Positions 1-64,000 of a stretch of DNA of 64,000 nucleotides are shown one piece after another (the stretch's first letter is position 1; each line of letters opens with the position of its first letter). Source of the DNA: Luteimonas mephitis DSM 12574 (lineage in GTDB: Bacteria; Pseudomonadota; Gammaproteobacteria; Xanthomonadales; Xanthomonadaceae); the NCBI RefSeq assembly GCF_000422305.1, contig NZ_AULN01000013.1, positions 248,001-312,000 on the forward strand, given 5' to 3'. The notes under the pieces are model-generated. The model was given only the letters and a program-made list of their open reading frames with translations, was not told the origin of the DNA and made no database searches. The translations under genes and the position numbers were made by a program.

Positions 1-34
1 GAACTGCGGCAGGCGCTGTATCGCGGCGGTGCCG

Positions 35-1447
35 TCAGCGGCGATGCCGCGACAGGCGGCGAGCCACCCACCAGGCGGCGGCGCCCGTTGCCAGCCCGAA
101 TGCGGAAAGCCAGCGGGTGTGGCTCTGGCCCACGAGATCATCGGCCATGTGGCCGGGGCCCATGAAAATGACAATGGCAGCGGCCAGGCAGCCGTAGGCG
201 ATGATCGCCAGCATCCAGAACAGCCACTGCATCGCACGTGCGATCTCGCGTTCGGATCCCGCCTCACCGGCATTCGTGTGCCCCAGCGCGCCCATGGCCC
301 AGAGCAGGCGGGCCACGCCGCCCTTGGGCATGGATCCCAACCGGCTGCGCAGGCTGCGGCGCTGCGCGCCGTCGAGCGTGTGCCCGGCCGCGTTGAGCAT
401 GTTCTCGGCGCGCATTGCGGCGACCGCGTCGTTGGCGGGAAGGATGACGCCGCGCGCGTCCGCGGGCTGGTTGACCGGTGCCGTGGCCATCGTCAGTCCG
501 GCCGCGGCCAGCGCGGCGGTGCTGCCGGAGGGCAGCGCGGGCGCGGCGGGCAAGGTCGGGGGAGTGGCGGTCGGGGGAGGAGGTGCGGTAGCCGGAGCGG
601 TGGTTGCGGTGCGTCCAGCGGCCAGGGCGGCATCTGCCGGCCGGTTTGGCGCCAGCAGCGCGGCGTCCGAGGCTGCGCGCTGTTGCGCTGCCAGGGTGCT
701 TGCCTGGGACAGCGTGGTGCCGGCTGTCATGCCGGCGGTGTTCGTGCTCGTCGCGGCGGTATTGGCAGCGGCATTGGCGAAGCCGGTGGCGGCACCTCCC
801 TGGGCGGCGAAGGCACCCTGCGCACGACCGGCGGCATTGGCCGCGTTCATGCCCGATGGCATGGGGATTCCGTCGGCCCGCGCATGGGCCGAAGCTCCTG
901 CGTTTGCGTGGGCCTGTGCGCTGGCAGCCTGGGAAGGATTGCCGGCGGTTGAATTCGCATTCGAGTGGGCGGGTGGTCCGGGAACGTGGCGATGCTCGGG
1001 CCGTCCATCGGAATCTCGCAGCACGCTCTGTACGCCGTTGGCCATCGAGAACAGGGTATTGCCGAGCTGGCGGGCGATGCCGGGGGCGACGTCCAACATG
1101 CCCGGCAAGCCGGGGCCGCCGGTACCCATCGAACCCGAGCCGCGAACGCCGCCCTGGTCGCCTTGATTGCCCTGGTTGCCTTGGTTGCCGCGGATCTCCC
1201 CGTTGCCGCGATTGCCTTCCTGCGCCGCGGGGTTGTTGCCACCGGTGCGTGGGCCATTGCCCTGCTGCACGCCGTCGTTGCCGTTTCCGTTGCCGTTGCC
1301 GTTGTTGCCGTGCGTCTTGCCCTTGTCGCCGTGGTTGCCCTTGTCGCCGTGCGTGCCGAGCGGTTCTGCAGGCTCACCCTTGCCCGAATTGCCGGGCGTG
1401 CCCGCGTGCACGAACGCCCCGTTGCCGCTCACTGGTCCGATCGTCAT
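35..1447 (-). CDS. Gly/Asn-rich low-complexity protein with C-terminal membrane segments, function unknown
   Basis: I do not recognise this 470-residue protein. The N-terminal quarter is a low-complexity Gly/Asn/Gln/Lys stretch (runs such as GNQGNQGNQGDQGG), the middle is Ala/Thr/Pro-rich and probably disordered, and the last ~120 residues are ordered: a basic helix (AQRRSLRSRLG), then two hydrophobic segments (about LFWMLAIIAYGCLAAAIVIF and LSAFGLATGAAAWWVARR). There is no N-terminal signal peptide, so a tail-anchored inner-membrane protein with a long soluble disordered region is likely. The start was set at 1447 because GGAGGG lies 9 bases upstream; a longer reading frame extends to 1513 without such a site. 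The low-complexity DNA could expand or contract by slippage. Confidence is good that it is a gene, low for function. Confidence 0.6.
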   Translation of the reverse strand: MTIGPVSGNGAFVHAGTPGNSGKGEPAEPLGTHGDKGNHGDKGKTHGNNGNGNGNGNDGVQQGNGPRTGGNNPAAQEGNRGNGEIRGNQGNQGNQGDQGGVRGSGSMGTGGPGLPGMLDVAPGIARQLGNTLFSMANGVQSVLRDSDGRPEHRHVPGPPAHSNANSTAGNPSQAASAQAHANAGASAHARADGIPMPSGMNAANAAGRAQGAFAAQGGAATGFANAAANTAATSTNTAGMTAGTTLSQASTLAAQQRAASDAALLAPNRPADAALAAGRTATTAPATAPPPPTATPPTLPAAPALPSGSTAALAAAGLTMATAPVNQPADARGVILPANDAVAAMRAENMLNAAGHTLDGAQRRSLRSRLGSMPKGGVARLLWAMGALGHTNAGEAGSEREIARAMQWLFWMLAIIAYGCLAAAIVIFMGPGHMADDLVGQSHTRWLSAFGLATGAAAWWVARRLSRHRR

Positions 1448-1585
1448 CGCAAGGCCCTCCAGGGGTCGGGCGCAGGCACCCGATTCCAGCGTATGGCAAC
1501 GCTCCGGCGTCAATCACCTGTGGCCAACCCTAGGTTGACGACCGGTTTCATGGGAGACGCGTGCCGCCCGGCACGGAACGCGCAT

Positions 1586-1614
1586 AAAAAAGGGGAAGGC
1601 ACTGGGCCTTCCCC
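1586..1614 (-). terminator. Rho-independent terminator of the acid phosphatase gene
   Basis: On the minus strand the sequence reads GGGGAAGGC, a 5-base loop, GCCTTCCCC and then six T residues. The 9-bp stem is perfect. It lies about 130 bases past the stop codon of the minus-strand acid phosphatase gene at 1746 and would end its transcript before the next minus-strand gene at 1447. Confidence 0.8.
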
Positions 1615-1745
1615 TGCAAATGTCCGGCTGGGCCGGAGGACTTTCGGTTGTGGCATGGCTCCGGCACCAAGGCCGGATGTGGACAGGCTAGCGTGACCAA
1701 AAACCTAATGCAACACCTGAAATAAATTCATTCAAGCCATTGATA

Positions 1746-2681
1746 TCATTGGTCTGCGAAATCAAGGGCCTCGCGCTTGATCTGGCGACGCTCGGGCGTG
1801 GGCAGGGCCCAGTCGTTATTGAACAGGGCCGGCTCCCAGCCGCCGTAGGTCGGATTGGGCAGCATCCACCAGCGCTCGCCGAACCAGTCGCCGTATTCGT
1901 CGAGCAGCCCGGCGCGGTCCTGTGGGGTGTTGGCCACGACCTCGACGAAGTCGCCGAGCTGGTCGCCGAACTGCATCAGCACCCGATACTCGCGCCCGGC
2001 CAGGCGGCGGCGGCAGTTCTTCTCGCTGCCGCTCTGGTCGCAGCCCGGCACGACGGTGCCGAGGCCGAGGAAGACGTCGTCGCTGGCCACCGGCATCCCT
2101 ACCGCCTCGAGGTTGGCGATGGTGGCGTCTTTCAGGTGCACGGCGCGGTTGGACAGATAGAGGATGGTCACGCCCTTTGCCGCGGCTGCCTTGGCGAACT
2201 CGACCACGCCCGGCACGGCCTTGGCCTTCTTCTCGGCCACCCACAGGTCCCAGGTCGGGTCGCTGTACTGGGCCTGGTCGCGGATCAGGCGCGCCTGGTA
2301 GGGCGAGTTGTCGAGCACGGTTTCGTCGACGTCCATGATCACCGCCGGTTTCAGGTGCGCGGTGTTGCCGGCGTTGTCGCGCTCGGTCGGTACAAGGGCG
2401 TCCCAGTGCCGTTCCTTCAATGCGAGGTCGAGCGTGTCGGCGGCAGCACGGTAGACGGTTTCGGCCGCGGCACGGTACTCGGCCGATGCCTGCACCCAGA
2501 GCACGGCGTTGAGATTGTCGTCGGCCAGCGTCGCGGCGTCCGCTGCCGGTTTTGCCTGCGCCGCGGCCGTGGCCTCCGGGATCGATGCGTCGCCCTGCGG
2601 CGCGGTGAACGAGGCGGGCTTGCAGGCCGCCAGCGACAGCGCGGCGGCAAGCAGCGAAACGGCGAACATCGAGTGGCGCAT
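1746..2681 (-). CDS. 5'-nucleotidase/acid phosphatase, lipoprotein e(P4) family (HAD superfamily)
   Basis: A 311-residue HAD-superfamily phosphatase of the class C acid phosphatase / e(P4) type, which removes phosphate from nucleoside monophosphates (in Haemophilus e(P4) also from NMN) on the outer membrane. The N-terminus is a lipoprotein signal with lipobox LAAC (Cys20). HAD motif I is DVDETVLDN at about residues 117-125, with the nucleophile Asp117 and acid Asp119; LYLSNRA supplies the motif II Ser/Thr region. Length fits the family. AGGA lies 6-7 bases before the ATG. It is monocistronic: a gap of about 105 bases separates it from rep upstream, and its own terminator lies downstream. Family assignment is firm; exact substrate is inferred. 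Confidence 0.9.
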   Translation of the reverse strand: MRHSMFAVSLLAAALSLAACKPASFTAPQGDASIPEATAAAQAKPAADAATLADDNLNAVLWVQASAEYRAAAETVYRAAADTLDLALKERHWDALVPTERDNAGNTAHLKPAVIMDVDETVLDNSPYQARLIRDQAQYSDPTWDLWVAEKKAKAVPGVVEFAKAAAAKGVTILYLSNRAVHLKDATIANLEAVGMPVASDDVFLGLGTVVPGCDQSGSEKNCRRRLAGREYRVLMQFGDQLGDFVEVVANTPQDRAGLLDEYGDWFGERWWMLPNPTYGGWEPALFNNDWALPTPERRQIKREALDFADQ

Positions 2682-2787
2682 GGCGGTCCTGCGGGAGCGG
2701 GGAGGCCGCCGAGTCTAGCGAAGTCCGGCAACAGGCGATCGAGGGCTGGATCGCAGAGGTGCGCAGGGCATTGCGACGGACGCGCGC

Positions 2788-4764
2788 TCAGCCTTCCAGC
2801 ATTGCCTTGATCGCCGCGAAGCCGACGCTGGCGCGTTCGGCCTTGCGCGCGGCGTCGGCGACCGGGTCGGCGCCATCACGCTGGAGTTCGGCGGCCGGGA
2901 GTTCGTCGAGGAAGCGGCTGGGCTGCAATCGCAGCTTCGAACCCCAGCGCTGCGCCTCGCGCGAATGCGACAGCCACAGCTGCTCCTTGGCGCGGGTGAT
3001 ACCGACGTAGAGCAGGCGGCGCTCCTCGTCCAGGCGGCCTTCGTCGAGGCTGGCCTCGTGCGGCAGGGTGCCGTCCTCGACGCCGACGATGAACACGTAG
3101 CGGAACTCGAGGCCCTTGGCGCCGTGCAGGCTCATCAGCCGCACCTGGTTGCCGGCGTCGTCCTTGTCGGCGCGGGTGAGCAGGGCGAGCGACGCGGCGA
3201 GTTCGCCCGCGCTGGTTCCCTTCGCGCCCTCGAACCAGTCGGCCAGCTCGTCGAGGTTGCCGCGGCGGATCGCGAACAGCTGCTCGGTCTTGCACTGCGC
3301 GCGCAGCGCGGCGAGCAGGCCGGAGCGTTCGTTCAACTTCCGCACCAGCTCGGCCGGCGGCAGGTGCGACGCATCGCCGCGCAGGCCACGGACGATGTCG
3401 GCGAATTCCGACAGCGCGTTCGCCGCGCGCGGCGGCAGCTGCTTGAGCAGGCTGATCGATTCGGCCGCGCGCGACAGCGGCAGGTGCGCGTGCTGCGCGA
3501 GCTCGGCCAGCTTCGCCAGCGAAGTCGCGCCGACGCCGCGCGCCGGCGACTGCACCGCGCGCAGGAACGCCGCGTCGTCCTCGGGATTGGCCAGCAGCCG
3601 CAGCCACGACAGCGCGTCCTTGACCTCGGCGCGTTCGAGGAACGCGGTGCCGCCGGACAGGTGGTAGGGCACGCGCAGCAGCTGCAGCGCCTTCTCCAGC
3701 GCGCGCGACTGGTGGTTGCCGCGGAAAAGGATGCAGAAGTCGCTCCACGGCGCGCCGCGGGCCTGGTTGATGAAGTGGATCTCGCCGGCGACGCGCTCGG
3801 CTTCGTGCGCGGAATCGCGGCACTCCCACACGCGGATGCGCTCGCCGTCGGCCTGCGCGCTCCACAGCGTCTTCGGATGCTCGTGCGGGTTGTTGGCGAT
3901 CAGCGCGTTGGCCGCGCGCAGCACGCGGTTGCTGCAGCGGTAGTTCTGTTCGAGCTTGACCACCTTCAGCGCCGGGTAGTCCTGCGCCAGCTGCGACAGG
4001 TTCTCCGGGTTGGCGCCGCGCCAGGCGTAGATGCTCTGGTCGTCGTCGCCCACGCAGGTAAAGTTGCCCTTGGTCCCCGCCAGCGCCTTGAGCATCCGGT
4101 ACTGGGCGTCGTTGGTGTCCTGGCACTCGTCGACCAGCAGGTAGCCGATGCGCTCGCGCCAGCCCAGCGCGACGTCTGCATCGTTCTCCAGCAGTTCCAC
4201 CGGCAGCCGGATCAGGTCGTCGAAGTCCACGGCGTTGAACGCCGACAGCCGCGCCTGGTACTTCGCGTACAGCGCCGCAGCTTCGCGCTCGCGCGTCGAT
4301 TGCGCGGCGTCCAGCGCCTGCTGCGGCGACAGCCCGGCGTTCTTCGCCCGCGAGATCAGCCCGTGCGCGGCCTGCACTGCGTCGGGCTTGGCGCCCGGCA
4401 GCAGGTCCTTGAGCTGGCTCGCGGTGTCGTCGGCGTCGAAGATCGAAAACCCGCGCCGCAGCCCGGCCCTGGCGTGTTCGATCTGCAGCAGCTTCAGCCC
4501 CAGCGCGTGGAAGGTGCAGATCGTCAGGCCGTCCGCGCCGTCGCCGCGGATCCGCTTGGCGACGCGTTCGCGCATTTCCTTCGCCGACTTGTTGGTGAAG
4601 GTGATCGCGGCGATGCGCTTGGCCGGATAGCGGCCGGTGGCAATCAGGTGCGCGATCTTCTCTACGATCACCCGGGTCTTGCCGCTGCCCGCGCCGGCGA
4701 GCACCAGCAGCGGGCCTTCGACGTGGGCGACCGCGGCGGATTGTTGGGGGTTGAGGCCGTGCAT
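2788..4764 (-). CDS. rep: ATP-dependent DNA helicase Rep (UvrD/Rep superfamily 1)
   Basis: The 658-residue protein is close in length to E. coli Rep (673) and moves 3'-5' on single-stranded DNA to clear protein roadblocks ahead of the replisome. Visible SF1A motifs: Q motif LNPQQSAAV at the N-terminus, Walker A AGAGSGKT at about residues 24-30, Walker B LLVDECQDTN, motif III GDDDQSIYAWRGA, motif IV QNYRCS, motif V MSLHGAKGLEF and motif VI LLYVGITRAK. These distinguish it from RecB-type nucleases, since no nuclease domain follows. The C-terminus is short, as in Rep rather than UvrD (about 720 residues). It appears to be a single-gene unit between the adhesin and the phosphatase. Confidence 0.95.
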   Translation of the reverse strand: MHGLNPQQSAAVAHVEGPLLVLAGAGSGKTRVIVEKIAHLIATGRYPAKRIAAITFTNKSAKEMRERVAKRIRGDGADGLTICTFHALGLKLLQIEHARAGLRRGFSIFDADDTASQLKDLLPGAKPDAVQAAHGLISRAKNAGLSPQQALDAAQSTREREAAALYAKYQARLSAFNAVDFDDLIRLPVELLENDADVALGWRERIGYLLVDECQDTNDAQYRMLKALAGTKGNFTCVGDDDQSIYAWRGANPENLSQLAQDYPALKVVKLEQNYRCSNRVLRAANALIANNPHEHPKTLWSAQADGERIRVWECRDSAHEAERVAGEIHFINQARGAPWSDFCILFRGNHQSRALEKALQLLRVPYHLSGGTAFLERAEVKDALSWLRLLANPEDDAAFLRAVQSPARGVGATSLAKLAELAQHAHLPLSRAAESISLLKQLPPRAANALSEFADIVRGLRGDASHLPPAELVRKLNERSGLLAALRAQCKTEQLFAIRRGNLDELADWFEGAKGTSAGELAASLALLTRADKDDAGNQVRLMSLHGAKGLEFRYVFIVGVEDGTLPHEASLDEGRLDEERRLLYVGITRAKEQLWLSHSREAQRWGSKLRLQPSRFLDELPAAELQRDGADPVADAARKAERASVGFAAIKAMLEG

Positions 4765-4856
4765 CGTGGAAGCGGTGGAGGCGGACGCGCATCTTACCCG
4801 GCGCCTGTTGCCGGGCCGGTGCCGCGAGGCGCGGTGCAGGCGCGGGAAGCGCGGAA

Positions 4857-4884
4857 GGCCGCCGCCGGACGGGCGGCGGCGGCC
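4857..4884 (-). terminator. GC-rich hairpin downstream of the adhesin gene
   Basis: A perfect 10-bp stem, GGCCGCCGCC with GGCGGCGGCC, and an 8-base loop lies 19 bases past the stop of the minus-strand adhesin gene. It lacks a T run on the minus strand, so it could be a weak or factor-assisted terminator or an mRNA 3'-stabilising hairpin rather than a classical intrinsic terminator. Confidence 0.4.
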
Positions 4885-4902
4885 GTCATGCCGCTGCCGG
4901 CG

Positions 4903-6621
4903 CTACCAGCTGAAGCCGGCGCCGCCCATCAAGCTCGACTCGCCGCCGCCGAAGGACGCGCCGATCGAGACGCTGGCGCGATTGCCGATCGCGCGCTGGT
5001 AGCCCACCGCCAGCGCCGACTCGCCGTTCTGGCCGCCGACGCCCACGCCGATGCGGTTGGCCCCGGCCAGGCCGGCGGTGTTCATCGCCATGCCGGCGTA
5101 GGCGCCGCTCATCGCCGCGAGCTTGTCGATCCGGCGATCCTGTTCGCGGAAGCGCTGGTCGACGTCGTCGCGGAAAGTGTCGAGCTCGCTGTTGAATTTC
5201 GCGAACACGGCGTCGGTGTAGGTGTTGGCCGCGTCCAGCGTCCGCACCGCGACGGTATCGGTGTAGGTATTGGCCGAGGCGAGGGTGGCCGCGGCGCCGG
5301 CGTCGGCGTGTGCGTTGGCCGACGCGGCGGTGGCATCGAGCTGGCCCTTGTTGACCGCGTCGCCCGCGGCCACGCCGTCGGCCACGTTCGAGACCACGGT
5401 ACCGCTGGCACCGCCGAGGGTGAGGCTGGCATTGCCGGCGTCGTCGTACTCCACCGCCAGCTCGCTGCCGGTGCCGGTGCCAGCAGGGCCTTCGGGTCCC
5501 TGCGGCCCGGAGGGACCTTCGGGGCCCTGCGGGCCATCCGGTCCCTGCGGGCCGGTCGGGCCTTCGGGTCCTTGCGGGCCATTCGGTCCCTGCGGCCCGG
5601 TGGGACCTTCGGGGCCTTGTGGACCCGCCGGTCCCTGCGGCCCGGCCGGAATCGCGTCGATGCTGTCCTGCAGTTCGCCCAGGCGGATGTCGACCGCGGC
5701 AAACGCAGCGCCCACGTCGCCATAGCTGGCGCCCTGGATGACGTAGCTGGGCGCGGTGAACACGCCACCGCTGAAGCCGGCGCCGCCGCCCAGCGCCGCG
5801 ACGAAGTTGCCGAGCTGGCCTACGGTCGCCGCGTCGTGGTCGCCGATGCCGTCGGCGACGTTGACAAGCCGCCGCTGCAGGTCGCTGCCGTAGGTGCCGC
5901 CGTTGATCTCGTCCTCGTCCGTGGCCAGATGGCCGAAGGACACGGTGTCGGCTTCCGCGGCGACCGAGTCGCTGCCGAGGGCCACGGCGCGCTCGGCACC
6001 GGCCAGCACCCGGGTCTTGACGCCCAGCGCCACGCCTTCTTCGGCGTGGACCTGCGACGCGTTGCCGACGGCGACGGCGCGCGCTGCGGTGGCCTGGGTG
6101 AAACGGTAGGGATCGATATTGGTGGTCGAATCGCCGAGGAAACCACCCAGGGCCAGGCTGTTCTCGCCGGCAGCCTGGCTGAACACTCCGCTGGCGGTGC
6201 TGAACTGGCCCGTGGCGCTGCTGGCAACGCCCAGGGCGATCGCGCCCCACTCGCTGCTCTTCGCGTTTTCGCCCATGGCGAAGGACCAGTCGCCGGACGC
6301 ATTTGCGCGGGTTCCGATCGCGATCGCGGCGCTGCCGGTGGCATGGGAGTCATAACCCAGAGCTACGCTTGCCCTGCCCGTGGCCTCCGCGTTCGTACCC
6401 AGTGCGGTGGCGACAAGGCCTGCGACCGTGCCCTTTCCGCAGGCGGTGGCCCTGTCGTCCTCGGTTCCGGTGTCGGCGCCACCGTTGTCCTGGGTGCCGG
6501 CGTCACTGTCGGCCACGATGCAGGTGATGCCGGCCATCGCCGGCAGGCTGGCGCCGGCGCCGCAGGCGAGCAGCAGCGACAGGGCGAGGGGGCGGATTCG
6601 GGGGATGCGCGGATCGTGCAT
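4903..6621 (-). CDS. Trimeric autotransporter adhesin (YadA-like) with collagen-like stalk
   Basis: A 572-residue type Vc secreted adhesin. Order of parts: signal peptide (hydrophobic core [15 protein letters not shown]); a head built of YadA-type 14-residue turns ([47 protein letters not shown]); a neck/stalk with a collagen-like run of about 18 Gly-Pro-X triplets near residues 324-380; a helical stalk ([19 protein letters not shown]); and the C-terminal four-strand membrane anchor ending AGFSW. Aromatic C-terminus is the BAM signal. Two ATGs lie at 6627 and 6621; AAGGAG is 7 bases from the second and only 1 from the first, so 6621 is preferred. Single gene, divergent from tdk. The collagen-like triplets are coded by near-identical repeats that may vary in number between strains. 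Role in attachment or autoaggregation is inferred from the family. Confidence 0.9.
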
Positions 6622-7043
6622 GGTCATGCTCCTTGGCTTTGTGGTGGACAAGGAACACGACACGGCCGCCCTCCTTGCGCGTGATGCGCAACGACTCGGC
6701 AGGCGGCGGGGAGCCGAAGCTTTCTTGCAAAGATCGAGACGCGCGTGTGGTCGCGTCCGCGGGCCGGAGTCGGCGCGAAGCCGGCGGATCGGATGGACCG
6801 TCACCAGTGTTTGCGTCGAACCGGGCTGCCGTTCCTCCCCGAACCTGCCGATGCGTCGCTGCCCGCCAATATACGTTCGTCCGCATGCGCACTTTGGGTC
6901 GCGCGTCTCACATGCCGACGACAGCGGCTGCAACCGCGCGTGCCCGCGGTGCTCGCACCGACATCAAGGAGGTTCCCGGAAAGCGCACCCGGCGATGGCG
7001 CGCGAGAACGCTCGCCGATGGCGACAGCGCATAAACTGCGCCC
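6622..7043. other. Divergent intergenic region between adhesin and tdk
   Basis: About 420 bases without a convincing gene. Only short reading frames without codon bias occur. It must hold the adhesin promoter: on the minus strand TATATT (6868-6873) is the most AT-rich hexamer and a plausible -10 with a poor -35 (CCAAAG), which would give a leader of roughly 240 bases. On the plus strand CATAAA (7030-7035) ends 8 bases before the tdk ATG and may serve as its -10, leaving little or no leader. Confidence 0.3.
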
Positions 7044-7679
7044 ATGGCCAAGCTCTACTTCTACTACTCGGCGATGAACGCCGGAAAGACCACCACGCTG
7101 CTGCAGAGCGCGCACAACTACCGCGAGCGCGGCATGCGGGTGGCGATCCTGACGCCGCGCCTGGACGACCGCGCCGGCAGCGGCAAGGTGGCCTCGCGCA
7201 TCGGGCTGAGCGCCGACGCGGTCGGCTTCGACCCCGGCGACGACCTGCTGGCATGGGCGAATGCCGACATCGCCGCGCACGGTCGCATCGACTGCCTGCT
7301 GGTCGACGAGGCGCAGTTCCTGCGCAAGCCGCAGGTCTGGCAATTGAGCGAAGTGGTCGACCGGCTGCGCATCCCGGTGCTGTGCTACGGCCTGCGCACG
7401 GACTTCCGCGGCGAGCTGTTCGAGGGCAGCCAGTACCTGCTGGCCTGGGCCGACGAGATCAGCGAGATCAAGACCATCTGCCACAGCGGCAAGAAGGCGA
7501 CAATGACCGTGCGCGTGGACGCCGACGGCTACGCGGTGCAGGACGGGCCGCAGGTCGAGATCGGCGGCAACGAGCGCTACATCTCCGTCAGCCGCGCAGA
7601 GTTCAAGAAGATCGTGCGCGGCGAGGGTCGGATCGAGCCGCTGCAGGAGCGGTTGCCGCTGGCGCCGCCGCGCGACTAG
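7044..7679 (+). CDS. tdk: Thymidine kinase (type II)
   Basis: 211 residues, the usual length of bacterial type II thymidine kinase, which phosphorylates thymidine to dTMP in the salvage pathway. P-loop AMNAGKTT near residues 10-17, Walker [10 protein letters not shown] with the catalytic Glu, and the C-terminal [12 protein letters not shown] thymidine-lid segment are present. Odd point: the structural zinc-binding cysteines of the lasso domain are largely replaced (CHSGKKAT and SVSRAEF where E. coli-type enzymes have a second Cys and Cys-x2-His/Cys), so this enzyme may fold without zinc. No Shine-Dalgarno sequence is seen. Converges with the kinase gene downstream. Confidence 0.93.
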
Positions 7680-7888
7680 AAAGGTTTGAACTGCCTTGCG
7701 CTGATCGTCCGCTCCGGGCGGCCGGGGCTTTCACCAGGCGAATGCGTGGTCATCCACGGCGCTTGCATTCGAGACCTCGAAGTCGCCGGATCCCCGCCGC
7801 TGCGGGATGACGGCGTTCGCCCAGTTCTTCGCTGGCCGGCTTGATCCGTTTTCTCCTGCGCAGGCAATGGACATGCGCGCGCCGGAGG

Positions 7889-10717
<2,829 letters not shown>

Positions 10718-10864
10718 CGGTCAGTCCGGCGGTGGGCGGCGCGCGGGCCGCCTGTCGTTCCGGGCCGGATGAGGCACCTGCTTCTGGTTGGGCCGTGGCA
10801 CGGATGATTCCTCGCTGCGTTCGGAGTGCCGGGGGCGACGCGCGGGTCGCCGCACCGGCCGGCG

Positions 10865-11428
10865 TCAGGATTCCTTCAGCGACGCCAGCAGGAACAGCCG
10901 CGCCTTCTGCCAGTCGCGGCGGACGCTGCGCTCGGAGCGTTCGAGGAGCGCGGCGATCTCCAGCTCGGACAGGCCGGCGAAGTAGCGCAGCTCGACCACG
11001 CGCGCCAGGCGCTCGTCCACCGCCGCCAGCTGGGTCAGCGCGGTGTCCAGGCCGAGCATGTCCTCGTCCAGGCGCAGCCCGCCCTCGATGTCCTCGGGCA
11101 GGTCGGTGACGCGGTGCAGGTCGCCGCCGCGCTTCTGCGCCAGCCGCTGCCGCGCGTAGTCCACCACCACCGAGCGCATCGCCGATGCGGCGTAGGCGAA
11201 GAAGTGGGCGCGGTCGTCGAACTTGGCCTCGCGCCGGCCGATCAGCTTGAGGTAGGCCTCGTGCACCAAGGCGGTCGCGTCCAGGGTCTGGCCGTGCTGG
11301 CCGGCGAGCTGGCGACGCGCCATCGTGTGCAGCTCCTGGTAGAGCGTCGCGAGCACGCGGTCGAGCGCACCGCGGTCGCCGTCGCGCGCGGCGTCGAGCA
11401 AGGCGGTGATGTCGGCAGTCTGCGTCAT
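10865..11428 (-). CDS. ECF-type RNA polymerase sigma factor (PF07638 type), partner of the adjacent kinase
   Basis: 187 residues. Region 2 includes ALVHEAYLKLIGRREAKF and AHFFAYAASAMRSVVVDYAR; region 4 is AAVDERLARVVELRYFAGLSELEIAALLERSERSVRRDW (split here across turn and recognition helix). There is no adjacent anti-sigma gene; instead the next gene is a transmembrane Ser/Thr kinase. In characterised ECF43 factors a threonine in region 2 is phosphorylated by the cognate kinase to allow core RNA polymerase binding; Thr52 in the segment TLDATALVHEAYL is the obvious candidate here. Group assignment comes from motif pattern and context, not from a search. No T6SS genes, a known target in Xanthomonas, are in the window. 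Confidence 0.85.
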   Translation of the reverse strand: MTQTADITALLDAARDGDRGALDRVLATLYQELHTMARRQLAGQHGQTLDATALVHEAYLKLIGRREAKFDDRAHFFAYAASAMRSVVVDYARQRLAQKRGGDLHRVTDLPEDIEGGLRLDEDMLGLDTALTQLAAVDERLARVVELRYFAGLSELEIAALLERSERSVRRDWQKARLFLLASLKES

Positions 11429-11559
11429 CGATTTCCCCAAAAGGCGCGGCGCGACTATACCGCGCGCCCCCGCCGACCGCTTGCGTCCGCGCCGGCCGGG
11501 CCGATCGGCGCTACTGCCTGCAAGCGCCAGGCCGGGCGCGTGGACCGGAGTCGACGCGC

Positions 11560-12429
11560 CTAGCGCTGGCAGTGGCCGCACCAGACCGTGGCGCGCTGGC
11601 CGATCGCCGCCTGTTTCAGCGGCCGGCCGCAGTTCGGGCAGGGCGCGCCGCCGCGGCCATAGGCCGACAACTCCTGCTCGAAGTAGCCCGGCGCGCCGTC
11701 CGGGGCGATGAAGTCGCGCAGTGTGGTGCCGCCGCGGGCGATGGCATGGGCAAGGATGCGCTGCACCGCGCCGGCAAGCAGCCGGTAGCGCTCGCGCGAG
11801 ACCCGGCCGGCGGCGCGCAGCGGCGAGATCCCGGCGGCGAACAGCGCTTCGGCGGCATAGATGTTGCCCACGCCGACCACCACGCGCTGGTCCATCAGGA
11901 AGGTCTTCACCGGTGCCTTGCGCCCGCGGCTGAGCGCGAACAGGTAGTCGCCGTTGAACATGGCCCGGCCTGATGTCGCGCCGTCCGGCCCGGGCCCATC
12001 GGCATCGGGCAGCGGTTCCGGGCCGAGGTCGCGCAGCAGCGGATGCACCTCGCCCCGCGGCTGCCACAGCAGGCAGCCGAAGCGGCGCGGATCGTTGAAG
12101 CGCAGGATCCGCCCCGGCCTGCGGCCCGCGGCGTCGAACGCGATGTCGACGTGGTCATGCGCGCGCGGCGGCGTGTCGGATGGCAGCACCCGCAGGCTGC
12201 CGGACATGCCCAGGTGCAGCAGCGCGCTGCCGGCATCGGTGTCGAACAGCAGGTACTTGGCGCGGCGACGCACCGCGGTGATGCGCTGGCCGGGCAGCAG
12301 GCCTGCCACCTCGGGCGGGATCGGCCAGCGCAGGTCCGGCCGGCGCAGCGTGACGGCGGTCACGCGCCGCCCTTCGACATGCGGCGCCAGGCCACGGCGC
12401 GTGGTTTCGACTTCGGGCAGCTCGGGCAT
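11560..12429 (-). CDS. mutM: Formamidopyrimidine-DNA glycosylase / AP lyase MutM (Fpg)
   Basis: 289 residues. Removes 8-oxoguanine and formamidopyrimidines from DNA and cleaves the strand. The mature N-terminus PELPEVE carries the catalytic Pro2 and Glu3; the void-filling and helix-two-turn-helix segment includes [14 protein letters not shown]; the C-terminal zinc finger has CPNCGRP and CGHC. It is about 20 residues longer than E. coli MutM because of an insertion around residues 145-165 ([14 protein letters not shown]). The start at 12429 is fixed by the obligatory Pro2; the reading frame continues upstream but cannot be used. Co-oriented with the sigma factor gene 131 bases downstream, probably separately transcribed. 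Confidence 0.95.
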
Positions 12430-12777
12430 GCGCGAAGTGTCGCAGACCGGCGTGGACCGCGGCGCCGGAAGGCCTGCGTGGCGGGCCGGACCAGCGCGAG
12501 GCCGGGCGCAGGATCGTCGACCGGGCGTCGCTGGTCCTGCCGGCTTCGCGCGCCCCTTGGCGGCAGCGGCACGGCCGGCCCCGCGCTGGCCACGGCGCGA
12601 AACCTGCCAGGCGCGCAGTGCCACCGTGTCCCGCGGCCGGCCCGCCATGAAAGTGAACGCGCAGGCGGGTGGCTTGCAAGCAGGTGAACGAGGCCAGCCA
12701 TACGCGAACGCATGGATGGCAATGTGTTCCGGCAGCCCCCATCATGGCCGGGCACACACACCGAAGTCATTGCCACG

Positions 12778-13986
12778 ATGCCCGCTTCAATCCTCGATTT
12801 CCTCGCCGGCGGCCTGCTCCAGTTCGGCTGGGGCGAAATGCTGTTGTACCTGCTGGTCGCCACCCAGCTCACCATCTTCGCGGTCACGCTGTACCTGCAT
12901 CGCAGCCAGGCGCATCGCGGCGTCGATTTCCATCCGGCCATCGCGCATTTCTTCCGCTTCTGGACGTGGCTGACCACGTCGATGATCACCCGCGAATGGG
13001 TGGCGATCCATCGCAAGCACCACGCCAAGTGCGAGACCGAGGAAGACCCGCACAGCCCGATGCACAAGGGCATCAAGACGGTGTTCTGGCGCGGCGTCGA
13101 ACTGTACCGCGAGGCGCGCGGCATGCGCGCGGACATCGAGCAGTACGGCAAGGGCGCGCCGGACGACTGGATCGAGCGCCACCTGTACACCCCGCACGCG
13201 ACGATGGGCCCGACCGTGCTGCTGTTCATCAGCTTCGCGCTGTTCGGCTTCATGGGCGTGGCGGTGTGGGCGATCCAGATGGCGTGGATCCCGTTCTGGG
13301 CCGCGGGCGTGGTCAACGGCCTCGGCCACTGGTGGGGCTACCGCAACTTCGAGACTTCCGACACCGCGACCAACCTCACCCCGTGGGGCGTGTGGATCGG
13401 CGGCGAGGAGCTGCACAACAACCACCACGCGTTCCCGAGCTCGGCCAAGTTCGCGCTGCGCAAGTGGGAAGTCGACATCGGCTGGGGCGTGATCAAGGGC
13501 CTGGAGAAGCTGCGCTTGGCCCGGGTGCTGCGCGTGGCGCCGTCGCTGGACGTGCGGCCCAACATCAACGTGCCCGATGCCGACACCATGCGCGCGCTGC
13601 TGGCGCACCGCTTCCAGGCGATGACCGATTACCAGCGCAACGTGCTCAAGCCGGCGCTGCGCGAGGAGGCCCGGGCCGCCGGCGCCAAGCTGCGCTCGCT
13701 GCTGCCGCGGCAGCTGCGCAAGGGCATCGTCGACGACGGCCGCTGGCTCAAGCCCGACGCGCGCCAGCAGCTGCAGCAGTGGGTCGAGGCGCGTCCGCGC
13801 ATCCGCACCCTGGTGGAACATCGTGCGCGGCTTGCCGCGGTGCTCGAGGCGCGCACCCACAACGCCGGCGAATCGCTGCGCAACCTGCAGGCCTGGTGCC
13901 AGGAAGCGGAGGCCAGCGGCATCCGCGCGCTGCAGGAGTACTCGGAGCGGCTGAAGGGTTATTCGCTGCAACCCGCGCGGGCGTAA
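12778..13986 (+). CDS. Fatty acid (acyl-CoA) desaturase, delta-9 type
   Basis: A 402-residue membrane di-iron desaturase that introduces a cis double bond into acyl chains. Three histidine boxes are visible: HRSQAHRG, HRKHHAK and HNNHHAF. Membrane segments: MLLYLLVATQLTIFAVTLYL near the N-terminus and MGPTVLLFISFALFGFMGVAVWAIQMAWIPF in two passes. The ~110-residue C-terminal tail is charged and helical. The ATG at 12778 (MPASILDF) was chosen because it leads directly into the conserved first hydrophobic helix; an in-frame ATG at 12712 would add 22 residues and cannot be excluded. Neither has a strong ribosome-binding site. Homologues with this tail are common in xanthomonads. Confidence 0.88.
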   Translation: MPASILDFLAGGLLQFGWGEMLLYLLVATQLTIFAVTLYLHRSQAHRGVDFHPAIAHFFRFWTWLTTSMITREWVAIHRKHHAKCETEEDPHSPMHKGIKTVFWRGVELYREARGMRADIEQYGKGAPDDWIERHLYTPHATMGPTVLLFISFALFGFMGVAVWAIQMAWIPFWAAGVVNGLGHWWGYRNFETSDTATNLTPWGVWIGGEELHNNHHAFPSSAKFALRKWEVDIGWGVIKGLEKLRLARVLRVAPSLDVRPNINVPDADTMRALLAHRFQAMTDYQRNVLKPALREEARAAGAKLRSLLPRQLRKGIVDDGRWLKPDARQQLQQWVEARPRIRTLVEHRARLAAVLEARTHNAGESLRNLQAWCQEAEASGIRALQEYSERLKGYSLQPARA

Positions 13987-14067
13987 GCCCCGCGCCGTGT
14001 GCGGCGCCTTGCGTGATCGACGATGGCGGGCCAATGGCCCGCCATTTTCATGCGCAGGACCCTCGTC

Positions 14068-14212
14068 GGAGCGGCGGAAGCCGCGAGCGCTTGCCCTCTC
14101 CCTTGCGAAGGCAGGGCGTTCCTCAGGTCGCGAGCCAGTGGCTTGCAAGCAGCCCTCCTCACGCCCCGCCTTCGCAGGGGAGGGAGCAAAGGCTCGCGGC
14201 TTCCGCCGCTCC
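14068..14212. repeat. REP-like inverted repeat between desaturase and EF-hand genes
   Basis: The 21-base arms at 14068-14088 and 14192-14212 are perfect inverted copies (GGAGCGGCGGAAGCCGCGAGC and its complement) around a ~100-base core. The GGAGCGGC...GCGAGC theme is the same as in the GTAG-headed palindromes at 49288, 56334 and 62578. It probably belongs to the REP family dispersed in xanthomonad genomes and may act as a bidirectional transcription barrier. Confidence 0.7.
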
Positions 14213-14233
14213 TGCGGCGTGACGTACCCGGCC

Positions 14234-14239
14234 TACAAT
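14234..14239 (+). promoter_or_regulatory. Probable -10 element directly before the EF-hand gene
   Basis: TACAAT ends 6 bases before the GTG at 14246. A transcription start 6-7 bases past the -10 would coincide with the start codon, implying a leaderless mRNA. No good -35 hexamer is visible; the right arm of the REP-like repeat ends just upstream. Confidence 0.4.
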
Positions 14240-14245
14240 GTGCCG

Positions 14246-14578
14246 GTGAAACGACTCACCCTCCTTGTCTTGTCGTCGCTGGCGCCGCTCGCCGCGCACG
14301 GGCAGGTCAACGCCACCAGCGACTACCTGTCGCGCATGGACGGCGACGGAGACGGCCGCATCTCGCTGGCCGAATACCAGGACTGGATGAGCTACGCGTT
14401 CGACGCGATGGACCGCAACCGCGACGGGGTGCTCACGCCCGACGAACTGCCCGGCGGCAAGGGCAAGCCGGTGACGCGCGACGAATATCGGGCACGCATC
14501 GCCGCGACGTTCAACAAGCAGGACGTCAACCGCGACGGTAGCCTTGGCGCGCGCGAACTGGCCGCGCCGCCGCAGTAG
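14246..14578 (+). CDS. Secreted EF-hand calcium-binding protein
   Basis: A 110-residue protein with a signal peptide (VKRLTLLVLSSLAPLAAHG, cleavage near AHG) and three EF-hand loops: DGDGDGRISLAE, DRNRDGVLTPDE and DVNRDGSLGARE, each with Asp at loop positions 1, 3 and 5 and Glu at 12. Probably periplasmic. The start is taken as GTG at 14246; an in-frame GTG six bases earlier is possible. No Shine-Dalgarno sequence is present and a TACAAT hexamer lies immediately upstream, so translation may be leaderless. Such small EF-hand proteins are common in Lysobacter relatives; a specific role is unknown. Confidence 0.82.
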   Translation: MKRLTLLVLSSLAPLAAHGQVNATSDYLSRMDGDGDGRISLAEYQDWMSYAFDAMDRNRDGVLTPDELPGGKGKPVTRDEYRARIAATFNKQDVNRDGSLGARELAAPPQ

Positions 14579-14735
14579 GGGGCTCGCGGCGATCGTGCGC
14601 GGCGGCGTGATGGCGGCGCGCATCTGCGCAGGCGCAGGCCCGCGCGAACAGATGCCCGGTGGAACGCGATACCGGGTGATGCCGCGGAAGCGGCCCGGCT
14701 TGTGCCAGATCAAGAACGCCACCGCGACGGCGGCC

Positions 14736-14741
14736 TAGAAT
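14736..14741 (+). promoter_or_regulatory. Probable -10 element of the DUF2946-copper receptor genes
   Basis: TAGAAT ends 9 bases before the ATG at 14751 and no Shine-Dalgarno sequence lies between, so the transcript probably has a leader of only two or three bases. The -35 region is degenerate. Confidence 0.4.
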
Positions 14742-14750
14742 CCGCGCCAG

Positions 14751-15188
14751 ATGCGCAATCCCCGCCTCCATGCCGCCATCGCCCGTGTCGCGCTCCTGGC
14801 CGCGCTGCTGCTGGCCGTGGTGCCCACGCTCGGGCGGCTCGCGCCGCGTGTGGCGGACGCGGGACTCGCGGCGCTGTGCACGGCTGAAGGCCTGCGTTAT
14901 GTCGACGTCGCCGCGTTCACAGCCGCGACGCCCGTCGCCGGCCTGCACCACGCCGGTGCACTGGGCACGGCGCCGGAGCGTCCGCACGATCCCGGTGCAC
15001 CGGACTGCGCCTACTGCCCGCTGCTGCTGTCGCTGCTCGCGGCCGGCTGCTGGCTGCTATGGCTGCGCGCGGCTTTGGCCGGCGCCGCGCCGGGATGGTG
15101 GCCGGCGGCGGCGTCGCACGGGTTCGTCCACCCCTGCGGCCTGGGTTCGCGCGGGCCGCCGCGCGCGGAAGCCTGCCTGCCCGCGTGA
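14751..15188 (+). CDS. DUF2946 family protein, copper-locus associated
   Basis: 145 residues with an N-terminal hydrophobic segment (VALLAALLLAVVPTLGRL), a short periplasmic stretch ending in the family signature CAYCPLL, and a second hydrophobic segment (LLSLLAAGCWLLWL). The two cysteines CxxC and His residues (GLHHAG) could bind metal. DUF2946 genes very often lie next to TonB-dependent copper receptors, exactly as here, where the receptor starts 175 bases downstream on the same strand. Function in copper uptake or homeostasis is inferred from context only. The last 30 residues after PWW are basic and probably disordered. Confidence 0.75.
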   Translation: MRNPRLHAAIARVALLAALLLAVVPTLGRLAPRVADAGLAALCTAEGLRYVDVAAFTAATPVAGLHHAGALGTAPERPHDPGAPDCAYCPLLLSLLAAGCWLLWLRAALAGAAPGWWPAAASHGFVHPCGLGSRGPPRAEACLPA

Positions 15189-15362
15189 GGCCGTGCCCGC
15201 GCGCGCGACGATGCCAGCGAGCTGACTGAAACCCGCGCCGGACCGTCGCGTCCAGCCGGCGGCCGTGCGTCGCCCGCGTTCGACACGCCACCACGCCATC
15301 ACGCCAACCGACCGCCGTGCGGCGCCGCCGCGCGCCCGTTGCCTATCTCGCCAGGAGTTTCC

Positions 15363-17432
15363 ATGTCGATTCCATTTTCCGCGGCGCGTCGTACGCGCCC
15401 GGCCGCGGCCTTGGCCGTGCTGCTTGCCGTGCCCCTCGCGGCACCTGCCGCCGCGCCATCGGATGCGGACGCGGCCACCACCCTCGACCGCGTGGTCGTC
15501 ACCGGTGTGCGTCCCCGTTCGGCGCTCACCTTCGAAACCGACCCGCGCCTGCCCCGCCAGCCGGTGCCGGCCAGCGACGGCGCCGACTACCTCAAGACCA
15601 TTCCCGGCTTCACCGCGATCCGCAACGGCGGCAGCAACGGCGACCCGGTGCTGCGCGGCATGTTCGGCTCGCGCCTGAACCTGTTGAGCAACGATGGCAG
15701 CATGCCCGGCGCGTGCCCGGCGCGGATGGACAACCCGCTGTCGTACGTGTCGCCCGACACCTACGACCGCCTGGTCGTCACCAAGGGGCCGCAGACCGTG
15801 CTCTGGGGGCCGGGCGCGTCCGCCGGCACGGTGCGCTTCGAGCGCGACCGCGAGCGCTTCGACGCGCCCGGGCTGCAGCTGCGCGGCAGCCTGCTCGCCG
15901 GCTCGGCAGGGCGCAACGACCAGGTGTTCGACGCCACCGCCGGCAATCCGCTGGGCTACCTGCGCGCCAACGGCAACCGTTCCGAGGCCGACGACTATGC
16001 CGATGGCAGCGGCGCGCGCGTGCCGTCCGCGTGGCGCAAGTGGAATGCCGACGCCGCCGTCGGTTGGACGCCGGACGACGACACCGTGCTGGAGCTGGCC
16101 GCCGGCAGCGGCGACGGCCGCGCGCGCTACGCCGGCCGCGGCATGGACGGCGCGCAGTTCCGGCGCGACAGCGCCAGCGCGCACGTCACCCGCCGCAACG
16201 CGGGTGACGTCGACGTGCTGGAAGCGAGCCTGTACCGCAACCGCGCAGACCACGTGATGGACAACTACACCCTGCGCGACCCCAACCCCAACAGCCCGAT
16301 GCCGATGCCGATGGCGTCCAACGTCGAGCGCACCACCATCGGCGGCCGCGTCGCGGCGACCTGGCGTGGCGGCATCGCGGACGTGACCGCGGGCGTCGAC
16401 GCGCAGGACAGCCGCCATCGCACCCGCAGCGCGATGGGACGCGGCGCCTACCGGGACCGGCCGTGGTCGAGCGACGCACGGCTGGACAACGTCGGTGCCT
16501 TCGCCGAGCTCACGTGGAAGGCCGGCGAGCGGCAGCGCGTGGTCGCAGGTGCGCGCGTTGATCGCGCGCGCGCCGAAGACCAGCGTGTGACCACCGGCAT
16601 GATGGGCATGGCCAATCCCACCGCAGGCCAGGTGCGCCACGAAACCCTGCCCGGCGGCTTCGTCCGCTACGAGCACGGTGCCGCAGGCGCGCCGCTGGGC
16701 TGGTACGCGGGGCTCGGCCACGCGCAGCGCATGCCGGACTACTGGGAGCTGTTCTCCGCAGACCGGGGACCGGCGGGGTCGGTCAACGCGTTCTCGTCGG
16801 TCGCGCCCGAGCGCACCACCCAGCTCGACGTCGGCCTGCAGTACCGCACGCGCCGCCTCGACGCATGGGTGTCGGCATACGCGGGGCGCCTCGACGACTA
16901 CCTGCTGTTCCGCTACGACGCAGGCGGGATGATGGGGCCGATGTCGTCGGTGTCGAACGTCGACGCGCGCATCCACGGCGCCGAGGCCGGGGTCGAGTGG
17001 CGCCCGTCGCCGGCATGGACGGTCGGCGGCAGCCTGGCCTGGGCCTGGGGCGAGAACCGCGACAGCGGCCGTCCGCTGCCGCAGATGCCGCCGCTGGAAG
17101 GACGCTGGTCGCTGGCCTGGCGCGGCGAGCACTGGTCGTTCGGCAGCCTGCTGCGCGTGGCGGCGCGGCAGCAGCGCGTGTCGATCGGCGAGGGCAACGT
17201 TGTCGGCCGCGACCTTGGTCCCGCGCCCGGCTTCGCGGTGTTCTCCGTCAACGGCGGTTACCACTTCGGCCCGCGCGCGCAGCTCACGGCCGGGATCGAC
17301 AACCTGTTCGACCGCGACTACGCCGAGCACCTCAACCTGTCGGGCAGCGCCGACTTCGGCTATCCGGCCGATCCGGTGCGCATCCACGAGCCGGGACGCA
17401 CCGCGTGGCTGCGGCTGGACGTGTCTTACTGA
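15363..17432 (+). CDS. oprC: TonB-dependent copper receptor (OprC/NosA family)
   Basis: 689 residues. Outer-membrane TonB-dependent channel for copper. After the signal peptide (AVLLAVPLAAPAAA) comes the TonB-box-like segment LDRVVVTG, then the plug domain with the OprC hallmark GACPARMDNPLSYVSPDTYD and KGPQTVLWGPGASAGTVRFE, and a 22-strand barrel ending WLRLDVSY with the C-terminal aromatic. Methionine-rich loops (PNSPMPMPMAS, MMGMANPT, GGMMGPMSS) fit Cu binding by Met side chains as in OprC. AGGAG sits 5 bases before ATG 15363. Preceded by a DUF2946 gene. Symbol is used in the family sense; metal specificity is inferred from the motifs. Confidence 0.88.
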   Translation: MSIPFSAARRTRPAAALAVLLAVPLAAPAAAPSDADAATTLDRVVVTGVRPRSALTFETDPRLPRQPVPASDGADYLKTIPGFTAIRNGGSNGDPVLRGMFGSRLNLLSNDGSMPGACPARMDNPLSYVSPDTYDRLVVTKGPQTVLWGPGASAGTVRFERDRERFDAPGLQLRGSLLAGSAGRNDQVFDATAGNPLGYLRANGNRSEADDYADGSGARVPSAWRKWNADAAVGWTPDDDTVLELAAGSGDGRARYAGRGMDGAQFRRDSASAHVTRRNAGDVDVLEASLYRNRADHVMDNYTLRDPNPNSPMPMPMASNVERTTIGGRVAATWRGGIADVTAGVDAQDSRHRTRSAMGRGAYRDRPWSSDARLDNVGAFAELTWKAGERQRVVAGARVDRARAEDQRVTTGMMGMANPTAGQVRHETLPGGFVRYEHGAAGAPLGWYAGLGHAQRMPDYWELFSADRGPAGSVNAFSSVAPERTTQLDVGLQYRTRRLDAWVSAYAGRLDDYLLFRYDAGGMMGPMSSVSNVDARIHGAEAGVEWRPSPAWTVGGSLAWAWGENRDSGRPLPQMPPLEGRWSLAWRGEHWSFGSLLRVAARQQRVSIGEGNVVGRDLGPAPGFAVFSVNGGYHFGPRAQLTAGIDNLFDRDYAEHLNLSGSADFGYPADPVRIHEPGRTAWLRLDVSY

Positions 17433-17484
17433 CACGGCCGGCGGCCACCACGACGCCGGCGCGGGGCCGGCGTCGCGTGGCCGG

Positions 17485-19605
17485 TCAATCCTCCAGCTGC
17501 GCGTCGAAGAACGCGAAGATGTCGGCGAACTCCAGCGCCGCCGCGTTGACGTTGGTGGCGAAATGGCCGAACTGGTCGTCGGTGCGGAACCACACCGGGG
17601 TCCGCGGCGCTGCCGCCAGCACCCGCGCGCCGAACTTGCCGCTGTTCCACGGCGCCACGCGCTGGTCCACCGCGCCGGTGACCAGCAGCAGCGGCGGATA
17701 GGCGGTGCCGTCGCGCACCCGCTGGTACGGGTCCATCGCCAGCAGCTGCTTCATGCCGGCTTCAGTGCGCGGATCGCCCATCTCGGCGATCTGGTTGGCG
17801 CCGTTCTTCGCCGCGAGCAGCCGCACCGGGTTGAAGATGCCCGACTGCACGACCATTGCGCCGAAGGCGTCCGGCTCGGTGGTGTACGCGCCGCCGGTGA
17901 GGATGCCGCCCATGCTGCCGCCGAAGCCGCCGGTGCGCGCCGGCGTGCTGTAGCCGCGCCTGGCCAGCTCCTTCGCGCAGGCGATGAAGTCCTCGACGCC
18001 GCGCTGCTTGTTCGGGCCGCTGCCGGCGATGCGCCAGGCGTCGCCGTTCTCGCCGCCGCCGCGCACGTGGCAATCGGCCAGCACGTTGCCCGCCTGCGTC
18101 CACTCCAGCAGCACCGGGAAGAAGAACGGCTGGCTGACCATGCCGTAGCCGCCGTAGCCATTGACGATCGCGCGCGCGCGCCCGTCCTTCGCCAGGTCGC
18201 GGCGATGCACCACGCTCAGGGGCACCCGGGTGCCATCGGCGCTGGTCGCCTCGATTTCCTCGCTGACCAGGTCCGGGAACGACATCGACGTGATCGTGCC
18301 CAGCCCGGTGTCGGCCAGCGTCCCGGCAGCCGGATCGAAGCGGTAGACCTTCGCCGGCGTGGTCCAGCCTTCGAGCGACAGCAGCGCGCCGGCCTGCAGC
18401 GGGTGCGTGCGCATCAGGTAGACGGCGCCGTCGAACGGCATCGCCACCGGCGTCCGTGCGCCGCTGGCGTAATCCAGGCGCTCGACGCGGTCGAGCCCGC
18501 CGTGCATGGACTTGAGGTAGAGCGCGTCGCTGGCGGCGGAGATTTCGGTCAGCACCGCGTCCGCGGGTTCGGGCACGACGACCTTCGCCGTGGCCGGGAC
18601 GGCCTGCGGATCGCGCAGGTCCAGCGCCAGCACGCGCCGGCGGGAGGCGTCTTTCGCCGACAGCAGGTAGTACGTGTCGCCGTGAAGGCCTGCACCCTGC
18701 ACGTTGTCCGCATCCGTCACCAGGCAGCGCCACGCGGCGTGCCCGGCCACGGCATCGGCCAGGCGTGCGACGCAGGCGCGGCCCGATGCGCGGGCGCCGC
18801 TGATGTCGAGCACCGCCCAGTCGCTGCCGGCTGACACGTGCACCGATGGAAAGTCGCTGGGCACGATGCGCAGCGCGTCGTCGGCGCCGGCACGCGCGAC
18901 CAGGACGTCGGCCGATTGCGGTTGGCCGAGCAGGTGCAGGTAGGCCGCCATGCCCTGCAGCGGATCTTCGCCGTCGCCGGGATCGCGCATCCGCGTGTAG
19001 AAGAAACCGCTGGCGTCGGGCAGCCAGTTCGCCCTGAATTCGCTCCACACCGGCTTGCGGGTGTCGTCCAGGCGCTCGCCGCTGGCGACGTCGAACAGCG
19101 CGATCTCGCCGATCTCGTTGCCGCCGAAGCCGACGTTGACGGCGACCTTGCCGCCGTCCGGCGAGACGCTGAAGCCGCCGATGCTGGCGCCGCCCTCGAC
19201 CGCATTGGGATCGTAGAGCGTGCGTTCGCCGCCGTCGCCGTGGCGCACCATCAGCACGTCTTCCGAGCCGGCCTGGGCACGCAGGAAGAACAGGCGGTCG
19301 CCGACCAGCTGGTGCCCGCGATGCGTGGTGCTTGCGCCGGCCGCCGCGGACAGCCGTTCGCGCCAGTGCGCAAGCGTGGGCAGCGCATCGAGCCTGGCCC
19401 GCGACGCCGCGCCCTGCGCTCCCAGCCAGGCGTTGAACTCGGCGTTGTCCTCGCCTTCCATCCAGCGATAGGGGTCGGGCAGGGACAGTCCGAAGTCGTG
19501 GTCGACGGTGTCGACCGTGCGTGCGGCCGGCGGGTCGCTGCCGGCGATGGCCGCGCCGCAGGCGGCCGCTAAGAAGACGCACAGGAATGGCTTCGCAAGC
19601 TGCAT
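17485..19605 (-). CDS. Secreted prolyl oligopeptidase family serine peptidase (S9A)
   Basis: 706 residues with a signal peptide (FLCVFLAAACGAAIA; cleavage after AIA likely, although LAAAC could be a poor lipobox). Residues ~40-420 form the seven-bladed propeller that gates substrate (DPYRWMEGED at its start is typical of prolyl oligopeptidases), followed by the alpha/beta hydrolase domain. Catalytic triad: Ser in GGFGGSMGG (about 563), Asp in TGAVDQRV (about 645), His in QFGHFAT (about 682). The nucleophile elbow is G-G-S-M-G-G rather than the usual G-G-S-N-G-G of S9A. GGAGGA precedes the ATG at 19605. Cleaves small Pro-containing peptides in the periplasm, by family. Upstream neighbour on the same strand is an M13 peptidase, suggesting a joint role in peptide use. 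Confidence 0.88.
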   Translation of the reverse strand: MQLAKPFLCVFLAAACGAAIAGSDPPAARTVDTVDHDFGLSLPDPYRWMEGEDNAEFNAWLGAQGAASRARLDALPTLAHWRERLSAAAGASTTHRGHQLVGDRLFFLRAQAGSEDVLMVRHGDGGERTLYDPNAVEGGASIGGFSVSPDGGKVAVNVGFGGNEIGEIALFDVASGERLDDTRKPVWSEFRANWLPDASGFFYTRMRDPGDGEDPLQGMAAYLHLLGQPQSADVLVARAGADDALRIVPSDFPSVHVSAGSDWAVLDISGARASGRACVARLADAVAGHAAWRCLVTDADNVQGAGLHGDTYYLLSAKDASRRRVLALDLRDPQAVPATAKVVVPEPADAVLTEISAASDALYLKSMHGGLDRVERLDYASGARTPVAMPFDGAVYLMRTHPLQAGALLSLEGWTTPAKVYRFDPAAGTLADTGLGTITSMSFPDLVSEEIEATSADGTRVPLSVVHRRDLAKDGRARAIVNGYGGYGMVSQPFFFPVLLEWTQAGNVLADCHVRGGGENGDAWRIAGSGPNKQRGVEDFIACAKELARRGYSTPARTGGFGGSMGGILTGGAYTTEPDAFGAMVVQSGIFNPVRLLAAKNGANQIAEMGDPRTEAGMKQLLAMDPYQRVRDGTAYPPLLLVTGAVDQRVAPWNSGKFGARVLAAAPRTPVWFRTDDQFGHFATNVNAAALEFADIFAFFDAQLED

Positions 19606-19716
19606 CGTCGTTCCTCCGGGGACGTGGGGTGCGCGGTGCTGCGGGAAGCGCACGCCGGAGGCAACGGAAGGGTGCGGGGACACCGGCCATCGGCCGGCGT
19701 CCCGCGCCCGCGCGGA

Positions 19717-21837
19717 CTACCAGATCCTCACGCGATCCCCGGCGTCGAGGTAAAGCGCCTGGCCCTTTTCGACGTCGAAGGCGGCGTACCAGGGATCGAT
19801 GTTGCGAACGGTGAGCGCGCGGTACGGCCCCGGGGCGTGCCCGTCGCCGATGACTCGCGCGCGCAGCGTGGGTTCGCGCATCTTCGTGCGCCAGGCCTGG
19901 CCGTAGGCGAGGAAGAAGCGCTGGTCGCCGGTCAGGCCGTCGATCACCGGCGCCTCCTTGCCACCCAGCGACGCGCGCCAGGCGCGGTAGGCGGCCTGCA
20001 GGCCGGAGACGTCGGCGATGTTCTCGCCCAGGGTCTGCTCGCCGTTGATGTGCAGGCCCGGCAGCGGTTCGTAGGCGTCGTACTGCTTCACCAGCCTGTC
20101 GGCGGCGGCCTTGAAATGCGCGCTGTCCTCCGGCGTCCACCAGTTGTGCAATTGGCCGTCGGCGCCGAACTCGGCGCCGGTGTTGTCGAAGCCGTGGCTG
20201 ATCTCGTGCCCGATCACCGCGCCGATCGCGCCGTAGTTGGCGGCAGGGTCGGCTTTCGGGTCGAAGAACGGTGCCTCCAGGATCGCTGCGGGGAAGTTCA
20301 TCGCGTTCTGCAGCGGCAGCTGGATCGCGTTCACCGTCTGCGGCGTCATCCACCATTCGCCCGGGTCGATGTCCTTGCCCAGCTTCGACAGCTGGTGGCG
20401 GTACTCGCGCTCCTCGGCGCGCAGCGCGTTGCCCAGCGGGTCGTCGCGGCGGATCTCCAGCGCCGAGTAGTCGCGCCAGGCGTCCGGGTAGCCCACGCTC
20501 ACGCGCATGGTCGCGGCCTTGGCCTTGGCGATCTTCTTCGTTTCCGGGGTCATCCAGTCCAGCTGGTCGACGCCGTCGCGGAACGCTGCGAGGATGTTGT
20601 GCACCATCTGCTCGACCTGCGCCTTCGACGACGGCGGGAAATAGCGCTCGGCGTAGCGCTTGCCCACCGCGTCGCCCAGCGCCTTGCTGGTGGACGCCAC
20701 CGCGCGCTTCCAGCGGTCCTGCTGCTGCGGCGTGCCCTGCAGGGTCTTGCCGTGGAAGCCGAAGTGCAGGTCGGCAAAGGCCTTGGGCAGCAGCGCCGCG
20801 CTGTGGTCGAGCGCGTGGAAGCGCAGGTAGTCCTTCCACACCGCCAGCGGCTCGCTGGCGACCAGCGCCGACAGCCCGCGGATCGCGTCGGGCTGCCAGG
20901 CGACGATCGTCTTCTCGCCGGACAGTCCGGCCGCGTCGAGGAAGGCCTTCCAGTCGATGCCCGGCGCCTTGTGCGCCAGCGACGCGACGTCCCACGGATT
21001 GTTGCCCTTGTGCACGTCCTGGCTGTCGACGACGCTGGCGTGGACCCTGGCGATCTTCATCTCCAGGTCGAAGATCGCCCTGGCCTTCGCTTCCGCATCG
21101 GCCGTGCCAGCCTGGCCGAGGACGGCGGCGATGTAGGCGCGGTAGGCCTTGCGGTTGTTCGCCATCGCCTCGGCGCCGGACAGGTAGTACTCGCGGTCGG
21201 GCATGCCCAGGCCGCCCTGCATCAGCGTGGCGACGTTGCGCGGCGGGCCTTCCAGCCCGCGCGCGACGAACACGCCCAACAGGTTGTCGGTATGGAAATG
21301 GGTGTAGTTGAGCGGGTCGGTGTCGGCGCGCACGCTGCCGCCGATGTACCGGGACAGCGCGGCGACCGAGTCGATGGCGCCCACCTCGTCCAGCACCGGC
21401 TGCAGCGGCGCCAGGCCGCGCTGCTCGATGCCCGCCTCGTCCATGTACGCGGCGTAGTAGTCGGCGATCCTGCGCGCGTCGCTGCCCGCGGCCGGGTCGG
21501 TCTTCTCCAGGCCCTGGATCAGCTCGGCGGTGCGCTTCTCGGCCAGTTCGAACACCGCGACGAACGCACCGGTGCTGGAACGGTCGTCGGGGATCTTGGT
21601 GTTCTTTTCCCACGTGCCGTTGGCGTAGGCGTTGAAGTCGTCGCCGGGCCGCACGGATTTGTCGATGCCGGCCAGGTCGATGCCGGAGACGGCCTCGGTC
21701 GCGCCGGCGTCGGGCGCGGCGGCCTGGTCGGCGTGCGCGGCGCCCGCGTCGGGCGTGGGCGCGCGCTGGCATCCGGCGAGCCCGCCGGCGAGGGCGACGG
21801 CGAGCGCCGCCAGGGCAAGGGGACGGGACGAACGCAT
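19717..21837 (-). CDS. M13 family zinc metallopeptidase lipoprotein (neprilysin/PepO-like)
   Basis: 706 residues. Lipoprotein signal with lipobox LAGC (about Cys23), then the long M13 N-terminal domain and the C-terminal catalytic domain. The zinc site is GHEISHGFDN (HExxH, about residue 544) with the third ligand Glu in GENIADVSG (about 604). The chain ends in Trp (RVRIW), the conserved terminal residue of M13 peptidases. GAGGA lies before ATG 21837. Family members cleave peptides below about 40 residues on the amino side of hydrophobic residues; here it would act at the periplasmic membrane surface. Lies 111 bases upstream of the S9 peptidase gene, same strand. Confidence 0.92.
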   Translation of the reverse strand: MRSSRPLALAALAVALAGGLAGCQRAPTPDAGAAHADQAAAPDAGATEAVSGIDLAGIDKSVRPGDDFNAYANGTWEKNTKIPDDRSSTGAFVAVFELAEKRTAELIQGLEKTDPAAGSDARRIADYYAAYMDEAGIEQRGLAPLQPVLDEVGAIDSVAALSRYIGGSVRADTDPLNYTHFHTDNLLGVFVARGLEGPPRNVATLMQGGLGMPDREYYLSGAEAMANNRKAYRAYIAAVLGQAGTADAEAKARAIFDLEMKIARVHASVVDSQDVHKGNNPWDVASLAHKAPGIDWKAFLDAAGLSGEKTIVAWQPDAIRGLSALVASEPLAVWKDYLRFHALDHSAALLPKAFADLHFGFHGKTLQGTPQQQDRWKRAVASTSKALGDAVGKRYAERYFPPSSKAQVEQMVHNILAAFRDGVDQLDWMTPETKKIAKAKAATMRVSVGYPDAWRDYSALEIRRDDPLGNALRAEEREYRHQLSKLGKDIDPGEWWMTPQTVNAIQLPLQNAMNFPAAILEAPFFDPKADPAANYGAIGAVIGHEISHGFDNTGAEFGADGQLHNWWTPEDSAHFKAAADRLVKQYDAYEPLPGLHINGEQTLGENIADVSGLQAAYRAWRASLGGKEAPVIDGLTGDQRFFLAYGQAWRTKMREPTLRARVIGDGHAPGPYRALTVRNIDPWYAAFDVEKGQALYLDAGDRVRIW

Positions 21838-21987
21838 GCGCAATCCTCGGGCAGGGGGAACGCGCCATCGTGCGCCCGCAACCGTTCGCCGCATGTGCAG
21901 GAAGTCATCGCTGCCGGCGTGCGCGTCACGCAAACGAAAGACGCCGGCCCTCGCGGGCCGGCGTCGTGGTTACCGGGTGGCGGTGGG

Positions 21988-23652
21988 CTACTGGGTGATG
22001 TCGCGATCCTTGGTTTCCGGCAGGAACAGCGTGCCGATCACCAGCGTCATCACCGCGATCACGATCGGGTACCACAGGCCCTGGTAGATGTTGCCCGAGG
22101 CCGCGACCAGCGCGAACGAGATCGTCGGCAGGAAGCCGCCGAACCAGCCGTTGCCGATGTGGTACGGCAGCGACATCGAGGTGTAGCGGATGCGCGTGGG
22201 GAACAGTTCCACCAGCCACGCCGCGATCGGGCCGTAGACCATCGTCACGTAGATCACCAGGATCGCCAGCAGCAGGACCACCATCGGCGTGTTGATCCGC
22301 GCCGGATCGGCCTTCTCCGGATAACCCGCCGCAGTCAGTGCCGCCTGCAGTTCGCCGTTGAAGCGTGCGCCGTCGGTCTTGAGCGCCTCGGCATCGTGGC
22401 CCTTGCCTTCGAACGCGGTGACCACGACGTCGCCGATCGCTACCGTCGCCACCGTGCCCGCCGGCGCATCGACGTTGGAGTATGGCGTGCCGCCCTTGGC
22501 CAGCGCGCTCTTGGCGATGTCGCACGAGGTGGTGAACTTGCTGGTGCCCACCGGGTTGAACTGGAACGTGCAGGTGCTCGGGTCGGCGGTCACCACCACC
22601 GGGCTGGTCTGCGCGGCCGCCTCGATCGCCGGGTTGGCGTAATGCGTGAGCGCCTTGAAGATCGGGAAGTAGGTCAGCGCCGCCAGCAGGCAGCCGGCCA
22701 TGATGATCGGCTTGCGCCCGACCTTGTCCGACAGCCAGCCGAAGACGATGAAGAACGGCGTGCCGATGATCAGGCCGGCCGCGATCATCAGGTTGGCCGT
22801 CGATGCTTCCACCTTCAACGTCTGCGTCAGGAAGAACAGCGAGTAGAACTGGCCGGCGTACCACACCACCGCCTGGCCGGCGGTGGCGCCGAGCAGCGCC
22901 AGCAGCGCGATCCTGCCGTTCTTGCTGAAGAAGCTTTCGGTGATCGGCGCCTTCGAGGTCTTGCCTTCGGCCTTCATCTGCGCGAACACCGGCGACTCGC
23001 TCAGCTGCAGGCGGATCCACACCGAGATCGCCAGCAGCAGGAACGACACCAGGAACGGGATGCGCCAGCCCCAGGCCTCGAACTGCTCGCTGCCGAGGAA
23101 ATAGCGGCAGCCCAGGATCACCAGCAGCGACAGGAACAGGCCCAGCGTCGCGGTGGTCTGGATGAAGCTGGTGTACAGGCCGCGCTTGCCCTGCGGCGCG
23201 TGCTCGGCGACGTAGGTGGCCGCGCCACCGTACTCGCCGCCCAGCGCCAGGCCCTGCAGCAGGCGCAGGGTGATCAGGATCACCGGCGCGGCGAACCCGA
23301 TCGTGGTGTAGCTGGGCAGCACGCCGACGAGGAACGTCGACAGGCCCATGATCACGATGGTGATCAGGAAGGTGTACTTGCGTCCCACCAGGTCGCCGAT
23401 GCGGCCGAACACCAGGGCGCCGAACGGGCGCACCGCGAAGCCGGCGGCGAACGCCAGCAGCGCGAAGATGAAGCCGCTGGTGGGATTCAGGCCGGTGAAG
23501 AACTGCTTGGCGATGATCGCGGCCAGCGATCCATACAGGTAGAAGTCGTACCACTCGAAGACAGTGCCGAGGCTGGAGGCGAAGATGACCTTCTTGTGAC
23601 TCTTGGTGATCGGCCCGGGCATCGAGGCTGCGGTCGCGGTTGTGCTGGACAT
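21988..23652 (-). CDS. MFS transporter, metabolite:H+ symporter (MHS) family
   Basis: 554 residues, 12 predicted membrane helices. MHS-type signatures: SSLGTVFEWYDFYLYGSLA at the N-terminus, RPFGALVFGRIGDLVGRK loop between helices 2 and 3, and GGEYGGAATYVAEHAP. The protein is about 100 residues longer than ProP-type carriers because a periplasmic loop between helices (roughly residues 340-450, two cysteines, DPSTC and TSCD) is expanded. Such long-loop MHS carriers are known in xanthomonads. Substrates in the family are carboxylates, betaine or proline. Only 11 bases downstream of the porin gene on the same strand and divergent from acs, so a short carboxylate such as acetate or propionate is a plausible, unproven substrate. 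Confidence 0.87.
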   Translation of the reverse strand: MSSTTATAASMPGPITKSHKKVIFASSLGTVFEWYDFYLYGSLAAIIAKQFFTGLNPTSGFIFALLAFAAGFAVRPFGALVFGRIGDLVGRKYTFLITIVIMGLSTFLVGVLPSYTTIGFAAPVILITLRLLQGLALGGEYGGAATYVAEHAPQGKRGLYTSFIQTTATLGLFLSLLVILGCRYFLGSEQFEAWGWRIPFLVSFLLLAISVWIRLQLSESPVFAQMKAEGKTSKAPITESFFSKNGRIALLALLGATAGQAVVWYAGQFYSLFFLTQTLKVEASTANLMIAAGLIIGTPFFIVFGWLSDKVGRKPIIMAGCLLAALTYFPIFKALTHYANPAIEAAAQTSPVVVTADPSTCTFQFNPVGTSKFTTSCDIAKSALAKGGTPYSNVDAPAGTVATVAIGDVVVTAFEGKGHDAEALKTDGARFNGELQAALTAAGYPEKADPARINTPMVVLLLAILVIYVTMVYGPIAAWLVELFPTRIRYTSMSLPYHIGNGWFGGFLPTISFALVAASGNIYQGLWYPIVIAVMTLVIGTLFLPETKDRDITQ

Positions 23653-23663
23653 GGTGGCTCCCC

Positions 23664-25073
23664 TTAGAAGCTGTACTTGACGGTGGTCTGCAGGCGCTTG
23701 AGGTCACCCTCGCGGTCGTCTTCGAGCGAACGCTGGCCCCACATCAGTTCGGCGCCGACGTCGAGCTTGGGGATCGGCGAATAGATCAGGTTGGCGTGCA
23801 GCGACTGCGCGCGTTCGGTCACGCCGAAGCCGGTCAGCGACTTGTCGTTGTCGAAATGCGCCGCCGAATACATCAGGTTGCTGCGCAGCTTCGCGCTCCA
23901 GGCATGGCGCCAGGCGACGAAGCCGCCGTAGCCGTCGAGCGCGTGCAGTTCGCCGTTGGCGTCGAGCACGGTGTCGGTGCCCAGGCCGAAGGCCATGTAG
24001 CGGCCGATGCCGCTGCCGGCGTTGGCCATGTAGCGGATGTCGTCGCTGGCCCCGAGGTTGAACCTGCCCGACACGCTCACCGCGCCGCCGGTTTCGGTCT
24101 CCTCGCCGTACTTGAACTGGCGCAGCAGCGCGGCCACGGTGAAGTGGCCCCAGTCGCCCTTGGTGAGCCAGCGGCCGGTGAAGTCCGGTGCCACGCCGTC
24201 GCCGCTGTTGAAGCGCGAGGCGCCGAGGTAGGACGTGACCGTGGTCTGCGGGTTCTCGACCGAGAACGACCACGGGCCGCTGGTATAGCGCAGCTGCGCC
24301 TGGCGCACGAAGATCGTGCCGTCGGTGACGCCGACGAAATCCACCGCCTCGGGCAATGCCGCGGTGTCCTGGAAGTTCGACCAGGTCTGGCCGGCCAGCC
24401 AGTTGTTCCAGCTCACGTAGGCCTGGCGCAGCGTGATCGCGTAGGTGTTGGTCGAGGTCTCGTTGCCGGCGAATGAATTGTTGCCGCCGCCGAACATGTC
24501 GGCCTCGATGTAGGCCTTGAGCTTGTCGCCGCCGTCGGTGACGGTGTCGGCGCTGAACCAGAAGCGCGAGAACTGCGCGTGCACGTCGGTGTAGGGATCG
24601 CCGCCCTTGGCACTGTCGTCGCCGACCGGGATCGCGCTGGGCAGGTAGAACAGGCGGCCCGCGGAGCCGTCGGCGATGCGGCCGTCGCTGGTGTCGGTGG
24701 CCATCGCGTCGAGCTTGATGAAGCCGCCATACGTGAACGTGGTGCCGGGATTGGCGCTGGCATTGATCGCGGTGGCCTGGATCGGCTGCTTGCCGGCCGG
24801 CACCGCGGCGGGCGCCTGTGCCTGCGCGGTCTTCACCTCGCTGACCTGTGCCTGGGCATCGACCACTGCGGCCTGCGTCTGCTGTTGCTGTGCCACCAGC
24901 TGCTGGACCATCTGTTCGAGCTGCGCGACGCGCGCCTCGAGTTCCTTTTCCTTCGCCGTCTGCGCCAGCGCCACGCCGGGCAACAGCAGGGCGACGGTGA
25001 CGGACAGCGCCAGCAATCGGCGATGCGTGATGGCGGCGGGGATGCGCCCGCCGGTGCTGCGGATTGCAGTCAT
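23664..25073 (-). CDS. DcaP-like trimeric outer membrane porin
   Basis: 469 residues. Signal peptide (LLALSVTVALLLPGVALA), then a periplasmic coiled coil (EKELEARVAQLEQMVQQL, Gln-rich), then a barrel beginning FTYGGFIKLDAM and ending TTVKYSF. This is the DcaP layout: trimeric channel for dicarboxylates and other anions in Acinetobacter. GGGAGGGG lies before the ATG at 25073. The transporter gene follows after 11 bases, so porin and inner-membrane carrier should be made together. Divergent from acs, with a perfect palindrome in between, which suggests shared control. The substrate is inferred only. Confidence 0.85.
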   Translation of the reverse strand: MTAIRSTGGRIPAAITHRRLLALSVTVALLLPGVALAQTAKEKELEARVAQLEQMVQQLVAQQQQTQAAVVDAQAQVSEVKTAQAQAPAAVPAGKQPIQATAINASANPGTTFTYGGFIKLDAMATDTSDGRIADGSAGRLFYLPSAIPVGDDSAKGGDPYTDVHAQFSRFWFSADTVTDGGDKLKAYIEADMFGGGNNSFAGNETSTNTYAITLRQAYVSWNNWLAGQTWSNFQDTAALPEAVDFVGVTDGTIFVRQAQLRYTSGPWSFSVENPQTTVTSYLGASRFNSGDGVAPDFTGRWLTKGDWGHFTVAALLRQFKYGEETETGGAVSVSGRFNLGASDDIRYMANAGSGIGRYMAFGLGTDTVLDANGELHALDGYGGFVAWRHAWSAKLRSNLMYSAAHFDNDKSLTGFGVTERAQSLHANLIYSPIPKLDVGAELMWGQRSLEDDREGDLKRLQTTVKYSF

Positions 25074-25157
25074 GGATTCCCCTCCCAGGGCTTCGCGTTG
25101 GAGTGCGCCGGCAGGGTGCGCGACCGCCATCGGCGCGTCGATTCGCCATTGGTCGCC

Positions 25158-25171
25158 TAGACGAAGGTCTA
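25158..25171. promoter_or_regulatory. Candidate operator: perfect palindrome between porin gene and acs
   Basis: TAGAC-GAAG-GTCTA is a perfect 5+5 inverted repeat with a 4-base spacer (the reverse complement changes only the spacer). It is centred 85-90 bases from the porin ATG and about 68 bases from the acs ATG, a position suited to an activator of either promoter. Because a LuxR/NarL-type response regulator gene follows acs, this is the best visible candidate for its binding site. No other copy of the whole motif was noticed in the window, though I did not search exhaustively. Confidence 0.4.
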
Positions 25172-25232
25172 ACGCCGGCCCGCCCGCGATGGGGCACACT
25201 GGTGCGGTACCCGCGTCACCCTGGTGGAGGCC

Positions 25233-27188
<1,956 letters not shown>

Positions 27189-27195
27189 CACACCG

Positions 27196-27867
27196 ATGGC
27201 CTCGACCATCCTCGTCGCCGACGACCACCCGCTGTTCCGCGAAGCCCTGCGCGGCGCGGTGCAGCGCGTGCTGCCCGACGTACAGTTGCGCGAGGCCGAG
27301 GACGTCAATGAGCTGTATGCACTGGTCGACGCCGAGCCCGACGCCGACCTGCTGCTGCTCGACCTCAACATGCCCGGCGCACAGGGGTTTTCCGCGCTGG
27401 TGCACCTGCGCGCGCTGCACCCGCAACTGCCGATCGTGATGGTGTCCGCGCGCGAGGAACCGGCGGTGATGCGGCGCGCGCTCGACCACGGCGCGATGGG
27501 CTTCATCCCCAAGTCCGCCGACGCCGCCACGCTGGGCGAAGCGATCACCCGCGTCCTCGACGGCGACCGTTGGGCCCCCGCCGCCGCGCACGCCGCGCCC
27601 GCTGCTTCGGCCGACGAACATGACGCCGCCCAGCGCCTGCAGGGCCTCACCCCGCAGCAGTTCCGCGTGCTGCAGATGCTCGGCGAAGGCCTGCTCAACA
27701 AGCAGATCGGCTACGAACTCGGCGTGTCGGAGGCCACCATCAAGGCGCACATGACCGCGATCCTGCGCAAGCTCGGCGCCAGCAACCGCACCCAGGCGGT
27801 GCTGATCGCCGGCCGGCTGGCGCTGGAGCCGGGGGCGGTGAAGCCGCAGCCGGAAGAAGGCGAGTAG
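27196..27867 (+). CDS. crbR: LuxR/NarL-family response regulator, CrbR-like
   Basis: 223 residues: receiver domain (acidic pair DD at 9-10, phospho-acceptor Asp56 in LLLLDLNMP, Lys in FIPKSAD) and a C-terminal LuxR HTH (LTPQQFRVLQML, LGVSEATIKAHMTAILRKL). In Vibrio, Pseudomonas and relatives a regulator of this type, CrbR (also called ErdR/AgmR-like), works with the symporter-fused kinase CrbS to turn on acs. Here the gene directly follows acs, and a CrbS-like kinase is encoded at 45767-49216. Its last ~90 bases are duplicated at 29225-29312. Symbol is assigned by context and kinase type; no kinase gene is adjacent. Confidence 0.8.
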   Translation: MASTILVADDHPLFREALRGAVQRVLPDVQLREAEDVNELYALVDAEPDADLLLLDLNMPGAQGFSALVHLRALHPQLPIVMVSAREEPAVMRRALDHGAMGFIPKSADAATLGEAITRVLDGDRWAPAAAHAAPAASADEHDAAQRLQGLTPQQFRVLQMLGEGLLNKQIGYELGVSEATIKAHMTAILRKLGASNRTQAVLIAGRLALEPGAVKPQPEEGE

Positions 27868-28049
27868 GAGCGGCGCGGCAATCAGTTTGCGGGGGACCGA
27901 TTCCGCCCCCTTCCGACCATCCCCTTTGGCCCCTGGCGCCCTGATTCGACGGGCATGGATGATTTTTGGCCGGAACCGCGAGCATCCGGCGATTACCTGG
28001 CTGCAATGGGGCGATGACCTGCCATCCATGACCTGCCCGGAGAACTCCA

Positions 28050-28958
28050 ATGACCGCTACCCGCCTTCTCGCCGCTCCGCTCCTGATCGCCTGTGTGCTG
28101 TTGATCCCCACCTATGCCAAGGCTGCGCAGAGCTACGACAACTGCACCAACTTCATCGATTCGGTCCCCGCCACGATCAGTTCCCAGGGTGTCTGGTGCC
28201 TGCGCAAGGATGTCTCCACCGGAGTCACCAGTGGCAATGCCATCAACATCCAGACCAACAACGTCACCATCGATTGCAATGATTTCAAGCTGGGCGGACT
28301 GTCGGCAGGCAGCGCGTCGCAGGCTTCCGGTATCCGGGCGGATGGCCGCCAGAACATCACGGTGCGCAACTGCAATGTTCGAGGCTTCTATTACGGCATT
28401 CTTCTGGTTGGTGGCGCCGGGCACCTGGTCGAGGGCAACCGCCTGGACAACAATCTGTCCATCGGCATCGCTGCATCGGACGCCAGCAACAGCATCGTCC
28501 GCGGCAATCGCGTGTACGACACCGGTGGTTCCCCCGATAACTCCACCCGCTCCGGGATCTACAGTTACGGTGGGGATGCGGTCGAGGTGGCCGACAACAT
28601 CGTCGCTGGCGTGGCCGGTACCCCGGGGTACTACAACGCCGTGGTCGGGATCATCCGGGGCAACTATGTCAGCGGCTTGAACCGTACAAGCGCACAGATT
28701 ACCGGCAACAGCATTTCCGGCCTGGCGCCTACGGGCACCGGCATGACGGCGCATGGCTTCACGAACACGAACTATGGCAACACAGCCGGCCGCATCCTGT
28801 TTGCCGGAAACAATCTCTACATGACGTCGACGGTTGCCAATTCAGTTGGAATCAAATGCACCTATGGCGGCGTGTCCATCCGCGACAACAACATCATCGG
28901 ATTCCCTACCGGGTTCGACGGCACCTGCTGGGACGATGGCGGCAACGTCGTACACTGA
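28050..28958 (+). CDS. Secreted right-handed parallel beta-helix protein, array copy 1
   Basis: 302 residues. Signal peptide LLAAPLLIACVLLIPTYAKA, then the family core: SYDNCTNFIDSVPATIS, GVWCLRKD, NNVTIDCNDFKLGGL, NCNVRGFYYGI, GAGHLVEGNRLDNNL and NRVYDTGGSPDN. Regular spacing of N-x-hydrophobic-x-G steps indicates a right-handed beta-helix (PF13229 type) capped by cysteine pairs. The family resembles polysaccharide-binding or -cleaving folds but no lyase or hydrolase catalytic residues can be named. Its C-terminal third differs from the other copies. GGAGAACTCCA precedes the ATG. It is the first of three tandem relatives on this strand and begins 182 bases after the response regulator gene. 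Function unknown; secretion across the inner membrane is well supported. Confidence 0.8.
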   Translation: MTATRLLAAPLLIACVLLIPTYAKAAQSYDNCTNFIDSVPATISSQGVWCLRKDVSTGVTSGNAINIQTNNVTIDCNDFKLGGLSAGSASQASGIRADGRQNITVRNCNVRGFYYGILLVGGAGHLVEGNRLDNNLSIGIAASDASNSIVRGNRVYDTGGSPDNSTRSGIYSYGGDAVEVADNIVAGVAGTPGYYNAVVGIIRGNYVSGLNRTSAQITGNSISGLAPTGTGMTAHGFTNTNYGNTAGRILFAGNNLYMTSTVANSVGIKCTYGGVSIRDNNIIGFPTGFDGTCWDDGGNVVH

Positions 28959-29224
28959 ATCAAGAACCAGGAACATCCCCGTGCAAGGCGGGCGACGACG
29001 CGCGTTGCGTGCTGGCACGCGCGGCGTGAGCTCCCGAATCCGCGACATTCCGGCATGTCGACGGATGCGTGCAATGTGCGAAATCTTCGCGGCCAACTGA
29101 AGCATTCGATCACCGGCGCAGGCCGCGGAGTTGCCTCAGCCCACCCGCATCCCTCGGGCCAGGATTGCCCCTGCGATCCCTTTGGCCATCCTTCCGAGGT
29201 GCGAGCTGCCCCTGGCACCATTTC

Positions 29225-29312
29225 CGATGCTGGTCGCCAGCCGGCAGATGCTGGAGCCGGGAGCGATCAAGCCGCAGCCTGAGGAAGGCGAACAGGAGCG
29301 GCCGGGCAATCG
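29225..29312 (+). pseudogene. Duplicated 3' end of the response regulator gene
   Basis: About 88 bases match the end of the regulator gene at 27797-27884 and its first downstream bases. Translated in the same frame it reads LVASRQMLEPGAIKPQPEEGE against LIAGRLALEPGAVKPQPEEGE (last 20 residues), and the following bases aggagcgg..gggcaatc match aggagcgg..cggcaatc after the real stop. The stop codon TAG has become CAG. There is no promoter or start, so this is a dead fragment. It shows that array copy 2 arose by duplication of a unit starting inside the regulator gene (offset 1428 bases). Bases 28959-29224 hold no recognisable gene. Confidence 0.82.
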
Positions 29313-29505
29313 ATCGTCCCTTGCGGACACGCGTTGGCGGACCCCGGCGTATGGATGCGGGAGACGCCAGTGCGGGCCACGTGCCCGGAGGCAATCGGTT
29401 TCCTGCGAGGCGGTGGCAGTCACCGGCCCCTTTCGGCGATATGACAGGAGGCCCAGGCCCTGTCGGCCGCGGCCTGCCTGCCACCATCCCGGGAAGACCA
29501 TCGTC

Positions 29506-30351
29506 ATGTCCAGTCTCTATCGCCTGCTTGCCGCAGCGCTCGTCCTAGGCAGCCTGTGCTTCGTGCCTGGCACCATCCGTGCCGCCGAGAGCTATGACAG
29601 CTGCACCGGCTTCATCGACTCGGTACCCGTCACCATCACCACGCAAGGTGTGTGGTGCTTTCGCAAGGACCTGAGCACCAACATCACCGACGGAAATGCC
29701 ATTACCATTGCCACCAACAACGTCGCCATCGACTGCAACGACTTCAAGCTCGGCGGACTGGCGGCGGGCGACGGTTCCAAGGCCAGTGGAATCTACGCCA
29801 AAGATCGCAGGAACACCGTCGTGCGTCACTGCAACGTGCGTGGGTTCCATGTTGGCATCGATATCTTCAGTGGTGCAGGGCATTTGATCGAGGACAATCG
29901 TCTCGACAACAACTTGCTTGCCGGAATTCGCATATTGGGCGGCATCGGCAGCCTTGTGCAACGCAATCGGGTGTACGACACCGGCGGCGCTCCGGATGGC
30001 AGCCCCATCTACGGCATGAATGTTTCGGCGGATGTAATCGACAACGTAGTGGAAGGGGTGTTTGTAGTCGCGAAGAACGGCTATGTGTACGGCATTGTCC
30101 TGTATGCCCCTGGTGCCTTGGCACGCAACAACCATGTGAGCGGGTTGGTCGCCGCTGGTACCGGTAAGGCTGGCGGGATGTTCTCCGGTACCACGGGAAT
30201 GACCCTCGACGGCAACCAGATCATCTCGACCGCAGCAATCACGGGGAGCGGCATCGCGGGCGCTTCCAGCGCCTGCCGAAACAATACCGTCTCCGGATTT
30301 TCGGTCGCGGCTTCCAATTGCCAGGACGGCGGCGGAAACGCGGGCATGTGA
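29506..30351 (+). CDS. Secreted right-handed parallel beta-helix protein, array copy 2
   Basis: 281 residues. Signal peptide LLAAALVLGSLCFVPGTIRA, then SYDSCTGFIDSVPVTIT, GVWCFRKDL, NNVAIDCNDFKLGGL, HCNVRGFHVGIDIF, GAGHLIEDNRLDNNL, NRVYDTGGAPDG, and a C-terminal helix end with one Cys (ASSACRNNTVSGF) and a final NCQDGGGN. Closest to copy 3 in the first two thirds. GGGAAGACC lies a few bases before the ATG at 29506; the frame continues far upstream but only as the regulator-tail remnant. It shares an upstream block (tggcagtca...cgatatgac) with copy 3, so promoters were probably duplicated too. Function unknown. Confidence 0.8.
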   Translation: MSSLYRLLAAALVLGSLCFVPGTIRAAESYDSCTGFIDSVPVTITTQGVWCFRKDLSTNITDGNAITIATNNVAIDCNDFKLGGLAAGDGSKASGIYAKDRRNTVVRHCNVRGFHVGIDIFSGAGHLIEDNRLDNNLLAGIRILGGIGSLVQRNRVYDTGGAPDGSPIYGMNVSADVIDNVVEGVFVVAKNGYVYGIVLYAPGALARNNHVSGLVAAGTGKAGGMFSGTTGMTLDGNQIISTAAITGSGIAGASSACRNNTVSGFSVAASNCQDGGGNAGM

Positions 30352-30592
30352 TGCGCGGGATCATTGGCCCGCGGGATCCTGCGCGTGTCCAGTATTCGCA
30401 AGCATGGCGCTTGCGCGATTCCCACATCACCCCTCGAAGCATCGGAGAAGGCGTGCGCGTGCGCATTCGAACGGCGGGCGTGACGCCTTCGCCGACCGAT
30501 GGCAGTCATCGGGTCCTTTCATCGATATGACGGAAAGCACAGGCAACCCTGGTCCTGGCTCGACTGCCACCACCCCCGAGGAGACCGCCCTC

Positions 30593-31435
30593 ATGTTCGA
30601 TTCCCACCGCCTGCTTGCCGCAGCGCTTGTCCTTGGCAGCCTGCTTCTCCTGCCGGGCATTGCCCACGCCGCACGGAGCTACGACAGTTGCACCGGCTTC
30701 GTCGACTCGGTGCCCGCCACCATCACCACACCGGGCGTATGGTGTCTGCGCAAGGACCTGGGCACCAGCGTGACCAGCGGCAACGCCGTCACCATTGCCG
30801 CGAACAATGTCACCCTCGATTGCAACGACTTCAAGCTGGGCGGGTTGGAGGCGGGCAAAAGATCCAGTACCCGTGGTATTCGTGCCGGCAATCGCCAGAA
30901 CGTCGCCGTGCGTCACTGCAACGTGCGTGGTTTCCACGTTGGTATCGATATTTTTGGCGGAGCAGGGCACTTGGTCGAGGACAATCGACTCAACGGCAAC
31001 CTGTATGTCGGCATTTCCGTGCACGGCGAGAACAGCCTCGTGCGGCGCAACCGGGTGTATGACACCGGCGGAGCCGTGGACAGCAGCTACTCCTACGGCA
31101 TCCTCAGCAAGGCGAGTGTCATCGACAACACGGTGGATGGGGTTTTCGCAATGGCGGCGGATGCTTCTTCGCGCGGCATCGAGCTCTATGGCCGTGGCCG
31201 CATAGTCCGAAACAACCAGGTGCGCCGGCTGACCACGGCTGGTGCCGGCACTGCCGTCGGCATTAGTTCCGACAGCCCAACGATGGTCTGCGACGGCAAC
31301 CAGGTGATCTCGAGCTATCCGATAAGCGGAACGGCCATCAACGGTTCCAGCGGCTTTTGCCGGAACAACACCGTGGCCGGGTTCTCCACCCTGATCACGA
31401 ACTGCGACGACGCCGGCGGCAACGTGAACCTCTGA
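30593..31435 (+). CDS. Secreted right-handed parallel beta-helix protein, array copy 3
   Basis: 280 residues. Signal peptide LLAAALVLGSLLLLPGIAHA, then SYDSCTGFVDSVPATIT, GVWCLRKDL, NNVTLDCNDFKLGGL, HCNVRGFHVGIDIFGG, GAGHLVEDNRLNGNL, NRVYDTGGAVDS, ending GFCRNNTVAGF and NCDDAGGN. GAGGAG is 9 bases before the ATG at 30593. It converges with the large unknown gene that ends at 31511. N-terminal two thirds are conserved with the other copies, while the turns after the YDTGG motif are variable, which suggests that the exposed side loops diverge fastest. Confidence 0.8.
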   Translation: MFDSHRLLAAALVLGSLLLLPGIAHAARSYDSCTGFVDSVPATITTPGVWCLRKDLGTSVTSGNAVTIAANNVTLDCNDFKLGGLEAGKRSSTRGIRAGNRQNVAVRHCNVRGFHVGIDIFGGAGHLVEDNRLNGNLYVGISVHGENSLVRRNRVYDTGGAVDSSYSYGILSKASVIDNTVDGVFAMAADASSRGIELYGRGRIVRNNQVRRLTTAGAGTAVGISSDSPTMVCDGNQVISSYPISGTAINGSSGFCRNNTVAGFSTLITNCDDAGGNVNL

Positions 31436-31468
31436 ATCGAAGCGGGCCGGCTCTCATGCCCTCGTCCA

Positions 31469-31484
31469 TCCCGGCTTGCCGGGA
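31469..31484. terminator. Short hairpin between convergent genes
   Basis: TCCCGGC-TT-GCCGGGA forms a perfect 7-bp stem between array copy 3 (ends 31435) and the convergent unknown gene (ends 31511). There is no T run on either strand, so the role as a bidirectional terminator is tentative. Confidence 0.35.
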
Positions 31485-31510
31485 GAGTCACGGAAGCCCA
31501 TGTTCCCCGC

Positions 31511-33637
31511 CTATCCTGCGTCGCGGATGGCCAGCTTCCCGGGCGTGTTGGCGCCGGTGTCGAGCATGAGGCCGAGCAGGTCCTGCCCGAGGCCGGCGGC
31601 GTGGAAATCGTTGGCCACCACCTGGAACACTTCGTCAGGCGTGCCCGCCAGGGCCAGGCTCTCGATGAGGTTGGTGCCGCCCATGTCCTGCGATTCCAGC
31701 GCTTCGAGGCGGTCGCTGCGGTAGCTGTCGGACTGCATGAAGTCGCGCGCGTTGCTGCGCAGTTGCATGAGGTCGGCCTCGGTGAATTCCAGCCTCGCGT
31801 GCTGGTCGCCGTCGAAGTTCGCCTGCCTCGCATTTGCGAGGTTGTCCGGGTCAATCCGGTAGCTGTCCTGCAGATACGACGCCGATGCCTGGTCGTAGTT
31901 GGCCAGCATCAGGCTGTACGCCAGGCTGCCCGGCACGCGTTGGCCGGAGGCGTCGGTGGACCAGCTCACCTGCGCGTGGTGGTCGTCGCCCATCCGCACG
32001 GAGTTGGTGTAGTCGGCGCTGCCGTCGGCCCAGGTGGTCTGGACCATGTTGAACTCGCTGCTGTTGATCTGCGTGCCCCAGCTGAAGCCGCCGAGTTCGA
32101 CGCCGAAGCGCGCGTCGTGCTGGCCGTTGAGGATTTCGGTCGTCCCGGATTGCGGCACGCCCGGAGGCGACCACGACGGCACCTGGCCGGTGCTGATGAA
32201 AGCCTGGTAGGCGGCCTGGCCCTCGGCGGTGCGCAGATCGATGCGTGCCACCGACATTGAACGATCCTCGAGGCTCTTGTCGACGCTCACGCCCACCGAC
32301 GCCATGCCGCGGTAGCCGAGGCCGGCGAACAGGTCGTTCTCGACGGTGTCGATGTCGCCGGCCACGACTTCGACGGTGTGTTCGTCGATGCGCTGCACGC
32401 CGAAGCCCTGGCCCTCGAGGTCACGCGACTCGCCGTTGAGGTGGAAGGCCTTGTAGTTGGCTTCGAACTGGCTGCCGGTGAGCGTCTGGCCGCGGATGAG
32501 CACGCCGGTGCCGATCGCCATCGCCATCGGGTCGAGCGGGTCGGGCGCGGCGGACAGGTCGCCGTCGGCGATGCGCGCGCCCTGTTCGGGCGTGACCACG
32601 GCTTCATAGGTGAGCCGCGTGCCGGCGAACTGGCTGTAACTTCCCGACACCGGGATCGGCAGGCCCTTGACCACGCTGCGCAGCAACGGCGAACCGTTGA
32701 CCAGGTCCTGTGCGCCCTGCGGCAGCGCGCCGAGCTTGCCGGCCCATTCGTACATGCGGTTGAGCGGCGTCCGGCCCACCGCGACGGTGGCCGCGCCCTG
32801 GGCTTCGACCGACATCTCGAAGGTCTGGGTCTGGTTGAAGTCGATGCCGGTCTGCACGCCGGACATCTCGACTTCGCCGATGACGCGGATGTCGGCGCTT
32901 GCGCGCACCGGCGTGGGCAGCGTGGCTGCGCCGGCCACGGGCGTTTCGAAGCGCACCTGCTGGCCGGGATTGATCGCCAACGCGAAGACGCCGTCGGGCA
33001 GGGTGCCGAGGATGTCGTAGCCGGCCTGGATCTGTTCTGCAGTGGGGTTGGCCGGCAGCTCGACGCCAAGCACCGCCAGCGCGTCCGTCATCTGCCCCAG
33101 GTCGAGGCGCGCGGCATCGCGCGCCATGTCGCCGCCGGAGGCGAGATAGGCGGGTACGGTTTGCGGCGACGCTGCCGATTCATCGACGATGCGGCGCAGC
33201 TCCTGCACGTACGGATCATTGTTGTAGGCGCTGATCGCGTCGCGATGTTCCATTGCCGCGGTCGGGCCGTTGAGCCCGGCGTAATCCGACAGCTGCGGCG
33301 CCAGGCGGTCGAGTGCGGCCTGCGCCTGCGCGCCGCGGCGCTCGTTGAAGGCTTCAACGCGCGCGCCGTAGATCGAGCTGCGCGCGTCATCGGGCAGGCC
33401 GCGGGGCAGGTCGTTCGCGGTGGGCAGCGCGAGCGCGTGGATGGACTCGACGGCCTGGGCGGGGGTCGCGGCGTTGGCGAAGGTGACTGGTTCGGTTGCA
33501 GCGACGGTGGCCGCCGGCACCGGTTCCGCAGCCCCGGAGTCCGTCTGCGCCTGCTCGAAACTGCGGCGCACCGCCTGCTGGTCCTCCGGTGGGAGTGTCC
33601 GATAGGTTCGGTTGTCGATGCCGTAGATCTCGGACAT
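31511..33637 (-). CDS. Large protein of unknown function at the centre of the beta-helix array
   Basis: 708 residues, not recognised. No signal peptide, lipobox or membrane helix is visible. Residues 1-60 are polar and Ala/Pro-rich; residues ~80-190 look helical (AYNNDPYVQELRRIVDES); from about 220 to 560 the sequence alternates hydrophobic and polar residues and reads as mostly beta (ADIRVIGEVEMSGVQTG, RLTYEAVVTPEQGARI, GVQRIDEHTVEVVAGDID, GYRGMASVGVSVDKS); the C-terminal ~100 residues are helical again. The start at 33637 (MSEIYGIDNRTY) was preferred over 33667 because it has AGGG upstream and no extra weak segment. Its position between oppositely oriented arrays of secreted proteins suggests a surface or interaction role, but nothing in the sequence proves it. 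Confidence 0.6.
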   Translation of the reverse strand: MSEIYGIDNRTYRTLPPEDQQAVRRSFEQAQTDSGAAEPVPAATVAATEPVTFANAATPAQAVESIHALALPTANDLPRGLPDDARSSIYGARVEAFNERRGAQAQAALDRLAPQLSDYAGLNGPTAAMEHRDAISAYNNDPYVQELRRIVDESAASPQTVPAYLASGGDMARDAARLDLGQMTDALAVLGVELPANPTAEQIQAGYDILGTLPDGVFALAINPGQQVRFETPVAGAATLPTPVRASADIRVIGEVEMSGVQTGIDFNQTQTFEMSVEAQGAATVAVGRTPLNRMYEWAGKLGALPQGAQDLVNGSPLLRSVVKGLPIPVSGSYSQFAGTRLTYEAVVTPEQGARIADGDLSAAPDPLDPMAMAIGTGVLIRGQTLTGSQFEANYKAFHLNGESRDLEGQGFGVQRIDEHTVEVVAGDIDTVENDLFAGLGYRGMASVGVSVDKSLEDRSMSVARIDLRTAEGQAAYQAFISTGQVPSWSPPGVPQSGTTEILNGQHDARFGVELGGFSWGTQINSSEFNMVQTTWADGSADYTNSVRMGDDHHAQVSWSTDASGQRVPGSLAYSLMLANYDQASASYLQDSYRIDPDNLANARQANFDGDQHARLEFTEADLMQLRSNARDFMQSDSYRSDRLEALESQDMGGTNLIESLALAGTPDEVFQVVANDFHAAGLGQDLLGLMLDTGANTPGKLAIRDAG

Positions 33638-33839
33638 GGCGGCGCCCTGGTTCGCGAATACGGACAAGGTAGCGACGGCGTGGTCGCCGTGGCATTCGGG
33701 TTGACCCTAGGTCGGCTGCGCGCGGGCATCGACGCAGGCAAGCGCGCACCGTTGCTCCGCTGTCAGCCTGCCGGGTGTTTCATGGCGAGGTGACTCGTTG
33801 CGATTACCCCCCCGCCGCCTTACCGATCTCACGCCGCGA

Positions 33840-34523
33840 TCACGGCAGGGTCAGATTGTCGAGGCTGCGCGTGCAGTCGGCATAAGCGATGCTGAAATTG
33901 ACCACGGTATTGCCGGTGCAGAAGGTGTTGGCGTTGCCCCCGTCAATCCCATCGCCCGCGGTCATCGCCGTGGCTGAAACATGGTTGTCGGCAACTCTGG
34001 CGCCGCTACTGTTTTCAGTAATCCCATACGCAGTGCCAGAGCCTGTCGCTACCAGTTCGTGCACCCGATTGCGCGTTACATAGCCACGGCCGCGTGCGTA
34101 AATTCCAATCACCATAGCATTCGCATAAGTTGAAAATACCCCGGCCACGGTGTTTTCGATCACGTCCGCATAGCCAACGATGCCCCAGCTGCGATAATCG
34201 TGAGGAGCACCACCGGTGTCGTAAACCCGGTTGCGCTGAACCCGATTGTTCTCGCCGGAAACGTTGATCCCCACGCGCAGGTTGTTGTCCAGGCGGTTGT
34301 CCTCGACCAGGTGGCCCGCGCCGCCATCGAGACTGATTCCGTAGTAGAACCCACGCACGATGCAGTGCCACACGGTGGCGTTCTGGCGGTTGTCTGCATA
34401 GATGCCATTGGCCAGCGAAGCATTCCCCGCTGCCAGCCCGCCGATCTTGAAATCATTGCAATCGATGGTTACGTTGTTGGCGTTGATGGTGATGGCGTGC
34501 AGGCTCCATCGCCTGCCAGCCAT
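33840..34523 (-). pseudogene. 5'-truncated beta-helix gene, array copy 4
   Basis: From about 34498 downward it is clearly a relative of copy 5 (ITINANNVTIDCNDFKIGG, GISLDGGAGHLVEDNRLDNN, VQRNRVYDTGGAP, FCTGNTVVNF), but the first ~64 codons, including the signal peptide and the SYDNCTGFIDSV/WCLRK segment, are missing. The open frame begins with an unrelated MAGRRWSLH and the 90 bases between it and the end of copy 5 hold no such sequence. Without a signal peptide the product could not be exported, so it is treated as a pseudogene, although the remaining 218 codons are intact, indicating that the deletion is recent. Confidence 0.75.
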
Positions 34524-34586
34524 GGCGGCAACAGGGCAACAGAGGGGCGCGCCGGCATGCCGCCCTGCTCGACGCCCTGCACATGA

Positions 34587-35441
34587 TCACGGCGCCGGCA
34601 GGTTGCCGAAGCTGTACTCACAGCTGTGATAAGCCGTCGTGAAGTTGACCACGGTGTTGCCGGTACAGAAGGTGTCGGCGCCGGCTCCGTCGATTCCCAG
34701 GCCCTTCGTCATCGTCGTCGCCGAAATCCGGTTGCCGGCAACAGTGAGGCCGGACCTTGTTACCACGATCCCAAACACAAAGCCCGAGCCTGTCAACGCC
34801 AGCCCCCGCACCTGGTTGCCACGGATCTCGCTGCCGGGAGCGGATGCGTAGATGCCCCAGACGGTATCTGTCGCAGTCGCGGTTGCAACTACCCCGGCCA
34901 CGGTATTGTCGATGATGTCAGCAGCCGCCAGGATGCCGGTCATCGCACCAGATCCGCCATATCCGCTGGTGTCGTAGACCGCATTGCGGCGCACTCGATT
35001 GTTGTCGCCGGAAACACTGATTCCGGTGCGCAGGTTATTGTCCAGGCGGTTGTCTTCGACCAGGTGGCCCGCGCCGCCATTGAGACTGATCCCCCGGAGG
35101 AACCCGCGCACGTTGCAATGCCGCACGGTGACGTTCTGGCGGCTACTGGAGTAGATGCCATTGGCCTGCGAAGCATTTCCCGCGGCCAGCCCGCCGATCT
35201 TGAAATCGTTGCAGTCGATGGTGACGTTGTTGGCGCTGATGGTGATGGCATTGCCGCTGGTGTTGGCGGTACTGACATTCTTGCGCAGGCACCACACCCC
35301 GGCCGTGCTGATGGTGGCAGGCACCGAGTCGATGAAGCCGGTGCAGTTGTCGTAGCTTTGCGCGGCACGCGCGGTGCCGGGCAGGAGACAGAGACCGCCG
35401 AGGGCGCAGGCGGTGACGAGCAGGTAGCGGATGGTGTGCAT
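34587..35441 (-). CDS. Secreted right-handed parallel beta-helix protein, array copy 5
   Basis: 284 residues. Signal peptide YLLVTACALGGLCLLPGTARA, then SYDNCTGFIDSVPATIS, GVWCLRKNV, NNVTIDCNDFKIGGL, HCNVRGFLRGISLNGG, GAGHLVEDNRLDNNL, NAVYDTSGYG, and a C-terminal FCTGNTVVNFTTAYHSCEY. It lies on the minus strand, in mirror orientation to copies 1-3. GGGGAAACC lies before the ATG. The N-terminal two thirds match copy 1 as well as copy 3, while the C-terminus is shared with copies 4 and 6, so minus-strand members form their own subgroup. Function unknown. Confidence 0.8.
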   Translation of the reverse strand: MHTIRYLLVTACALGGLCLLPGTARAAQSYDNCTGFIDSVPATISTAGVWCLRKNVSTANTSGNAITISANNVTIDCNDFKIGGLAAGNASQANGIYSSSRQNVTVRHCNVRGFLRGISLNGGAGHLVEDNRLDNNLRTGISVSGDNNRVRRNAVYDTSGYGGSGAMTGILAAADIIDNTVAGVVATATATDTVWGIYASAPGSEIRGNQVRGLALTGSGFVFGIVVTRSGLTVAGNRISATTMTKGLGIDGAGADTFCTGNTVVNFTTAYHSCEYSFGNLPAP

Positions 35442-35473
35442 GAGCGGTTTCCCCGATGGCGATGGCAGTCACG

Positions 35474-35494
35474 CCTCGGTCGGAATGACCGAGG
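35474..35494. promoter_or_regulatory. Hairpin upstream of array copy 5
   Basis: CCTCGGTC-GGAAT-GACCGAGG is a perfect 8-bp inverted repeat about 32 bases upstream of the copy 5 ATG, in the leader or promoter. It could be an operator or a 5' UTR hairpin. It is not obviously present before the other copies. Confidence 0.35.
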
Positions 35495-35717
35495 TTTGCC
35501 GGTGCTATCGCCAGATCTCGCAAGATCCGGCCATGTGCCTTGCAGCGGAACGTGCGGGGAGGTCGGCGGAGATGGGTGGTCCGGCGATCACCGTGGCGAG
35601 ATCGCGCTGGCGAGCCACGGACCGCGGTGCAGGCGCCGTCATCCGGATGCGCCTCGGCGGCAACACAACAGCAACACCGTGCCTGCCACCCTCACCCCGC
35701 CCGATGCCAGGCACATA

Positions 35718-35880
35718 ATGACGGCGCCGGCAGGTTGCCGAGTCCTCAATGGCAGCCGGAACAAGCGGTTGTGAAGCTGATCACCGTATTGCCGGTGCAG
35801 CAAGGTGTGGGAGCCGGCTCCGGAAATGCCATGGTCTGTCGTCCCGGTCGTTGCCGAAACATGGTGGTCGGTGACCTTGG
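35718..35880 (-). pseudogene. Degenerate 3' remnant of a beta-helix gene, array copy 6
   Basis: On the minus strand this stretch matches the last ~130 bases of copy 5 and the bases after it: TGCACCGGCAATACGGTGAT aligns with the codons of CTGNTV, FTTA follows, and the shared GGCAACCTGCCGGCGCCG ends it. One extra base in the first conserved block shifts the frame and a stop (TGCCATTGA) occurs before the normal end. Upstream only weak similarity persists to about 35880, close to the end of the glycosyltransferase gene. The region 35495-35717 between this remnant and copy 5 has no gene I can recognise. Confidence 0.75.
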
Positions 35881-35914
35881 CACTCGCCTGCCTTGCGTAG
35901 AGCCCACCGTGGTT

Positions 35915-36829
35915 TCACGTCCGGCTCGGCTGCCTGCGGCGCGCCCTCAGCTTCCGGTGGAGATCCAGCAATCCGGTGGGCGCGAACGTCGCGAGCCAGA
36001 ACAGCAGCGCCTCGGGCATCCCGTGTCGGGCCGGGGCGCCGAGCATGGCGCGTGCGGCGCGCAGGTTCCGGTGATGCAGCAGGTCGCGGCCGAAGGCGAG
36101 CTGGATGGTGCGGCGCTTGCGGCACACGCGCGCGGCGTCCATGCCGAGTTGTGCATGCAGGCGGTCGATGTTGTCGAGTTCACCACGCGCGCAGCGTTCG
36201 ATCTGGCGGGTGATGCTGTTGGCGGCTGGGGTGTAATGGATCAGCGACGCGCTGTCGGCAGCGGCGGTCCAGCCCGCGGCCAGCAGGCGCAGCCAGAGGT
36301 TGTAGTCCTCGGCGCCGATCAGCGCGCGATCCTCTTCGAACCCGCCCACAGACGCGAAGGCCTCGCGGCGCACAACGGCGGCCGACGTGCGGACCCAGTT
36401 GAGCTGCCACAGGTCGTCGAAACCGGGCGTCGCAGGTGCGGGCCGGCCGTTCTTCGTGGGGCTGTCCAGAAGCAGTCCGGTTTCGGGCCCGGCTACAAGC
36501 CGGAGCTGGCGCGCCATCTTGTCTGCAAGCCAGGCGTCGTCGGCATCGAGGAATGCCAGCCAGCGCGACGATGCGAGGCGTGCAGCCGCGTTGCGCGCAG
36601 CGCCTGGCCCGCGATTGTCCTGTTCGACGAAGCGCACCGTAGGCGCGTGTCGCCGGGCGATGGCCTTGCTTGCAGCGGTGTCGGAGGAGCCATCGTCGAC
36701 GACGATGATCTCGGCCGGCGGCACGCTCTGGGCCAGCGCGCTGAGCAGGGCGCGCTCAAGGGTGGTCGATGCGTTGAAGCACGGAACCAGCACGCTGTAG
36801 TCGTGTGTCGTTTCAGGGAGGGGATGCAT
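35915..36829 (-). CDS. Family 2 glycosyltransferase
   Basis: 304 residues of GT-A fold: YSVLVPCFNASTTLERAL at the start, the nucleotide-sugar motif IIVVDDGSSD, acceptor DADDAW as the DxD metal site, and the GGFEEDRALIGAEDYNLWLRL segment with the conserved ED-x(2)-W used by inverting GT2 enzymes. The C-terminal ~90 residues are basic and helical. No membrane segment, so cytoplasmic. Start at 36829 is the ATG with GAGAG upstream; an ATG at 36853 would add 8 residues. It is alone, without other polysaccharide genes; whether it glycosylates the neighbouring surface proteins or serves cell-surface glycan synthesis is open. Confidence 0.8.
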   Translation of the reverse strand: MHPLPETTHDYSVLVPCFNASTTLERALLSALAQSVPPAEIIVVDDGSSDTAASKAIARRHAPTVRFVEQDNRGPGAARNAAARLASSRWLAFLDADDAWLADKMARQLRLVAGPETGLLLDSPTKNGRPAPATPGFDDLWQLNWVRTSAAVVRREAFASVGGFEEDRALIGAEDYNLWLRLLAAGWTAAADSASLIHYTPAANSITRQIERCARGELDNIDRLHAQLGMDAARVCRKRRTIQLAFGRDLLHHRNLRAARAMLGAPARHGMPEALLFWLATFAPTGLLDLHRKLRARRRQPSRT

Positions 36830-37061
36830 TGGGGCGCTCTCGTTGGCACGCATGCAGGTGCGGTGTCTGGCCAGAGGTCTCCGCTGGTCAACGGATGAAC
36901 GGGCGGGAAGCGGGCACGCGGCGCGAGCGCTCGTCGGGACGATGCACGGGAAGAGGGGCCGGCGGCGCATGCTGACGATGCCGCTTCGTCTGGGTAGTGC
37001 AGCGACGGGTGCGCGCGCGGCCCGTGTGCAGCCGGTCCGCGATCGTGCGGGGTTGCCGCGT

Positions 37062-37215
37062 TCAGTTCACGGATGAAGGGGTGGCAAGGTGGCGCTGCGC
37101 CGCCAGGACCGCCCGCAGCGACGCCGGCTGGATTGGCTTGGTCAGCACCCGGTAGCCGCGCGCGGGCGGCCTGCTCGAGGGCGTCGCTGCCATCGCCGGT
37201 GAGCAGGGCGCCATG
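37062..37215 (-). pseudogene. Frameshifted fragment of a hybrid-kinase receiver domain (CrbS-like C-terminus)
   Basis: The minus strand encodes GALLTGDGSDALEQAARA and, in another frame, GYRVLTKPIQPASLRAVLA, matching GALVTADGSDTLKQAARA and GYRVLTKPIKPASLRAFLA at the C-terminus of the full kinase at 45767-49216. Relative to that gene two bases are missing inside the Arg-rich ARARG codons (cgcgcgcggg versus cgcgtgcgcggg), which breaks the frame. No kinase, PAS or symporter part is present upstream, so it is a dead fragment. Flanks 36830-37061 and 37216-37426 hold no gene I can support. Confidence 0.8.
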
Positions 37216-37426
37216 GAGCCGCAGCCGGACGAACTCGAGCAGTCGCCGCCGTCAGGCAGCATGGATCCGCCGGCTGTACGAACGGCGCCGCGGTTCCGCA
37301 TCGTCACGCCCGGCCGTGCGCGCGTGCACGACCGACACGGCGATCGTTGATGCAGCCACGCGGCCCTCACTTGCACGGTGCTACATCGGAGGCCCCCACA
37401 ACGGCCTTGCAGGCCAGGAACGTGCC

Positions 37427-37912
37427 ATGGGCGACCCCCGCGAACTTGAAGAAAAATTCTGGAAGGCGCTGGAAAGCGACCGCACCGTCATGCTGGGCCT
37501 GGACGGCCGGGAGCAGGGCCATTGCCGGCCGATGACCGCGCAGGCCGAGGACCGGCGCACGCCGATCTGGTTCTTCACCTCGCGCGACAACGCGCTGGTG
37601 CAGGCGCTGGCCGGCGGCAGCGGGCCGGCGATCGCGGGCTTCGCCTCCAAGGGCCACGATCTGTTCGCGAGCATCCGCGGCACGTTGCGCGAGGACACCG
37701 ACCGCGCGGTCGTCGAGCGGCTGTGGAACCCGTTCGTTGCCGCCTGGTTCGAGGGCAAGGACGACCCGAAGCTGCGGCTGCTGCGCCTGGATGCCGCGGA
37801 GGCGGAGGTGTGGATCGACGCATCCAGCTTGCTGGCAGGCGTGAAGATGCTGCTCGGCATGGACCCGAAGGAGGACTACAAGGACAAGGTCGGCGACGTC
37901 GACCTGCGCTGA
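37427..37912 (+). CDS. General stress protein, FMN-binding split barrel (pyridoxamine oxidase-like)
   Basis: 161 residues of the PF16242 type (general stress protein 26; Xanthomonas citri has a structurally studied relative that binds FMN). Features: ELEEKFWKALESDRTVML, the flavin-contact segment RPMTAQAEDRRTPIWFFTS, and FASKGHDLFASIRGTL. Catalytic activity is unknown for the family; the fold binds flavin rather than oxidising pyridoxamine phosphate. AGGAA lies 8 bases before the ATG. It is followed after 4 bases by the repair operon, so it may be the first gene of that transcript. Confidence 0.85.
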   Translation: MGDPRELEEKFWKALESDRTVMLGLDGREQGHCRPMTAQAEDRRTPIWFFTSRDNALVQALAGGSGPAIAGFASKGHDLFASIRGTLREDTDRAVVERLWNPFVAAWFEGKDDPKLRLLRLDAAEAEVWIDASSLLAGVKMLLGMDPKEDYKDKVGDVDLR

Positions 37913-37916
37913 CGCG

Positions 37917-38918
37917 ATGCCGTCGCGCGCCGATGACCTGGTCATCGCCTCGCCGGAGGGCCTGTACTGCCCGGCGGGCGGCTTCCACATCGACCCGTCG
38001 CGCCCGGTGCCCGTGGCGGTCATCACCCACGGGCACGGCGACCACGCCCGCAGCGGAATGGGCACCTACCACGTGGCGCGGGAAGGCCTGCCGATCCTGC
38101 AGTGGCGGCTCGGCAAGCAGGATTACCGCGTCCATCCGGCCGGTGAACGATTCAGGATCGGCGGCGTGCAGGTGTCGTTGCATCCCGCGGGGCACGTGCT
38201 GGGTTCGACCCAGGTGCGGATCGAAGCCGGCGGCGAAACCTGGGTGGTGTCGGGCGACTACAAGCGCGACCCCGACCCGACCTGCCTGCCATTCGAAGTC
38301 GTGCACTGCGACGTGTTCGTCACCGAGTCGACGTTCGCGCTGCCGATCTACCGGTGGGCGCCGGCGAGCGACGTGGCGCGCGACATCGAGGCCTGGCGGG
38401 TGGAGTGCGAAGCACAGGGAGAGGCCGCGATCCTGTACTGCTACGCGCTGGGAAAGGCGCAGCGCGTGCTGGCCGAACTGGCGCCGATCAGCCCGCGCCC
38501 CGCACTGCTGCACGGCGCGATCGACGCCGGGGTCGCGGTATACCGCGATGCGGGCGTGGAAATGCTGCCCACGCAGCGGGTGAGCGAGCTTGCGCGCGAT
38601 GCCGACGTGGCCGGCGCGCTGGTGCTGGCGCCGCCGTCGGCGGCAGGCAGTCCCTGGATCCGGCGCTTCCGCCGCGCGCAGCAGGGCTTTGCGTCGGGCT
38701 GGATGCGCATCCGCGGCAATCGGCGGCGCCGCAATCTCGATCGTGGCTTCGTGGTGTCCGACCACGCCGACTGGCCGTCGCTGCTGCGCACGGTCGAGCA
38801 GACCGGCGCGCGGCGCGTGGTGGCCATGCATGGCGACAGCGCCGCGCTGGTGCGGGTGCTGTGCAGCCGCGGCCTGGACGCGGCGACACTGGATGCCGGC
38901 TACGGCGAGGACGACTGA
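37917..38918 (+). CDS. Ligase-associated DNA exonuclease (metallo-beta-lactamase/SNM1-like)
   Basis: 333 residues. MBL-fold nuclease with the metal motif THGHGDHA, later His in HPAGHVLGS, Asp in VSGDYKRD and His in SDHADW, as in the beta-CASP-like family linked to ATP-dependent DNA ligases. N-terminal segment DDLVIASPEGLYCPAGGFHID is characteristic of this subgroup. Its stop codon overlaps the ATG of the ligase gene (TGATG), showing translational coupling. By gene-neighbourhood knowledge it forms a four-part DNA repair cassette with ligase, Lhr-type helicase and PdeM. Probably processes DNA ends before ligation; the exact substrate is not established. Confidence 0.92.
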   Translation: MPSRADDLVIASPEGLYCPAGGFHIDPSRPVPVAVITHGHGDHARSGMGTYHVAREGLPILQWRLGKQDYRVHPAGERFRIGGVQVSLHPAGHVLGSTQVRIEAGGETWVVSGDYKRDPDPTCLPFEVVHCDVFVTESTFALPIYRWAPASDVARDIEAWRVECEAQGEAAILYCYALGKAQRVLAELAPISPRPALLHGAIDAGVAVYRDAGVEMLPTQRVSELARDADVAGALVLAPPSAAGSPWIRRFRRAQQGFASGWMRIRGNRRRRNLDRGFVVSDHADWPSLLRTVEQTGARRVVAMHGDSAALVRVLCSRGLDAATLDAGYGEDD

Positions 38919-40528
38919 TGCGCCGCTTTGCCGCGCTGTACGAACGGCTTGACCGCAGCACCGGGACCGGCGACAAGCGCCGTGCGCTGGTCGACTACTT
39001 CCGGCAGGCGCCGGCGGCCGATGCGGCCTGGGCGGCATGGCTGCTGTCGGGCGGCAAGGTCGGCGGCGCGCGCGCGCGCATTGCGTCCGGCGGCGAGCTG
39101 CGCGCATGGGCAGCGGCCGAATCCGGTTTGCCGGACTGGCTCGTGGAGGACTGCTACCACCAGGTGGGGGACCTGGCCGAAACCCTGGCCCTGCTGTTCG
39201 ACGACCCGGCGCCTGCGCAACTCGCGCCGGACGCGGGACTCGCGCAGTGGATCGAAACGCGGCTGGCGCCGCTGGCCAATGCCGACGAGGCGCCGCGCCG
39301 CGCACTGGTGGTCGGGGCTTGGCGAAGCCTGCGCTTCGGCGAGCGGCTGGTCTTCAACAAGCTGCTGACCGGTGCGCTGCGCGTGGGCGTGTCGCAAGGC
39401 CTGGTGCAGCAGGCGTTGGCTGCGTTCTCCGGGGTGGAGATCGCCCTGCTCGCCCAGCGCATGCTCGGCACGTGGACGCCGGATGCCGCGTTCTTCGAAG
39501 CGCTCGTTTCGCCCGAACCACAGCCCGGCGACGGGCAGCTGCCGTATCCGTTCTTCCTCGCGTCTCCACTGGAAGCTTCGCCCGAATCGCTGGGCGACGT
39601 GCGCCAGTGGTGGCTGGAGTGGAAATGGGACGGCATTCGCCTGCAGGTGCTACGCCGGGCCGACGGCGTGGTGCTGTGGTCGCGCGGCGAGGAACGGATG
39701 GATGGGCGCTTCCCCGAGATCGAGGCCGCCGCCGCTGCGCTCCCGGCCGGCTGCGTGCTGGACGGGGAGCTGCTGGCCTGGCGACCCGGCGCCGCGGAGC
39801 CGCTGCCTTTCAGCGTCCTGCAGACCCGCATCCAGCGCCGCAGGCCCGGGCCGAAGACACTGGCCGACGCGCCGGTACGCGTGCTGGCCTATGACCTGCT
39901 GGAGGAGGACGGGCAGGACCTGCGCGCGCTGCCGCTGGCGCAGCGGCGTGCGCGCCTGGCGGCGCTGTTGGAAGGATGCGACACGGACCGGCTGGCGCTG
40001 TCGCCGCGCCTGGCCGCCGACGACTGGACCAGCGCGTCTTCGCTGCGCGACCAGGCGCGCGCGCTGGGCGTGGAGGGACTGATGCTCAAGGCTGCGCAGT
40101 CGCCCTACCGGCACGGGCGCAAGCGCGGCGACTGGTGGAAGTGGAAGGTCGATCCGCTCAACGTCGACGCGGTACTGCTTTACGCGCAGTCCGGCCACGG
40201 GCGTCGCAGCACGCTGTTCACCGACTACACGTTCGGGCTCTGGGACGGCGGCGCGCTGGTGCCGGTGGCGAAGGCGTATTCCGGCCTGGACGACGCCAGC
40301 ATCCTGCGCCTGGACCGCTGGATCCGCGCGCACACCCGCGAGCGCTTCGGCCCGGTGCGCGCGGTCGAGCCGGTGCAGGTGTTCGAGCTGGGGTTCGAAG
40401 GCGTGAACCGCTCGGCCCGCCACAAGACGGGGGTCGCGGTCCGGTTCCCGCGCATCCTGCGCTGGCGAGAGGACAAGTCCGCGGCCGAGGCGGACGCGGT
40501 CGACCGCCTGCGGGCGCTGGCGCGGTGA
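38918..40528 (+). CDS. ATP-dependent DNA ligase (Lhr/exonuclease-associated)
   Basis: 536 residues. N-terminal DNA-binding domain (residues 1-195), then adenylation domain with the AMP-lysine motif EWKWDGIRLQ, motif III VLDGELLAW, motif IV EGLMLKAAQSPY and motif V WWKWKVDP, then an OB-fold ending near FGPVRAVEPVQVFELGF. This is the stand-alone bacterial LigB/LigC-like type, not LigD (no polymerase or phosphoesterase domain) and not NAD-dependent LigA. Overlaps both neighbours (TGATG upstream, GTGA downstream). Seals nicks in repair together with the other three proteins of the operon. Confidence 0.93.
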   Translation: MRRFAALYERLDRSTGTGDKRRALVDYFRQAPAADAAWAAWLLSGGKVGGARARIASGGELRAWAAAESGLPDWLVEDCYHQVGDLAETLALLFDDPAPAQLAPDAGLAQWIETRLAPLANADEAPRRALVVGAWRSLRFGERLVFNKLLTGALRVGVSQGLVQQALAAFSGVEIALLAQRMLGTWTPDAAFFEALVSPEPQPGDGQLPYPFFLASPLEASPESLGDVRQWWLEWKWDGIRLQVLRRADGVVLWSRGEERMDGRFPEIEAAAAALPAGCVLDGELLAWRPGAAEPLPFSVLQTRIQRRRPGPKTLADAPVRVLAYDLLEEDGQDLRALPLAQRRARLAALLEGCDTDRLALSPRLAADDWTSASSLRDQARALGVEGLMLKAAQSPYRHGRKRGDWWKWKVDPLNVDAVLLYAQSGHGRRSTLFTDYTFGLWDGGALVPVAKAYSGLDDASILRLDRWIRAHTRERFGPVRAVEPVQVFELGFEGVNRSARHKTGVAVRFPRILRWREDKSAAEADAVDRLRALAR

Positions 40529-43005
40529 CGCCCGGTCCCCGCCCGCGCGCCGGGCCGCAGGCGCCGCTGCTGGCGTGGTTCGACCAGCGCGGGTGGCGCG
40601 CCGCCCCGTTCCAGCGCGAAGCCTGGCGGCGCTACCTGGCTGGCGACAGCGGCCTGCTGGTCACGCCGACCGGCAGCGGCAAGACCCTCGCGGCGCTGGG
40701 TGGACCTTTGCTCGAAGCGCTGCGGCTGGGCGACGCGCCGCCGCGCAAGCGGCGCGGCGTGCCGCTGCCGCCCCGCCTGCGCGTGCTGTGGATCACGCCG
40801 TTGCGCGCGCTGGCCGCCGATACGGTGCGCGCGATGTCCGAGCCGATCGCCGGTCTCGGCGTGCCGTGGACGGTGGCGATGCGCACCGCCGACGCCAGCG
40901 CCGGCGACCGGCGGCTGGCGCAGGCCGGCCATGCCGACGTGCTGGTGACGACGCCCGAATCGTTCGCGCTGTCGCTGTCCTACCCGGACTCGCCCACGCG
41001 GCTTGCCGGCGTGCGCGCGGTGGTGGTGGACGAGTGGCACGAACTGCTCGGCAACAAGCGCGGCGTGCTGCTGCAGCTGGGCCTGGCGCGGCTGCGCGCC
41101 ATCGCCCCGGGCGCGCGCATCTGGGGCCTGTCGGCGACCCTGGGCAACCTGGCGCAGGCGCGCGACGTGCTGCTGCCGCACGCACCGTCGGCGCCGATCA
41201 TCGCCGCGCCGCGCCGACGCCCCACGCTGGAGACATTGCTGCCCGCTGCGGGCGAGCGATTCCCGTGGGCCGGTCACCTCGGCCTGTCGCAGCTCGCGCG
41301 TGTGACCGCGGTACTGCAGCGTGCCCGCAGCAGCTTGTTGTTCACCAACACCCGCGCGCAGGCGGAGCTGTGGCACAAGGCCCTGCAGTCGGTGTGGCTG
41401 GATGCGCCGGAAACGCTGGCGCTGCACCACGGCTCGCTCGACGCCGGCCTGCGCGCGGCCGCCGAGGCGGGTTTGCGCGACGGCAGCGTGCGCTGCGTGG
41501 TCGCCACCTCCAGCCTGGACCTGGGCGTGGATTTCCCGGCCGTCGACCAGGTGCTGCAGGTCGGCAGCCCCAAAGGGGTGGCGCGCCTGCTGCAGCGCGC
41601 CGGCCGCGCGCGCCACCGCCCGGGCGAAACGGGGCACGTGGTGTGCGTGCCCACGCATGCGCTGGAGCTGGCCGAATACGCCGCTGCGCGCGTGGCCCTG
41701 GCGCACGACCGGATCGAAGACCGGCCGCCGCCGCGGCTGTCGCTGGACGTGCTGGCGCAGCACTGCGTGACCCTGGCGCTGGGCGGTGGATTCGAGCCGG
41801 AGGCGCTGCTGGCCGAGGTGCGCGACACCGATGCGTTCCGCGGCCTGGACGAAAGCGCCTGGCAGGCAGTGCTCGACTTCATCGTGCGCGGCGGCGGCGC
41901 GCTGGAGCATTACCCCGACTACCACCGCGTGGTGCGCGACGACGACGGCGTCTACCGCGTGCATGACCGCCGGGTGGCGTTCCGGCACAGGCTGTCGATC
42001 GGCACCATCGGCAGCGACGGCAGCGTGCAGGTGCGGTTCGCCAAGGGCGGGCACCTGGGCAGCGTCGAAGAGGCCTTCGTCGCCCGGCTCAAGCCGCGCG
42101 ACCGTTTCCAGTTCGCCGGTCGCACGCTCGAGCTGATGCAGCTCAAGGACATGACCGCGTATGTGCGCCTGGCAACAGGCGGCGAAGGCCTCGTGCCGCG
42201 CTGGCAGGGCGGGCGGATGCCCCTGTCCACGGCGCTGGCGGCCGAGGTGGAGGCGATCCTGGCGAAGCCCGCGGGCAGTCCCGAGATGCGCGCGCTGGCT
42301 CCGCTGCTGGCCTTGCAGGCCGGGCTGTCCGCGCTGCCTGCCCCGGACCGCTTGCTGGCCGAGGCGCTGCGCACGCGCCAGGGCTGGCATCTGTTCCTGT
42401 ATCCCTTCGCCGGACGCGCGGTGCACGAGGGCCTGGCTGCGCTGCTGGCATTGCGCTGGGCGCGCAGCGCGCCGAACAGCTTCACGTGGGCGGTCAACGA
42501 CTACGGACTGGCGCTGACGGCGCAGGCCGAGACCTGGCCCGCGCCCGGACAGCTCGAACGGCTGCTTGCGCCGGAGCATCTGCTGGATGACCTCGAGGCC
42601 AGCCTCAACCTTGCCGAATTGGCGCGCCGCCAGTTCCGCGACGTGGCGCGCGTGGCCGGCCTGCTGCCGCCTTCGCTGCCCGGCCGGGCGGCGCGGTCGC
42701 TGCGCCAGCTGCAGGCCTCGAGTGGCCTGCTGTTCGACGTGCTGTCGCGCCACGATCCGGGCCATGTGCTGCTCGCCCAGGCCCGGCGCGAAGTGCTGGA
42801 GCAGCAGCTTGAGGTGCGCGCGCTCGACGCCACGCTGCGCGCGTGCGGCCAGCGCAGGATCGTGCTGCGTCGGCCGCGCGGGCTCACCCCGCTGTCGTTC
42901 CCGCTGTGGGCCGAGGCGCTGCGCGGGCAGCTGAGCACGGAGGACTGGCGCACGCGCGTGCAGCGTGCCGCCGTGCGACTGGAAGCGGACCATGGACGCG
43001 CTTGA
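40525..43005 (+). CDS. Ligase-associated DExH-box helicase (Lhr-Core family)
   Basis: 826 residues, the short Lhr-Core form. Motifs: Q region FDQRGWRAAPFQREAW, Walker A TPTGSGKT, motif Ib TTPESFALSLS, DExH box VVVDEWHE, SAT motif LSATLGN, motif IV LLFTNTRAQAE, motif V ATSSLDLGVDFPAVD and motif VI QRAGRARHRPGE. The C-terminal winged-helix and beta-barrel part follows. GTG at 40525 overlaps the ligase stop (GTGA); no ATG is close. Lhr proteins are 3'-5' translocases on DNA with RNA:DNA unwinding activity. Its gene position defines the ligase-associated subgroup. Confidence 0.93.
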   Translation: MTPGPRPRAGPQAPLLAWFDQRGWRAAPFQREAWRRYLAGDSGLLVTPTGSGKTLAALGGPLLEALRLGDAPPRKRRGVPLPPRLRVLWITPLRALAADTVRAMSEPIAGLGVPWTVAMRTADASAGDRRLAQAGHADVLVTTPESFALSLSYPDSPTRLAGVRAVVVDEWHELLGNKRGVLLQLGLARLRAIAPGARIWGLSATLGNLAQARDVLLPHAPSAPIIAAPRRRPTLETLLPAAGERFPWAGHLGLSQLARVTAVLQRARSSLLFTNTRAQAELWHKALQSVWLDAPETLALHHGSLDAGLRAAAEAGLRDGSVRCVVATSSLDLGVDFPAVDQVLQVGSPKGVARLLQRAGRARHRPGETGHVVCVPTHALELAEYAAARVALAHDRIEDRPPPRLSLDVLAQHCVTLALGGGFEPEALLAEVRDTDAFRGLDESAWQAVLDFIVRGGGALEHYPDYHRVVRDDDGVYRVHDRRVAFRHRLSIGTIGSDGSVQVRFAKGGHLGSVEEAFVARLKPRDRFQFAGRTLELMQLKDMTAYVRLATGGEGLVPRWQGGRMPLSTALAAEVEAILAKPAGSPEMRALAPLLALQAGLSALPAPDRLLAEALRTRQGWHLFLYPFAGRAVHEGLAALLALRWARSAPNSFTWAVNDYGLALTAQAETWPAPGQLERLLAPEHLLDDLEASLNLAELARRQFRDVARVAGLLPPSLPGRAARSLRQLQASSGLLFDVLSRHDPGHVLLAQARREVLEQQLEVRALDATLRACGQRRIVLRRPRGLTPLSFPLWAEALRGQLSTEDWRTRVQRAAVRLEADHGRA

Positions 43006-43636
43006 CGTTCACGTCGAAGGCGAGCGGCTGCGCCTGCTGGCGGGTCGCGCGCTGTTCTGGCCGGCGCGTTCGCGGCTGATGCTGGCGGACCTGCACCTGG
43101 GCAAGGGCGACATCCTGCGTGCCGCGGGCATTCCGGTGCCCAGCGGCGGCACCCGGGCCGACCTTGCGCGACTGGATGCGTTGTTGGCCGCCACCGGCGC
43201 CCGCGAGCTGTGGATCCTCGGCGACTTCCTGCACGGCCGGCGTGGCGCGCGCGTGGATGCGGCGTGGCGCGCATGGCGCCACGCGCACGCGGACTGCGCG
43301 GTGGCAGTCATCGCCGGCAACCACGACCGCGCGCTGGACGCCGCCGCGGCGGGCGTGGACGCGCTGGCCGACGCGACGGTCGACGGTCCGTTCGTCTTCC
43401 GCCACGCGCCGGCCGCCGGCGGGCCCGGACGATTCGTGGTATGCGGGCACGTGCACCCGGTGGTGCGCCTGCCCGGCCTGCCCGGGCGCCATCCCGCGTT
43501 CTGGCGACGATCCGGGGTGCTGGTGTTGCCGGCGTTCTCCGCTTTCACCGGTGGCCACCTCCTGCCACCGCGCGAATGCTGGGTCGCCTGCACCGGCGGC
43601 ATGCTGGTCGACCACCGCCCCTCGACGTGCGCATGA
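42992..43636 (+). CDS. pdeM: Ligase-associated DNA damage response endonuclease PdeM
   Basis: 214 residues, calcineurin-like metallophosphoesterase. Metal and catalytic motifs in order: LADLHLGKGD, ILGDFLHGR, AGNHDRAL and CGHVHPV. Overlaps the helicase gene by 14 bases, completing the four-gene operon. PdeM of Pseudomonas putida acts on single-stranded DNA in damage response; the role here is by family. The C-terminal VACTGGMLVDHRP is ordered, the last residues not. Confidence 0.92.
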   Translation: MDALDVHVEGERLRLLAGRALFWPARSRLMLADLHLGKGDILRAAGIPVPSGGTRADLARLDALLAATGARELWILGDFLHGRRGARVDAAWRAWRHAHADCAVAVIAGNHDRALDAAAAGVDALADATVDGPFVFRHAPAAGGPGRFVVCGHVHPVVRLPGLPGRHPAFWRRSGVLVLPAFSAFTGGHLLPPRECWVACTGGMLVDHRPSTCA

Positions 43637-43679
43637 CGAGCAGCCGGATATGAAGTCAACACCTGTCCCGGAGAACGAC

Positions 43680-44174
43680 ATGGCCCCGATGCGACGTAAC
43701 GACTGGCTGGCCCTGGGAGGCTGGCTGCTGCTGACCTTCGCCGCCGCCGCGCTCGGCAGCGCGGCTTCCATCCGCGCCGCCGACTTCTACGCCACCCTGG
43801 CGCAGCCGCACTGGGCACCGCCGGCGACGGTGTTCGGCCCGGTGTGGGGCGTGCTGTACCTGCTCATGGCGCTGGCCGCCTGGCTGGCGTGGCGCCACGG
43901 CGGCGGCTGGCGCGGCGCGCGTGCCGCACTCGGGCTGTTCGTGTTCCAACTGGTGGCGAACACGCTGTGGAGCTGGCTGTTCTTCGCCTGGCACCTGGGC
44001 GCGCTGGCCTTCATCGACATCATCCTGTTGTGGGCGCTGCTGGCGTGCACGCTCGTCGCGTTCTGGCGCATCCGCGCGCTGGCGGGCCTGCTGTTGCTGC
44101 CATACCTGGCCTGGGTGAGCTTTGCCGCCGCGCTGTGCTTCAGCGTCTGGCGGCTCAACCCGCAGGCGCTGTGA
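43680..44174 (+). CDS. tspO: TspO/MBR family tryptophan-rich sensory protein
   Basis: 164 residues, five membrane helices: WLALGGWLLLTFAAAALG, FGPVWGVLYLLMALAAWLAW, AALGLFVFQLVANTLWSWLFF, DIILLWALLACTLVAFW and LLLLPYLAWVSFAAALCF. Signature AQPHWAPPATVFGPVW and the conserved Trp-rich loops and NTLWSWLFF are clear. TspO proteins bind porphyrins and respond to light, oxygen or stress. ATG 43680 was chosen for GGAG 7 bases upstream; in-frame ATGs at 43650 and 43689 are less likely. Adjacent, convergent gene is photolyase, a light-related pairing also seen in other bacteria. Confidence 0.93.
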   Translation: MAPMRRNDWLALGGWLLLTFAAAALGSAASIRAADFYATLAQPHWAPPATVFGPVWGVLYLLMALAAWLAWRHGGGWRGARAALGLFVFQLVANTLWSWLFFAWHLGALAFIDIILLWALLACTLVAFWRIRALAGLLLLPYLAWVSFAAALCFSVWRLNPQAL

Positions 44175-44192
44175 TTCCTTGCCGCGCGGCCG

Positions 44193-45605
44193 TCAGTTGC
44201 CGCGCAGTGCCGAGAACGCCTCCAGCGCCGACGCGCGGCCGGAGGCCAGGTCGATCACCGGCGCCATCGGATAGTCGTGCACGCGCCCGGCCAGCCCTGC
44301 GGGCGCTTCCCACGGCGCGGCGCGGTACTTCGCCGGCAGGCCGGCCAGCTGCGGCAGCCAGCGCGCGATGTAGGCGCCGTCCGGATCGAACCTGCGCGCC
44401 TGCAGCACCGGGTTGAACACGCGGAAATAGGGCGCGGCGTCGACGCCGGTGCCCGCCACCCATTGCCAGCCCAGCGTGTTGTTGGCCAGGTCCGCGTCCA
44501 CCAGCGTGTCCCAGAACCAGCGCGCACCGTGCTGCCAGTGGACGCGCAGGTGCTTGGACAGGAAACTGGCGGCGATCATGCGCACCCGGTTGTGCATCCA
44601 GCCGGTCGCCCAGAGCTGGCGCATGCCGGCGTCGACCAGCGGTACGCCGGTGCGGCCGCGTCGCCATGCTTCGAGCAGGCCCGGGTCGGCATCGGCCCAT
44701 TCGAACCGGTCGAAGCGCGGGTTGAAGTTGGACTCCGGCGTGTCCGGGAAATGGTGCAACACGTGGTGGGCGAACTCGCGCCAGCCCAGCTCGCGGATGA
44801 AGGCCTCGCCGGCCGCGCCGGCCCCGGCGGCGCGCACCGCCTCCACGATGCGCCACGGGCTGATCTCGCCGAAGTGCAGATGCGGGGACAGGCGCGAGGT
44901 CATCGGGAGGTCGGGCCGGTCGCGGCCGTCGGCGTATCGCGCCAGCGCCGCGTCGACGAACGCGCGCAGCGCGCGCTCGGCACCCGCCTCGCCCGGCGTC
45001 CACTCGTTCCAGAACGGCGCGTCCCAGCGCGGGGCCGGCGCCAGCCCGAGCGCTTCCAGACTGGTTTCGCCCGGCAGCGCCGCGATGCCAGGCAGCCGCT
45101 CGGGCGCGGGGCGCGTGCGCGGCGGGTTCCAGTGCGCCAGTGCCGCCTTCCAGAACGGCGTGAACACGCGGAACGGATCGCCCGCCTGCGTTCCCAACTG
45201 CCACGGCTCGAACAGCAGGCTGCCGTTGAACGCGTCGGCACGCAGGCCGTCGGCACGCAGCGCGCGCCGCACTTCTGCGTCCCGCGCGGCGCGTGTCGGT
45301 TCGTGGCTGCGGTGCCAGAAGATGGCCGCCGCGCCCGCGTGTGCCGCGATCGCGCGCAGCGTCGGCAGGCTGCCGCCGCGGAACACGTGCAGCCGCGTCC
45401 CCCGTTTGCGCAGGTCAGCGTCCAGTGCGCGCAGCGCCCGCAGCCGCCACGCGTCGGATGCCGCGCCGGGTCGCCAGCGGCCGTCTTCCTGCGGCGCATG
45501 GATATAGACGGGCACCGGAGCCAAACCCGCCTGCAGCGCGGCGTGCAGCGCCGCGTGGTCGCGCAGGCGCAGGTCGTCGCTGAACCAGATGAGGGCGGTT
45601 GCCAT
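44193..45605 (-). CDS. phrB: Deoxyribodipyrimidine photolyase (CPD photolyase, class I)
   Basis: 470 residues. Rossmann-like antenna domain (ALIWFSDDLRLRDHAALHAAL) binds a chromophore; the FAD domain has SRLSPHLHFGEISPW, WREFAHHVLHHFPD, and TGVPLVDAGMRQLWATGWMHNR, the core of class I photolyases, plus the DTLVDADLANNTLGWQW stretch with the electron-transfer Trp. Repairs cyclobutane pyrimidine dimers in blue light. Start set at ATG 45605 (MATALIWF); an ATG at 45626 adds seven residues. No clear ribosome-binding site. Convergent with tspO. Confidence 0.95.
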   Translation of the reverse strand: MATALIWFSDDLRLRDHAALHAALQAGLAPVPVYIHAPQEDGRWRPGAASDAWRLRALRALDADLRKRGTRLHVFRGGSLPTLRAIAAHAGAAAIFWHRSHEPTRAARDAEVRRALRADGLRADAFNGSLLFEPWQLGTQAGDPFRVFTPFWKAALAHWNPPRTRPAPERLPGIAALPGETSLEALGLAPAPRWDAPFWNEWTPGEAGAERALRAFVDAALARYADGRDRPDLPMTSRLSPHLHFGEISPWRIVEAVRAAGAGAAGEAFIRELGWREFAHHVLHHFPDTPESNFNPRFDRFEWADADPGLLEAWRRGRTGVPLVDAGMRQLWATGWMHNRVRMIAASFLSKHLRVHWQHGARWFWDTLVDADLANNTLGWQWVAGTGVDAAPYFRVFNPVLQARRFDPDGAYIARWLPQLAGLPAKYRAAPWEAPAGLAGRVHDYPMAPVIDLASGRASALEAFSALRGN

Positions 45606-45766
45606 GGAAAAGACGTCGGTGCGCACGCGGCGCGAGGCCCATCATCGTGGCGTCGCGCGCCGCGGCCGTCCAGCGGCGCAGCCGTCGTCCAGCTTCGCGC
45701 CGCAGTGTGGGCGCCGAAGTGCGCGAAACCGACGTGACGAGCGCGGTGCGTTGGTTCGATGCGTCC

Positions 45767-48700
45767 TCAGGCCCGCGTGGCCTGATTGCGTTGCGCCGCG
45801 AGGAACGCCCGCAGCGACGCCGGCTTGATCGGCTTGGTCAGCACCCGGTAGCCGCGTGCGCGGGCGGCCTGCTTGAGGGTGTCGCTGCCGTCGGCGGTGA
45901 CCAGGGCGCCGGGCAGGTGCGGGTGGCCTTCGCGCAGTGCGTCGAGCGTGTCGAGGCCGTCGAGCCGGTCGTGCAGGTGGTAGTCGACCAGCAGCACGTC
46001 GGGCTTGTCGGCCATTTTCGCCAGCGCTTCGTCGACGGTGGCCGCGCGCAGCACCTCGACCTGCCAGCGGCCGAGCAGCGCGGCCATGCCGGCGAGGATG
46101 TCGGAGTCGTTGTCCACGCACAGCACGCGCATGCCCGACAGCGAATCGGGCAGGCCGCCGCGCGACTGTTCCAGCGCCGCCACCGGGCCGTGCGCGCGCG
46201 GCACGAAGATCGAGAACATGCTGCCGCGCCCGGGGGTGGAACGCACGTGCATCGGCTGGTCGAGGATGTGCGAGATGCGCTGGCAGATCGACAGCCCCAG
46301 GCCGAGGCCCTGCTCGCCCCAGTTGGTCGGCTGCTCGTAGCGCATGAACTCTTCGAAGATCTGCCCGAGGTGGTGGTCGGGGATGCCCGGCCCGGTATCC
46401 CACACCTGCAGTTCGACGCGGTCGCCGCGCGCGCGCGTGGCCAGCACGATGCGGCCCTCGCGGGTGTAGCGCAGCGCGTTGGCGAGGAAGTTCTGCAGCA
46501 CGCGGCGCAGCAGGCGGCGGTCGCTGCGTACCGGCGTGGGCCGCAGGTGCAGGCGCAGGTCGATGCCGCGCGCGGCGGCCATCGGCGCGTACTGCGCGGC
46601 CAGCTCGCGCAGCAGTTCGCCGGCGTCGAAGTCGGTCGGTTCCGGCTGCAGCGCGCCGGCGTCCAGGCGCGAGACGTCGAGCAGGCCGTCGAGCAGTTCT
46701 TCCGCGGCACGCAGCGAGGTGTCGACGCGTTCGGCCAGGTGGCGCTGCTCGGCGGGTTCCTCGGCTTCCCGCAATGCGGAAGTGAACAGGCGCGCGGCGT
46801 TGAGCGGCTGCAGCACGTCGTGGCTCAGCGCGGCGAGGAAGCGGGTGCGCGACTGCTGCGCGTCGGTCGCTTCGCGGGTACGGGCGGCAACGCGCTGCTC
46901 CAGCGTTTCGTTGACCTCGCGCAGCGCGGACTCGACGCGCTTGTAGTCGGTGACGTCGCTGTAGCTGGTCACGTAACCGCCGCCGGGCAGCGGCTGGCCG
47001 CGCATCTCGATCACCTGGCCGGATGCGCGAACGCGCTCGAACACGTGCGGCGAGCCGGCGCGCATGTAGCCGATGCGCTTGTCGACCTGCGCCTGCACGT
47101 CGTCGTCGACCGCTTCGCTGCGGCCCAGTTCGCCGCGCTCGGCGTTGTAGCGGATCAGGTCGGCGGCCGGCCGGCCGACGTAGAGCATGCCGTCGGGGTA
47201 TTCGAACATCTCCTGGTAGCGCCGGTTCCACGACACCAGGCGCATGTCGTGGTCGACCACGCTCACGCCCTGGCCGAGGTTCTCCAGCGTGCTCGACAGG
47301 ATCTCGCGGTTGAAGCGCATCTCCTGCCCGGCTTCGTCGAGCACCGCGACCACTTCGGCCACGTCCATGCCCGAGCCCTTGAGCGCGCGCGTGAGCACCA
47401 GGCGCGCGCTTGACGAACCGATCGCGGCGGCGAGCATGCGTTCGGTGAACTGCACCCAGTGGCGATCGGCTGGTGCATGAGGTGCGAGCGCGTCGCCGCG
47501 CGCTTCGGCCTGCTCGGCGAATGCGCGCCGCGCCGGCTGTTCGCCGACGATGCGCGCGGCCAGCGCCAGCAGGTCGGCGACCTGCACGCCGCTGTGCGAA
47601 GCACCGGGCACCAGCGCAGGACGCGTTGCATAGGGATCGAGAAACGGCGCGTTGCGCAGGCGTTCGTCAAAGCCCGGTCGCCAGCGCGCCGACACCAGGA
47701 ACAGCGCGCCGATGTTGAGCAGGAGCGACCAGAACGTGCCGTGGGTCAGCGAATCCCAGCCGACCAGCCCGAACAGCTGGCGCGGCCGCAACCAGCCGAT
47801 GTTGAACGGGCCGTGGTCGATCCAGCCGCGGTCGAACCAGCCGGCATCGGTCAGCGCCGGCAGCAGCAGCGTGTACAGCCACGCCGCGAAGCCGAGCAGC
47901 AGGCCGGCCTCCACGCCCTGGCGGCTGGCACCGCGCCAGTACAGGCCGCCGATCAGCGCTGGCGCAAACTGCGCCACCGCCGCGAACGACATCAGGCCAT
48001 ATGCCGCCAGCGTGGTGTCGCTGCCGCTGACGCGGTAGTAGCCGTAGGCCATCGCGGCGAAGCACACGATCGCGATGCGGCGGATCCACAGCACGGTCGA
48101 TGCGACGTTGCCGCCGTGGCGCTGCGCCCAGCCGCGCCGCAGCAGCGGCGGCATGACCAGGTCGTTGCTGACCATCGTCGCCAGCGCGACGCTGGCCACG
48201 ATCACCATGCCGGTGGCCGCGGAGAAGCCGCCGATGTAGGCGGCCAGCGCCAGCCAGTCGCGGCCTTCCGCCAGCGGCAGCGCCAGCACGATGCTGTCCG
48301 GTGCAACGTCGGGGTCGCCGTTGAACAGCGCGACGCCGGCGCTGGCGATCGGCAGCACCATCAGCGAGATCACCGCGAGGTAGGTGCCGAACATCCAGCG
48401 CGCGCGGCGGATGTCGGCCACTTCCACGCACTCGACCACGGCGACGTGGAACTGCCGCGGCAGGCAGATGATGGCGGCAAAGGCGAGCAGGGTCTGGCCG
48501 ATGAAGCCGACCGGACGGTGCTCGACCAGCAGCGAACGAGTGGCTTCGACCAGGTGCAGGTCGCGGCTGGAGAACCAGCTGATCGCGAAGATCCCGACCG
48601 CGACCAGCGCCACCAGCTTGACCATCGATTCGAGCGCGATCGCCAGCATCATGCCCGGCCGATGCTCGCTGGCGTCGACCTGGCGGGTGCCGTAGAGGAT

Positions 48701-49216
48701 CGCGAACACCGCCATCAGCGCCGCCACGTACAGGGCCGGGTCGCCGAGCGCCGAATGCGACACCGCGCGCCCGCCGAGCACGCCCAGGCTCACCGCGACC
48801 GCCTTGTACTGCAGCGCCAGGTACGGCACCGCCGCGATCAGCGCGATCACCGACACCATCGCCGCCAGCCGCTGCGAGCGGCCGTAGCGCGCGGCGATGA
48901 AGTCGGCGATCGAGACCGTGCCCTGCGTCTGCGCGACCAGAGCCAGGCGCTCGAGGATGCGCCAGCCGAACAGCAGCATCAGCAGCGGGCCGAGGTAGAT
49001 CGGGAAGTAGCCGATGCCGGTCCGCGCCGCGGTGCCGACCGCGCCGTAGAACGTCCACGACGAGCAGTACACCGCCAGCGACAGGCTGTAGACCAGCGGC
49101 CGTAGCCAGGTGTTGCCCTGCGAATACTGCGGGTGGCGGTCGCCCCACCACGCCACCACGAACAGCAGCGCGGCGTAGGCCACGGAAACCAGCAGCAGGA
49201 TCCAGCCAGGCAGCAT
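45767..49216 (-). CDS. crbS: Hybrid sensor histidine kinase with N-terminal sodium:solute symporter domain (CrbS-like)
   Basis: 1149 residues in four parts. Residues 1-~520: SLC5/SSS symporter-like domain with about 13 helices (start PGWILLLVSVAYAALLFVV, then GAVGTAARTGIGYFPIYLGP). A PAS domain follows (VSVVDHDMRLVSWNRRY, MLYVGRP). Then a coiled coil and HisKA box (FLAALSHDVLQPLNAARLF, His about residue 798), and HATPase with DTGPGIPDHHLGQIFEEF and EQGLGLGLSICQRI. The C-terminus is a receiver domain (DNDSDILAGMAALL; Asp about 1077 in LLVDYHL). This layout is CrbS, whose partner CrbR controls acs. The regulator is encoded 18 kb away next to acs. GAGGG precedes ATG 49216. A broken copy of its receiver end lies at 37062. 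Pairing is by architecture. Confidence 0.87.
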   Translation of the reverse strand: MLPGWILLLVSVAYAALLFVVAWWGDRHPQYSQGNTWLRPLVYSLSLAVYCSSWTFYGAVGTAARTGIGYFPIYLGPLLMLLFGWRILERLALVAQTQGTVSIADFIAARYGRSQRLAAMVSVIALIAAVPYLALQYKAVAVSLGVLGGRAVSHSALGDPALYVAALMAVFAILYGTRQVDASEHRPGMMLAIALESMVKLVALVAVGIFAISWFSSRDLHLVEATRSLLVEHRPVGFIGQTLLAFAAIICLPRQFHVAVVECVEVADIRRARWMFGTYLAVISLMVLPIASAGVALFNGDPDVAPDSIVLALPLAEGRDWLALAAYIGGFSAATGMVIVASVALATMVSNDLVMPPLLRRGWAQRHGGNVASTVLWIRRIAIVCFAAMAYGYYRVSGSDTTLAAYGLMSFAAVAQFAPALIGGLYWRGASRQGVEAGLLLGFAAWLYTLLLPALTDAGWFDRGWIDHGPFNIGWLRPRQLFGLVGWDSLTHGTFWSLLLNIGALFLVSARWRPGFDERLRNAPFLDPYATRPALVPGASHSGVQVADLLALAARIVGEQPARRAFAEQAEARGDALAPHAPADRHWVQFTERMLAAAIGSSSARLVLTRALKGSGMDVAEVVAVLDEAGQEMRFNREILSSTLENLGQGVSVVDHDMRLVSWNRRYQEMFEYPDGMLYVGRPAADLIRYNAERGELGRSEAVDDDVQAQVDKRIGYMRAGSPHVFERVRASGQVIEMRGQPLPGGGYVTSYSDVTDYKRVESALREVNETLEQRVAARTREATDAQQSRTRFLAALSHDVLQPLNAARLFTSALREAEEPAEQRHLAERVDTSLRAAEELLDGLLDVSRLDAGALQPEPTDFDAGELLRELAAQYAPMAAARGIDLRLHLRPTPVRSDRRLLRRVLQNFLANALRYTREGRIVLATRARGDRVELQVWDTGPGIPDHHLGQIFEEFMRYEQPTNWGEQGLGLGLSICQRISHILDQPMHVRSTPGRGSMFSIFVPRAHGPVAALEQSRGGLPDSLSGMRVLCVDNDSDILAGMAALLGRWQVEVLRAATVDEALAKMADKPDVLLVDYHLHDRLDGLDTLDALREGHPHLPGALVTADGSDTLKQAARARGYRVLTKPIKPASLRAFLAAQRNQATRA

Positions 49217-49287
49217 GCGGTGCCCTCGACGGCGACAGGGCGAGTGTAGCCGGGAGCCCGGCGTGCGCGATCGTGTCCGGCACTTTT

Positions 49288-49360
49288 GTAGGAGCGGCTT
49301 CAGCCGCGAGCTCTTGATCTTCGCAGCGCCTGGAGAGCTCGCCGCTGAGGCCGCTCCTAC
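49288..49360. repeat. GTAG-headed REP palindrome upstream of crbS
   Basis: GTAGGAGCGGCTTCAGCCGC at the left and its imperfect complement ending GGCCGCTCCTAC at the right enclose a short core. The GTAG tetranucleotide at each outer end and the GGAGCGGC stem match the SMAG-type REPs of Stenotrophomonas and relatives. It lies 72 bases upstream of the crbS ATG, so it may also affect the 5' end of that transcript. Confidence 0.75.
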
Positions 49361-49543
49361 GAAAGACTGGAGCGGGCGCAGGCAAAAGAAAACGCGCCTT
49401 GCGGCGAGTGTTCTCCAAAGCTCAAAGGCGCTGGATTCCGACTGGAGTATTGGGGATGACGCATCGGCACAGGCGAACGTGCGACGTGTGGGCAAACAGA
49501 AATCCGCCATGGGGCGGGCTTCTTCGGAGCTCGGGTCGCTGGT

Positions 49544-49703
49544 CCCCGGCTAAAGCACTCGGGGATGACGATTCGCTGGCGCCATCGCTGCGCGTTGGCT
49601 GGTCGGCGAAAAGCAAAGGCCCGCCTTGCGGCGGGCCCTGGATCCCCGATTGAAGCGCTCGGGGATGACGATTTGCCGGCGCCAACGCTATCGCGTTGGC
49701 TGG
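49544..49703. repeat. Pair of ~59-base direct repeats downstream of rpmG
   Basis: Two copies at about 49544-49602 and 49644-49703 read CCCCGRYTRAAGCRCTCGGG, then GATGACGATT, GCGCCA and CGTTGGCTGG, spaced 100 bases apart. A weaker third relative (GGATTCCGACTGGAGTATTG then GGGATGACG) lies near 49433-49465. They read like remnants of a dispersed intergenic repeat. Together with the REP they fill the 494-base gap between crbS and rpmG. Confidence 0.55.
49607..49637 (-). terminator. Rho-independent terminator of the rpmB-rpmG transcript
   Basis: On the minus strand GGCCCGCC, loop GCAA, GGCGGGCC and then TTTGCTTTT. The 8-bp stem with GNRA-like loop lies 74 bases past the rpmG stop. A second, weaker hairpin with TTTTCTTTT follows near 49385-49405. 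Confidence 0.75.
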
Positions 49704-49710
49704 AAGATCG

Positions 49711-49875
49711 TCACTTGATCTTGCCTTCCTTGTAGATCACGTGCTTTCGCACGACGGGGTCGTACTTCTTGACCTCCATCTTGCCGGGCGTGTTCTTCTT
49801 GTTCTTGTCGGTGGTGTAGAAGTGGCCGGTGTTGGCCGAGGAGATCAGACGGATCTTGTCGCGCTTGGTAGCCAT
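49711..49875 (-). CDS. rpmG: Ribosomal protein L33 (bL33)
   Basis: 54 residues, too short for a standard reading-frame cut-off. Starts [12 protein letters not shown], then [14 protein letters not shown] and ends [19 protein letters not shown] in the usual way. This is the zinc-free type (no Cys-x2-Cys pairs), so it does not depend on zinc. GAGGAGGACACC before the ATG is a strong ribosome-binding site. It follows rpmB after 10 bases, the usual rpmBG operon. Component of the 50S subunit near the E site. Confidence 0.97.
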
Positions 49876-49885
49876 GGTGTCCTCC

Positions 49886-50122
49886 TCAGACCTTTTCGCC
49901 GCGGGCGCGGAGGTCGGCCAGAACGACGTCGATGCCGTTCTTGTCGATGGTGCGCATGGCGGCTGCGGAAACGCGCAGTTTCACCCAACGGTTCTCACTG
50001 GCGACCCAGAAGCGGCGCTCGTGCAGGTTGGGGAGGAAACGACGACGGGTTTTGTTGTTGGCGTGCGAGACGTTGTTGCCGCTCATCACGCGCTTGCCGG
50101 TGACCTGACAAGTCCGGGACAT
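49886..50122 (-). CDS. rpmB: Ribosomal protein L28 (bL28)
   Basis: 78 residues, standard length. [20 protein letters not shown] at the N-terminus and [14 protein letters not shown] are the family hallmarks; ends [14 protein letters not shown] lies 6 bases before the ATG at 50122. First gene of rpmB-rpmG. A single cysteine near the N-terminus (TCQVTG) remains from the zinc-type L28 but the partner cysteines are lacking. Confidence 0.97.
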
Positions 50123-50529
50123 GACGCACCTCGAAGTAAGTTGTTGTCGCCCATGGCCTGGGAGACGGCGGCCCCGGCGCACCCCGGATGGGAAGGCGCC
50201 ACGCAAGACGGGTTGGATCCTCGCTGCCGGCGGCGGGCCGGAATCGCGCTTCCGGGCCCACCCGGTCACAGGCCTGGAAGGGCCGACCGGACGCAGTGAG
50301 CCGCGCATTATGCCGGCAGGCGGCGCCCCGGGCAAGGATTTGCGGGTGCCGGGCACCTCAATTCACTGCCCGGGGGAGCGGCGACAGCCCCGCGCTTTCC
50401 GCGCTGCCGGCCGGCGCCACCGCCTGCGCCGCGCCGGAGCGGGCCTGCCCAATCCCGTCCCGCAGCCGGCCCCGGGGCCGTGCCTCGGCGCCGCGCGCGA
50501 GCCGGCGAGCACGGCCCGTTCGCCGCGGG
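50123..50529. other. Intergenic region upstream of rpmB
   Basis: About 400 very GC-rich bases between rpmB and the DUF885 gene on the same strand. Open frames exist on both strands but have no start signals or recognisable products. The rpmBG promoter must lie within the part next to 50123; the sequence ACTTACTTCG just before the gene on the minus strand is the only AT-richer stretch, and no clear -10/-35 pair is visible. Confidence 0.3.
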
Positions 50530-52395
50530 TCAGCGGCTGGCGCCCGCGGCGGCGGCGGGCACCCCGGACGCCACGATCCCGGCTTCGGCGATATACGCCC
50601 GCACCTGGCTTTCCAGCACCGGCAGCGGCACCGAGCCCTGCGCCAGCACCACGTCGTGGAACCGCTTCAGGTCGAAGCGCGGCCCGAGCGCCTGTTCGGC
50701 CTCCTTGCGCAGTCGCGAGATGGCCAGCTCGCCGAGCTTGTAGCTCAGCGCCTGCGCCGGCCACGAGATGTAGCGGTCGACCTCGGTGGTGACCTCGTGC
50801 TCGGACAGCGCGGTGCGGTCGCGCAGGTAGGCCAGCGCCTGGTCGCGGGTCCAGCCCTTGTGGTGCACGCCGGTGTCGATGACCAGCCGGCAGGCGCGCC
50901 ACATGGCGTAGGTCAGGCGGCCGAAGTCCTCGTAGGGCGTCTGGTAGATGCCCATGTCCACGCCGAGGTCCTCGCTGTACAGGCCCCAGCCCTCGCCGTA
51001 GGCGGAGATGTAGTTCTTGCGCCGGAACGCCGGCTGCGCGTCCTGTTCGCGGGCCAGCGAGCCCTGCAGCGAGTGGCCGGGCGCCGATTCGTGCAGGGTC
51101 AGCGCCGGCAGGTTGTACAGCGGGCGCGAGGGCAGGTCGTAGGTGTTGACCCAGTAGGTGTCGGCGCCGCCGCGGCCTGCGGTCCAGAACGGCGCGATGT
51201 CGTCCGGCACCGGCACGATGGTGAAGCGCCCGCGCGGCAGGGTGCCGATGATCTTGCCGATCTCGCCATCCACGCGCTTGCTGATCCATGCGGCGCGGCG
51301 CAGCAGTTCTTCCGGCGTCCTGGCGTAGAACTGCGGATCGGTGCGCAGGAAGTGCAGGAACGCGGCGAACGTGTCCTTGCCGGCCGGCGCCTTGAAGCCG
51401 ACCTCGCGGATGATCGCGTCCATCTCGGCCTGGATCCGGGCCACCTCGCGCAGGCCGACCTGGTGGATTTCCTCCGGCGTCAGGTCCAGCGTGGTGTATT
51501 CGCGGATCTGCTGCCGGTACCAGGCCTCGCCGCCGGGCATGGCCTCGGCGGCGAGCGTGTCGCGCGCGTTGGGCACGTATTCCTCGCGGAAGAACGTGAG
51601 CAGCTTGCCGAAGGCCGGGATCAGCCGTTCGCCGATCGCCTTGCGCGCGTCGGCGCGCAGCTGTTCCTGCTCCGCTTCCGGGATCGACGCAGGCATCTTC
51701 TCGAACGGCTTCCAGAACGCCGACTGTTCGGGGTCGTCGAGTTCGGCGACGTTGGCGATCGACACGTCACGCCCGGCCAGTACCGCCTTCGGCACGCTGA
51801 AGCCGCGCGCAAGGCCCGCGCGCATGTTTTCGACCTGCTGGTCGAAGTAGCGCGGCACGTCGGCCAGGCGGCCGATGTAGTTGCGGTAGGCGCGCGCGTC
51901 GCGCATCGGCCGGCGCGCCATGAACGCCAGGTTCGACCAGAACGAGCTGTCGGAATTGAACGGCATCTCGTAGTCGCGGAAGCGGACGCTGGCGGCGAGG
52001 TTTTCGACCTGTGGCCTGTAGACGGCAAAGTTGATCCGTTCGGCGGGCGACAGCGTGGCCGGGTCGACGCCCTGCAGCTTTTCCAGCACGCCGTCCCACA
52101 TCGCCAGGCGGCGCTGCTGCGCGGCGGCGCCGACGTCGGGCAGGCGCGGCAGGTCGGCGCCGCCTTCATCGTCCTCGTCGCCGGCGATGCCGAACTCGCG
52201 CTCGCGCCAGGCCCATTCGGCTTCGTAGATGGCGCGGAACGCCGCGTCGGCGGCGGACGCTGCGGAGGAGGCAGGCGTGGTGGCGGTGTCCGCGGCGAGT
52301 GCGGACGCGGTGAGCGGCGCGGCCAGCGCGATTGCGAGCACGCAGGACAGTCGAATTTGGTTCAAGGCAGGAACCCCCGGGAAATATCTCCCCAT
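50530..52395 (-). CDS. DUF885 family exported protein, probable metallopeptidase
   Basis: 621 residues. Signal peptide LSCVLAIALAAPLTASALA. The conserved DUF885 core has HESAPGHSLQ (H-E-x3-H-like metal site), then ISAYGEGWGLYSE, with Glu as the likely third ligand, and YLRDRTALSEHEVTTEVDRY. Sequence logic resembles gluzincin (thermolysin-like) carboxypeptidases and the family is annotated as putative peptidase; activity is unproven. ATG 52395 gives ten residues before the signal peptide; a TTG at 52365 (LNQIRLSC) would give a more typical signal and cannot be ruled out. It ends before a 407-base gap to rpmB. Confidence 0.8.
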   Translation of the reverse strand: MGRYFPGVPALNQIRLSCVLAIALAAPLTASALAADTATTPASSAASAADAAFRAIYEAEWAWREREFGIAGDEDDEGGADLPRLPDVGAAAQQRRLAMWDGVLEKLQGVDPATLSPAERINFAVYRPQVENLAASVRFRDYEMPFNSDSSFWSNLAFMARRPMRDARAYRNYIGRLADVPRYFDQQVENMRAGLARGFSVPKAVLAGRDVSIANVAELDDPEQSAFWKPFEKMPASIPEAEQEQLRADARKAIGERLIPAFGKLLTFFREEYVPNARDTLAAEAMPGGEAWYRQQIREYTTLDLTPEEIHQVGLREVARIQAEMDAIIREVGFKAPAGKDTFAAFLHFLRTDPQFYARTPEELLRRAAWISKRVDGEIGKIIGTLPRGRFTIVPVPDDIAPFWTAGRGGADTYWVNTYDLPSRPLYNLPALTLHESAPGHSLQGSLAREQDAQPAFRRKNYISAYGEGWGLYSEDLGVDMGIYQTPYEDFGRLTYAMWRACRLVIDTGVHHKGWTRDQALAYLRDRTALSEHEVTTEVDRYISWPAQALSYKLGELAISRLRKEAEQALGPRFDLKRFHDVVLAQGSVPLPVLESQVRAYIAEAGIVASGVPAAAAGASR

Positions 52396-52449
52396 CCTAT
52401 CCGCGCCCCGGATTTCGTGCCCATGGCGAAAGTCCGTTGCGCGGCCGGC

Positions 52450-52797
52450 TCAGTGGCTGGCGCGGTCGCGGTTCCAGCCGCGGTGGCGGATGTCCAGGTA
52501 CAGGCTGTAGGCCGCGGTGAAGGCGGGGAACAGGTTCTGCACCACGCCGACCGAGTCCTGCTTCTGCGAGAACACGAAATAGCTCAGCGTCATCACGCTG
52601 CCGACCAGGCTCATGTACCAGAACAGGCGCGGGATCACCGGCTTGCGGTGCCTGCGCGACGCGAGGAACTGCACCACCCAGCGGCCGCCGAACATCAGTG
52701 CGCCGGTCAGCCCGATCAGCTTCCATGGCGACATGTGCAGGCCGGTCCATGCGAGCCACTCGATCGGGCTGTTCATGAAATCGGTGGCGGGGATCAT
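52450..52797 (-). CDS. LAB_N domain membrane protein (lipid-A-disaccharide synthase N-terminal-like)
   Basis: 115 residues with three membrane helices (WKLIGLTGALMFGGRWVVQF, LFWYMSLVGSVMTLSYFVF, VVQNLFPAFTAAYSLYLDI). The pattern FGGRWVVQFLASRRHRKPVIP...FWYMSLVGS is the PF07578 domain. GGAG lies 9 bases before the ATG at 52797. It commonly pairs with a DPM1-like glycosyltransferase, encoded here just upstream on the same strand, and is thought to take part in lipid-linked sugar transfer at the inner membrane; direct evidence is lacking. Confidence 0.88.
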   Translation of the reverse strand: MIPATDFMNSPIEWLAWTGLHMSPWKLIGLTGALMFGGRWVVQFLASRRHRKPVIPRLFWYMSLVGSVMTLSYFVFSQKQDSVGVVQNLFPAFTAAYSLYLDIRHRGWNRDRASH

Positions 52798-52826
52798 CGA
52801 CGGTACTCCGGGGCGTGCCTTGGGGT

Positions 52827-52898
52827 GTCATCCCGGTTCCCGTGGAGGCAGGGTCGATCCGGGCGTGGAAAAGATCCCCTGCTGCGCCGGGGATGACA
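52827..52898. repeat. Inverted repeat in the GT2/LAB_N gap
   Basis: GTCATCCCGG at 52827-52836 is mirrored by CCGGGGATGAC at 52888-52898 around a core with CCCGT..., the same GGGATGAC word that recurs in the repeats near 49570 and 49665. It is probably another member of a dispersed intergenic repeat; evidence is limited to one imperfect inverted pair. Confidence 0.4.
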
Positions 52899-52953
52899 AG
52901 CCGGGTCCGGGACGAGGCCCGTGCCCCGCGCAGCCGCCGCGCGGCGCAGGCGC

Positions 52954-53694
52954 TCAGTCGGCTTCCTCGACGGCGGTGACCTTGCTGCGGCGGATCAGCC
53001 ATGCCACGCCGCGCAGGTCGCCGATGCCCACCAGCGCGCGGTTGAGGTTGTTGTACTTCGATACGCCGGTGGTGCGGTGGCGATGGTTCACCGGCACGCT
53101 GGTGGTTTGCCAGCCGGCGCGCTGCATCAGCGCCGGCAGGTAGCGGTGCATGTGGTCGAAATACGGCAGGTCGAGGAAGGCGGCGCGTTCGAACAGTTTG
53201 ATCCCGCAGCCGGTGTCGGGGGTGTCGTCGCGCAGCATCCGCGAGCGGATCGCGTTGGCCCACTTCGATGCCCAGCGCTTGCTGCCCGAGTCCTGGCGGT
53301 TGACGCGCCAGCCGGCGAACAGCTTGACCTCGGCCGGCGACAGCGCGCGCTGCGCGAGCAGCCCGGGAATGTCGGCCGGATCGTTCTGGCCGTCGCCGTC
53401 GAGGGTCGCGATCCACGCCCCGCGCGCGGCCTTCACGCCGTTGCGGATCGCGGTGCTCTGGCCGCTCTGAACGGCGTGGCGCAGCACCCGCAGCTCGGGC
53501 GTTGCGGCCCTCAGGCGCTGCAGCGCGTCGAAGGTGCCGTCGCGCGAATGATCGTCGACGTAGACGATTTCGAAGTCGCCGCCGTCATCCGCCGCGCGTC
53601 CGCGCAGCGCGGCCAGTATCTCGGCGACCAGCGGCGCGACGTTGTCCTGCTCGTTGAACACCGGGACGACGATGGACAGCTGCGGTGTGCTCAT
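52954..53694 (-). CDS. DPM1-like family 2 glycosyltransferase
   Basis: 246 residues. GT-A fold: LSIVVPVFNEQDNVAPLV, IVYVDDHSRDGT, DxD-type motif LDGDGQNDP, GWRVNRQDS and CGIKLFERAAFLDLPYFDHMHRY. No membrane anchor follows, as in soluble dolichol-phosphate mannose synthase-like enzymes that load a sugar on a polyprenyl phosphate. Followed on the same strand by the LAB_N membrane protein, its usual partner. Comes 55 bases after parB. Likely a lipid A or cell-surface modification function; the sugar is unknown. Confidence 0.9.
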   Translation of the reverse strand: MSTPQLSIVVPVFNEQDNVAPLVAEILAALRGRAADDGGDFEIVYVDDHSRDGTFDALQRLRAATPELRVLRHAVQSGQSTAIRNGVKAARGAWIATLDGDGQNDPADIPGLLAQRALSPAEVKLFAGWRVNRQDSGSKRWASKWANAIRSRMLRDDTPDTGCGIKLFERAAFLDLPYFDHMHRYLPALMQRAGWQTTSVPVNHRHRTTGVSKYNNLNRALVGIGDLRGVAWLIRRSKVTAVEEAD

Positions 53695-53749
53695 GGATGG
53701 TGGCGGACGGGAGCGATGGGAGCCGGACGGCGCGCGTGCAGGTTCGTGC

Positions 53750-54658
53750 TCAGGCCTTGGCGCGCAGCCGTTCGAGCACGCCGTCGAGCGTGTCCAGGTC
53801 GCTGTAGTGGATCACCAGCCGGCCCTTGCCGCCGCGACCGTGGACCACGCTGACCCGGGTGCCGAGCGATTCGGACAGCTCGGTTTCGAGCGAGGCGATG
53901 TCGGCCTGCGGGCGCGCCTTGCCGCCGCCGGCCTTCTTCGCGGCCACGGGCAGCTTGCCGGCCGCGAACTGCTGCGCGCGGTGCTCCACCTCGCGCACCG
54001 ACCAGCCGTTCTCGGCCGCGTCCGAGGCCAGCTTGCTGGCCAGTTCCGGCGACAGCGTCAGCAGCGCGCGGGCGTGGCCCATCTCCAGTCGCCGCGCTTC
54101 GAGCAGCGCGCGGATCGCCGGCGGCAGCTCCAGCAGCCGCAGCAGGTTGGACACCGCCGCGCGCGAGCGCCCGACCGCGCCCGCGGCCTGCGCGTGGGTG
54201 AGGTCGAATTCGTCGATCAGCCGCTGCAGCGCCTGCGCTTCCTCCAGCGGGTTGAGGTCCTCGCGCTGGATGTTCTCGATCAGCGCCATCGCCACCACGG
54301 TGCGGTCGTCGGCGCGGCGCACCACCGCCGGGATCTCGGCCAGCCCGGCCAGGCGCGAGGCGCGCCAGCGGCGTTCGCCGGCGATGATCTCGAAGGTGCG
54401 GTCGGGCAGCTCGCGCACCACGATCGGCTGGATCACGCCCTGGGCGCGGATCGACTCGGCCAGTTCGTCGAGCTTGTCCTGGTCCCACTGCTTGCGCGGC
54501 TGGTACTTGCCCGGCGCGATCGCATCGACCGGCAGCGCGCGCAGGGTGTCGCCCGGGGTGGCTTCCAGCGCCGGGGCCTCGGCCGCGGCCTTGGGGCCCA
54601 GCAGGGCTTCCAGGCCCCGGCCGAGGCCGCGCTTCTTGGCGGGCGCCTTGGCGCTCAT
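53750..54658 (-). CDS. parB: Chromosome partitioning protein ParB
   Basis: 302 residues. CTP-binding/ParB domain with GKYQPRKQWDQ, GERRWRASRLAGL and ENIQREDLNPLEEAQAL; HTH DLTHAQAAGAVGRSRAAVSNLLRLL; C-terminal dimerisation domain ending LVIHYSDLDTLDGVLERL. The N-terminus (KKRGLGRGLEALLG) is the ParA-interacting motif. ATG 54658 overlaps the parA stop (ATGA). Loads at parS near oriC and spreads as a clamp. I did not find a 16-bp parS consensus in the window. Confidence 0.97.
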   Translation of the reverse strand: MSAKAPAKKRGLGRGLEALLGPKAAAEAPALEATPGDTLRALPVDAIAPGKYQPRKQWDQDKLDELAESIRAQGVIQPIVVRELPDRTFEIIAGERRWRASRLAGLAEIPAVVRRADDRTVVAMALIENIQREDLNPLEEAQALQRLIDEFDLTHAQAAGAVGRSRAAVSNLLRLLELPPAIRALLEARRLEMGHARALLTLSPELASKLASDAAENGWSVREVEHRAQQFAAGKLPVAAKKAGGGKARPQADIASLETELSESLGTRVSVVHGRGGKGRLVIHYSDLDTLDGVLERLRAKA

Positions 54659-55482
54659 GCCGGGTTCTCCATCGGTGCGGGTTCCTGTTGCCTGCTGGTT
54701 TCGCGCTGGCCTTTCTCGCGTTCGCGCTGGCGCCGCAGCAGCTCGCCGGCCAGGCCCAGATAGGCGACCGAGCCGCGGCTGCCGCGGTCGTAGCCGACGA
54801 TGCTCTGGCCGTGGCTGGGCGCCTCGGCCAGGCGCACGTTGCGCGGCACGATGGTGCGGAAGACCTTGTCGCCGAAATGGTTGGTGAGTTCGAGCGAGAC
54901 CGCGTTGGCCAGGTTGTTGCGCACGTCGAACATGGTCCGCAGCACGCCCTCGATCTCCAGCCCCGGGTTGAGCCGCGCCTTGAGCGCGTCGATGGTCTGC
55001 AGCAGCGCGGTCAGCCCTTCGAGCGCGTAGTACTCGCACTGCATCGGCACCAGCACCGAGTCGGCGGCGGTCAGCGCGTTCAAGGTGAGCAGCGACAGCG
55101 CGGGCGGGCAGTCGATGATGATGAAGTCGTAGTCCGGGCGCAGCGGGTCGAGCGCGCGCTTGAGGCGCTGCTCGCGGCCCTCCTCGTCCATCAGCTCGAT
55201 CTCGGCCGCGGTCAGGTCGGTGTTGCCCGGCATCAGGTCCAGCCCTTCGGGCGTGCGCACGATCGCGTCGCGCGCGTGCACTTCCTCCAGCAGCACGTCG
55301 CAGGTCGAGGCCTGCACTTCGCGCTTGTCCACGCCGCTGCCCATGGTGGCGTTGCCCTGCGCATCCAGGTCGACCAGCAGCACGCGCTTGGGCGTGCGCG
55401 ACAGCGCCGCGGCAAGGTTCACCGCCGTCGTCGTCTTTCCGACGCCGCCTTTCTGGTTGGCGATGGCGATGATGCGGGCCAT
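54655..55482 (-). CDS. parA: Chromosome partitioning ATPase ParA
   Basis: 275 residues. Deviant Walker A NQKGGVGKTTTAVNL, the activating Asp motif LLVDLDAQGNAT and Walker B FIIIDCPPALSLLT. Chromosomal ParA/Soj without an N-terminal DNA-binding extension, which distinguishes it from plasmid type Ia. The C-terminal ~20 residues are a charged tail (QREREKGQRETSRQ). Start at 55482. Lies downstream of rsmG, the common oriC-near order rsmG-parA-parB. Confidence 0.97.
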   Translation of the reverse strand: MARIIAIANQKGGVGKTTTAVNLAAALSRTPKRVLLVDLDAQGNATMGSGVDKREVQASTCDVLLEEVHARDAIVRTPEGLDLMPGNTDLTAAEIELMDEEGREQRLKRALDPLRPDYDFIIIDCPPALSLLTLNALTAADSVLVPMQCEYYALEGLTALLQTIDALKARLNPGLEIEGVLRTMFDVRNNLANAVSLELTNHFGDKVFRTIVPRNVRLAEAPSHGQSIVGYDRGSRGSVAYLGLAGELLRRQREREKGQRETSRQQEPAPMENPA

Positions 55483-55676
55483 GGGGTCCGGAGCCTCGGT
55501 GCGTAGGGTGCGGACGCGGGCGCGGGCCAGCGATCCGGGCCGATGATTATGCATCACCCCAGCCGCCTGCCCCGGGGACGGGGCCATGGCTGGCGGCCGG
55601 CGCGTGGCCGTCCGCCCCCGGCCTGGCGGCGCACGGCACGCGCGGCGGTCGATGCCGGCGGCGCGCGCGGCTGTCT

Positions 55677-56324
55677 TCAGTGCGGTGCCCGGCCGACCAC
55701 GACCAGGTGCCGCTCCGCGGCCAGCCCCGGCACGACCAGCGGATGCACGGCCTGCACCTGCCAGCCGGGCGGCAGCGCGGCGATCTCGTCGTCCGGCACC
55801 ACGCCTTTCATGGCCAGCAGCCGTCCGCCCGGGCGCAGCAGGTGTGCGCCGGCGGCGAGCAGGTCGGCCAGGGCCGCCATCGCGCGCGCGGTGATGGCGT
55901 CGAACGCGCCCGGCTGCGCCAGCGCTTCGGCGCGCGATTCGGCCACCCGCACGTTGCCCAGCGCCAGCGTGCGCGCCGCCTCGCGCAGGAAGCGCGCCTT
56001 CTTGCCGTTGGACTCGACCAGGGTGACCTGCAGCGCCGGCACCGCGATCGCCAGCGGGATGCCCGGCAGGCCGGCGCCGCTGCCGAGGTCGGCCAGGTTG
56101 CCCAGGTCGCGCACGAAGGGTTGCATCGCCAGCGAATCGAGCAGGTGCAGCGACACCATCGCGCGCGGGTCGCGGATCGCGGTGAGGTTGTAGGTGCGGT
56201 TCCAGCGGTCGAGCAGGGCGAGGTAGGCCAGCAGCGGCACGGCCAGCGCGGCGTCGAGGCCGAGTGCGGCGAGGCCGGCGTCGAGTTCGGCGCGCAGGGC
56301 GGGATCGGAGGCAGCAGCATTCAT
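55677..56324 (-). CDS. rsmG: 16S rRNA (guanine-527-N7)-methyltransferase RsmG
   Basis: 215 residues. SAM site [16 protein letters not shown], then [35 protein letters not shown] and the KGVVPDDEI motif. Methylates G527 of 16S rRNA; loss gives low-level streptomycin resistance. ATG 56324 gives the usual MNAAASDP... start. Neighbours parA/parB lie 195 bases downstream; mnmG, often next to it, is not here; a REP element and a phosphopantetheinyl transferase replace it. Confidence 0.96.
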
Positions 56325-56333
56325 CGGCACATT

Positions 56334-56435
56334 GTAGGAGCGGCCCACGGCCGCGAGCTCTTGCCGTTGCTCTCTTCCGCAGAGGCAGGCGAGGGCTCGA
56401 CGAAGCAAGAGCTCGCGGCCATGGGCCGCTCCTAC
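56334..56435. repeat. GTAG-headed REP palindrome overlapping the PPTase stop codon
   Basis: GTAGGAGCGGCCCACGGCCG at the left and CGGCCATGGGCCGCTCCTAC at the right form long imperfect arms with a core that also contains GAGCTCTTG/CAAGAGCTC. The outermost right bases CTAC supply, on the minus strand, the TAG stop codon of the PPTase gene at 56432. It also lies 10 bases upstream of the rsmG start. Confidence 0.78.
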
Positions 56436-57055
56436 GGGGGCTGCGGGAGCGTTCGCCAGGCGAGGCTGGCCAGATAGCCCGGCATCGGCGTGAACGCGTG
56501 CAGCGTCCAGTCCGGTGGTGCGCCCAGTTCCGGATCGCAGGCCACCAGCGCCCAGTCGCCGCCGCGCAGGGCGAACTCGAGCCGGTGCAGGCCGAACGCC
56601 AGCCCACGGCCGTGCGCCTTGAGCACCGCTTCCTTGGCACACCACAGGCGCACGAACGCCGCTTCCTGCGCCGCAGCCGGCAGCGCCGCCAGCGCCTGGG
56701 TTTCGGCGCGGACGAAGAAGCGTTCGGCCAGCGCCAGCGCGCGCGGGCGCGGGCGCAGCAGTTCGAGGTCGGCGCCCACCTGCACGCCGTGGCCCAGCGC
56801 CACCAGCAGCCTTTCGCCGCTGTGGCTCCAGCTCACGTCGGCGTCGGCGGCCGGCGGATCGAATCTCGGGCGCCCATGCATGTCGCGCCGCAGCGGCAGC
56901 GCGTCGGCAGGCAGGCCCAGCGCTTCGACCAGCCATGGCCGCACCAGCGCCTCGGCCGGCGTGCCGTGGCGATACGGGCCCCAGGCGCAGCGCAGCGGAC
57001 CGATGGCGCGCTCGTCGGACAGGCTGAACATGAATCGCGGCTTGGCGTCTGGCAC
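56432..57055 (-). CDS. 4'-phosphopantetheinyl transferase (Sfp type)
   Basis: 207 residues. Converts apo carrier proteins to the holo form. Sfp-type signatures: [16 protein letters not shown], the metal/CoA motif [12 protein letters not shown] and the C-terminal [18 protein letters not shown] (W-x-x-K-E-A). The gene diverges from an AMP-ligase with an 80-base gap, suggesting joint service of an aryl-polyene (xanthomonadin-like), fatty acid or secondary-metabolite carrier protein. The stop codon is inside a REP element, so the original 3' end may have been altered by that insertion. Confidence 0.9.
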
Positions 57056-57135
57056 GCCGCTCAGCGTAAGCTAATCGACGGGGATCTACGGATAGGGACA
57101 CAGGGCGGCGATCGTCGCCCGGCCAGAACCACGCA

Positions 57136-58548
57136 ATGTCGGCAGTCATCGAAAGCCAGCCAGGGCCGTCCGCGACGGCACCCGCTTCCGCACAGCCACT
57201 CGCCCGCGGCGAGGGCGCGCGCGCGGTCGCATTCGACGCGGCGGGCGCGGTTTCGCTCGATACCTTTTTCTCGCACGTGCGCGGCCTGGCGCGGCAGCTG
57301 CCCGAGGCGGGCCATGCGATCAACCTGTGCGAGGACCGCTACCGCTTCCTGGTCGCGTTCTGCGCGGTCGCGCTGCGTGGCCAGACCACGCTGCTGCCGC
57401 CGTCGCGCACGCGCGCCGCGATCGACGAGGTGCGCGCGCAGCACCCGCAAAGCTACTGCCTGGGCGATGGCGACCATTGCGGCTGCCCGCACGCCTCGCT
57501 CGCGCCGCTGCCGCACTACGTGCGCATGCCCGACGCGTTGCCGCAGTGCGACGGCGAGCGCCCGCGGATCGACGACGATGCGCTGGTCGCGATCGGCTTC
57601 ACCTCCGGCAGCACCGGCGCGCCAAAGCCGAATGCCAAGACCTGGCGCAGCTTCCGGACCAGCACCGCGCAGAACCTGGCCGCGCTGTCGGGCCTGTGGC
57701 CCGACGACGCCATCGCGCAGGCCGTGGCCACGGTGCCGCCGCAGCACATGTACGGCATGGAGATGTCGGTGTTGTTGCCGCTGCTGGGCAACGTGGCCGT
57801 GCACAACGCGCGTCCGTTCTTCCCACAGGACGTCGTCGAAGCGCTGGCCCAGGCCCGCGCGCCGCGGCTGCTGGTGACCACGCCGGTGCACCTGCGCGCG
57901 CTGGTCGAGGCACGGGTGTCACTGCCGCCGATGGCCGCGATCGTCACCGCGACCGCGCCGCTGCCGCAGCCGCTGGCCGCCGCGGCCGAAGCGCGTTTCG
58001 GCTGCGAGGTGCGCGAGCTGTTCGGCTCCACCGAGACCTGCGTGATCGCGCGCCGCCGCACCGCGCTGGAGGACGCGTGGACGCCGCTGCCCGGCGTGCG
58101 CGTCGCACCGCAGCCCGATGGCACCCTCGTGTACGCCGCGCACCTGCCGCAGCCGGTGGTGCTGGCCGACCTGGTGGAACTTCTCGACAGCGGCCGCGAA
58201 GCCGCAGGCCGCTTCGTGCTGCGCGGCCGCCAGGGCGACCTGCTCGAGATCGCCGGCAAGCGCGCCTCGCTCGGCGACCTGACGCGGCGCTTGCTGGCCA
58301 TCGCCGGGGTGCGCGATGGCGTGGTGTTCCAGCTCGACGACGCCGACGGCATCGGCGTGCATCGCATCGCCGCGCTGGTGGTCGCCCCGGCGCTGACCGA
58401 GTCCGACATCCTGCGGGCACTGCGCCGCAGCATCGATCCAGTGTTCCTGCCGCGCCGCCTGCGCTGCGTCGAGGCCCTGCCCCGCAACGAGACCGGCAAG
58501 CTGCCGCGCGCCGCGCTGCTGCGGTTGCTGCACGGCAACAACGGCTGA
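57136..58548 (+). CDS. AMP-binding acyl/aryl ligase (aryl polyene/xanthomonadin type)
   Basis: 470 residues, shorter than usual acyl-CoA synthetases (about 550). A3 loop [17 protein letters not shown]5 [13 protein letters not shown]7 [17 protein letters not shown], and the C-terminal RNETGKLPR with the catalytic Lys. The Pro-rich signature after the A3 loop (KPNAKTW) fits stand-alone AMP-ligases that load an aromatic starter such as 3-hydroxybenzoate in aryl-polyene/xanthomonadin loci. No other genes of such a locus are in the window, only the adjacent phosphopantetheinyl transferase, so the pathway is inference. No clear ribosome-binding site at ATG 57136. Confidence 0.8.
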
Positions 58549-58662
58549 CCCCTCCTCGCCCGACCTCCGCGACGCGGTCGTCACGCGGCCGCCGACAGAC
58601 TCCATGCTGCCTCCTGCGAGGAGGCGTCGGGTCTCTCGCCAAAAAACTGAAGGAGTCGCAGC

Positions 58663-58932
58663 ATGAGTTTCATCATCTGGTTGATCGTGGGTGGGATCAT
58701 CGGCTGGCTTGCAAGCATGATCATGAAGACCGACGCGCAGCAGGGAGTGATCCTGAACATCGTGGTCGGCATCGTCGGTTCGTTCCTGGGCGGCTTCTTC
58801 ATCGCGCCCCTGCTGGGCACGGGAACGGTCAACAGCGGTGATTTCAGCATCATGGGGCTGCTCGCCTCGCTGATCGGCGCAATCATCCTGCTGGCGATCG
58901 TCAATCTGTTCAGGCGTGGTCGCGTGCGCTGA
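58663..58932 (+). CDS. GlsB/YeaQ/YmgE family stress-response membrane protein
   Basis: 89 residues, three hydrophobic helices (FIIWLIVGGIIGWLASMIM, GVILNIVVGIVGSFLGGFF, LLASLIGAIILLAIVNLF) with the glycine-zipper pattern of the PF04226 transglycosylase-associated family, despite the name not an enzyme. GAAGGAGTCGCAGC before the ATG is a strong ribosome-binding site. A terminator follows 20 bases after the stop, so it is transcribed alone. Confidence 0.93.
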   Translation: MSFIIWLIVGGIIGWLASMIMKTDAQQGVILNIVVGIVGSFLGGFFIAPLLGTGTVNSGDFSIMGLLASLIGAIILLAIVNLFRRGRVR

Positions 58933-58952
58933 GCATGCGTTCGCGCGTTAGC

Positions 58953-58983
58953 AAAGGCCCGGCGATGCCGGGCCTTTGTTTTT
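58953..58983 (+). terminator. Rho-independent terminator after the GlsB-like gene
   Basis: AAAGGCCCGGC, loop GAT, GCCGGGCCTTT and then GTTTTTTT-like tail. The 11-bp stem is perfect and immediately follows the plus-strand gene. Confidence 0.93.
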
Positions 58984-59045
58984 GGATCCGCCGCCGCCGT
59001 TGCTTCCTTGCTTTTAATGATCACGCCGGACTATCGATATCCGCC

Positions 59046-59470
59046 GACCCGGAGGGGGGCGCACAAGGATGTGCGCCGTTTTTCTACGAGGCAGGATGCC
59101 GATTAGAAAAATCCCCGCGTCGACGAATCGCCGGGTGAGCTCTGTACGAGGAAGCGTTTTTCTTTGCTTCGTTTCTTTTGACGCTTATCAAAAGAAATGA
59201 AGTCGCCGAAGGCGAAAGCTTCTGATTTTCGCCGTTTGCTTTCGCCGTTGGTTTCGATCTCAGAAACCGTAGAAGAAGCAAGGATCAAGGGCGTTTCGCC
59301 CGCTTCGCGGGCGAGTTCATTTCTTTGATAAGCGTCAAAGAAACGAACCAAAGAAAACGCTTTTCCCGTACACACCTCCCGCAGCAGCGTCACGTTGCGC
59401 GGGGATTTTTCTAATCGGCATCCTGCCTCATAGAAAAACGCCGCACGTCCTGTGCGGCGCCCTCCGGGTC
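59046..59470. repeat. 425-bp long palindromic element with nested hairpins
   Basis: The outer 32-base blocks at 59088-59119 and 59398-59429 are perfect inverted copies (GAGGCAGGATGCCGATTAGA and so on). Outside them each side has a hairpin around GGCGCAC/GTGCGCC followed by GTTTTTC (left) and its complement on the right. Inside, 59154-59201 and 59316-59360 form a second pair of AT-rich arms (GCGTTTTTCTTTGCTTCGTT, CGCTTATCAAAAGAAATGAA). So the whole region between GlsB terminator and xthA can fold into one long stem. The base composition is much more AT-rich than the surroundings. It contains no convincing gene; short frames (for example 59103-59393) reflect the repeats. It may be a non-autonomous mobile element. 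Confidence 0.8.
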
Positions 59471-59512
59471 TACGAATACTGGTGGCGCGGTGTGATCTTC
59501 AGAAGCAATATC

Positions 59513-59550
59513 ACCGCAACCGCAACCGCAACCGCAACAACAACAACAAC
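59513..59550. repeat. Microsatellite next to xthA
   Basis: Four copies of ACCGCA are followed by ACA repeated about five times (to 59550). It lies between the long palindrome and the xthA stop at 59620. Such a short tandem repeat could vary in length but is outside any gene. Confidence 0.7.
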
Positions 59551-59619
59551 GTATGTCGTTGCTGGCGGGTTGTCGGCGGGTGCCTTCGATTCGCCGTGTG
59601 ACGCGACGTGCCGGCTTGC

Positions 59620-60393
59620 TCACGCGCCCAGCGTGACCCACGCCGGCGCGTGGTCGCTCGGGCGTTCCCAGGTCCTCGGCTCGCGGTCGATGCCCGCTTC
59701 GATCGCGTGCGGGCGCAGGGCGTCAGACACCAGGGTCAGGTCGATGCGAAGGCCGAGGTCGCGGCGGAAGCCGGCCTGGCGATAGTCCCACCAGCTGAAG
59801 ATGCCGGCCGCGTCGTGGTGCAGGCGGAAGCCGTCGTGCAGGCCCAGCGCCTGCAGCCGCTGCAGCGCGGCGCGCTCGTCGGTGGAGGTGAGGATGTGGG
59901 TGTCGTTCCAGACCGCCGGGTCGTGCACGTCGCGGTCGTCCGGGGCGATGTTGAAGTCGCCGAGGACCACCATCCGCGGGTGCGCCTTGATCTCTTCGGC
60001 CAGCCAGTCGTGCACGGCATCGAGCCAGCGCAGCTTGTAGGCGTACTTGTCGGTGCCGACGTCCTGGCCGTTGACCACGTACAGGTTGACCACGCGCACG
60101 CCGTCGACGGTGGCGGCGATCACCCGCTTCTGTTCGTCGTCGAAGCCGGGAATGCCGGCCTGCACGTCGTCGATCGCGCGGTCGCGCGCAAGGATCGCCA
60201 CGCCGTTGTAGGTCTTCTGGCCGGAGAACACGCTGCGGTAGCCGAGGCCGGCGAGCGCAGCGTCGGGGAACTTGTCGTCGGACAGCTTGGTTTCCTGGAT
60301 GCCGACCACATCGGGCTGCGCGTCGCGCAGCCACTGTTCGAGGTGCGGCAGGCGCACGTTGAGCGAGTTGACGTTCCAGCTGGCGATTTTCAT
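59620..60393 (-). CDS. xthA: Exodeoxyribonuclease III
   Basis: 257 residues. AP endonuclease and 3'-exonuclease of base-excision repair. Motifs: MKIASWNVNSLNVRLP, VVGIQETKLSDDKFP (Glu), VNLYVVNGQDVGTDKY, VLGDFNIAPDD (Asp/Asn) and the catalytic PSDHAPAW. Start 60393 gives the conserved MKIASWN; upstream a REP element occupies the leader. Together with mutM, phrB, rep and the ligase operon the window holds many repair genes. Confidence 0.96.
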   Translation of the reverse strand: MKIASWNVNSLNVRLPHLEQWLRDAQPDVVGIQETKLSDDKFPDAALAGLGYRSVFSGQKTYNGVAILARDRAIDDVQAGIPGFDDEQKRVIAATVDGVRVVNLYVVNGQDVGTDKYAYKLRWLDAVHDWLAEEIKAHPRMVVLGDFNIAPDDRDVHDPAVWNDTHILTSTDERAALQRLQALGLHDGFRLHHDAAGIFSWWDYRQAGFRRDLGLRIDLTLVSDALRPHAIEAGIDREPRTWERPSDHAPAWVTLGA

Positions 60394-60404
60394 GTGCGTG
60401 CCCT

Positions 60405-60472
60405 GTAGGAGCGCCCCATGGGCGCGATCAGCCTTCATCGGCAAAACGTCGCGCCCATGGGGCGCTCCTGCA
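60405..60472. repeat. REP palindrome upstream of xthA
   Basis: GTAGGAGCGCCCCATGGGCG at the left and CGCGCCCATGGGGCGCTCCTGC at the right. It belongs to the same GTAG/GGAGCG family as the elements at 49288, 56334, 61935 and 62578, here with a CCC stem variant. It lies between xthA and the aldehyde dehydrogenase gene. Confidence 0.75.
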
Positions 60473-60484
60473 GGATACGGGGTC

Positions 60485-61903
60485 TCATCCGGCGAGGAAT
60501 TGCACCATGCGCTCGACGAATCCCCGATACGGCGGCTTGAGCAGGTCGCTCGCCGCCTTCCGCGGCTGCCACAGCACCGGCATCGCGTGGGTCATCGCGT
60601 CGAAGCCGGCGCGGCCGTGGTACTGGCCCATGCCGCTGGCGCCGACGCCGCCGAACGGCAGGTTGCCGGCGGCGAAATGCAGCAGGGTGTCGTTGACGGT
60701 GACGCCGCCGGCAAGCAGGCGGCCGAGGATCCTTTCCACCGTCGCGCGGTCGCGGCTGAAGGGATACAGCGCCAGCGGCCGGTCGCCGGCCTCGACCCAG
60801 TCGAGCGCTTCGTCGAGGTTCCGATAGCTGCGGATCGGCAGGATCGGGCCGAAGATCTCCTCGCGCATCACGCTGGCGTCGTCGCCCGGTTCCAGCACCA
60901 GTGTGGGCGCGATCATGCGTTCGGCTTCCGCGCGCACGGGGTCGAGCGCGATCAGCTCGATCACCTCCAGCCCGCGCGCGCGCGCGTCGTCGAGGTAGCC
61001 GCGCAGGCGTCGGTACTGGCCTTCGTTGATGATGCGGGTGAGGTCGTCGGCTTGCTTCAGGTCGCCGTAGCGCGAACGCGCCTGTTCGCGCAGCGCGGCG
61101 ACCAGCGCGTCGCGGCTGGCATGGTCGACCAGCACGTAGTCGGGCGCGATGCAGGTCTGGCCGGCGTTGAGCCACTTGCCGGTCGCCAGCCGCGCGGCGG
61201 CCTGCGCGGGCGGGAAATCCGCGGCCACGATCGCCGGCGACTTGCCGCCCAGCTCCAGCGTCAGCGGGGTGAGGTTGGGCGCCGCGGCCGCCATCACCTT
61301 GCGGCCCACGGCGGTGGAACCGGTGAACACGAGGTGGTCGAACGGCAGCGCCGAGAACTGCGCGCCCAGCGTGGCGTCGCCGAGCGCGACCGCGACGCGA
61401 TCGGCGGGGAACACCTGCGCCAGCAGGTCGCGCAGCCAGGCGCTGGTGCGCGGGGTGTGCTCGGACGGCTTGAGGTAGACGTGGTTGCCGGCGGCGATCG
61501 CGGTGGCCAGCGGGATCAGCGCCAGGTTGATCGGATAGTTCCACGGCGACATCACCCCGACCACGCCCAGCGGTTCGGGCCGCAGCTGCGCGCGCGCCGG
61601 CCACAGCCGCCAGCCGCTGCCGACCCGGCGCGGCTTCATCCAGCTGCGCAGCTTGCCGCGCAGGTGGTCGAGTTCGGCGGTCACCGGCATCGATTCGCCG
61701 AGCAGGGTTTCGTGCGCGGAGCGATGGCCGAAGTCGGCGCCGACCGCGTCGAGCATGGCGCCGCGGCCGGCCTTGAAGGCGTCGCGCAGGCGGGCCAGGT
61801 CGTCGAGGCGCTGGCGCGCATCGGGGCGGTTGTTCCGCCAGGCATCGCGCAGGCGGTCAAGAGTGGGGCGCAGTTCGGAAGCGGGGCTGTCGAGGGTGTC
61901 CAT
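60485..61903 (-). CDS. calB: Coniferyl aldehyde dehydrogenase family protein
   Basis: 472 residues. NAD(P)-dependent aldehyde dehydrogenase. Motifs: SPWNYPINLALIPLATAIA, FTGSTAVGRKVM, catalytic Glu in LELGGKS and Cys in NAGQTCIAPDYV, and EEIFGPILPI. The lack of a Trp-Asn-type cofactor insertion and the C-terminal extension PPYRGFVERMVQFLAG place it in the CalB/fatty-aldehyde dehydrogenase branch. The natural substrate could be aromatic or long-chain aldehydes; the symbol indicates family only. Flanked by REP elements on both sides. Confidence 0.85.
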   Translation of the reverse strand: MDTLDSPASELRPTLDRLRDAWRNNRPDARQRLDDLARLRDAFKAGRGAMLDAVGADFGHRSAHETLLGESMPVTAELDHLRGKLRSWMKPRRVGSGWRLWPARAQLRPEPLGVVGVMSPWNYPINLALIPLATAIAAGNHVYLKPSEHTPRTSAWLRDLLAQVFPADRVAVALGDATLGAQFSALPFDHLVFTGSTAVGRKVMAAAAPNLTPLTLELGGKSPAIVAADFPPAQAAARLATGKWLNAGQTCIAPDYVLVDHASRDALVAALREQARSRYGDLKQADDLTRIINEGQYRRLRGYLDDARARGLEVIELIALDPVRAEAERMIAPTLVLEPGDDASVMREEIFGPILPIRSYRNLDEALDWVEAGDRPLALYPFSRDRATVERILGRLLAGGVTVNDTLLHFAAGNLPFGGVGASGMGQYHGRAGFDAMTHAMPVLWQPRKAASDLLKPPYRGFVERMVQFLAG

Positions 61904-61934
61904 TGCAGGACTATACGTCGCCGCATGGGCATTT

Positions 61935-61999
61935 GTAGGAGCGCCCCGAGGGCGCGATCACTTCACCGGGAACTCCCCGTCGCGCCTGTGGGCGCTCCC
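61935..61999. repeat. REP palindrome between calB and the carbonic anhydrase gene
   Basis: GTAGGAGCGCCCCGAGGGCG at the left and a complementary GGGCGCTCCC at the right. Same family as the REP at 60405. It sits in the shared divergent promoter region just upstream of the TAGAAT at 62010. Confidence 0.7.
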
Positions 62000-62009
62000 G
62001 CCAGGCGGC

Positions 62010-62015
62010 TAGAAT
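62010..62015 (+). promoter_or_regulatory. Probable -10 element of the carbonic anhydrase gene
   Basis: TAGAAT ends 6 bases before the ATG at 62022, and no Shine-Dalgarno sequence lies between. The -35 is weak (CTGTGG at about 61986). The transcription start would fall at or next to the start codon, giving a leaderless mRNA. Confidence 0.4.
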
Positions 62016-62021
62016 CCGGGC

Positions 62022-62567
62022 ATGAACAGCCTCCGCCCCTATCGCGACGTCTTCCCCGGCCTCGGCGCGCGCGTCTACATCGACCCGGATGCCAGCGTCA
62101 TCGGCGACGTGGTGCTCGGCGACGACGTGTCGGTGTGGCCGCAGGTGGTGATCCGCGGCGACGTCAACTTCGTCCGCATCGGCGCGCGGACCAACGTGCA
62201 GGACGGCACCGTGATCCACGTCAGCCACGATGGCCCGCACGCGAAGCTCGGGGGATTTGCCACCGTGATCGGGCAGGACGTGACGATCGGGCACAAGGCG
62301 ATCCTGCACGCCTGCGAGGTCGAGGACGCGGTGCTCATCGGCATGGGCGCGATCGTGCTCGACGGCGCGCTGGTGAAAAAGCACGCCTTCGTCGGCGCCG
62401 GTGCGCTGGTGCCGCCCGGCCGCACCGTGGGCGAGGCCGAGCTGTGGGTCGGCAACCCGGCGCGCAAGCTGCGGATGCTCAGCGACGCCGAGATCGAGGG
62501 GCTGCACTACAGCGCGCAGCATTACGTGCGGCTGAAGGACGAGTACATCGCCGCAGGCGTGCCGTAG
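62022..62567 (+). CDS. yrdA: Gamma-carbonic anhydrase family protein (YrdA-like)
   Basis: 181 residues of left-handed beta-helix hexapeptide repeats (DASVIGDVVLGDDVSVWPQV, TVIHVSHDGPHAKLG, VTIGHKAILHACEVED). The metal-binding His pattern H...H-x4-H of gamma-class enzymes is present (IHVSH, IGHKAILHAC). The C-terminal helix QHYVRLKDEYIAAGVP is typical. Trimeric. YrdA-type proteins bind zinc; anhydrase activity is low or absent in some, so the enzyme call is by family. Leaderless-looking start. Confidence 0.92.
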   Translation: MNSLRPYRDVFPGLGARVYIDPDASVIGDVVLGDDVSVWPQVVIRGDVNFVRIGARTNVQDGTVIHVSHDGPHAKLGGFATVIGQDVTIGHKAILHACEVEDAVLIGMGAIVLDGALVKKHAFVGAGALVPPGRTVGEAELWVGNPARKLRMLSDAEIEGLHYSAQHYVRLKDEYIAAGVP

Positions 62568-62577
62568 ATCGAGCCGT

Positions 62578-62657
62578 TGCAGGAGCGGCCCATGGCCGCG
62601 AGATTTTGCAGACTCCCGGGCTGGATCAAAAGCTCGCGGCCATGGGCCGCTCCTGCA
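62578..62657. repeat. REP palindrome downstream of yrdA
   Basis: TGCAGGAGCGGCCCATGGCC at the left and GGCCATGGGCCGCTCCTGCA at the right. The arms are longer and nearly perfect (GTAG is changed to TGCAG). It starts 11 bases after the yrdA stop and may terminate that transcript. Confidence 0.78.
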
Positions 62658-62792
62658 GAAGGCAGATCCTGGCGCGACGCGTTTGCGCCGACGTCATGAG
62701 TCGGTAGAGTAGCGACGGGGATCGGCTTCGGATGCGGACGGCATGGATGACCTGATGGCGGCGCGCGTGCGCGGCGGGGCGACCGCAGGCTG

Positions 62793-63473
62793 ATGCTCGA
62801 TACCTTCCGCGAAGTCCACACGCCCGAGGGCGTCGCGCTGCGGCTGCCCGCCGCCGGCCCGGTGCCGCGCGCGCTGGCGTGGCTGATCGACCTGGGCATC
62901 CGGATCGGCGTGCTGAGCGTGTCGAGCGCGCTGCTGGGCATCCTCGGCAAGGCCGGCATCGGCCTGTACATGGTCCTCGTGTTCGTGATGCTGTGGCTGT
63001 ACCCGGTGGTGTTCGAGGCCATGTTCGACGGCCAGACGCCCGGCAAGCGGGCGATGGAGCTGCGCGTGGTCTCCGCCGACGGCGCGCCGGTCGGCTGGCT
63101 GGCATCCTTCATCCGCAACCTGCTGCGCACGGTCGATGCGCTGCCGGTCGGTTACGGCTTCGGCCTGGTGGCGAGCCTGTCCGATCCGTTCGGGCGCCGC
63201 CTGGGCGACATGGTGGCCGGCACCCTGGTGGTGCACGCGCCGCGCTTGCGCACGCCACCCGCGCCGCCGGTGGTGGGCGTGCAGGCGCCGCTGCATCCGC
63301 TGCGGCCGGAGGAGCAGGTGGCGGTCATTGCCTTCGCCGAACGCGCCGCGCAGCTCACGCCCGAACGGCAGGAGGAGCTGGCCGACATCGCCGAGCCGGC
63401 CACCGGCGCGCGCGGCGAAACCGGGGTGATGCGGCTGCTGGGCATTTCCAACTGGCTGCTGGGGCGGCGGTGA
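62793..63473 (+). CDS. RDD family membrane protein
   Basis: 226 residues. Two or three membrane helices (VPRALAWLIDLGIRIGVL..., LYMVLVFVMLWLYPVVFEAMF, and a third weak one) with the RDD pattern: Arg in PRALAWLID, Asp in the same helix and the GQTPGKRAMELRVV loop. The cytoplasmic C-terminal tail (residues ~150-226) is Pro-rich then charged. In xanthomonads an RDD gene is often followed by a SpoIIM-family gene, as here. Function unknown. Confidence 0.85.
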   Translation: MLDTFREVHTPEGVALRLPAAGPVPRALAWLIDLGIRIGVLSVSSALLGILGKAGIGLYMVLVFVMLWLYPVVFEAMFDGQTPGKRAMELRVVSADGAPVGWLASFIRNLLRTVDALPVGYGFGLVASLSDPFGRRLGDMVAGTLVVHAPRLRTPPAPPVVGVQAPLHPLRPEEQVAVIAFAERAAQLTPERQEELADIAEPATGARGETGVMRLLGISNWLLGRR

Positions 63474-63483
63474 TGGTGAAGCC

Positions 63484-63639
63484 GGGATTCGGGATTCGGG
63501 ATCGGGGATTCGGAACGGCGCATACGCGGCGCGCCGTTGCCGCACCCGCACGCACGCACGCGGTCCCGGGCCTTTCGAGGGCAGGCAACGGACCCGGCCT
63601 CCCGCTTTTCCGAATCCCCGATCCCGAATCCCGAATCCC
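63484..63639. repeat. Perfect 30-base inverted repeat between RDD and SpoIIM genes
   Basis: GGGATTCGGGATTCGGGATC plus ten further bases at 63484-63513 is exactly complemented at 63610-63639 around a 96-base spacer (GGCGCATACGCGGCGCGCC...). The arms are themselves direct repeats of GGGATTC. This is a dispersed intergenic repeat type of xanthomonad genomes; it splits two genes that are otherwise likely to be in one operon. Confidence 0.8.
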
Positions 63640-63645
63640 CGCCCC

Positions 63646-64000
63646 ATGAAACAGGCGCACTTCGTCGCGCGCCACGAGCGCGAGTGGGATGCCTTCGCGC
63701 AGTGGCTCGACGCGCGCGCCGGCAGCCCGCGCAGCGCCCGCGCGGCGCGCGGCTGGCAGGGCCTGCGCGACGAGGACATGCCGGCGCGCTACCGGCGCCT
63801 GTGCCAGCAGCTCGCCCTCGCCCGGCGCCGCAACTACAGCCCGGTGGTGACGGCGCGCCTGCAGGAGCTGATGCAGCGCGGCCACAACGCGCTGTATCGT
63901 CCGGCGCCGCCGCGCTGGCGGCGGGCGCTGGAATTCCTGCTGGCCGATTTCCCGCGCCTGGTGCGCGCGCAGCGCGGCTGCCTGTGGGTATCGGCGCTGC
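63646..64000 (+). CDS. SpoIIM (stage II sporulation M) family membrane protein, 5' part
   Basis: The gene runs off the window after 118 codons. The N-terminus reads MKQAHFVARHEREWDAFAQW, later RYRRLCQQLALARRRNYSP and RWRRALEFLLADFPRLVRAQ, which is the soluble N-terminal region of the SpoIIM-like membrane proteins found in non-sporulating bacteria next to RDD genes. The membrane helices would follow beyond the end. ATG 63646 directly follows the inverted repeat and has no Shine-Dalgarno sequence. Confidence 0.75.
   Translation, partial: MKQAHFVARHEREWDAFAQWLDARAGSPRSARAARGWQGLRDEDMPARYRRLCQQLALARRRNYSPVVTARLQELMQRGHNALYRPAPPRWRRALEFLLADFPRLVRAQRGCLWVSAL

Follow-up and report, generated by a model that had tools for sequence, protein, structure and literature searches.

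Introduction

PB1 is the strand that carries the ligand in many enzymes and tailspikes with a right-handed beta-helix. Proteins matching the Pfam model PF13229 (Beta_helix) have their fold and a ladder of Asn residues at the turns in common with the proteins analysed here, but they constitute a broad structural family without a single function, unlike the repertoire proposed below. The NosD proteins (PF05048, TIGR04247) are a second point of comparison; TIGR04247 scores two of the proteins encoded in the cluster (copies A and E) at 34.6 and 32.1 against a cut-off of 300, which places both outside this group, and no nos genes were seen among the neighbouring genes that were named. The closest solved folds include the alginate lyase 6kfn and the mannuronan C-5 epimerases AlgE4 and AlgE6, from which the cluster family differs in that the identity in the rows of the fold alignment is 13–16% and in that its outward PB1 positions hold no residue common to all members. 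Repeat repertoires with a variable face have mostly been described in animals and plants, and none of the titles and opening parts of abstracts returned by a literature search described a bacterial beta-helix repertoire with a Tyr-rich variable PB1 face.

Here, a stretch of 64,000 nucleotides (the window) from Luteimonas mephitis DSM 12574 was analysed (contig NZ_AULN01000013.1, positions 248,001 to 312,000; 62–75% GC in 2 kb steps; assembly size 3.4 Mb). We give roughly even chances to the proposal that the lineage-expanded family found in this window is a genome-encoded repertoire of exported, single-domain, putative beta-helix binders with a variable PB1 face. The core of the helix would stay constant, as would the ladder of Asn turns and much of the two remaining sheets, while the outward PB1 residues would form, coil by coil, a putative binding face that is different in every copy. 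New members would arise by tandem duplication, at times with copying of the end of a neighbouring gene, followed by divergence and, for some copies, decay.

Organization of the gene cluster

Six family members lie within positions 28050–35871, with copies A, B and C on the plus strand, copies D, E and F on the minus strand and one unrelated gene separating C from D. The coordinates confirm the initial annotation, which had described three copies on the plus strand and three on the minus strand (one intact, one 5'-truncated and one remnant) around a single gene. The features of the region are as follows:

27196–27867, plus strand: conserved response regulator gene on the left flank of copy A; best NCBIfam match ErdR (255.4 bits, cut-off 390)
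28050–28958, plus strand: copy A; intact, 302 aa, signal peptide (by eye), right-handed beta-helix, PF13229 47.8 bits
29225–29311, plus strand: partial copy of the 3' end of the response regulator gene, between A and B; 82.8% identity over 87 bases to 27797–27883
29506–30351, plus strand: copy B; intact, 281 aa, signal peptide (by eye), PF13229 37.1 bits
30593–31435, plus strand: copy C; intact, 280 aa, signal peptide (by eye), Pfam matches slightly under cut-off
31511–33634, minus strand: unrelated gene between the two series (C and D); 707 aa
33840–34523, minus strand: copy D; 5'-truncated, reading frame open for 227 aa, PF13229 32.2 bits
34587–35441, minus strand: copy E; intact, 284 aa, signal peptide (by eye), PF13229 41.1 bits, AlphaFold2 mean pLDDT 90.6
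approximately 35695–35871, minus strand: copy F; 3' remnant only, 74.6% identity to the 3' end of E and 73.3% to that of D
45767–49510, minus strand: hybrid histidine kinase gene, 17.9 kb from the regulator gene

Copy D lacks approximately the first 61 residues, the signal peptide among them, and its start falls inside family sequence. At the DNA level, the cluster copies form repeats with 62–84% identity across hundreds of bases, which is beyond chance. All-against-all alignment of the four intact copies (A, B, C and E) yielded pairwise identities of 49.1–61.1%, above the limit of 25% under which the initial annotation would have given up its idea of a recent expansion; at 49–61% identity, however, a recent expansion of these six copies is unsupported. 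The median pairwise identity of the intact copies is 67.9% at E residues 29–165 and 33.1% at E residues 166–284. The C-terminal turns are thus variable, as had been noted, although variation is not confined to them, since the outward PB1 positions also vary in the N-terminal half (see below). The sequence blocks ascribed to all intact copies are shared in part: NRVYDTGG is found in A, B and C and reads NAVYDTSG in E, and copy C has FVDSV where FIDSV had been stated.

Copies A, B, D and E exceed the PF13229 cut-off of 25.9 bits. Copy C is absent from the list of matches, yet it is 61.1% identical to B, and it narrowly misses the cut-offs of PF12708 (24.5 versus 27) and PF05048 (22.3 versus 23.6). 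For copy E, AlphaFold2 confidently predicted a right-handed parallel beta-helix (pLDDT 90.6), in agreement with the fold originally assigned. The PB1 strand has the form x-G-I-x-v-x in each coil. Inspection of the C-termini by eye revealed no anchor. As judged from their sequences, the family members are probably exported, single-domain proteins, likely with disulfides. The predicted fold itself is an ordinary one.

Tandem duplication and neighbouring genes

A and B were probably generated by a tandem duplication that extended into the end of the regulator gene, because an 83% identical copy of that end sits between the two genes. Copies D, E and F are arranged in tandem relative to one another, with 73% DNA identity between positions 33838–34496 (D) and 34585–35249 (E). 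Given the regulator fragment between A and B and the tandem order of D, E and F, the mirror-image layout, in which the two strands do face each other, more likely consists of two tandem series than of the products of one palindromic event. A second L. mephitis locus (L048) contains a 1.7 kb tandem unit that comprises a family gene and a piece of its neighbour, which encodes a PF00814 protein (92% and 87% identity), and reflects the same duplication process at a more recent time.

In six of eight relatives (G013, G016, G018, G021, G005 and G007), the regulator gene is followed by the hybrid histidine kinase gene after a gap of at most ~2.6 kb, whereas the kinase gene was not seen within the stretch around the regulator gene that was examined in G004 and G008. 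No match to a family gene was detected in ten stretches from the eight relatives that cover this locus; the six copies are thus not present there in a fixed form, an arrangement that would have spoken against recent expansion. In G021 and G005, the 707-aa gene is located ~17–22 kb from the regulator gene, at another place in the same neighbourhood and in the opposite orientation relative to its neighbours, so that it has probably moved to its present site. It is not a fixed partner of the family, as its relatives do not lie beside family copies in the two genomes inspected.

This situation bears on the idea, which we regard as very unlikely, that the family consists of immunity or inhibitor proteins directed against the variable toxins of competitors. 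Divergent arrays of exported paralogues do look like immunity arrays, and two distant homologues of the 707-aa gene carry the XVIPCD domain of type IV effectors, but a blastp analysis of the neighbours in 35 stretches from four genomes identified no partner gene common to most loci, and the 707-aa gene sits away from family copies in both relatives inspected. Some pairs or trios of loci have neighbours in common, namely purL, a sulfotransferase gene or a pair of phosphotransferase and nucleotidyltransferase genes. A family gene is found in convergent orientation beside purL in G000, G158 and G124, so that some of the sites are old, with differing occupants.

Among 76 upstream regions, no word occurred in more than about one quarter; several short words were above the shuffle level, among them GGAGAAC, which resembles a ribosome site, CGGCAAC and CACCTGC. 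The PADLOC profiles of anti-phage defence gave no match for A, E or the 707-aa gene. A phage origin was considered and dropped, with no match for E in 50,697 phage records and none for A and E in PHROGs.

Distribution and copy number

As initially described, a probably exported beta-helix protein with a variable exposed part has expanded locally, and its family proved to be bigger than had been noted, with 13–14 matching stretches in the L. mephitis genome and ~49 genes in another. In L. mephitis, 14 stretches were obtained with A as the query, and 13 each with E and with the family profile; these counts include fragments, and two of the 14 stretches are weaker than 1e-3. The presence of the family is patchy. 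Among the other genomes of the genus, 32 of 36 lacked a match at 1e-3, and the remaining four had four (G005), three (G026), two weak (G004) and one (G029) matching stretches. In a sample of 297 genomes from the taxonomic family (the L. mephitis genome included), with up to eight candidates being scored in each, 27 matched at 1e-10. Marilutibacter alkalisoli (G124) has 12 family matches. A genome from another genus (G158; single contig, 3.9 Mb) has 55 stretches, counted as ~49 genes at ~23 places; nine of these genes are interrupted, three by an in-frame stop and six by a frame shift that splits them. The other two genomes of that genus have one match and none at 1e-10.

A tree of 81 rows (8 of 89 rows being omitted) mixes the genomes, with 30 label changes compared to a minimum of 12 and a shuffled mean of 37.2, at bootstrap values that are not settled. 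The mixing suggests that the duplications are partly old and partly lineage-specific.

Variation at the PB1 positions

To describe the coils in a common register, the G of the PB1 strand was set to 0, and positions –1, +2 and +4 were designated PB1-out. These positions were picked after viewing the entropies in the same family, and the set of 120 proteins analysed below constitutes a mostly separate sample. The outward positions of the other strands (PB2/PB3-out) and the remaining sites of the same proteins served as comparison classes. Based on strand alternation, with I and v facing inward, positions +2 and +4 would point outward and position –1 would lie at the preceding turn, so that, in this strand register, the variable positions would form one face.

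Variation is concentrated at the three PB1 register positions, while the exposed residues of the other strands vary at near background level, and this pattern recurs in the copies from the window, in 67 intact genes and in 120 database proteins. In coils 2–8 of the 67 intact genes (17 of 84 compiled copies with stops, splits or odd length being omitted), positions –1, +2 and +4 show 3.41, 3.65 and 3.57 bits, the highest values of the 24 register positions listed, followed by 2.89 bits for the next most variable position and compared to 0.44 bits for G and 1.05 bits for I. At the 24 PB1-out positions of A, B, C and E (coil 1 included), 119 of 144 comparisons differ, as opposed to 587 of 1371 elsewhere. 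In the N-terminal half, the corresponding counts are 54/72 for PB1-out, 19/72 for PB2/PB3-out and 205/750 for the rest; the excess at PB1-out was reached in none of 5000 permutations, both for the whole protein and for the N-terminal half. The contrast is weaker in the C-terminal half, in which all classes change rapidly (65/72, 51/72 and 382/621, respectively). Among the best 120 of 1344 homologues of E (E itself included), the PB1-out positions have 3.34 bits, compared to 1.42 bits for PB2/PB3-out and 1.32 bits for the rest, with coil 1 being less variable on PB1 (1.7–2.3 bits).

Residue composition and a sister subfamily

Tyr makes up 21% of the residues both at –1 and at +2, as compared to 3.0% in the mature proteins and 4% at PB2/PB3-out. 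Taken together, F, W, Y and H account for 31.7% at –1 and 38.2% at +2 (8.7% in the mature proteins, 17.8% at PB2/PB3-out). At +4, aromatic residues reach 17.8%, equal to the PB2/PB3-out control, and Tyr 9%. A preference for beta strands is also known for Tyr, Thr, Val and Ile. Free drift in a GC-rich genome would not be expected to yield that much Tyr.

In a sister subfamily (the first 76 of 120 listed proteins, 52–100% identical to the copy C2_434k), coils 6–8 of PB1 carry Tyr, Arg, Trp, Asp and Arg in 72, 65, 67, 61 and 73 of the 76 proteins, respectively. At 60–70% identity, PB1 variability is 0.588 in this subfamily versus 0.828 in the expanded family, and the ratio of change on PB1 to change elsewhere is 1.7–1.9 versus 2.1–3.4. 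The retained residues and the lower variability suggest that the same PB1 face is partly fixed in the sister subfamily and diversified in the expanded one. A classification of the 434k-type group as orthologues was dropped, as the loci in G000 and G026 have no common flanking gene, and the group is termed a subfamily.

The fixed residues of the sister subfamily could be an active site, and alginate lyases, C-5 epimerases and glycosidases are among the nearest folds, with copy C giving a sub-threshold match to the pectate-lyase-like model PF12708 (24.5 versus 27). These observations would fit a radiation of enzymes in which every copy would have its own specificity as a polysaccharide lyase, hydrolase or epimerase, with catalytic residues on PB1. 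However, enzyme families normally keep a catalytic set, whereas conservation across the 67 intact genes stays below 85% at all 24 PB1-out positions, a test that addresses residues common to all copies and leaves room for a site held by some of them. We therefore consider such a radiation unlikely, though it is the likeliest of the alternatives to the proposed repertoire of binders.

Tests for selection, gene conversion and phase variation

By the Nei-Gojobori method, the ratio of PB1-out dN to gene dS was 2.15 (bootstrap 1.87–2.51, 22 pairs). This apparent positive selection was rejected as an artefact, because third-position GC is 0.91 (G158 set) and synonymous counts saturate at low values. 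In codon models that take the GC-rich third positions into account, six paralogue pairs analysed with three frequency models gave omega values of 0.36–0.72 for PB1-out, 0.09–0.22 for the rest and 0.08–0.22 for PB2/PB3-out; in the same pairs, omega at PB1-out was 0.24 in the N-terminal and 0.72 in the C-terminal half. In five G158 pairs that are further apart, and whose distances ran into the limit of the fit, omega was 0.20 for PB1-out versus 0.06 for the rest. Overall, omega in the paralogue sets ranged from 0.20 to 0.72 for PB1-out and from 0.06 to 0.24 for the rest. A two-class model was superior to a one-class model (2dlnL 31–123 for paralogue sets, 22 for sister-type pairs), and an omega of 1 was rejected downward in each of the four sets (2dlnL 13.7–53.2). 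In paralogues, PB1-out changes 2.6- to 4.6-fold faster than the rest, an acceleration that falls short of strict positive selection. The selection for diversity invoked in the initial annotation finds indirect support in the variation on what appears to be one face, Tyr-rich at two of its three positions; formal positive selection is not indicated by the omega values below 1 in the codon models.

Since omega at PB1-out is below 1 in every codon-model fit, the faster change could reflect weak constraint, with a PB1 that tolerates change and with copies that are drifting duplicates heading for loss. The decay of D and F, the nine interrupted copies among the ~49 of G158 and the likewise faster change on PB1 in the sister subfamily are in line with this explanation. 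It appears improbable, however, in view of the strong purifying selection elsewhere in the proteins (omega 0.06–0.24), the change of PB2/PB3-out at the rate of the rest and the abundance of Tyr at –1 and +2.

In a check for gene conversion, long identical runs exceeded the site-shuffle level in 36 of 861 pairs from G158, 8 of 66 from G124 and 3 of 45 from G000, using a shuffle that ignores blocks of conserved sites. The nearest neighbour was identical in both halves of the protein for 22 of 81 rows. Phase variation was considered for four G158 copies that break near one place and was rejected, as the small indels differ and lie, by eye, outside slippage tracts; the breaks may be due to decay or sequencing error.

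The patchy, multi-copy, variable and partly decayed nature of the set would also be expected of surface proteins undergoing antigenic variation, whose PB1 face would be a target that escapes phages, predators or recognition rather than a binder. We judge this improbable as well, because the Tyr-rich makeup at two positions would be unlike that of an evasion surface, no anchor was found by eye at the C-terminus and no switch was found, with the G158 frameshifts examined lying outside repeat tracts and no upstream word being shared by most copies.

Discussion

The reading that we prefer remains that of a repertoire of putative binders. Its ligands, which would differ from copy to copy, would perhaps be glycans or foreign cell surfaces; glycans appear likeliest because PB1 holds the ligand in many beta-helix enzymes and tailspikes and aromatic residues are common there. 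In a more far-reaching version, which we put forward tentatively and hold to be possible rather than probable, some Xanthomonadaceae would encode up to ~49 putative exported beta-helix binders in which an unchanging scaffold displays an antibody-like, Tyr-rich, variable PB1 face, each for a different glycan or foreign surface. If true, a bacterial beta-helix repertoire together with its fixed-site sister would make it possible to test directly how a protein of single specificity turns into a repertoire, and would offer small beta-helix binders in the form of a natural library.

Phage tailspikes such as those of HK620, Sf6 and CBA120 have the beta-helix fold in common with the cluster proteins and include glycan-binding members, but the cluster proteins are shorter, carry a signal peptide and are chromosomally encoded. 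The variable lymphocyte receptors (VLRs) of lampreys and other leucine-rich-repeat repertoires differ in having another fold, and in the cluster family, whose function as a repertoire is putative, omega at PB1-out stays at 0.20–0.72, rather than above 1 as might be looked for in a system of that kind. Nevertheless, these repertoires likewise combine a constant repeat scaffold with one variable sheet and many units, and variation in the cluster family falls on what appears to be one face. By analogy, it is the leucine-rich-repeat repertoires that the family would most resemble in its way of working.

Interval between the regulator and the hybrid kinase

The hybrid histidine kinase gene comes after the response-regulator gene in six of the eight relatives whose regulator loci were compared. 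The gap separating the two in the window measures 17.9 kb (27867–45767) and includes the following:

within 27867–45767, family-2 glycosyltransferase gene
within 27867–45767, metallo-beta-lactamase (weak match)
within 27867–45767, Lhr-type helicase, weakly matching a phosphoesterase
within 27867–45767, photolyase

The glycosyltransferase was without a match at 1e-40 among the 36 other genomes searched.

Conservation, duplication and distribution of family genes

Largely invariant Tyr, Arg, Trp, Asp and Arg residues were found on PB1, the strand with the putatively outward face, in coils 6–8 of the sister subfamily, represented by:

L049, 5700–6599, sister subfamily member
P0226–P0301, database homologues

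This set is a candidate for a single binding or active site.

Elsewhere in the Luteimonas mephitis genome, at locus L048 (5144–8531), a family gene and a piece of the adjoining PF00814 gene are duplicated in tandem (92% and 87% identity); this duplication is younger than the one between copies A and B in the window. In G158, a single-contig genome of another genus, a stop or frame shift breaks nine of about 49 family copies (loci L171–L186), which may reflect decay or sequencing error.

Family genes adjoin purL convergently in three genera (L045, L171 and L182). A second common site (L157 and L186) adjoins a phosphotransferase gene and a nucleotidyltransferase gene, an AmgK/MurU-like pair.
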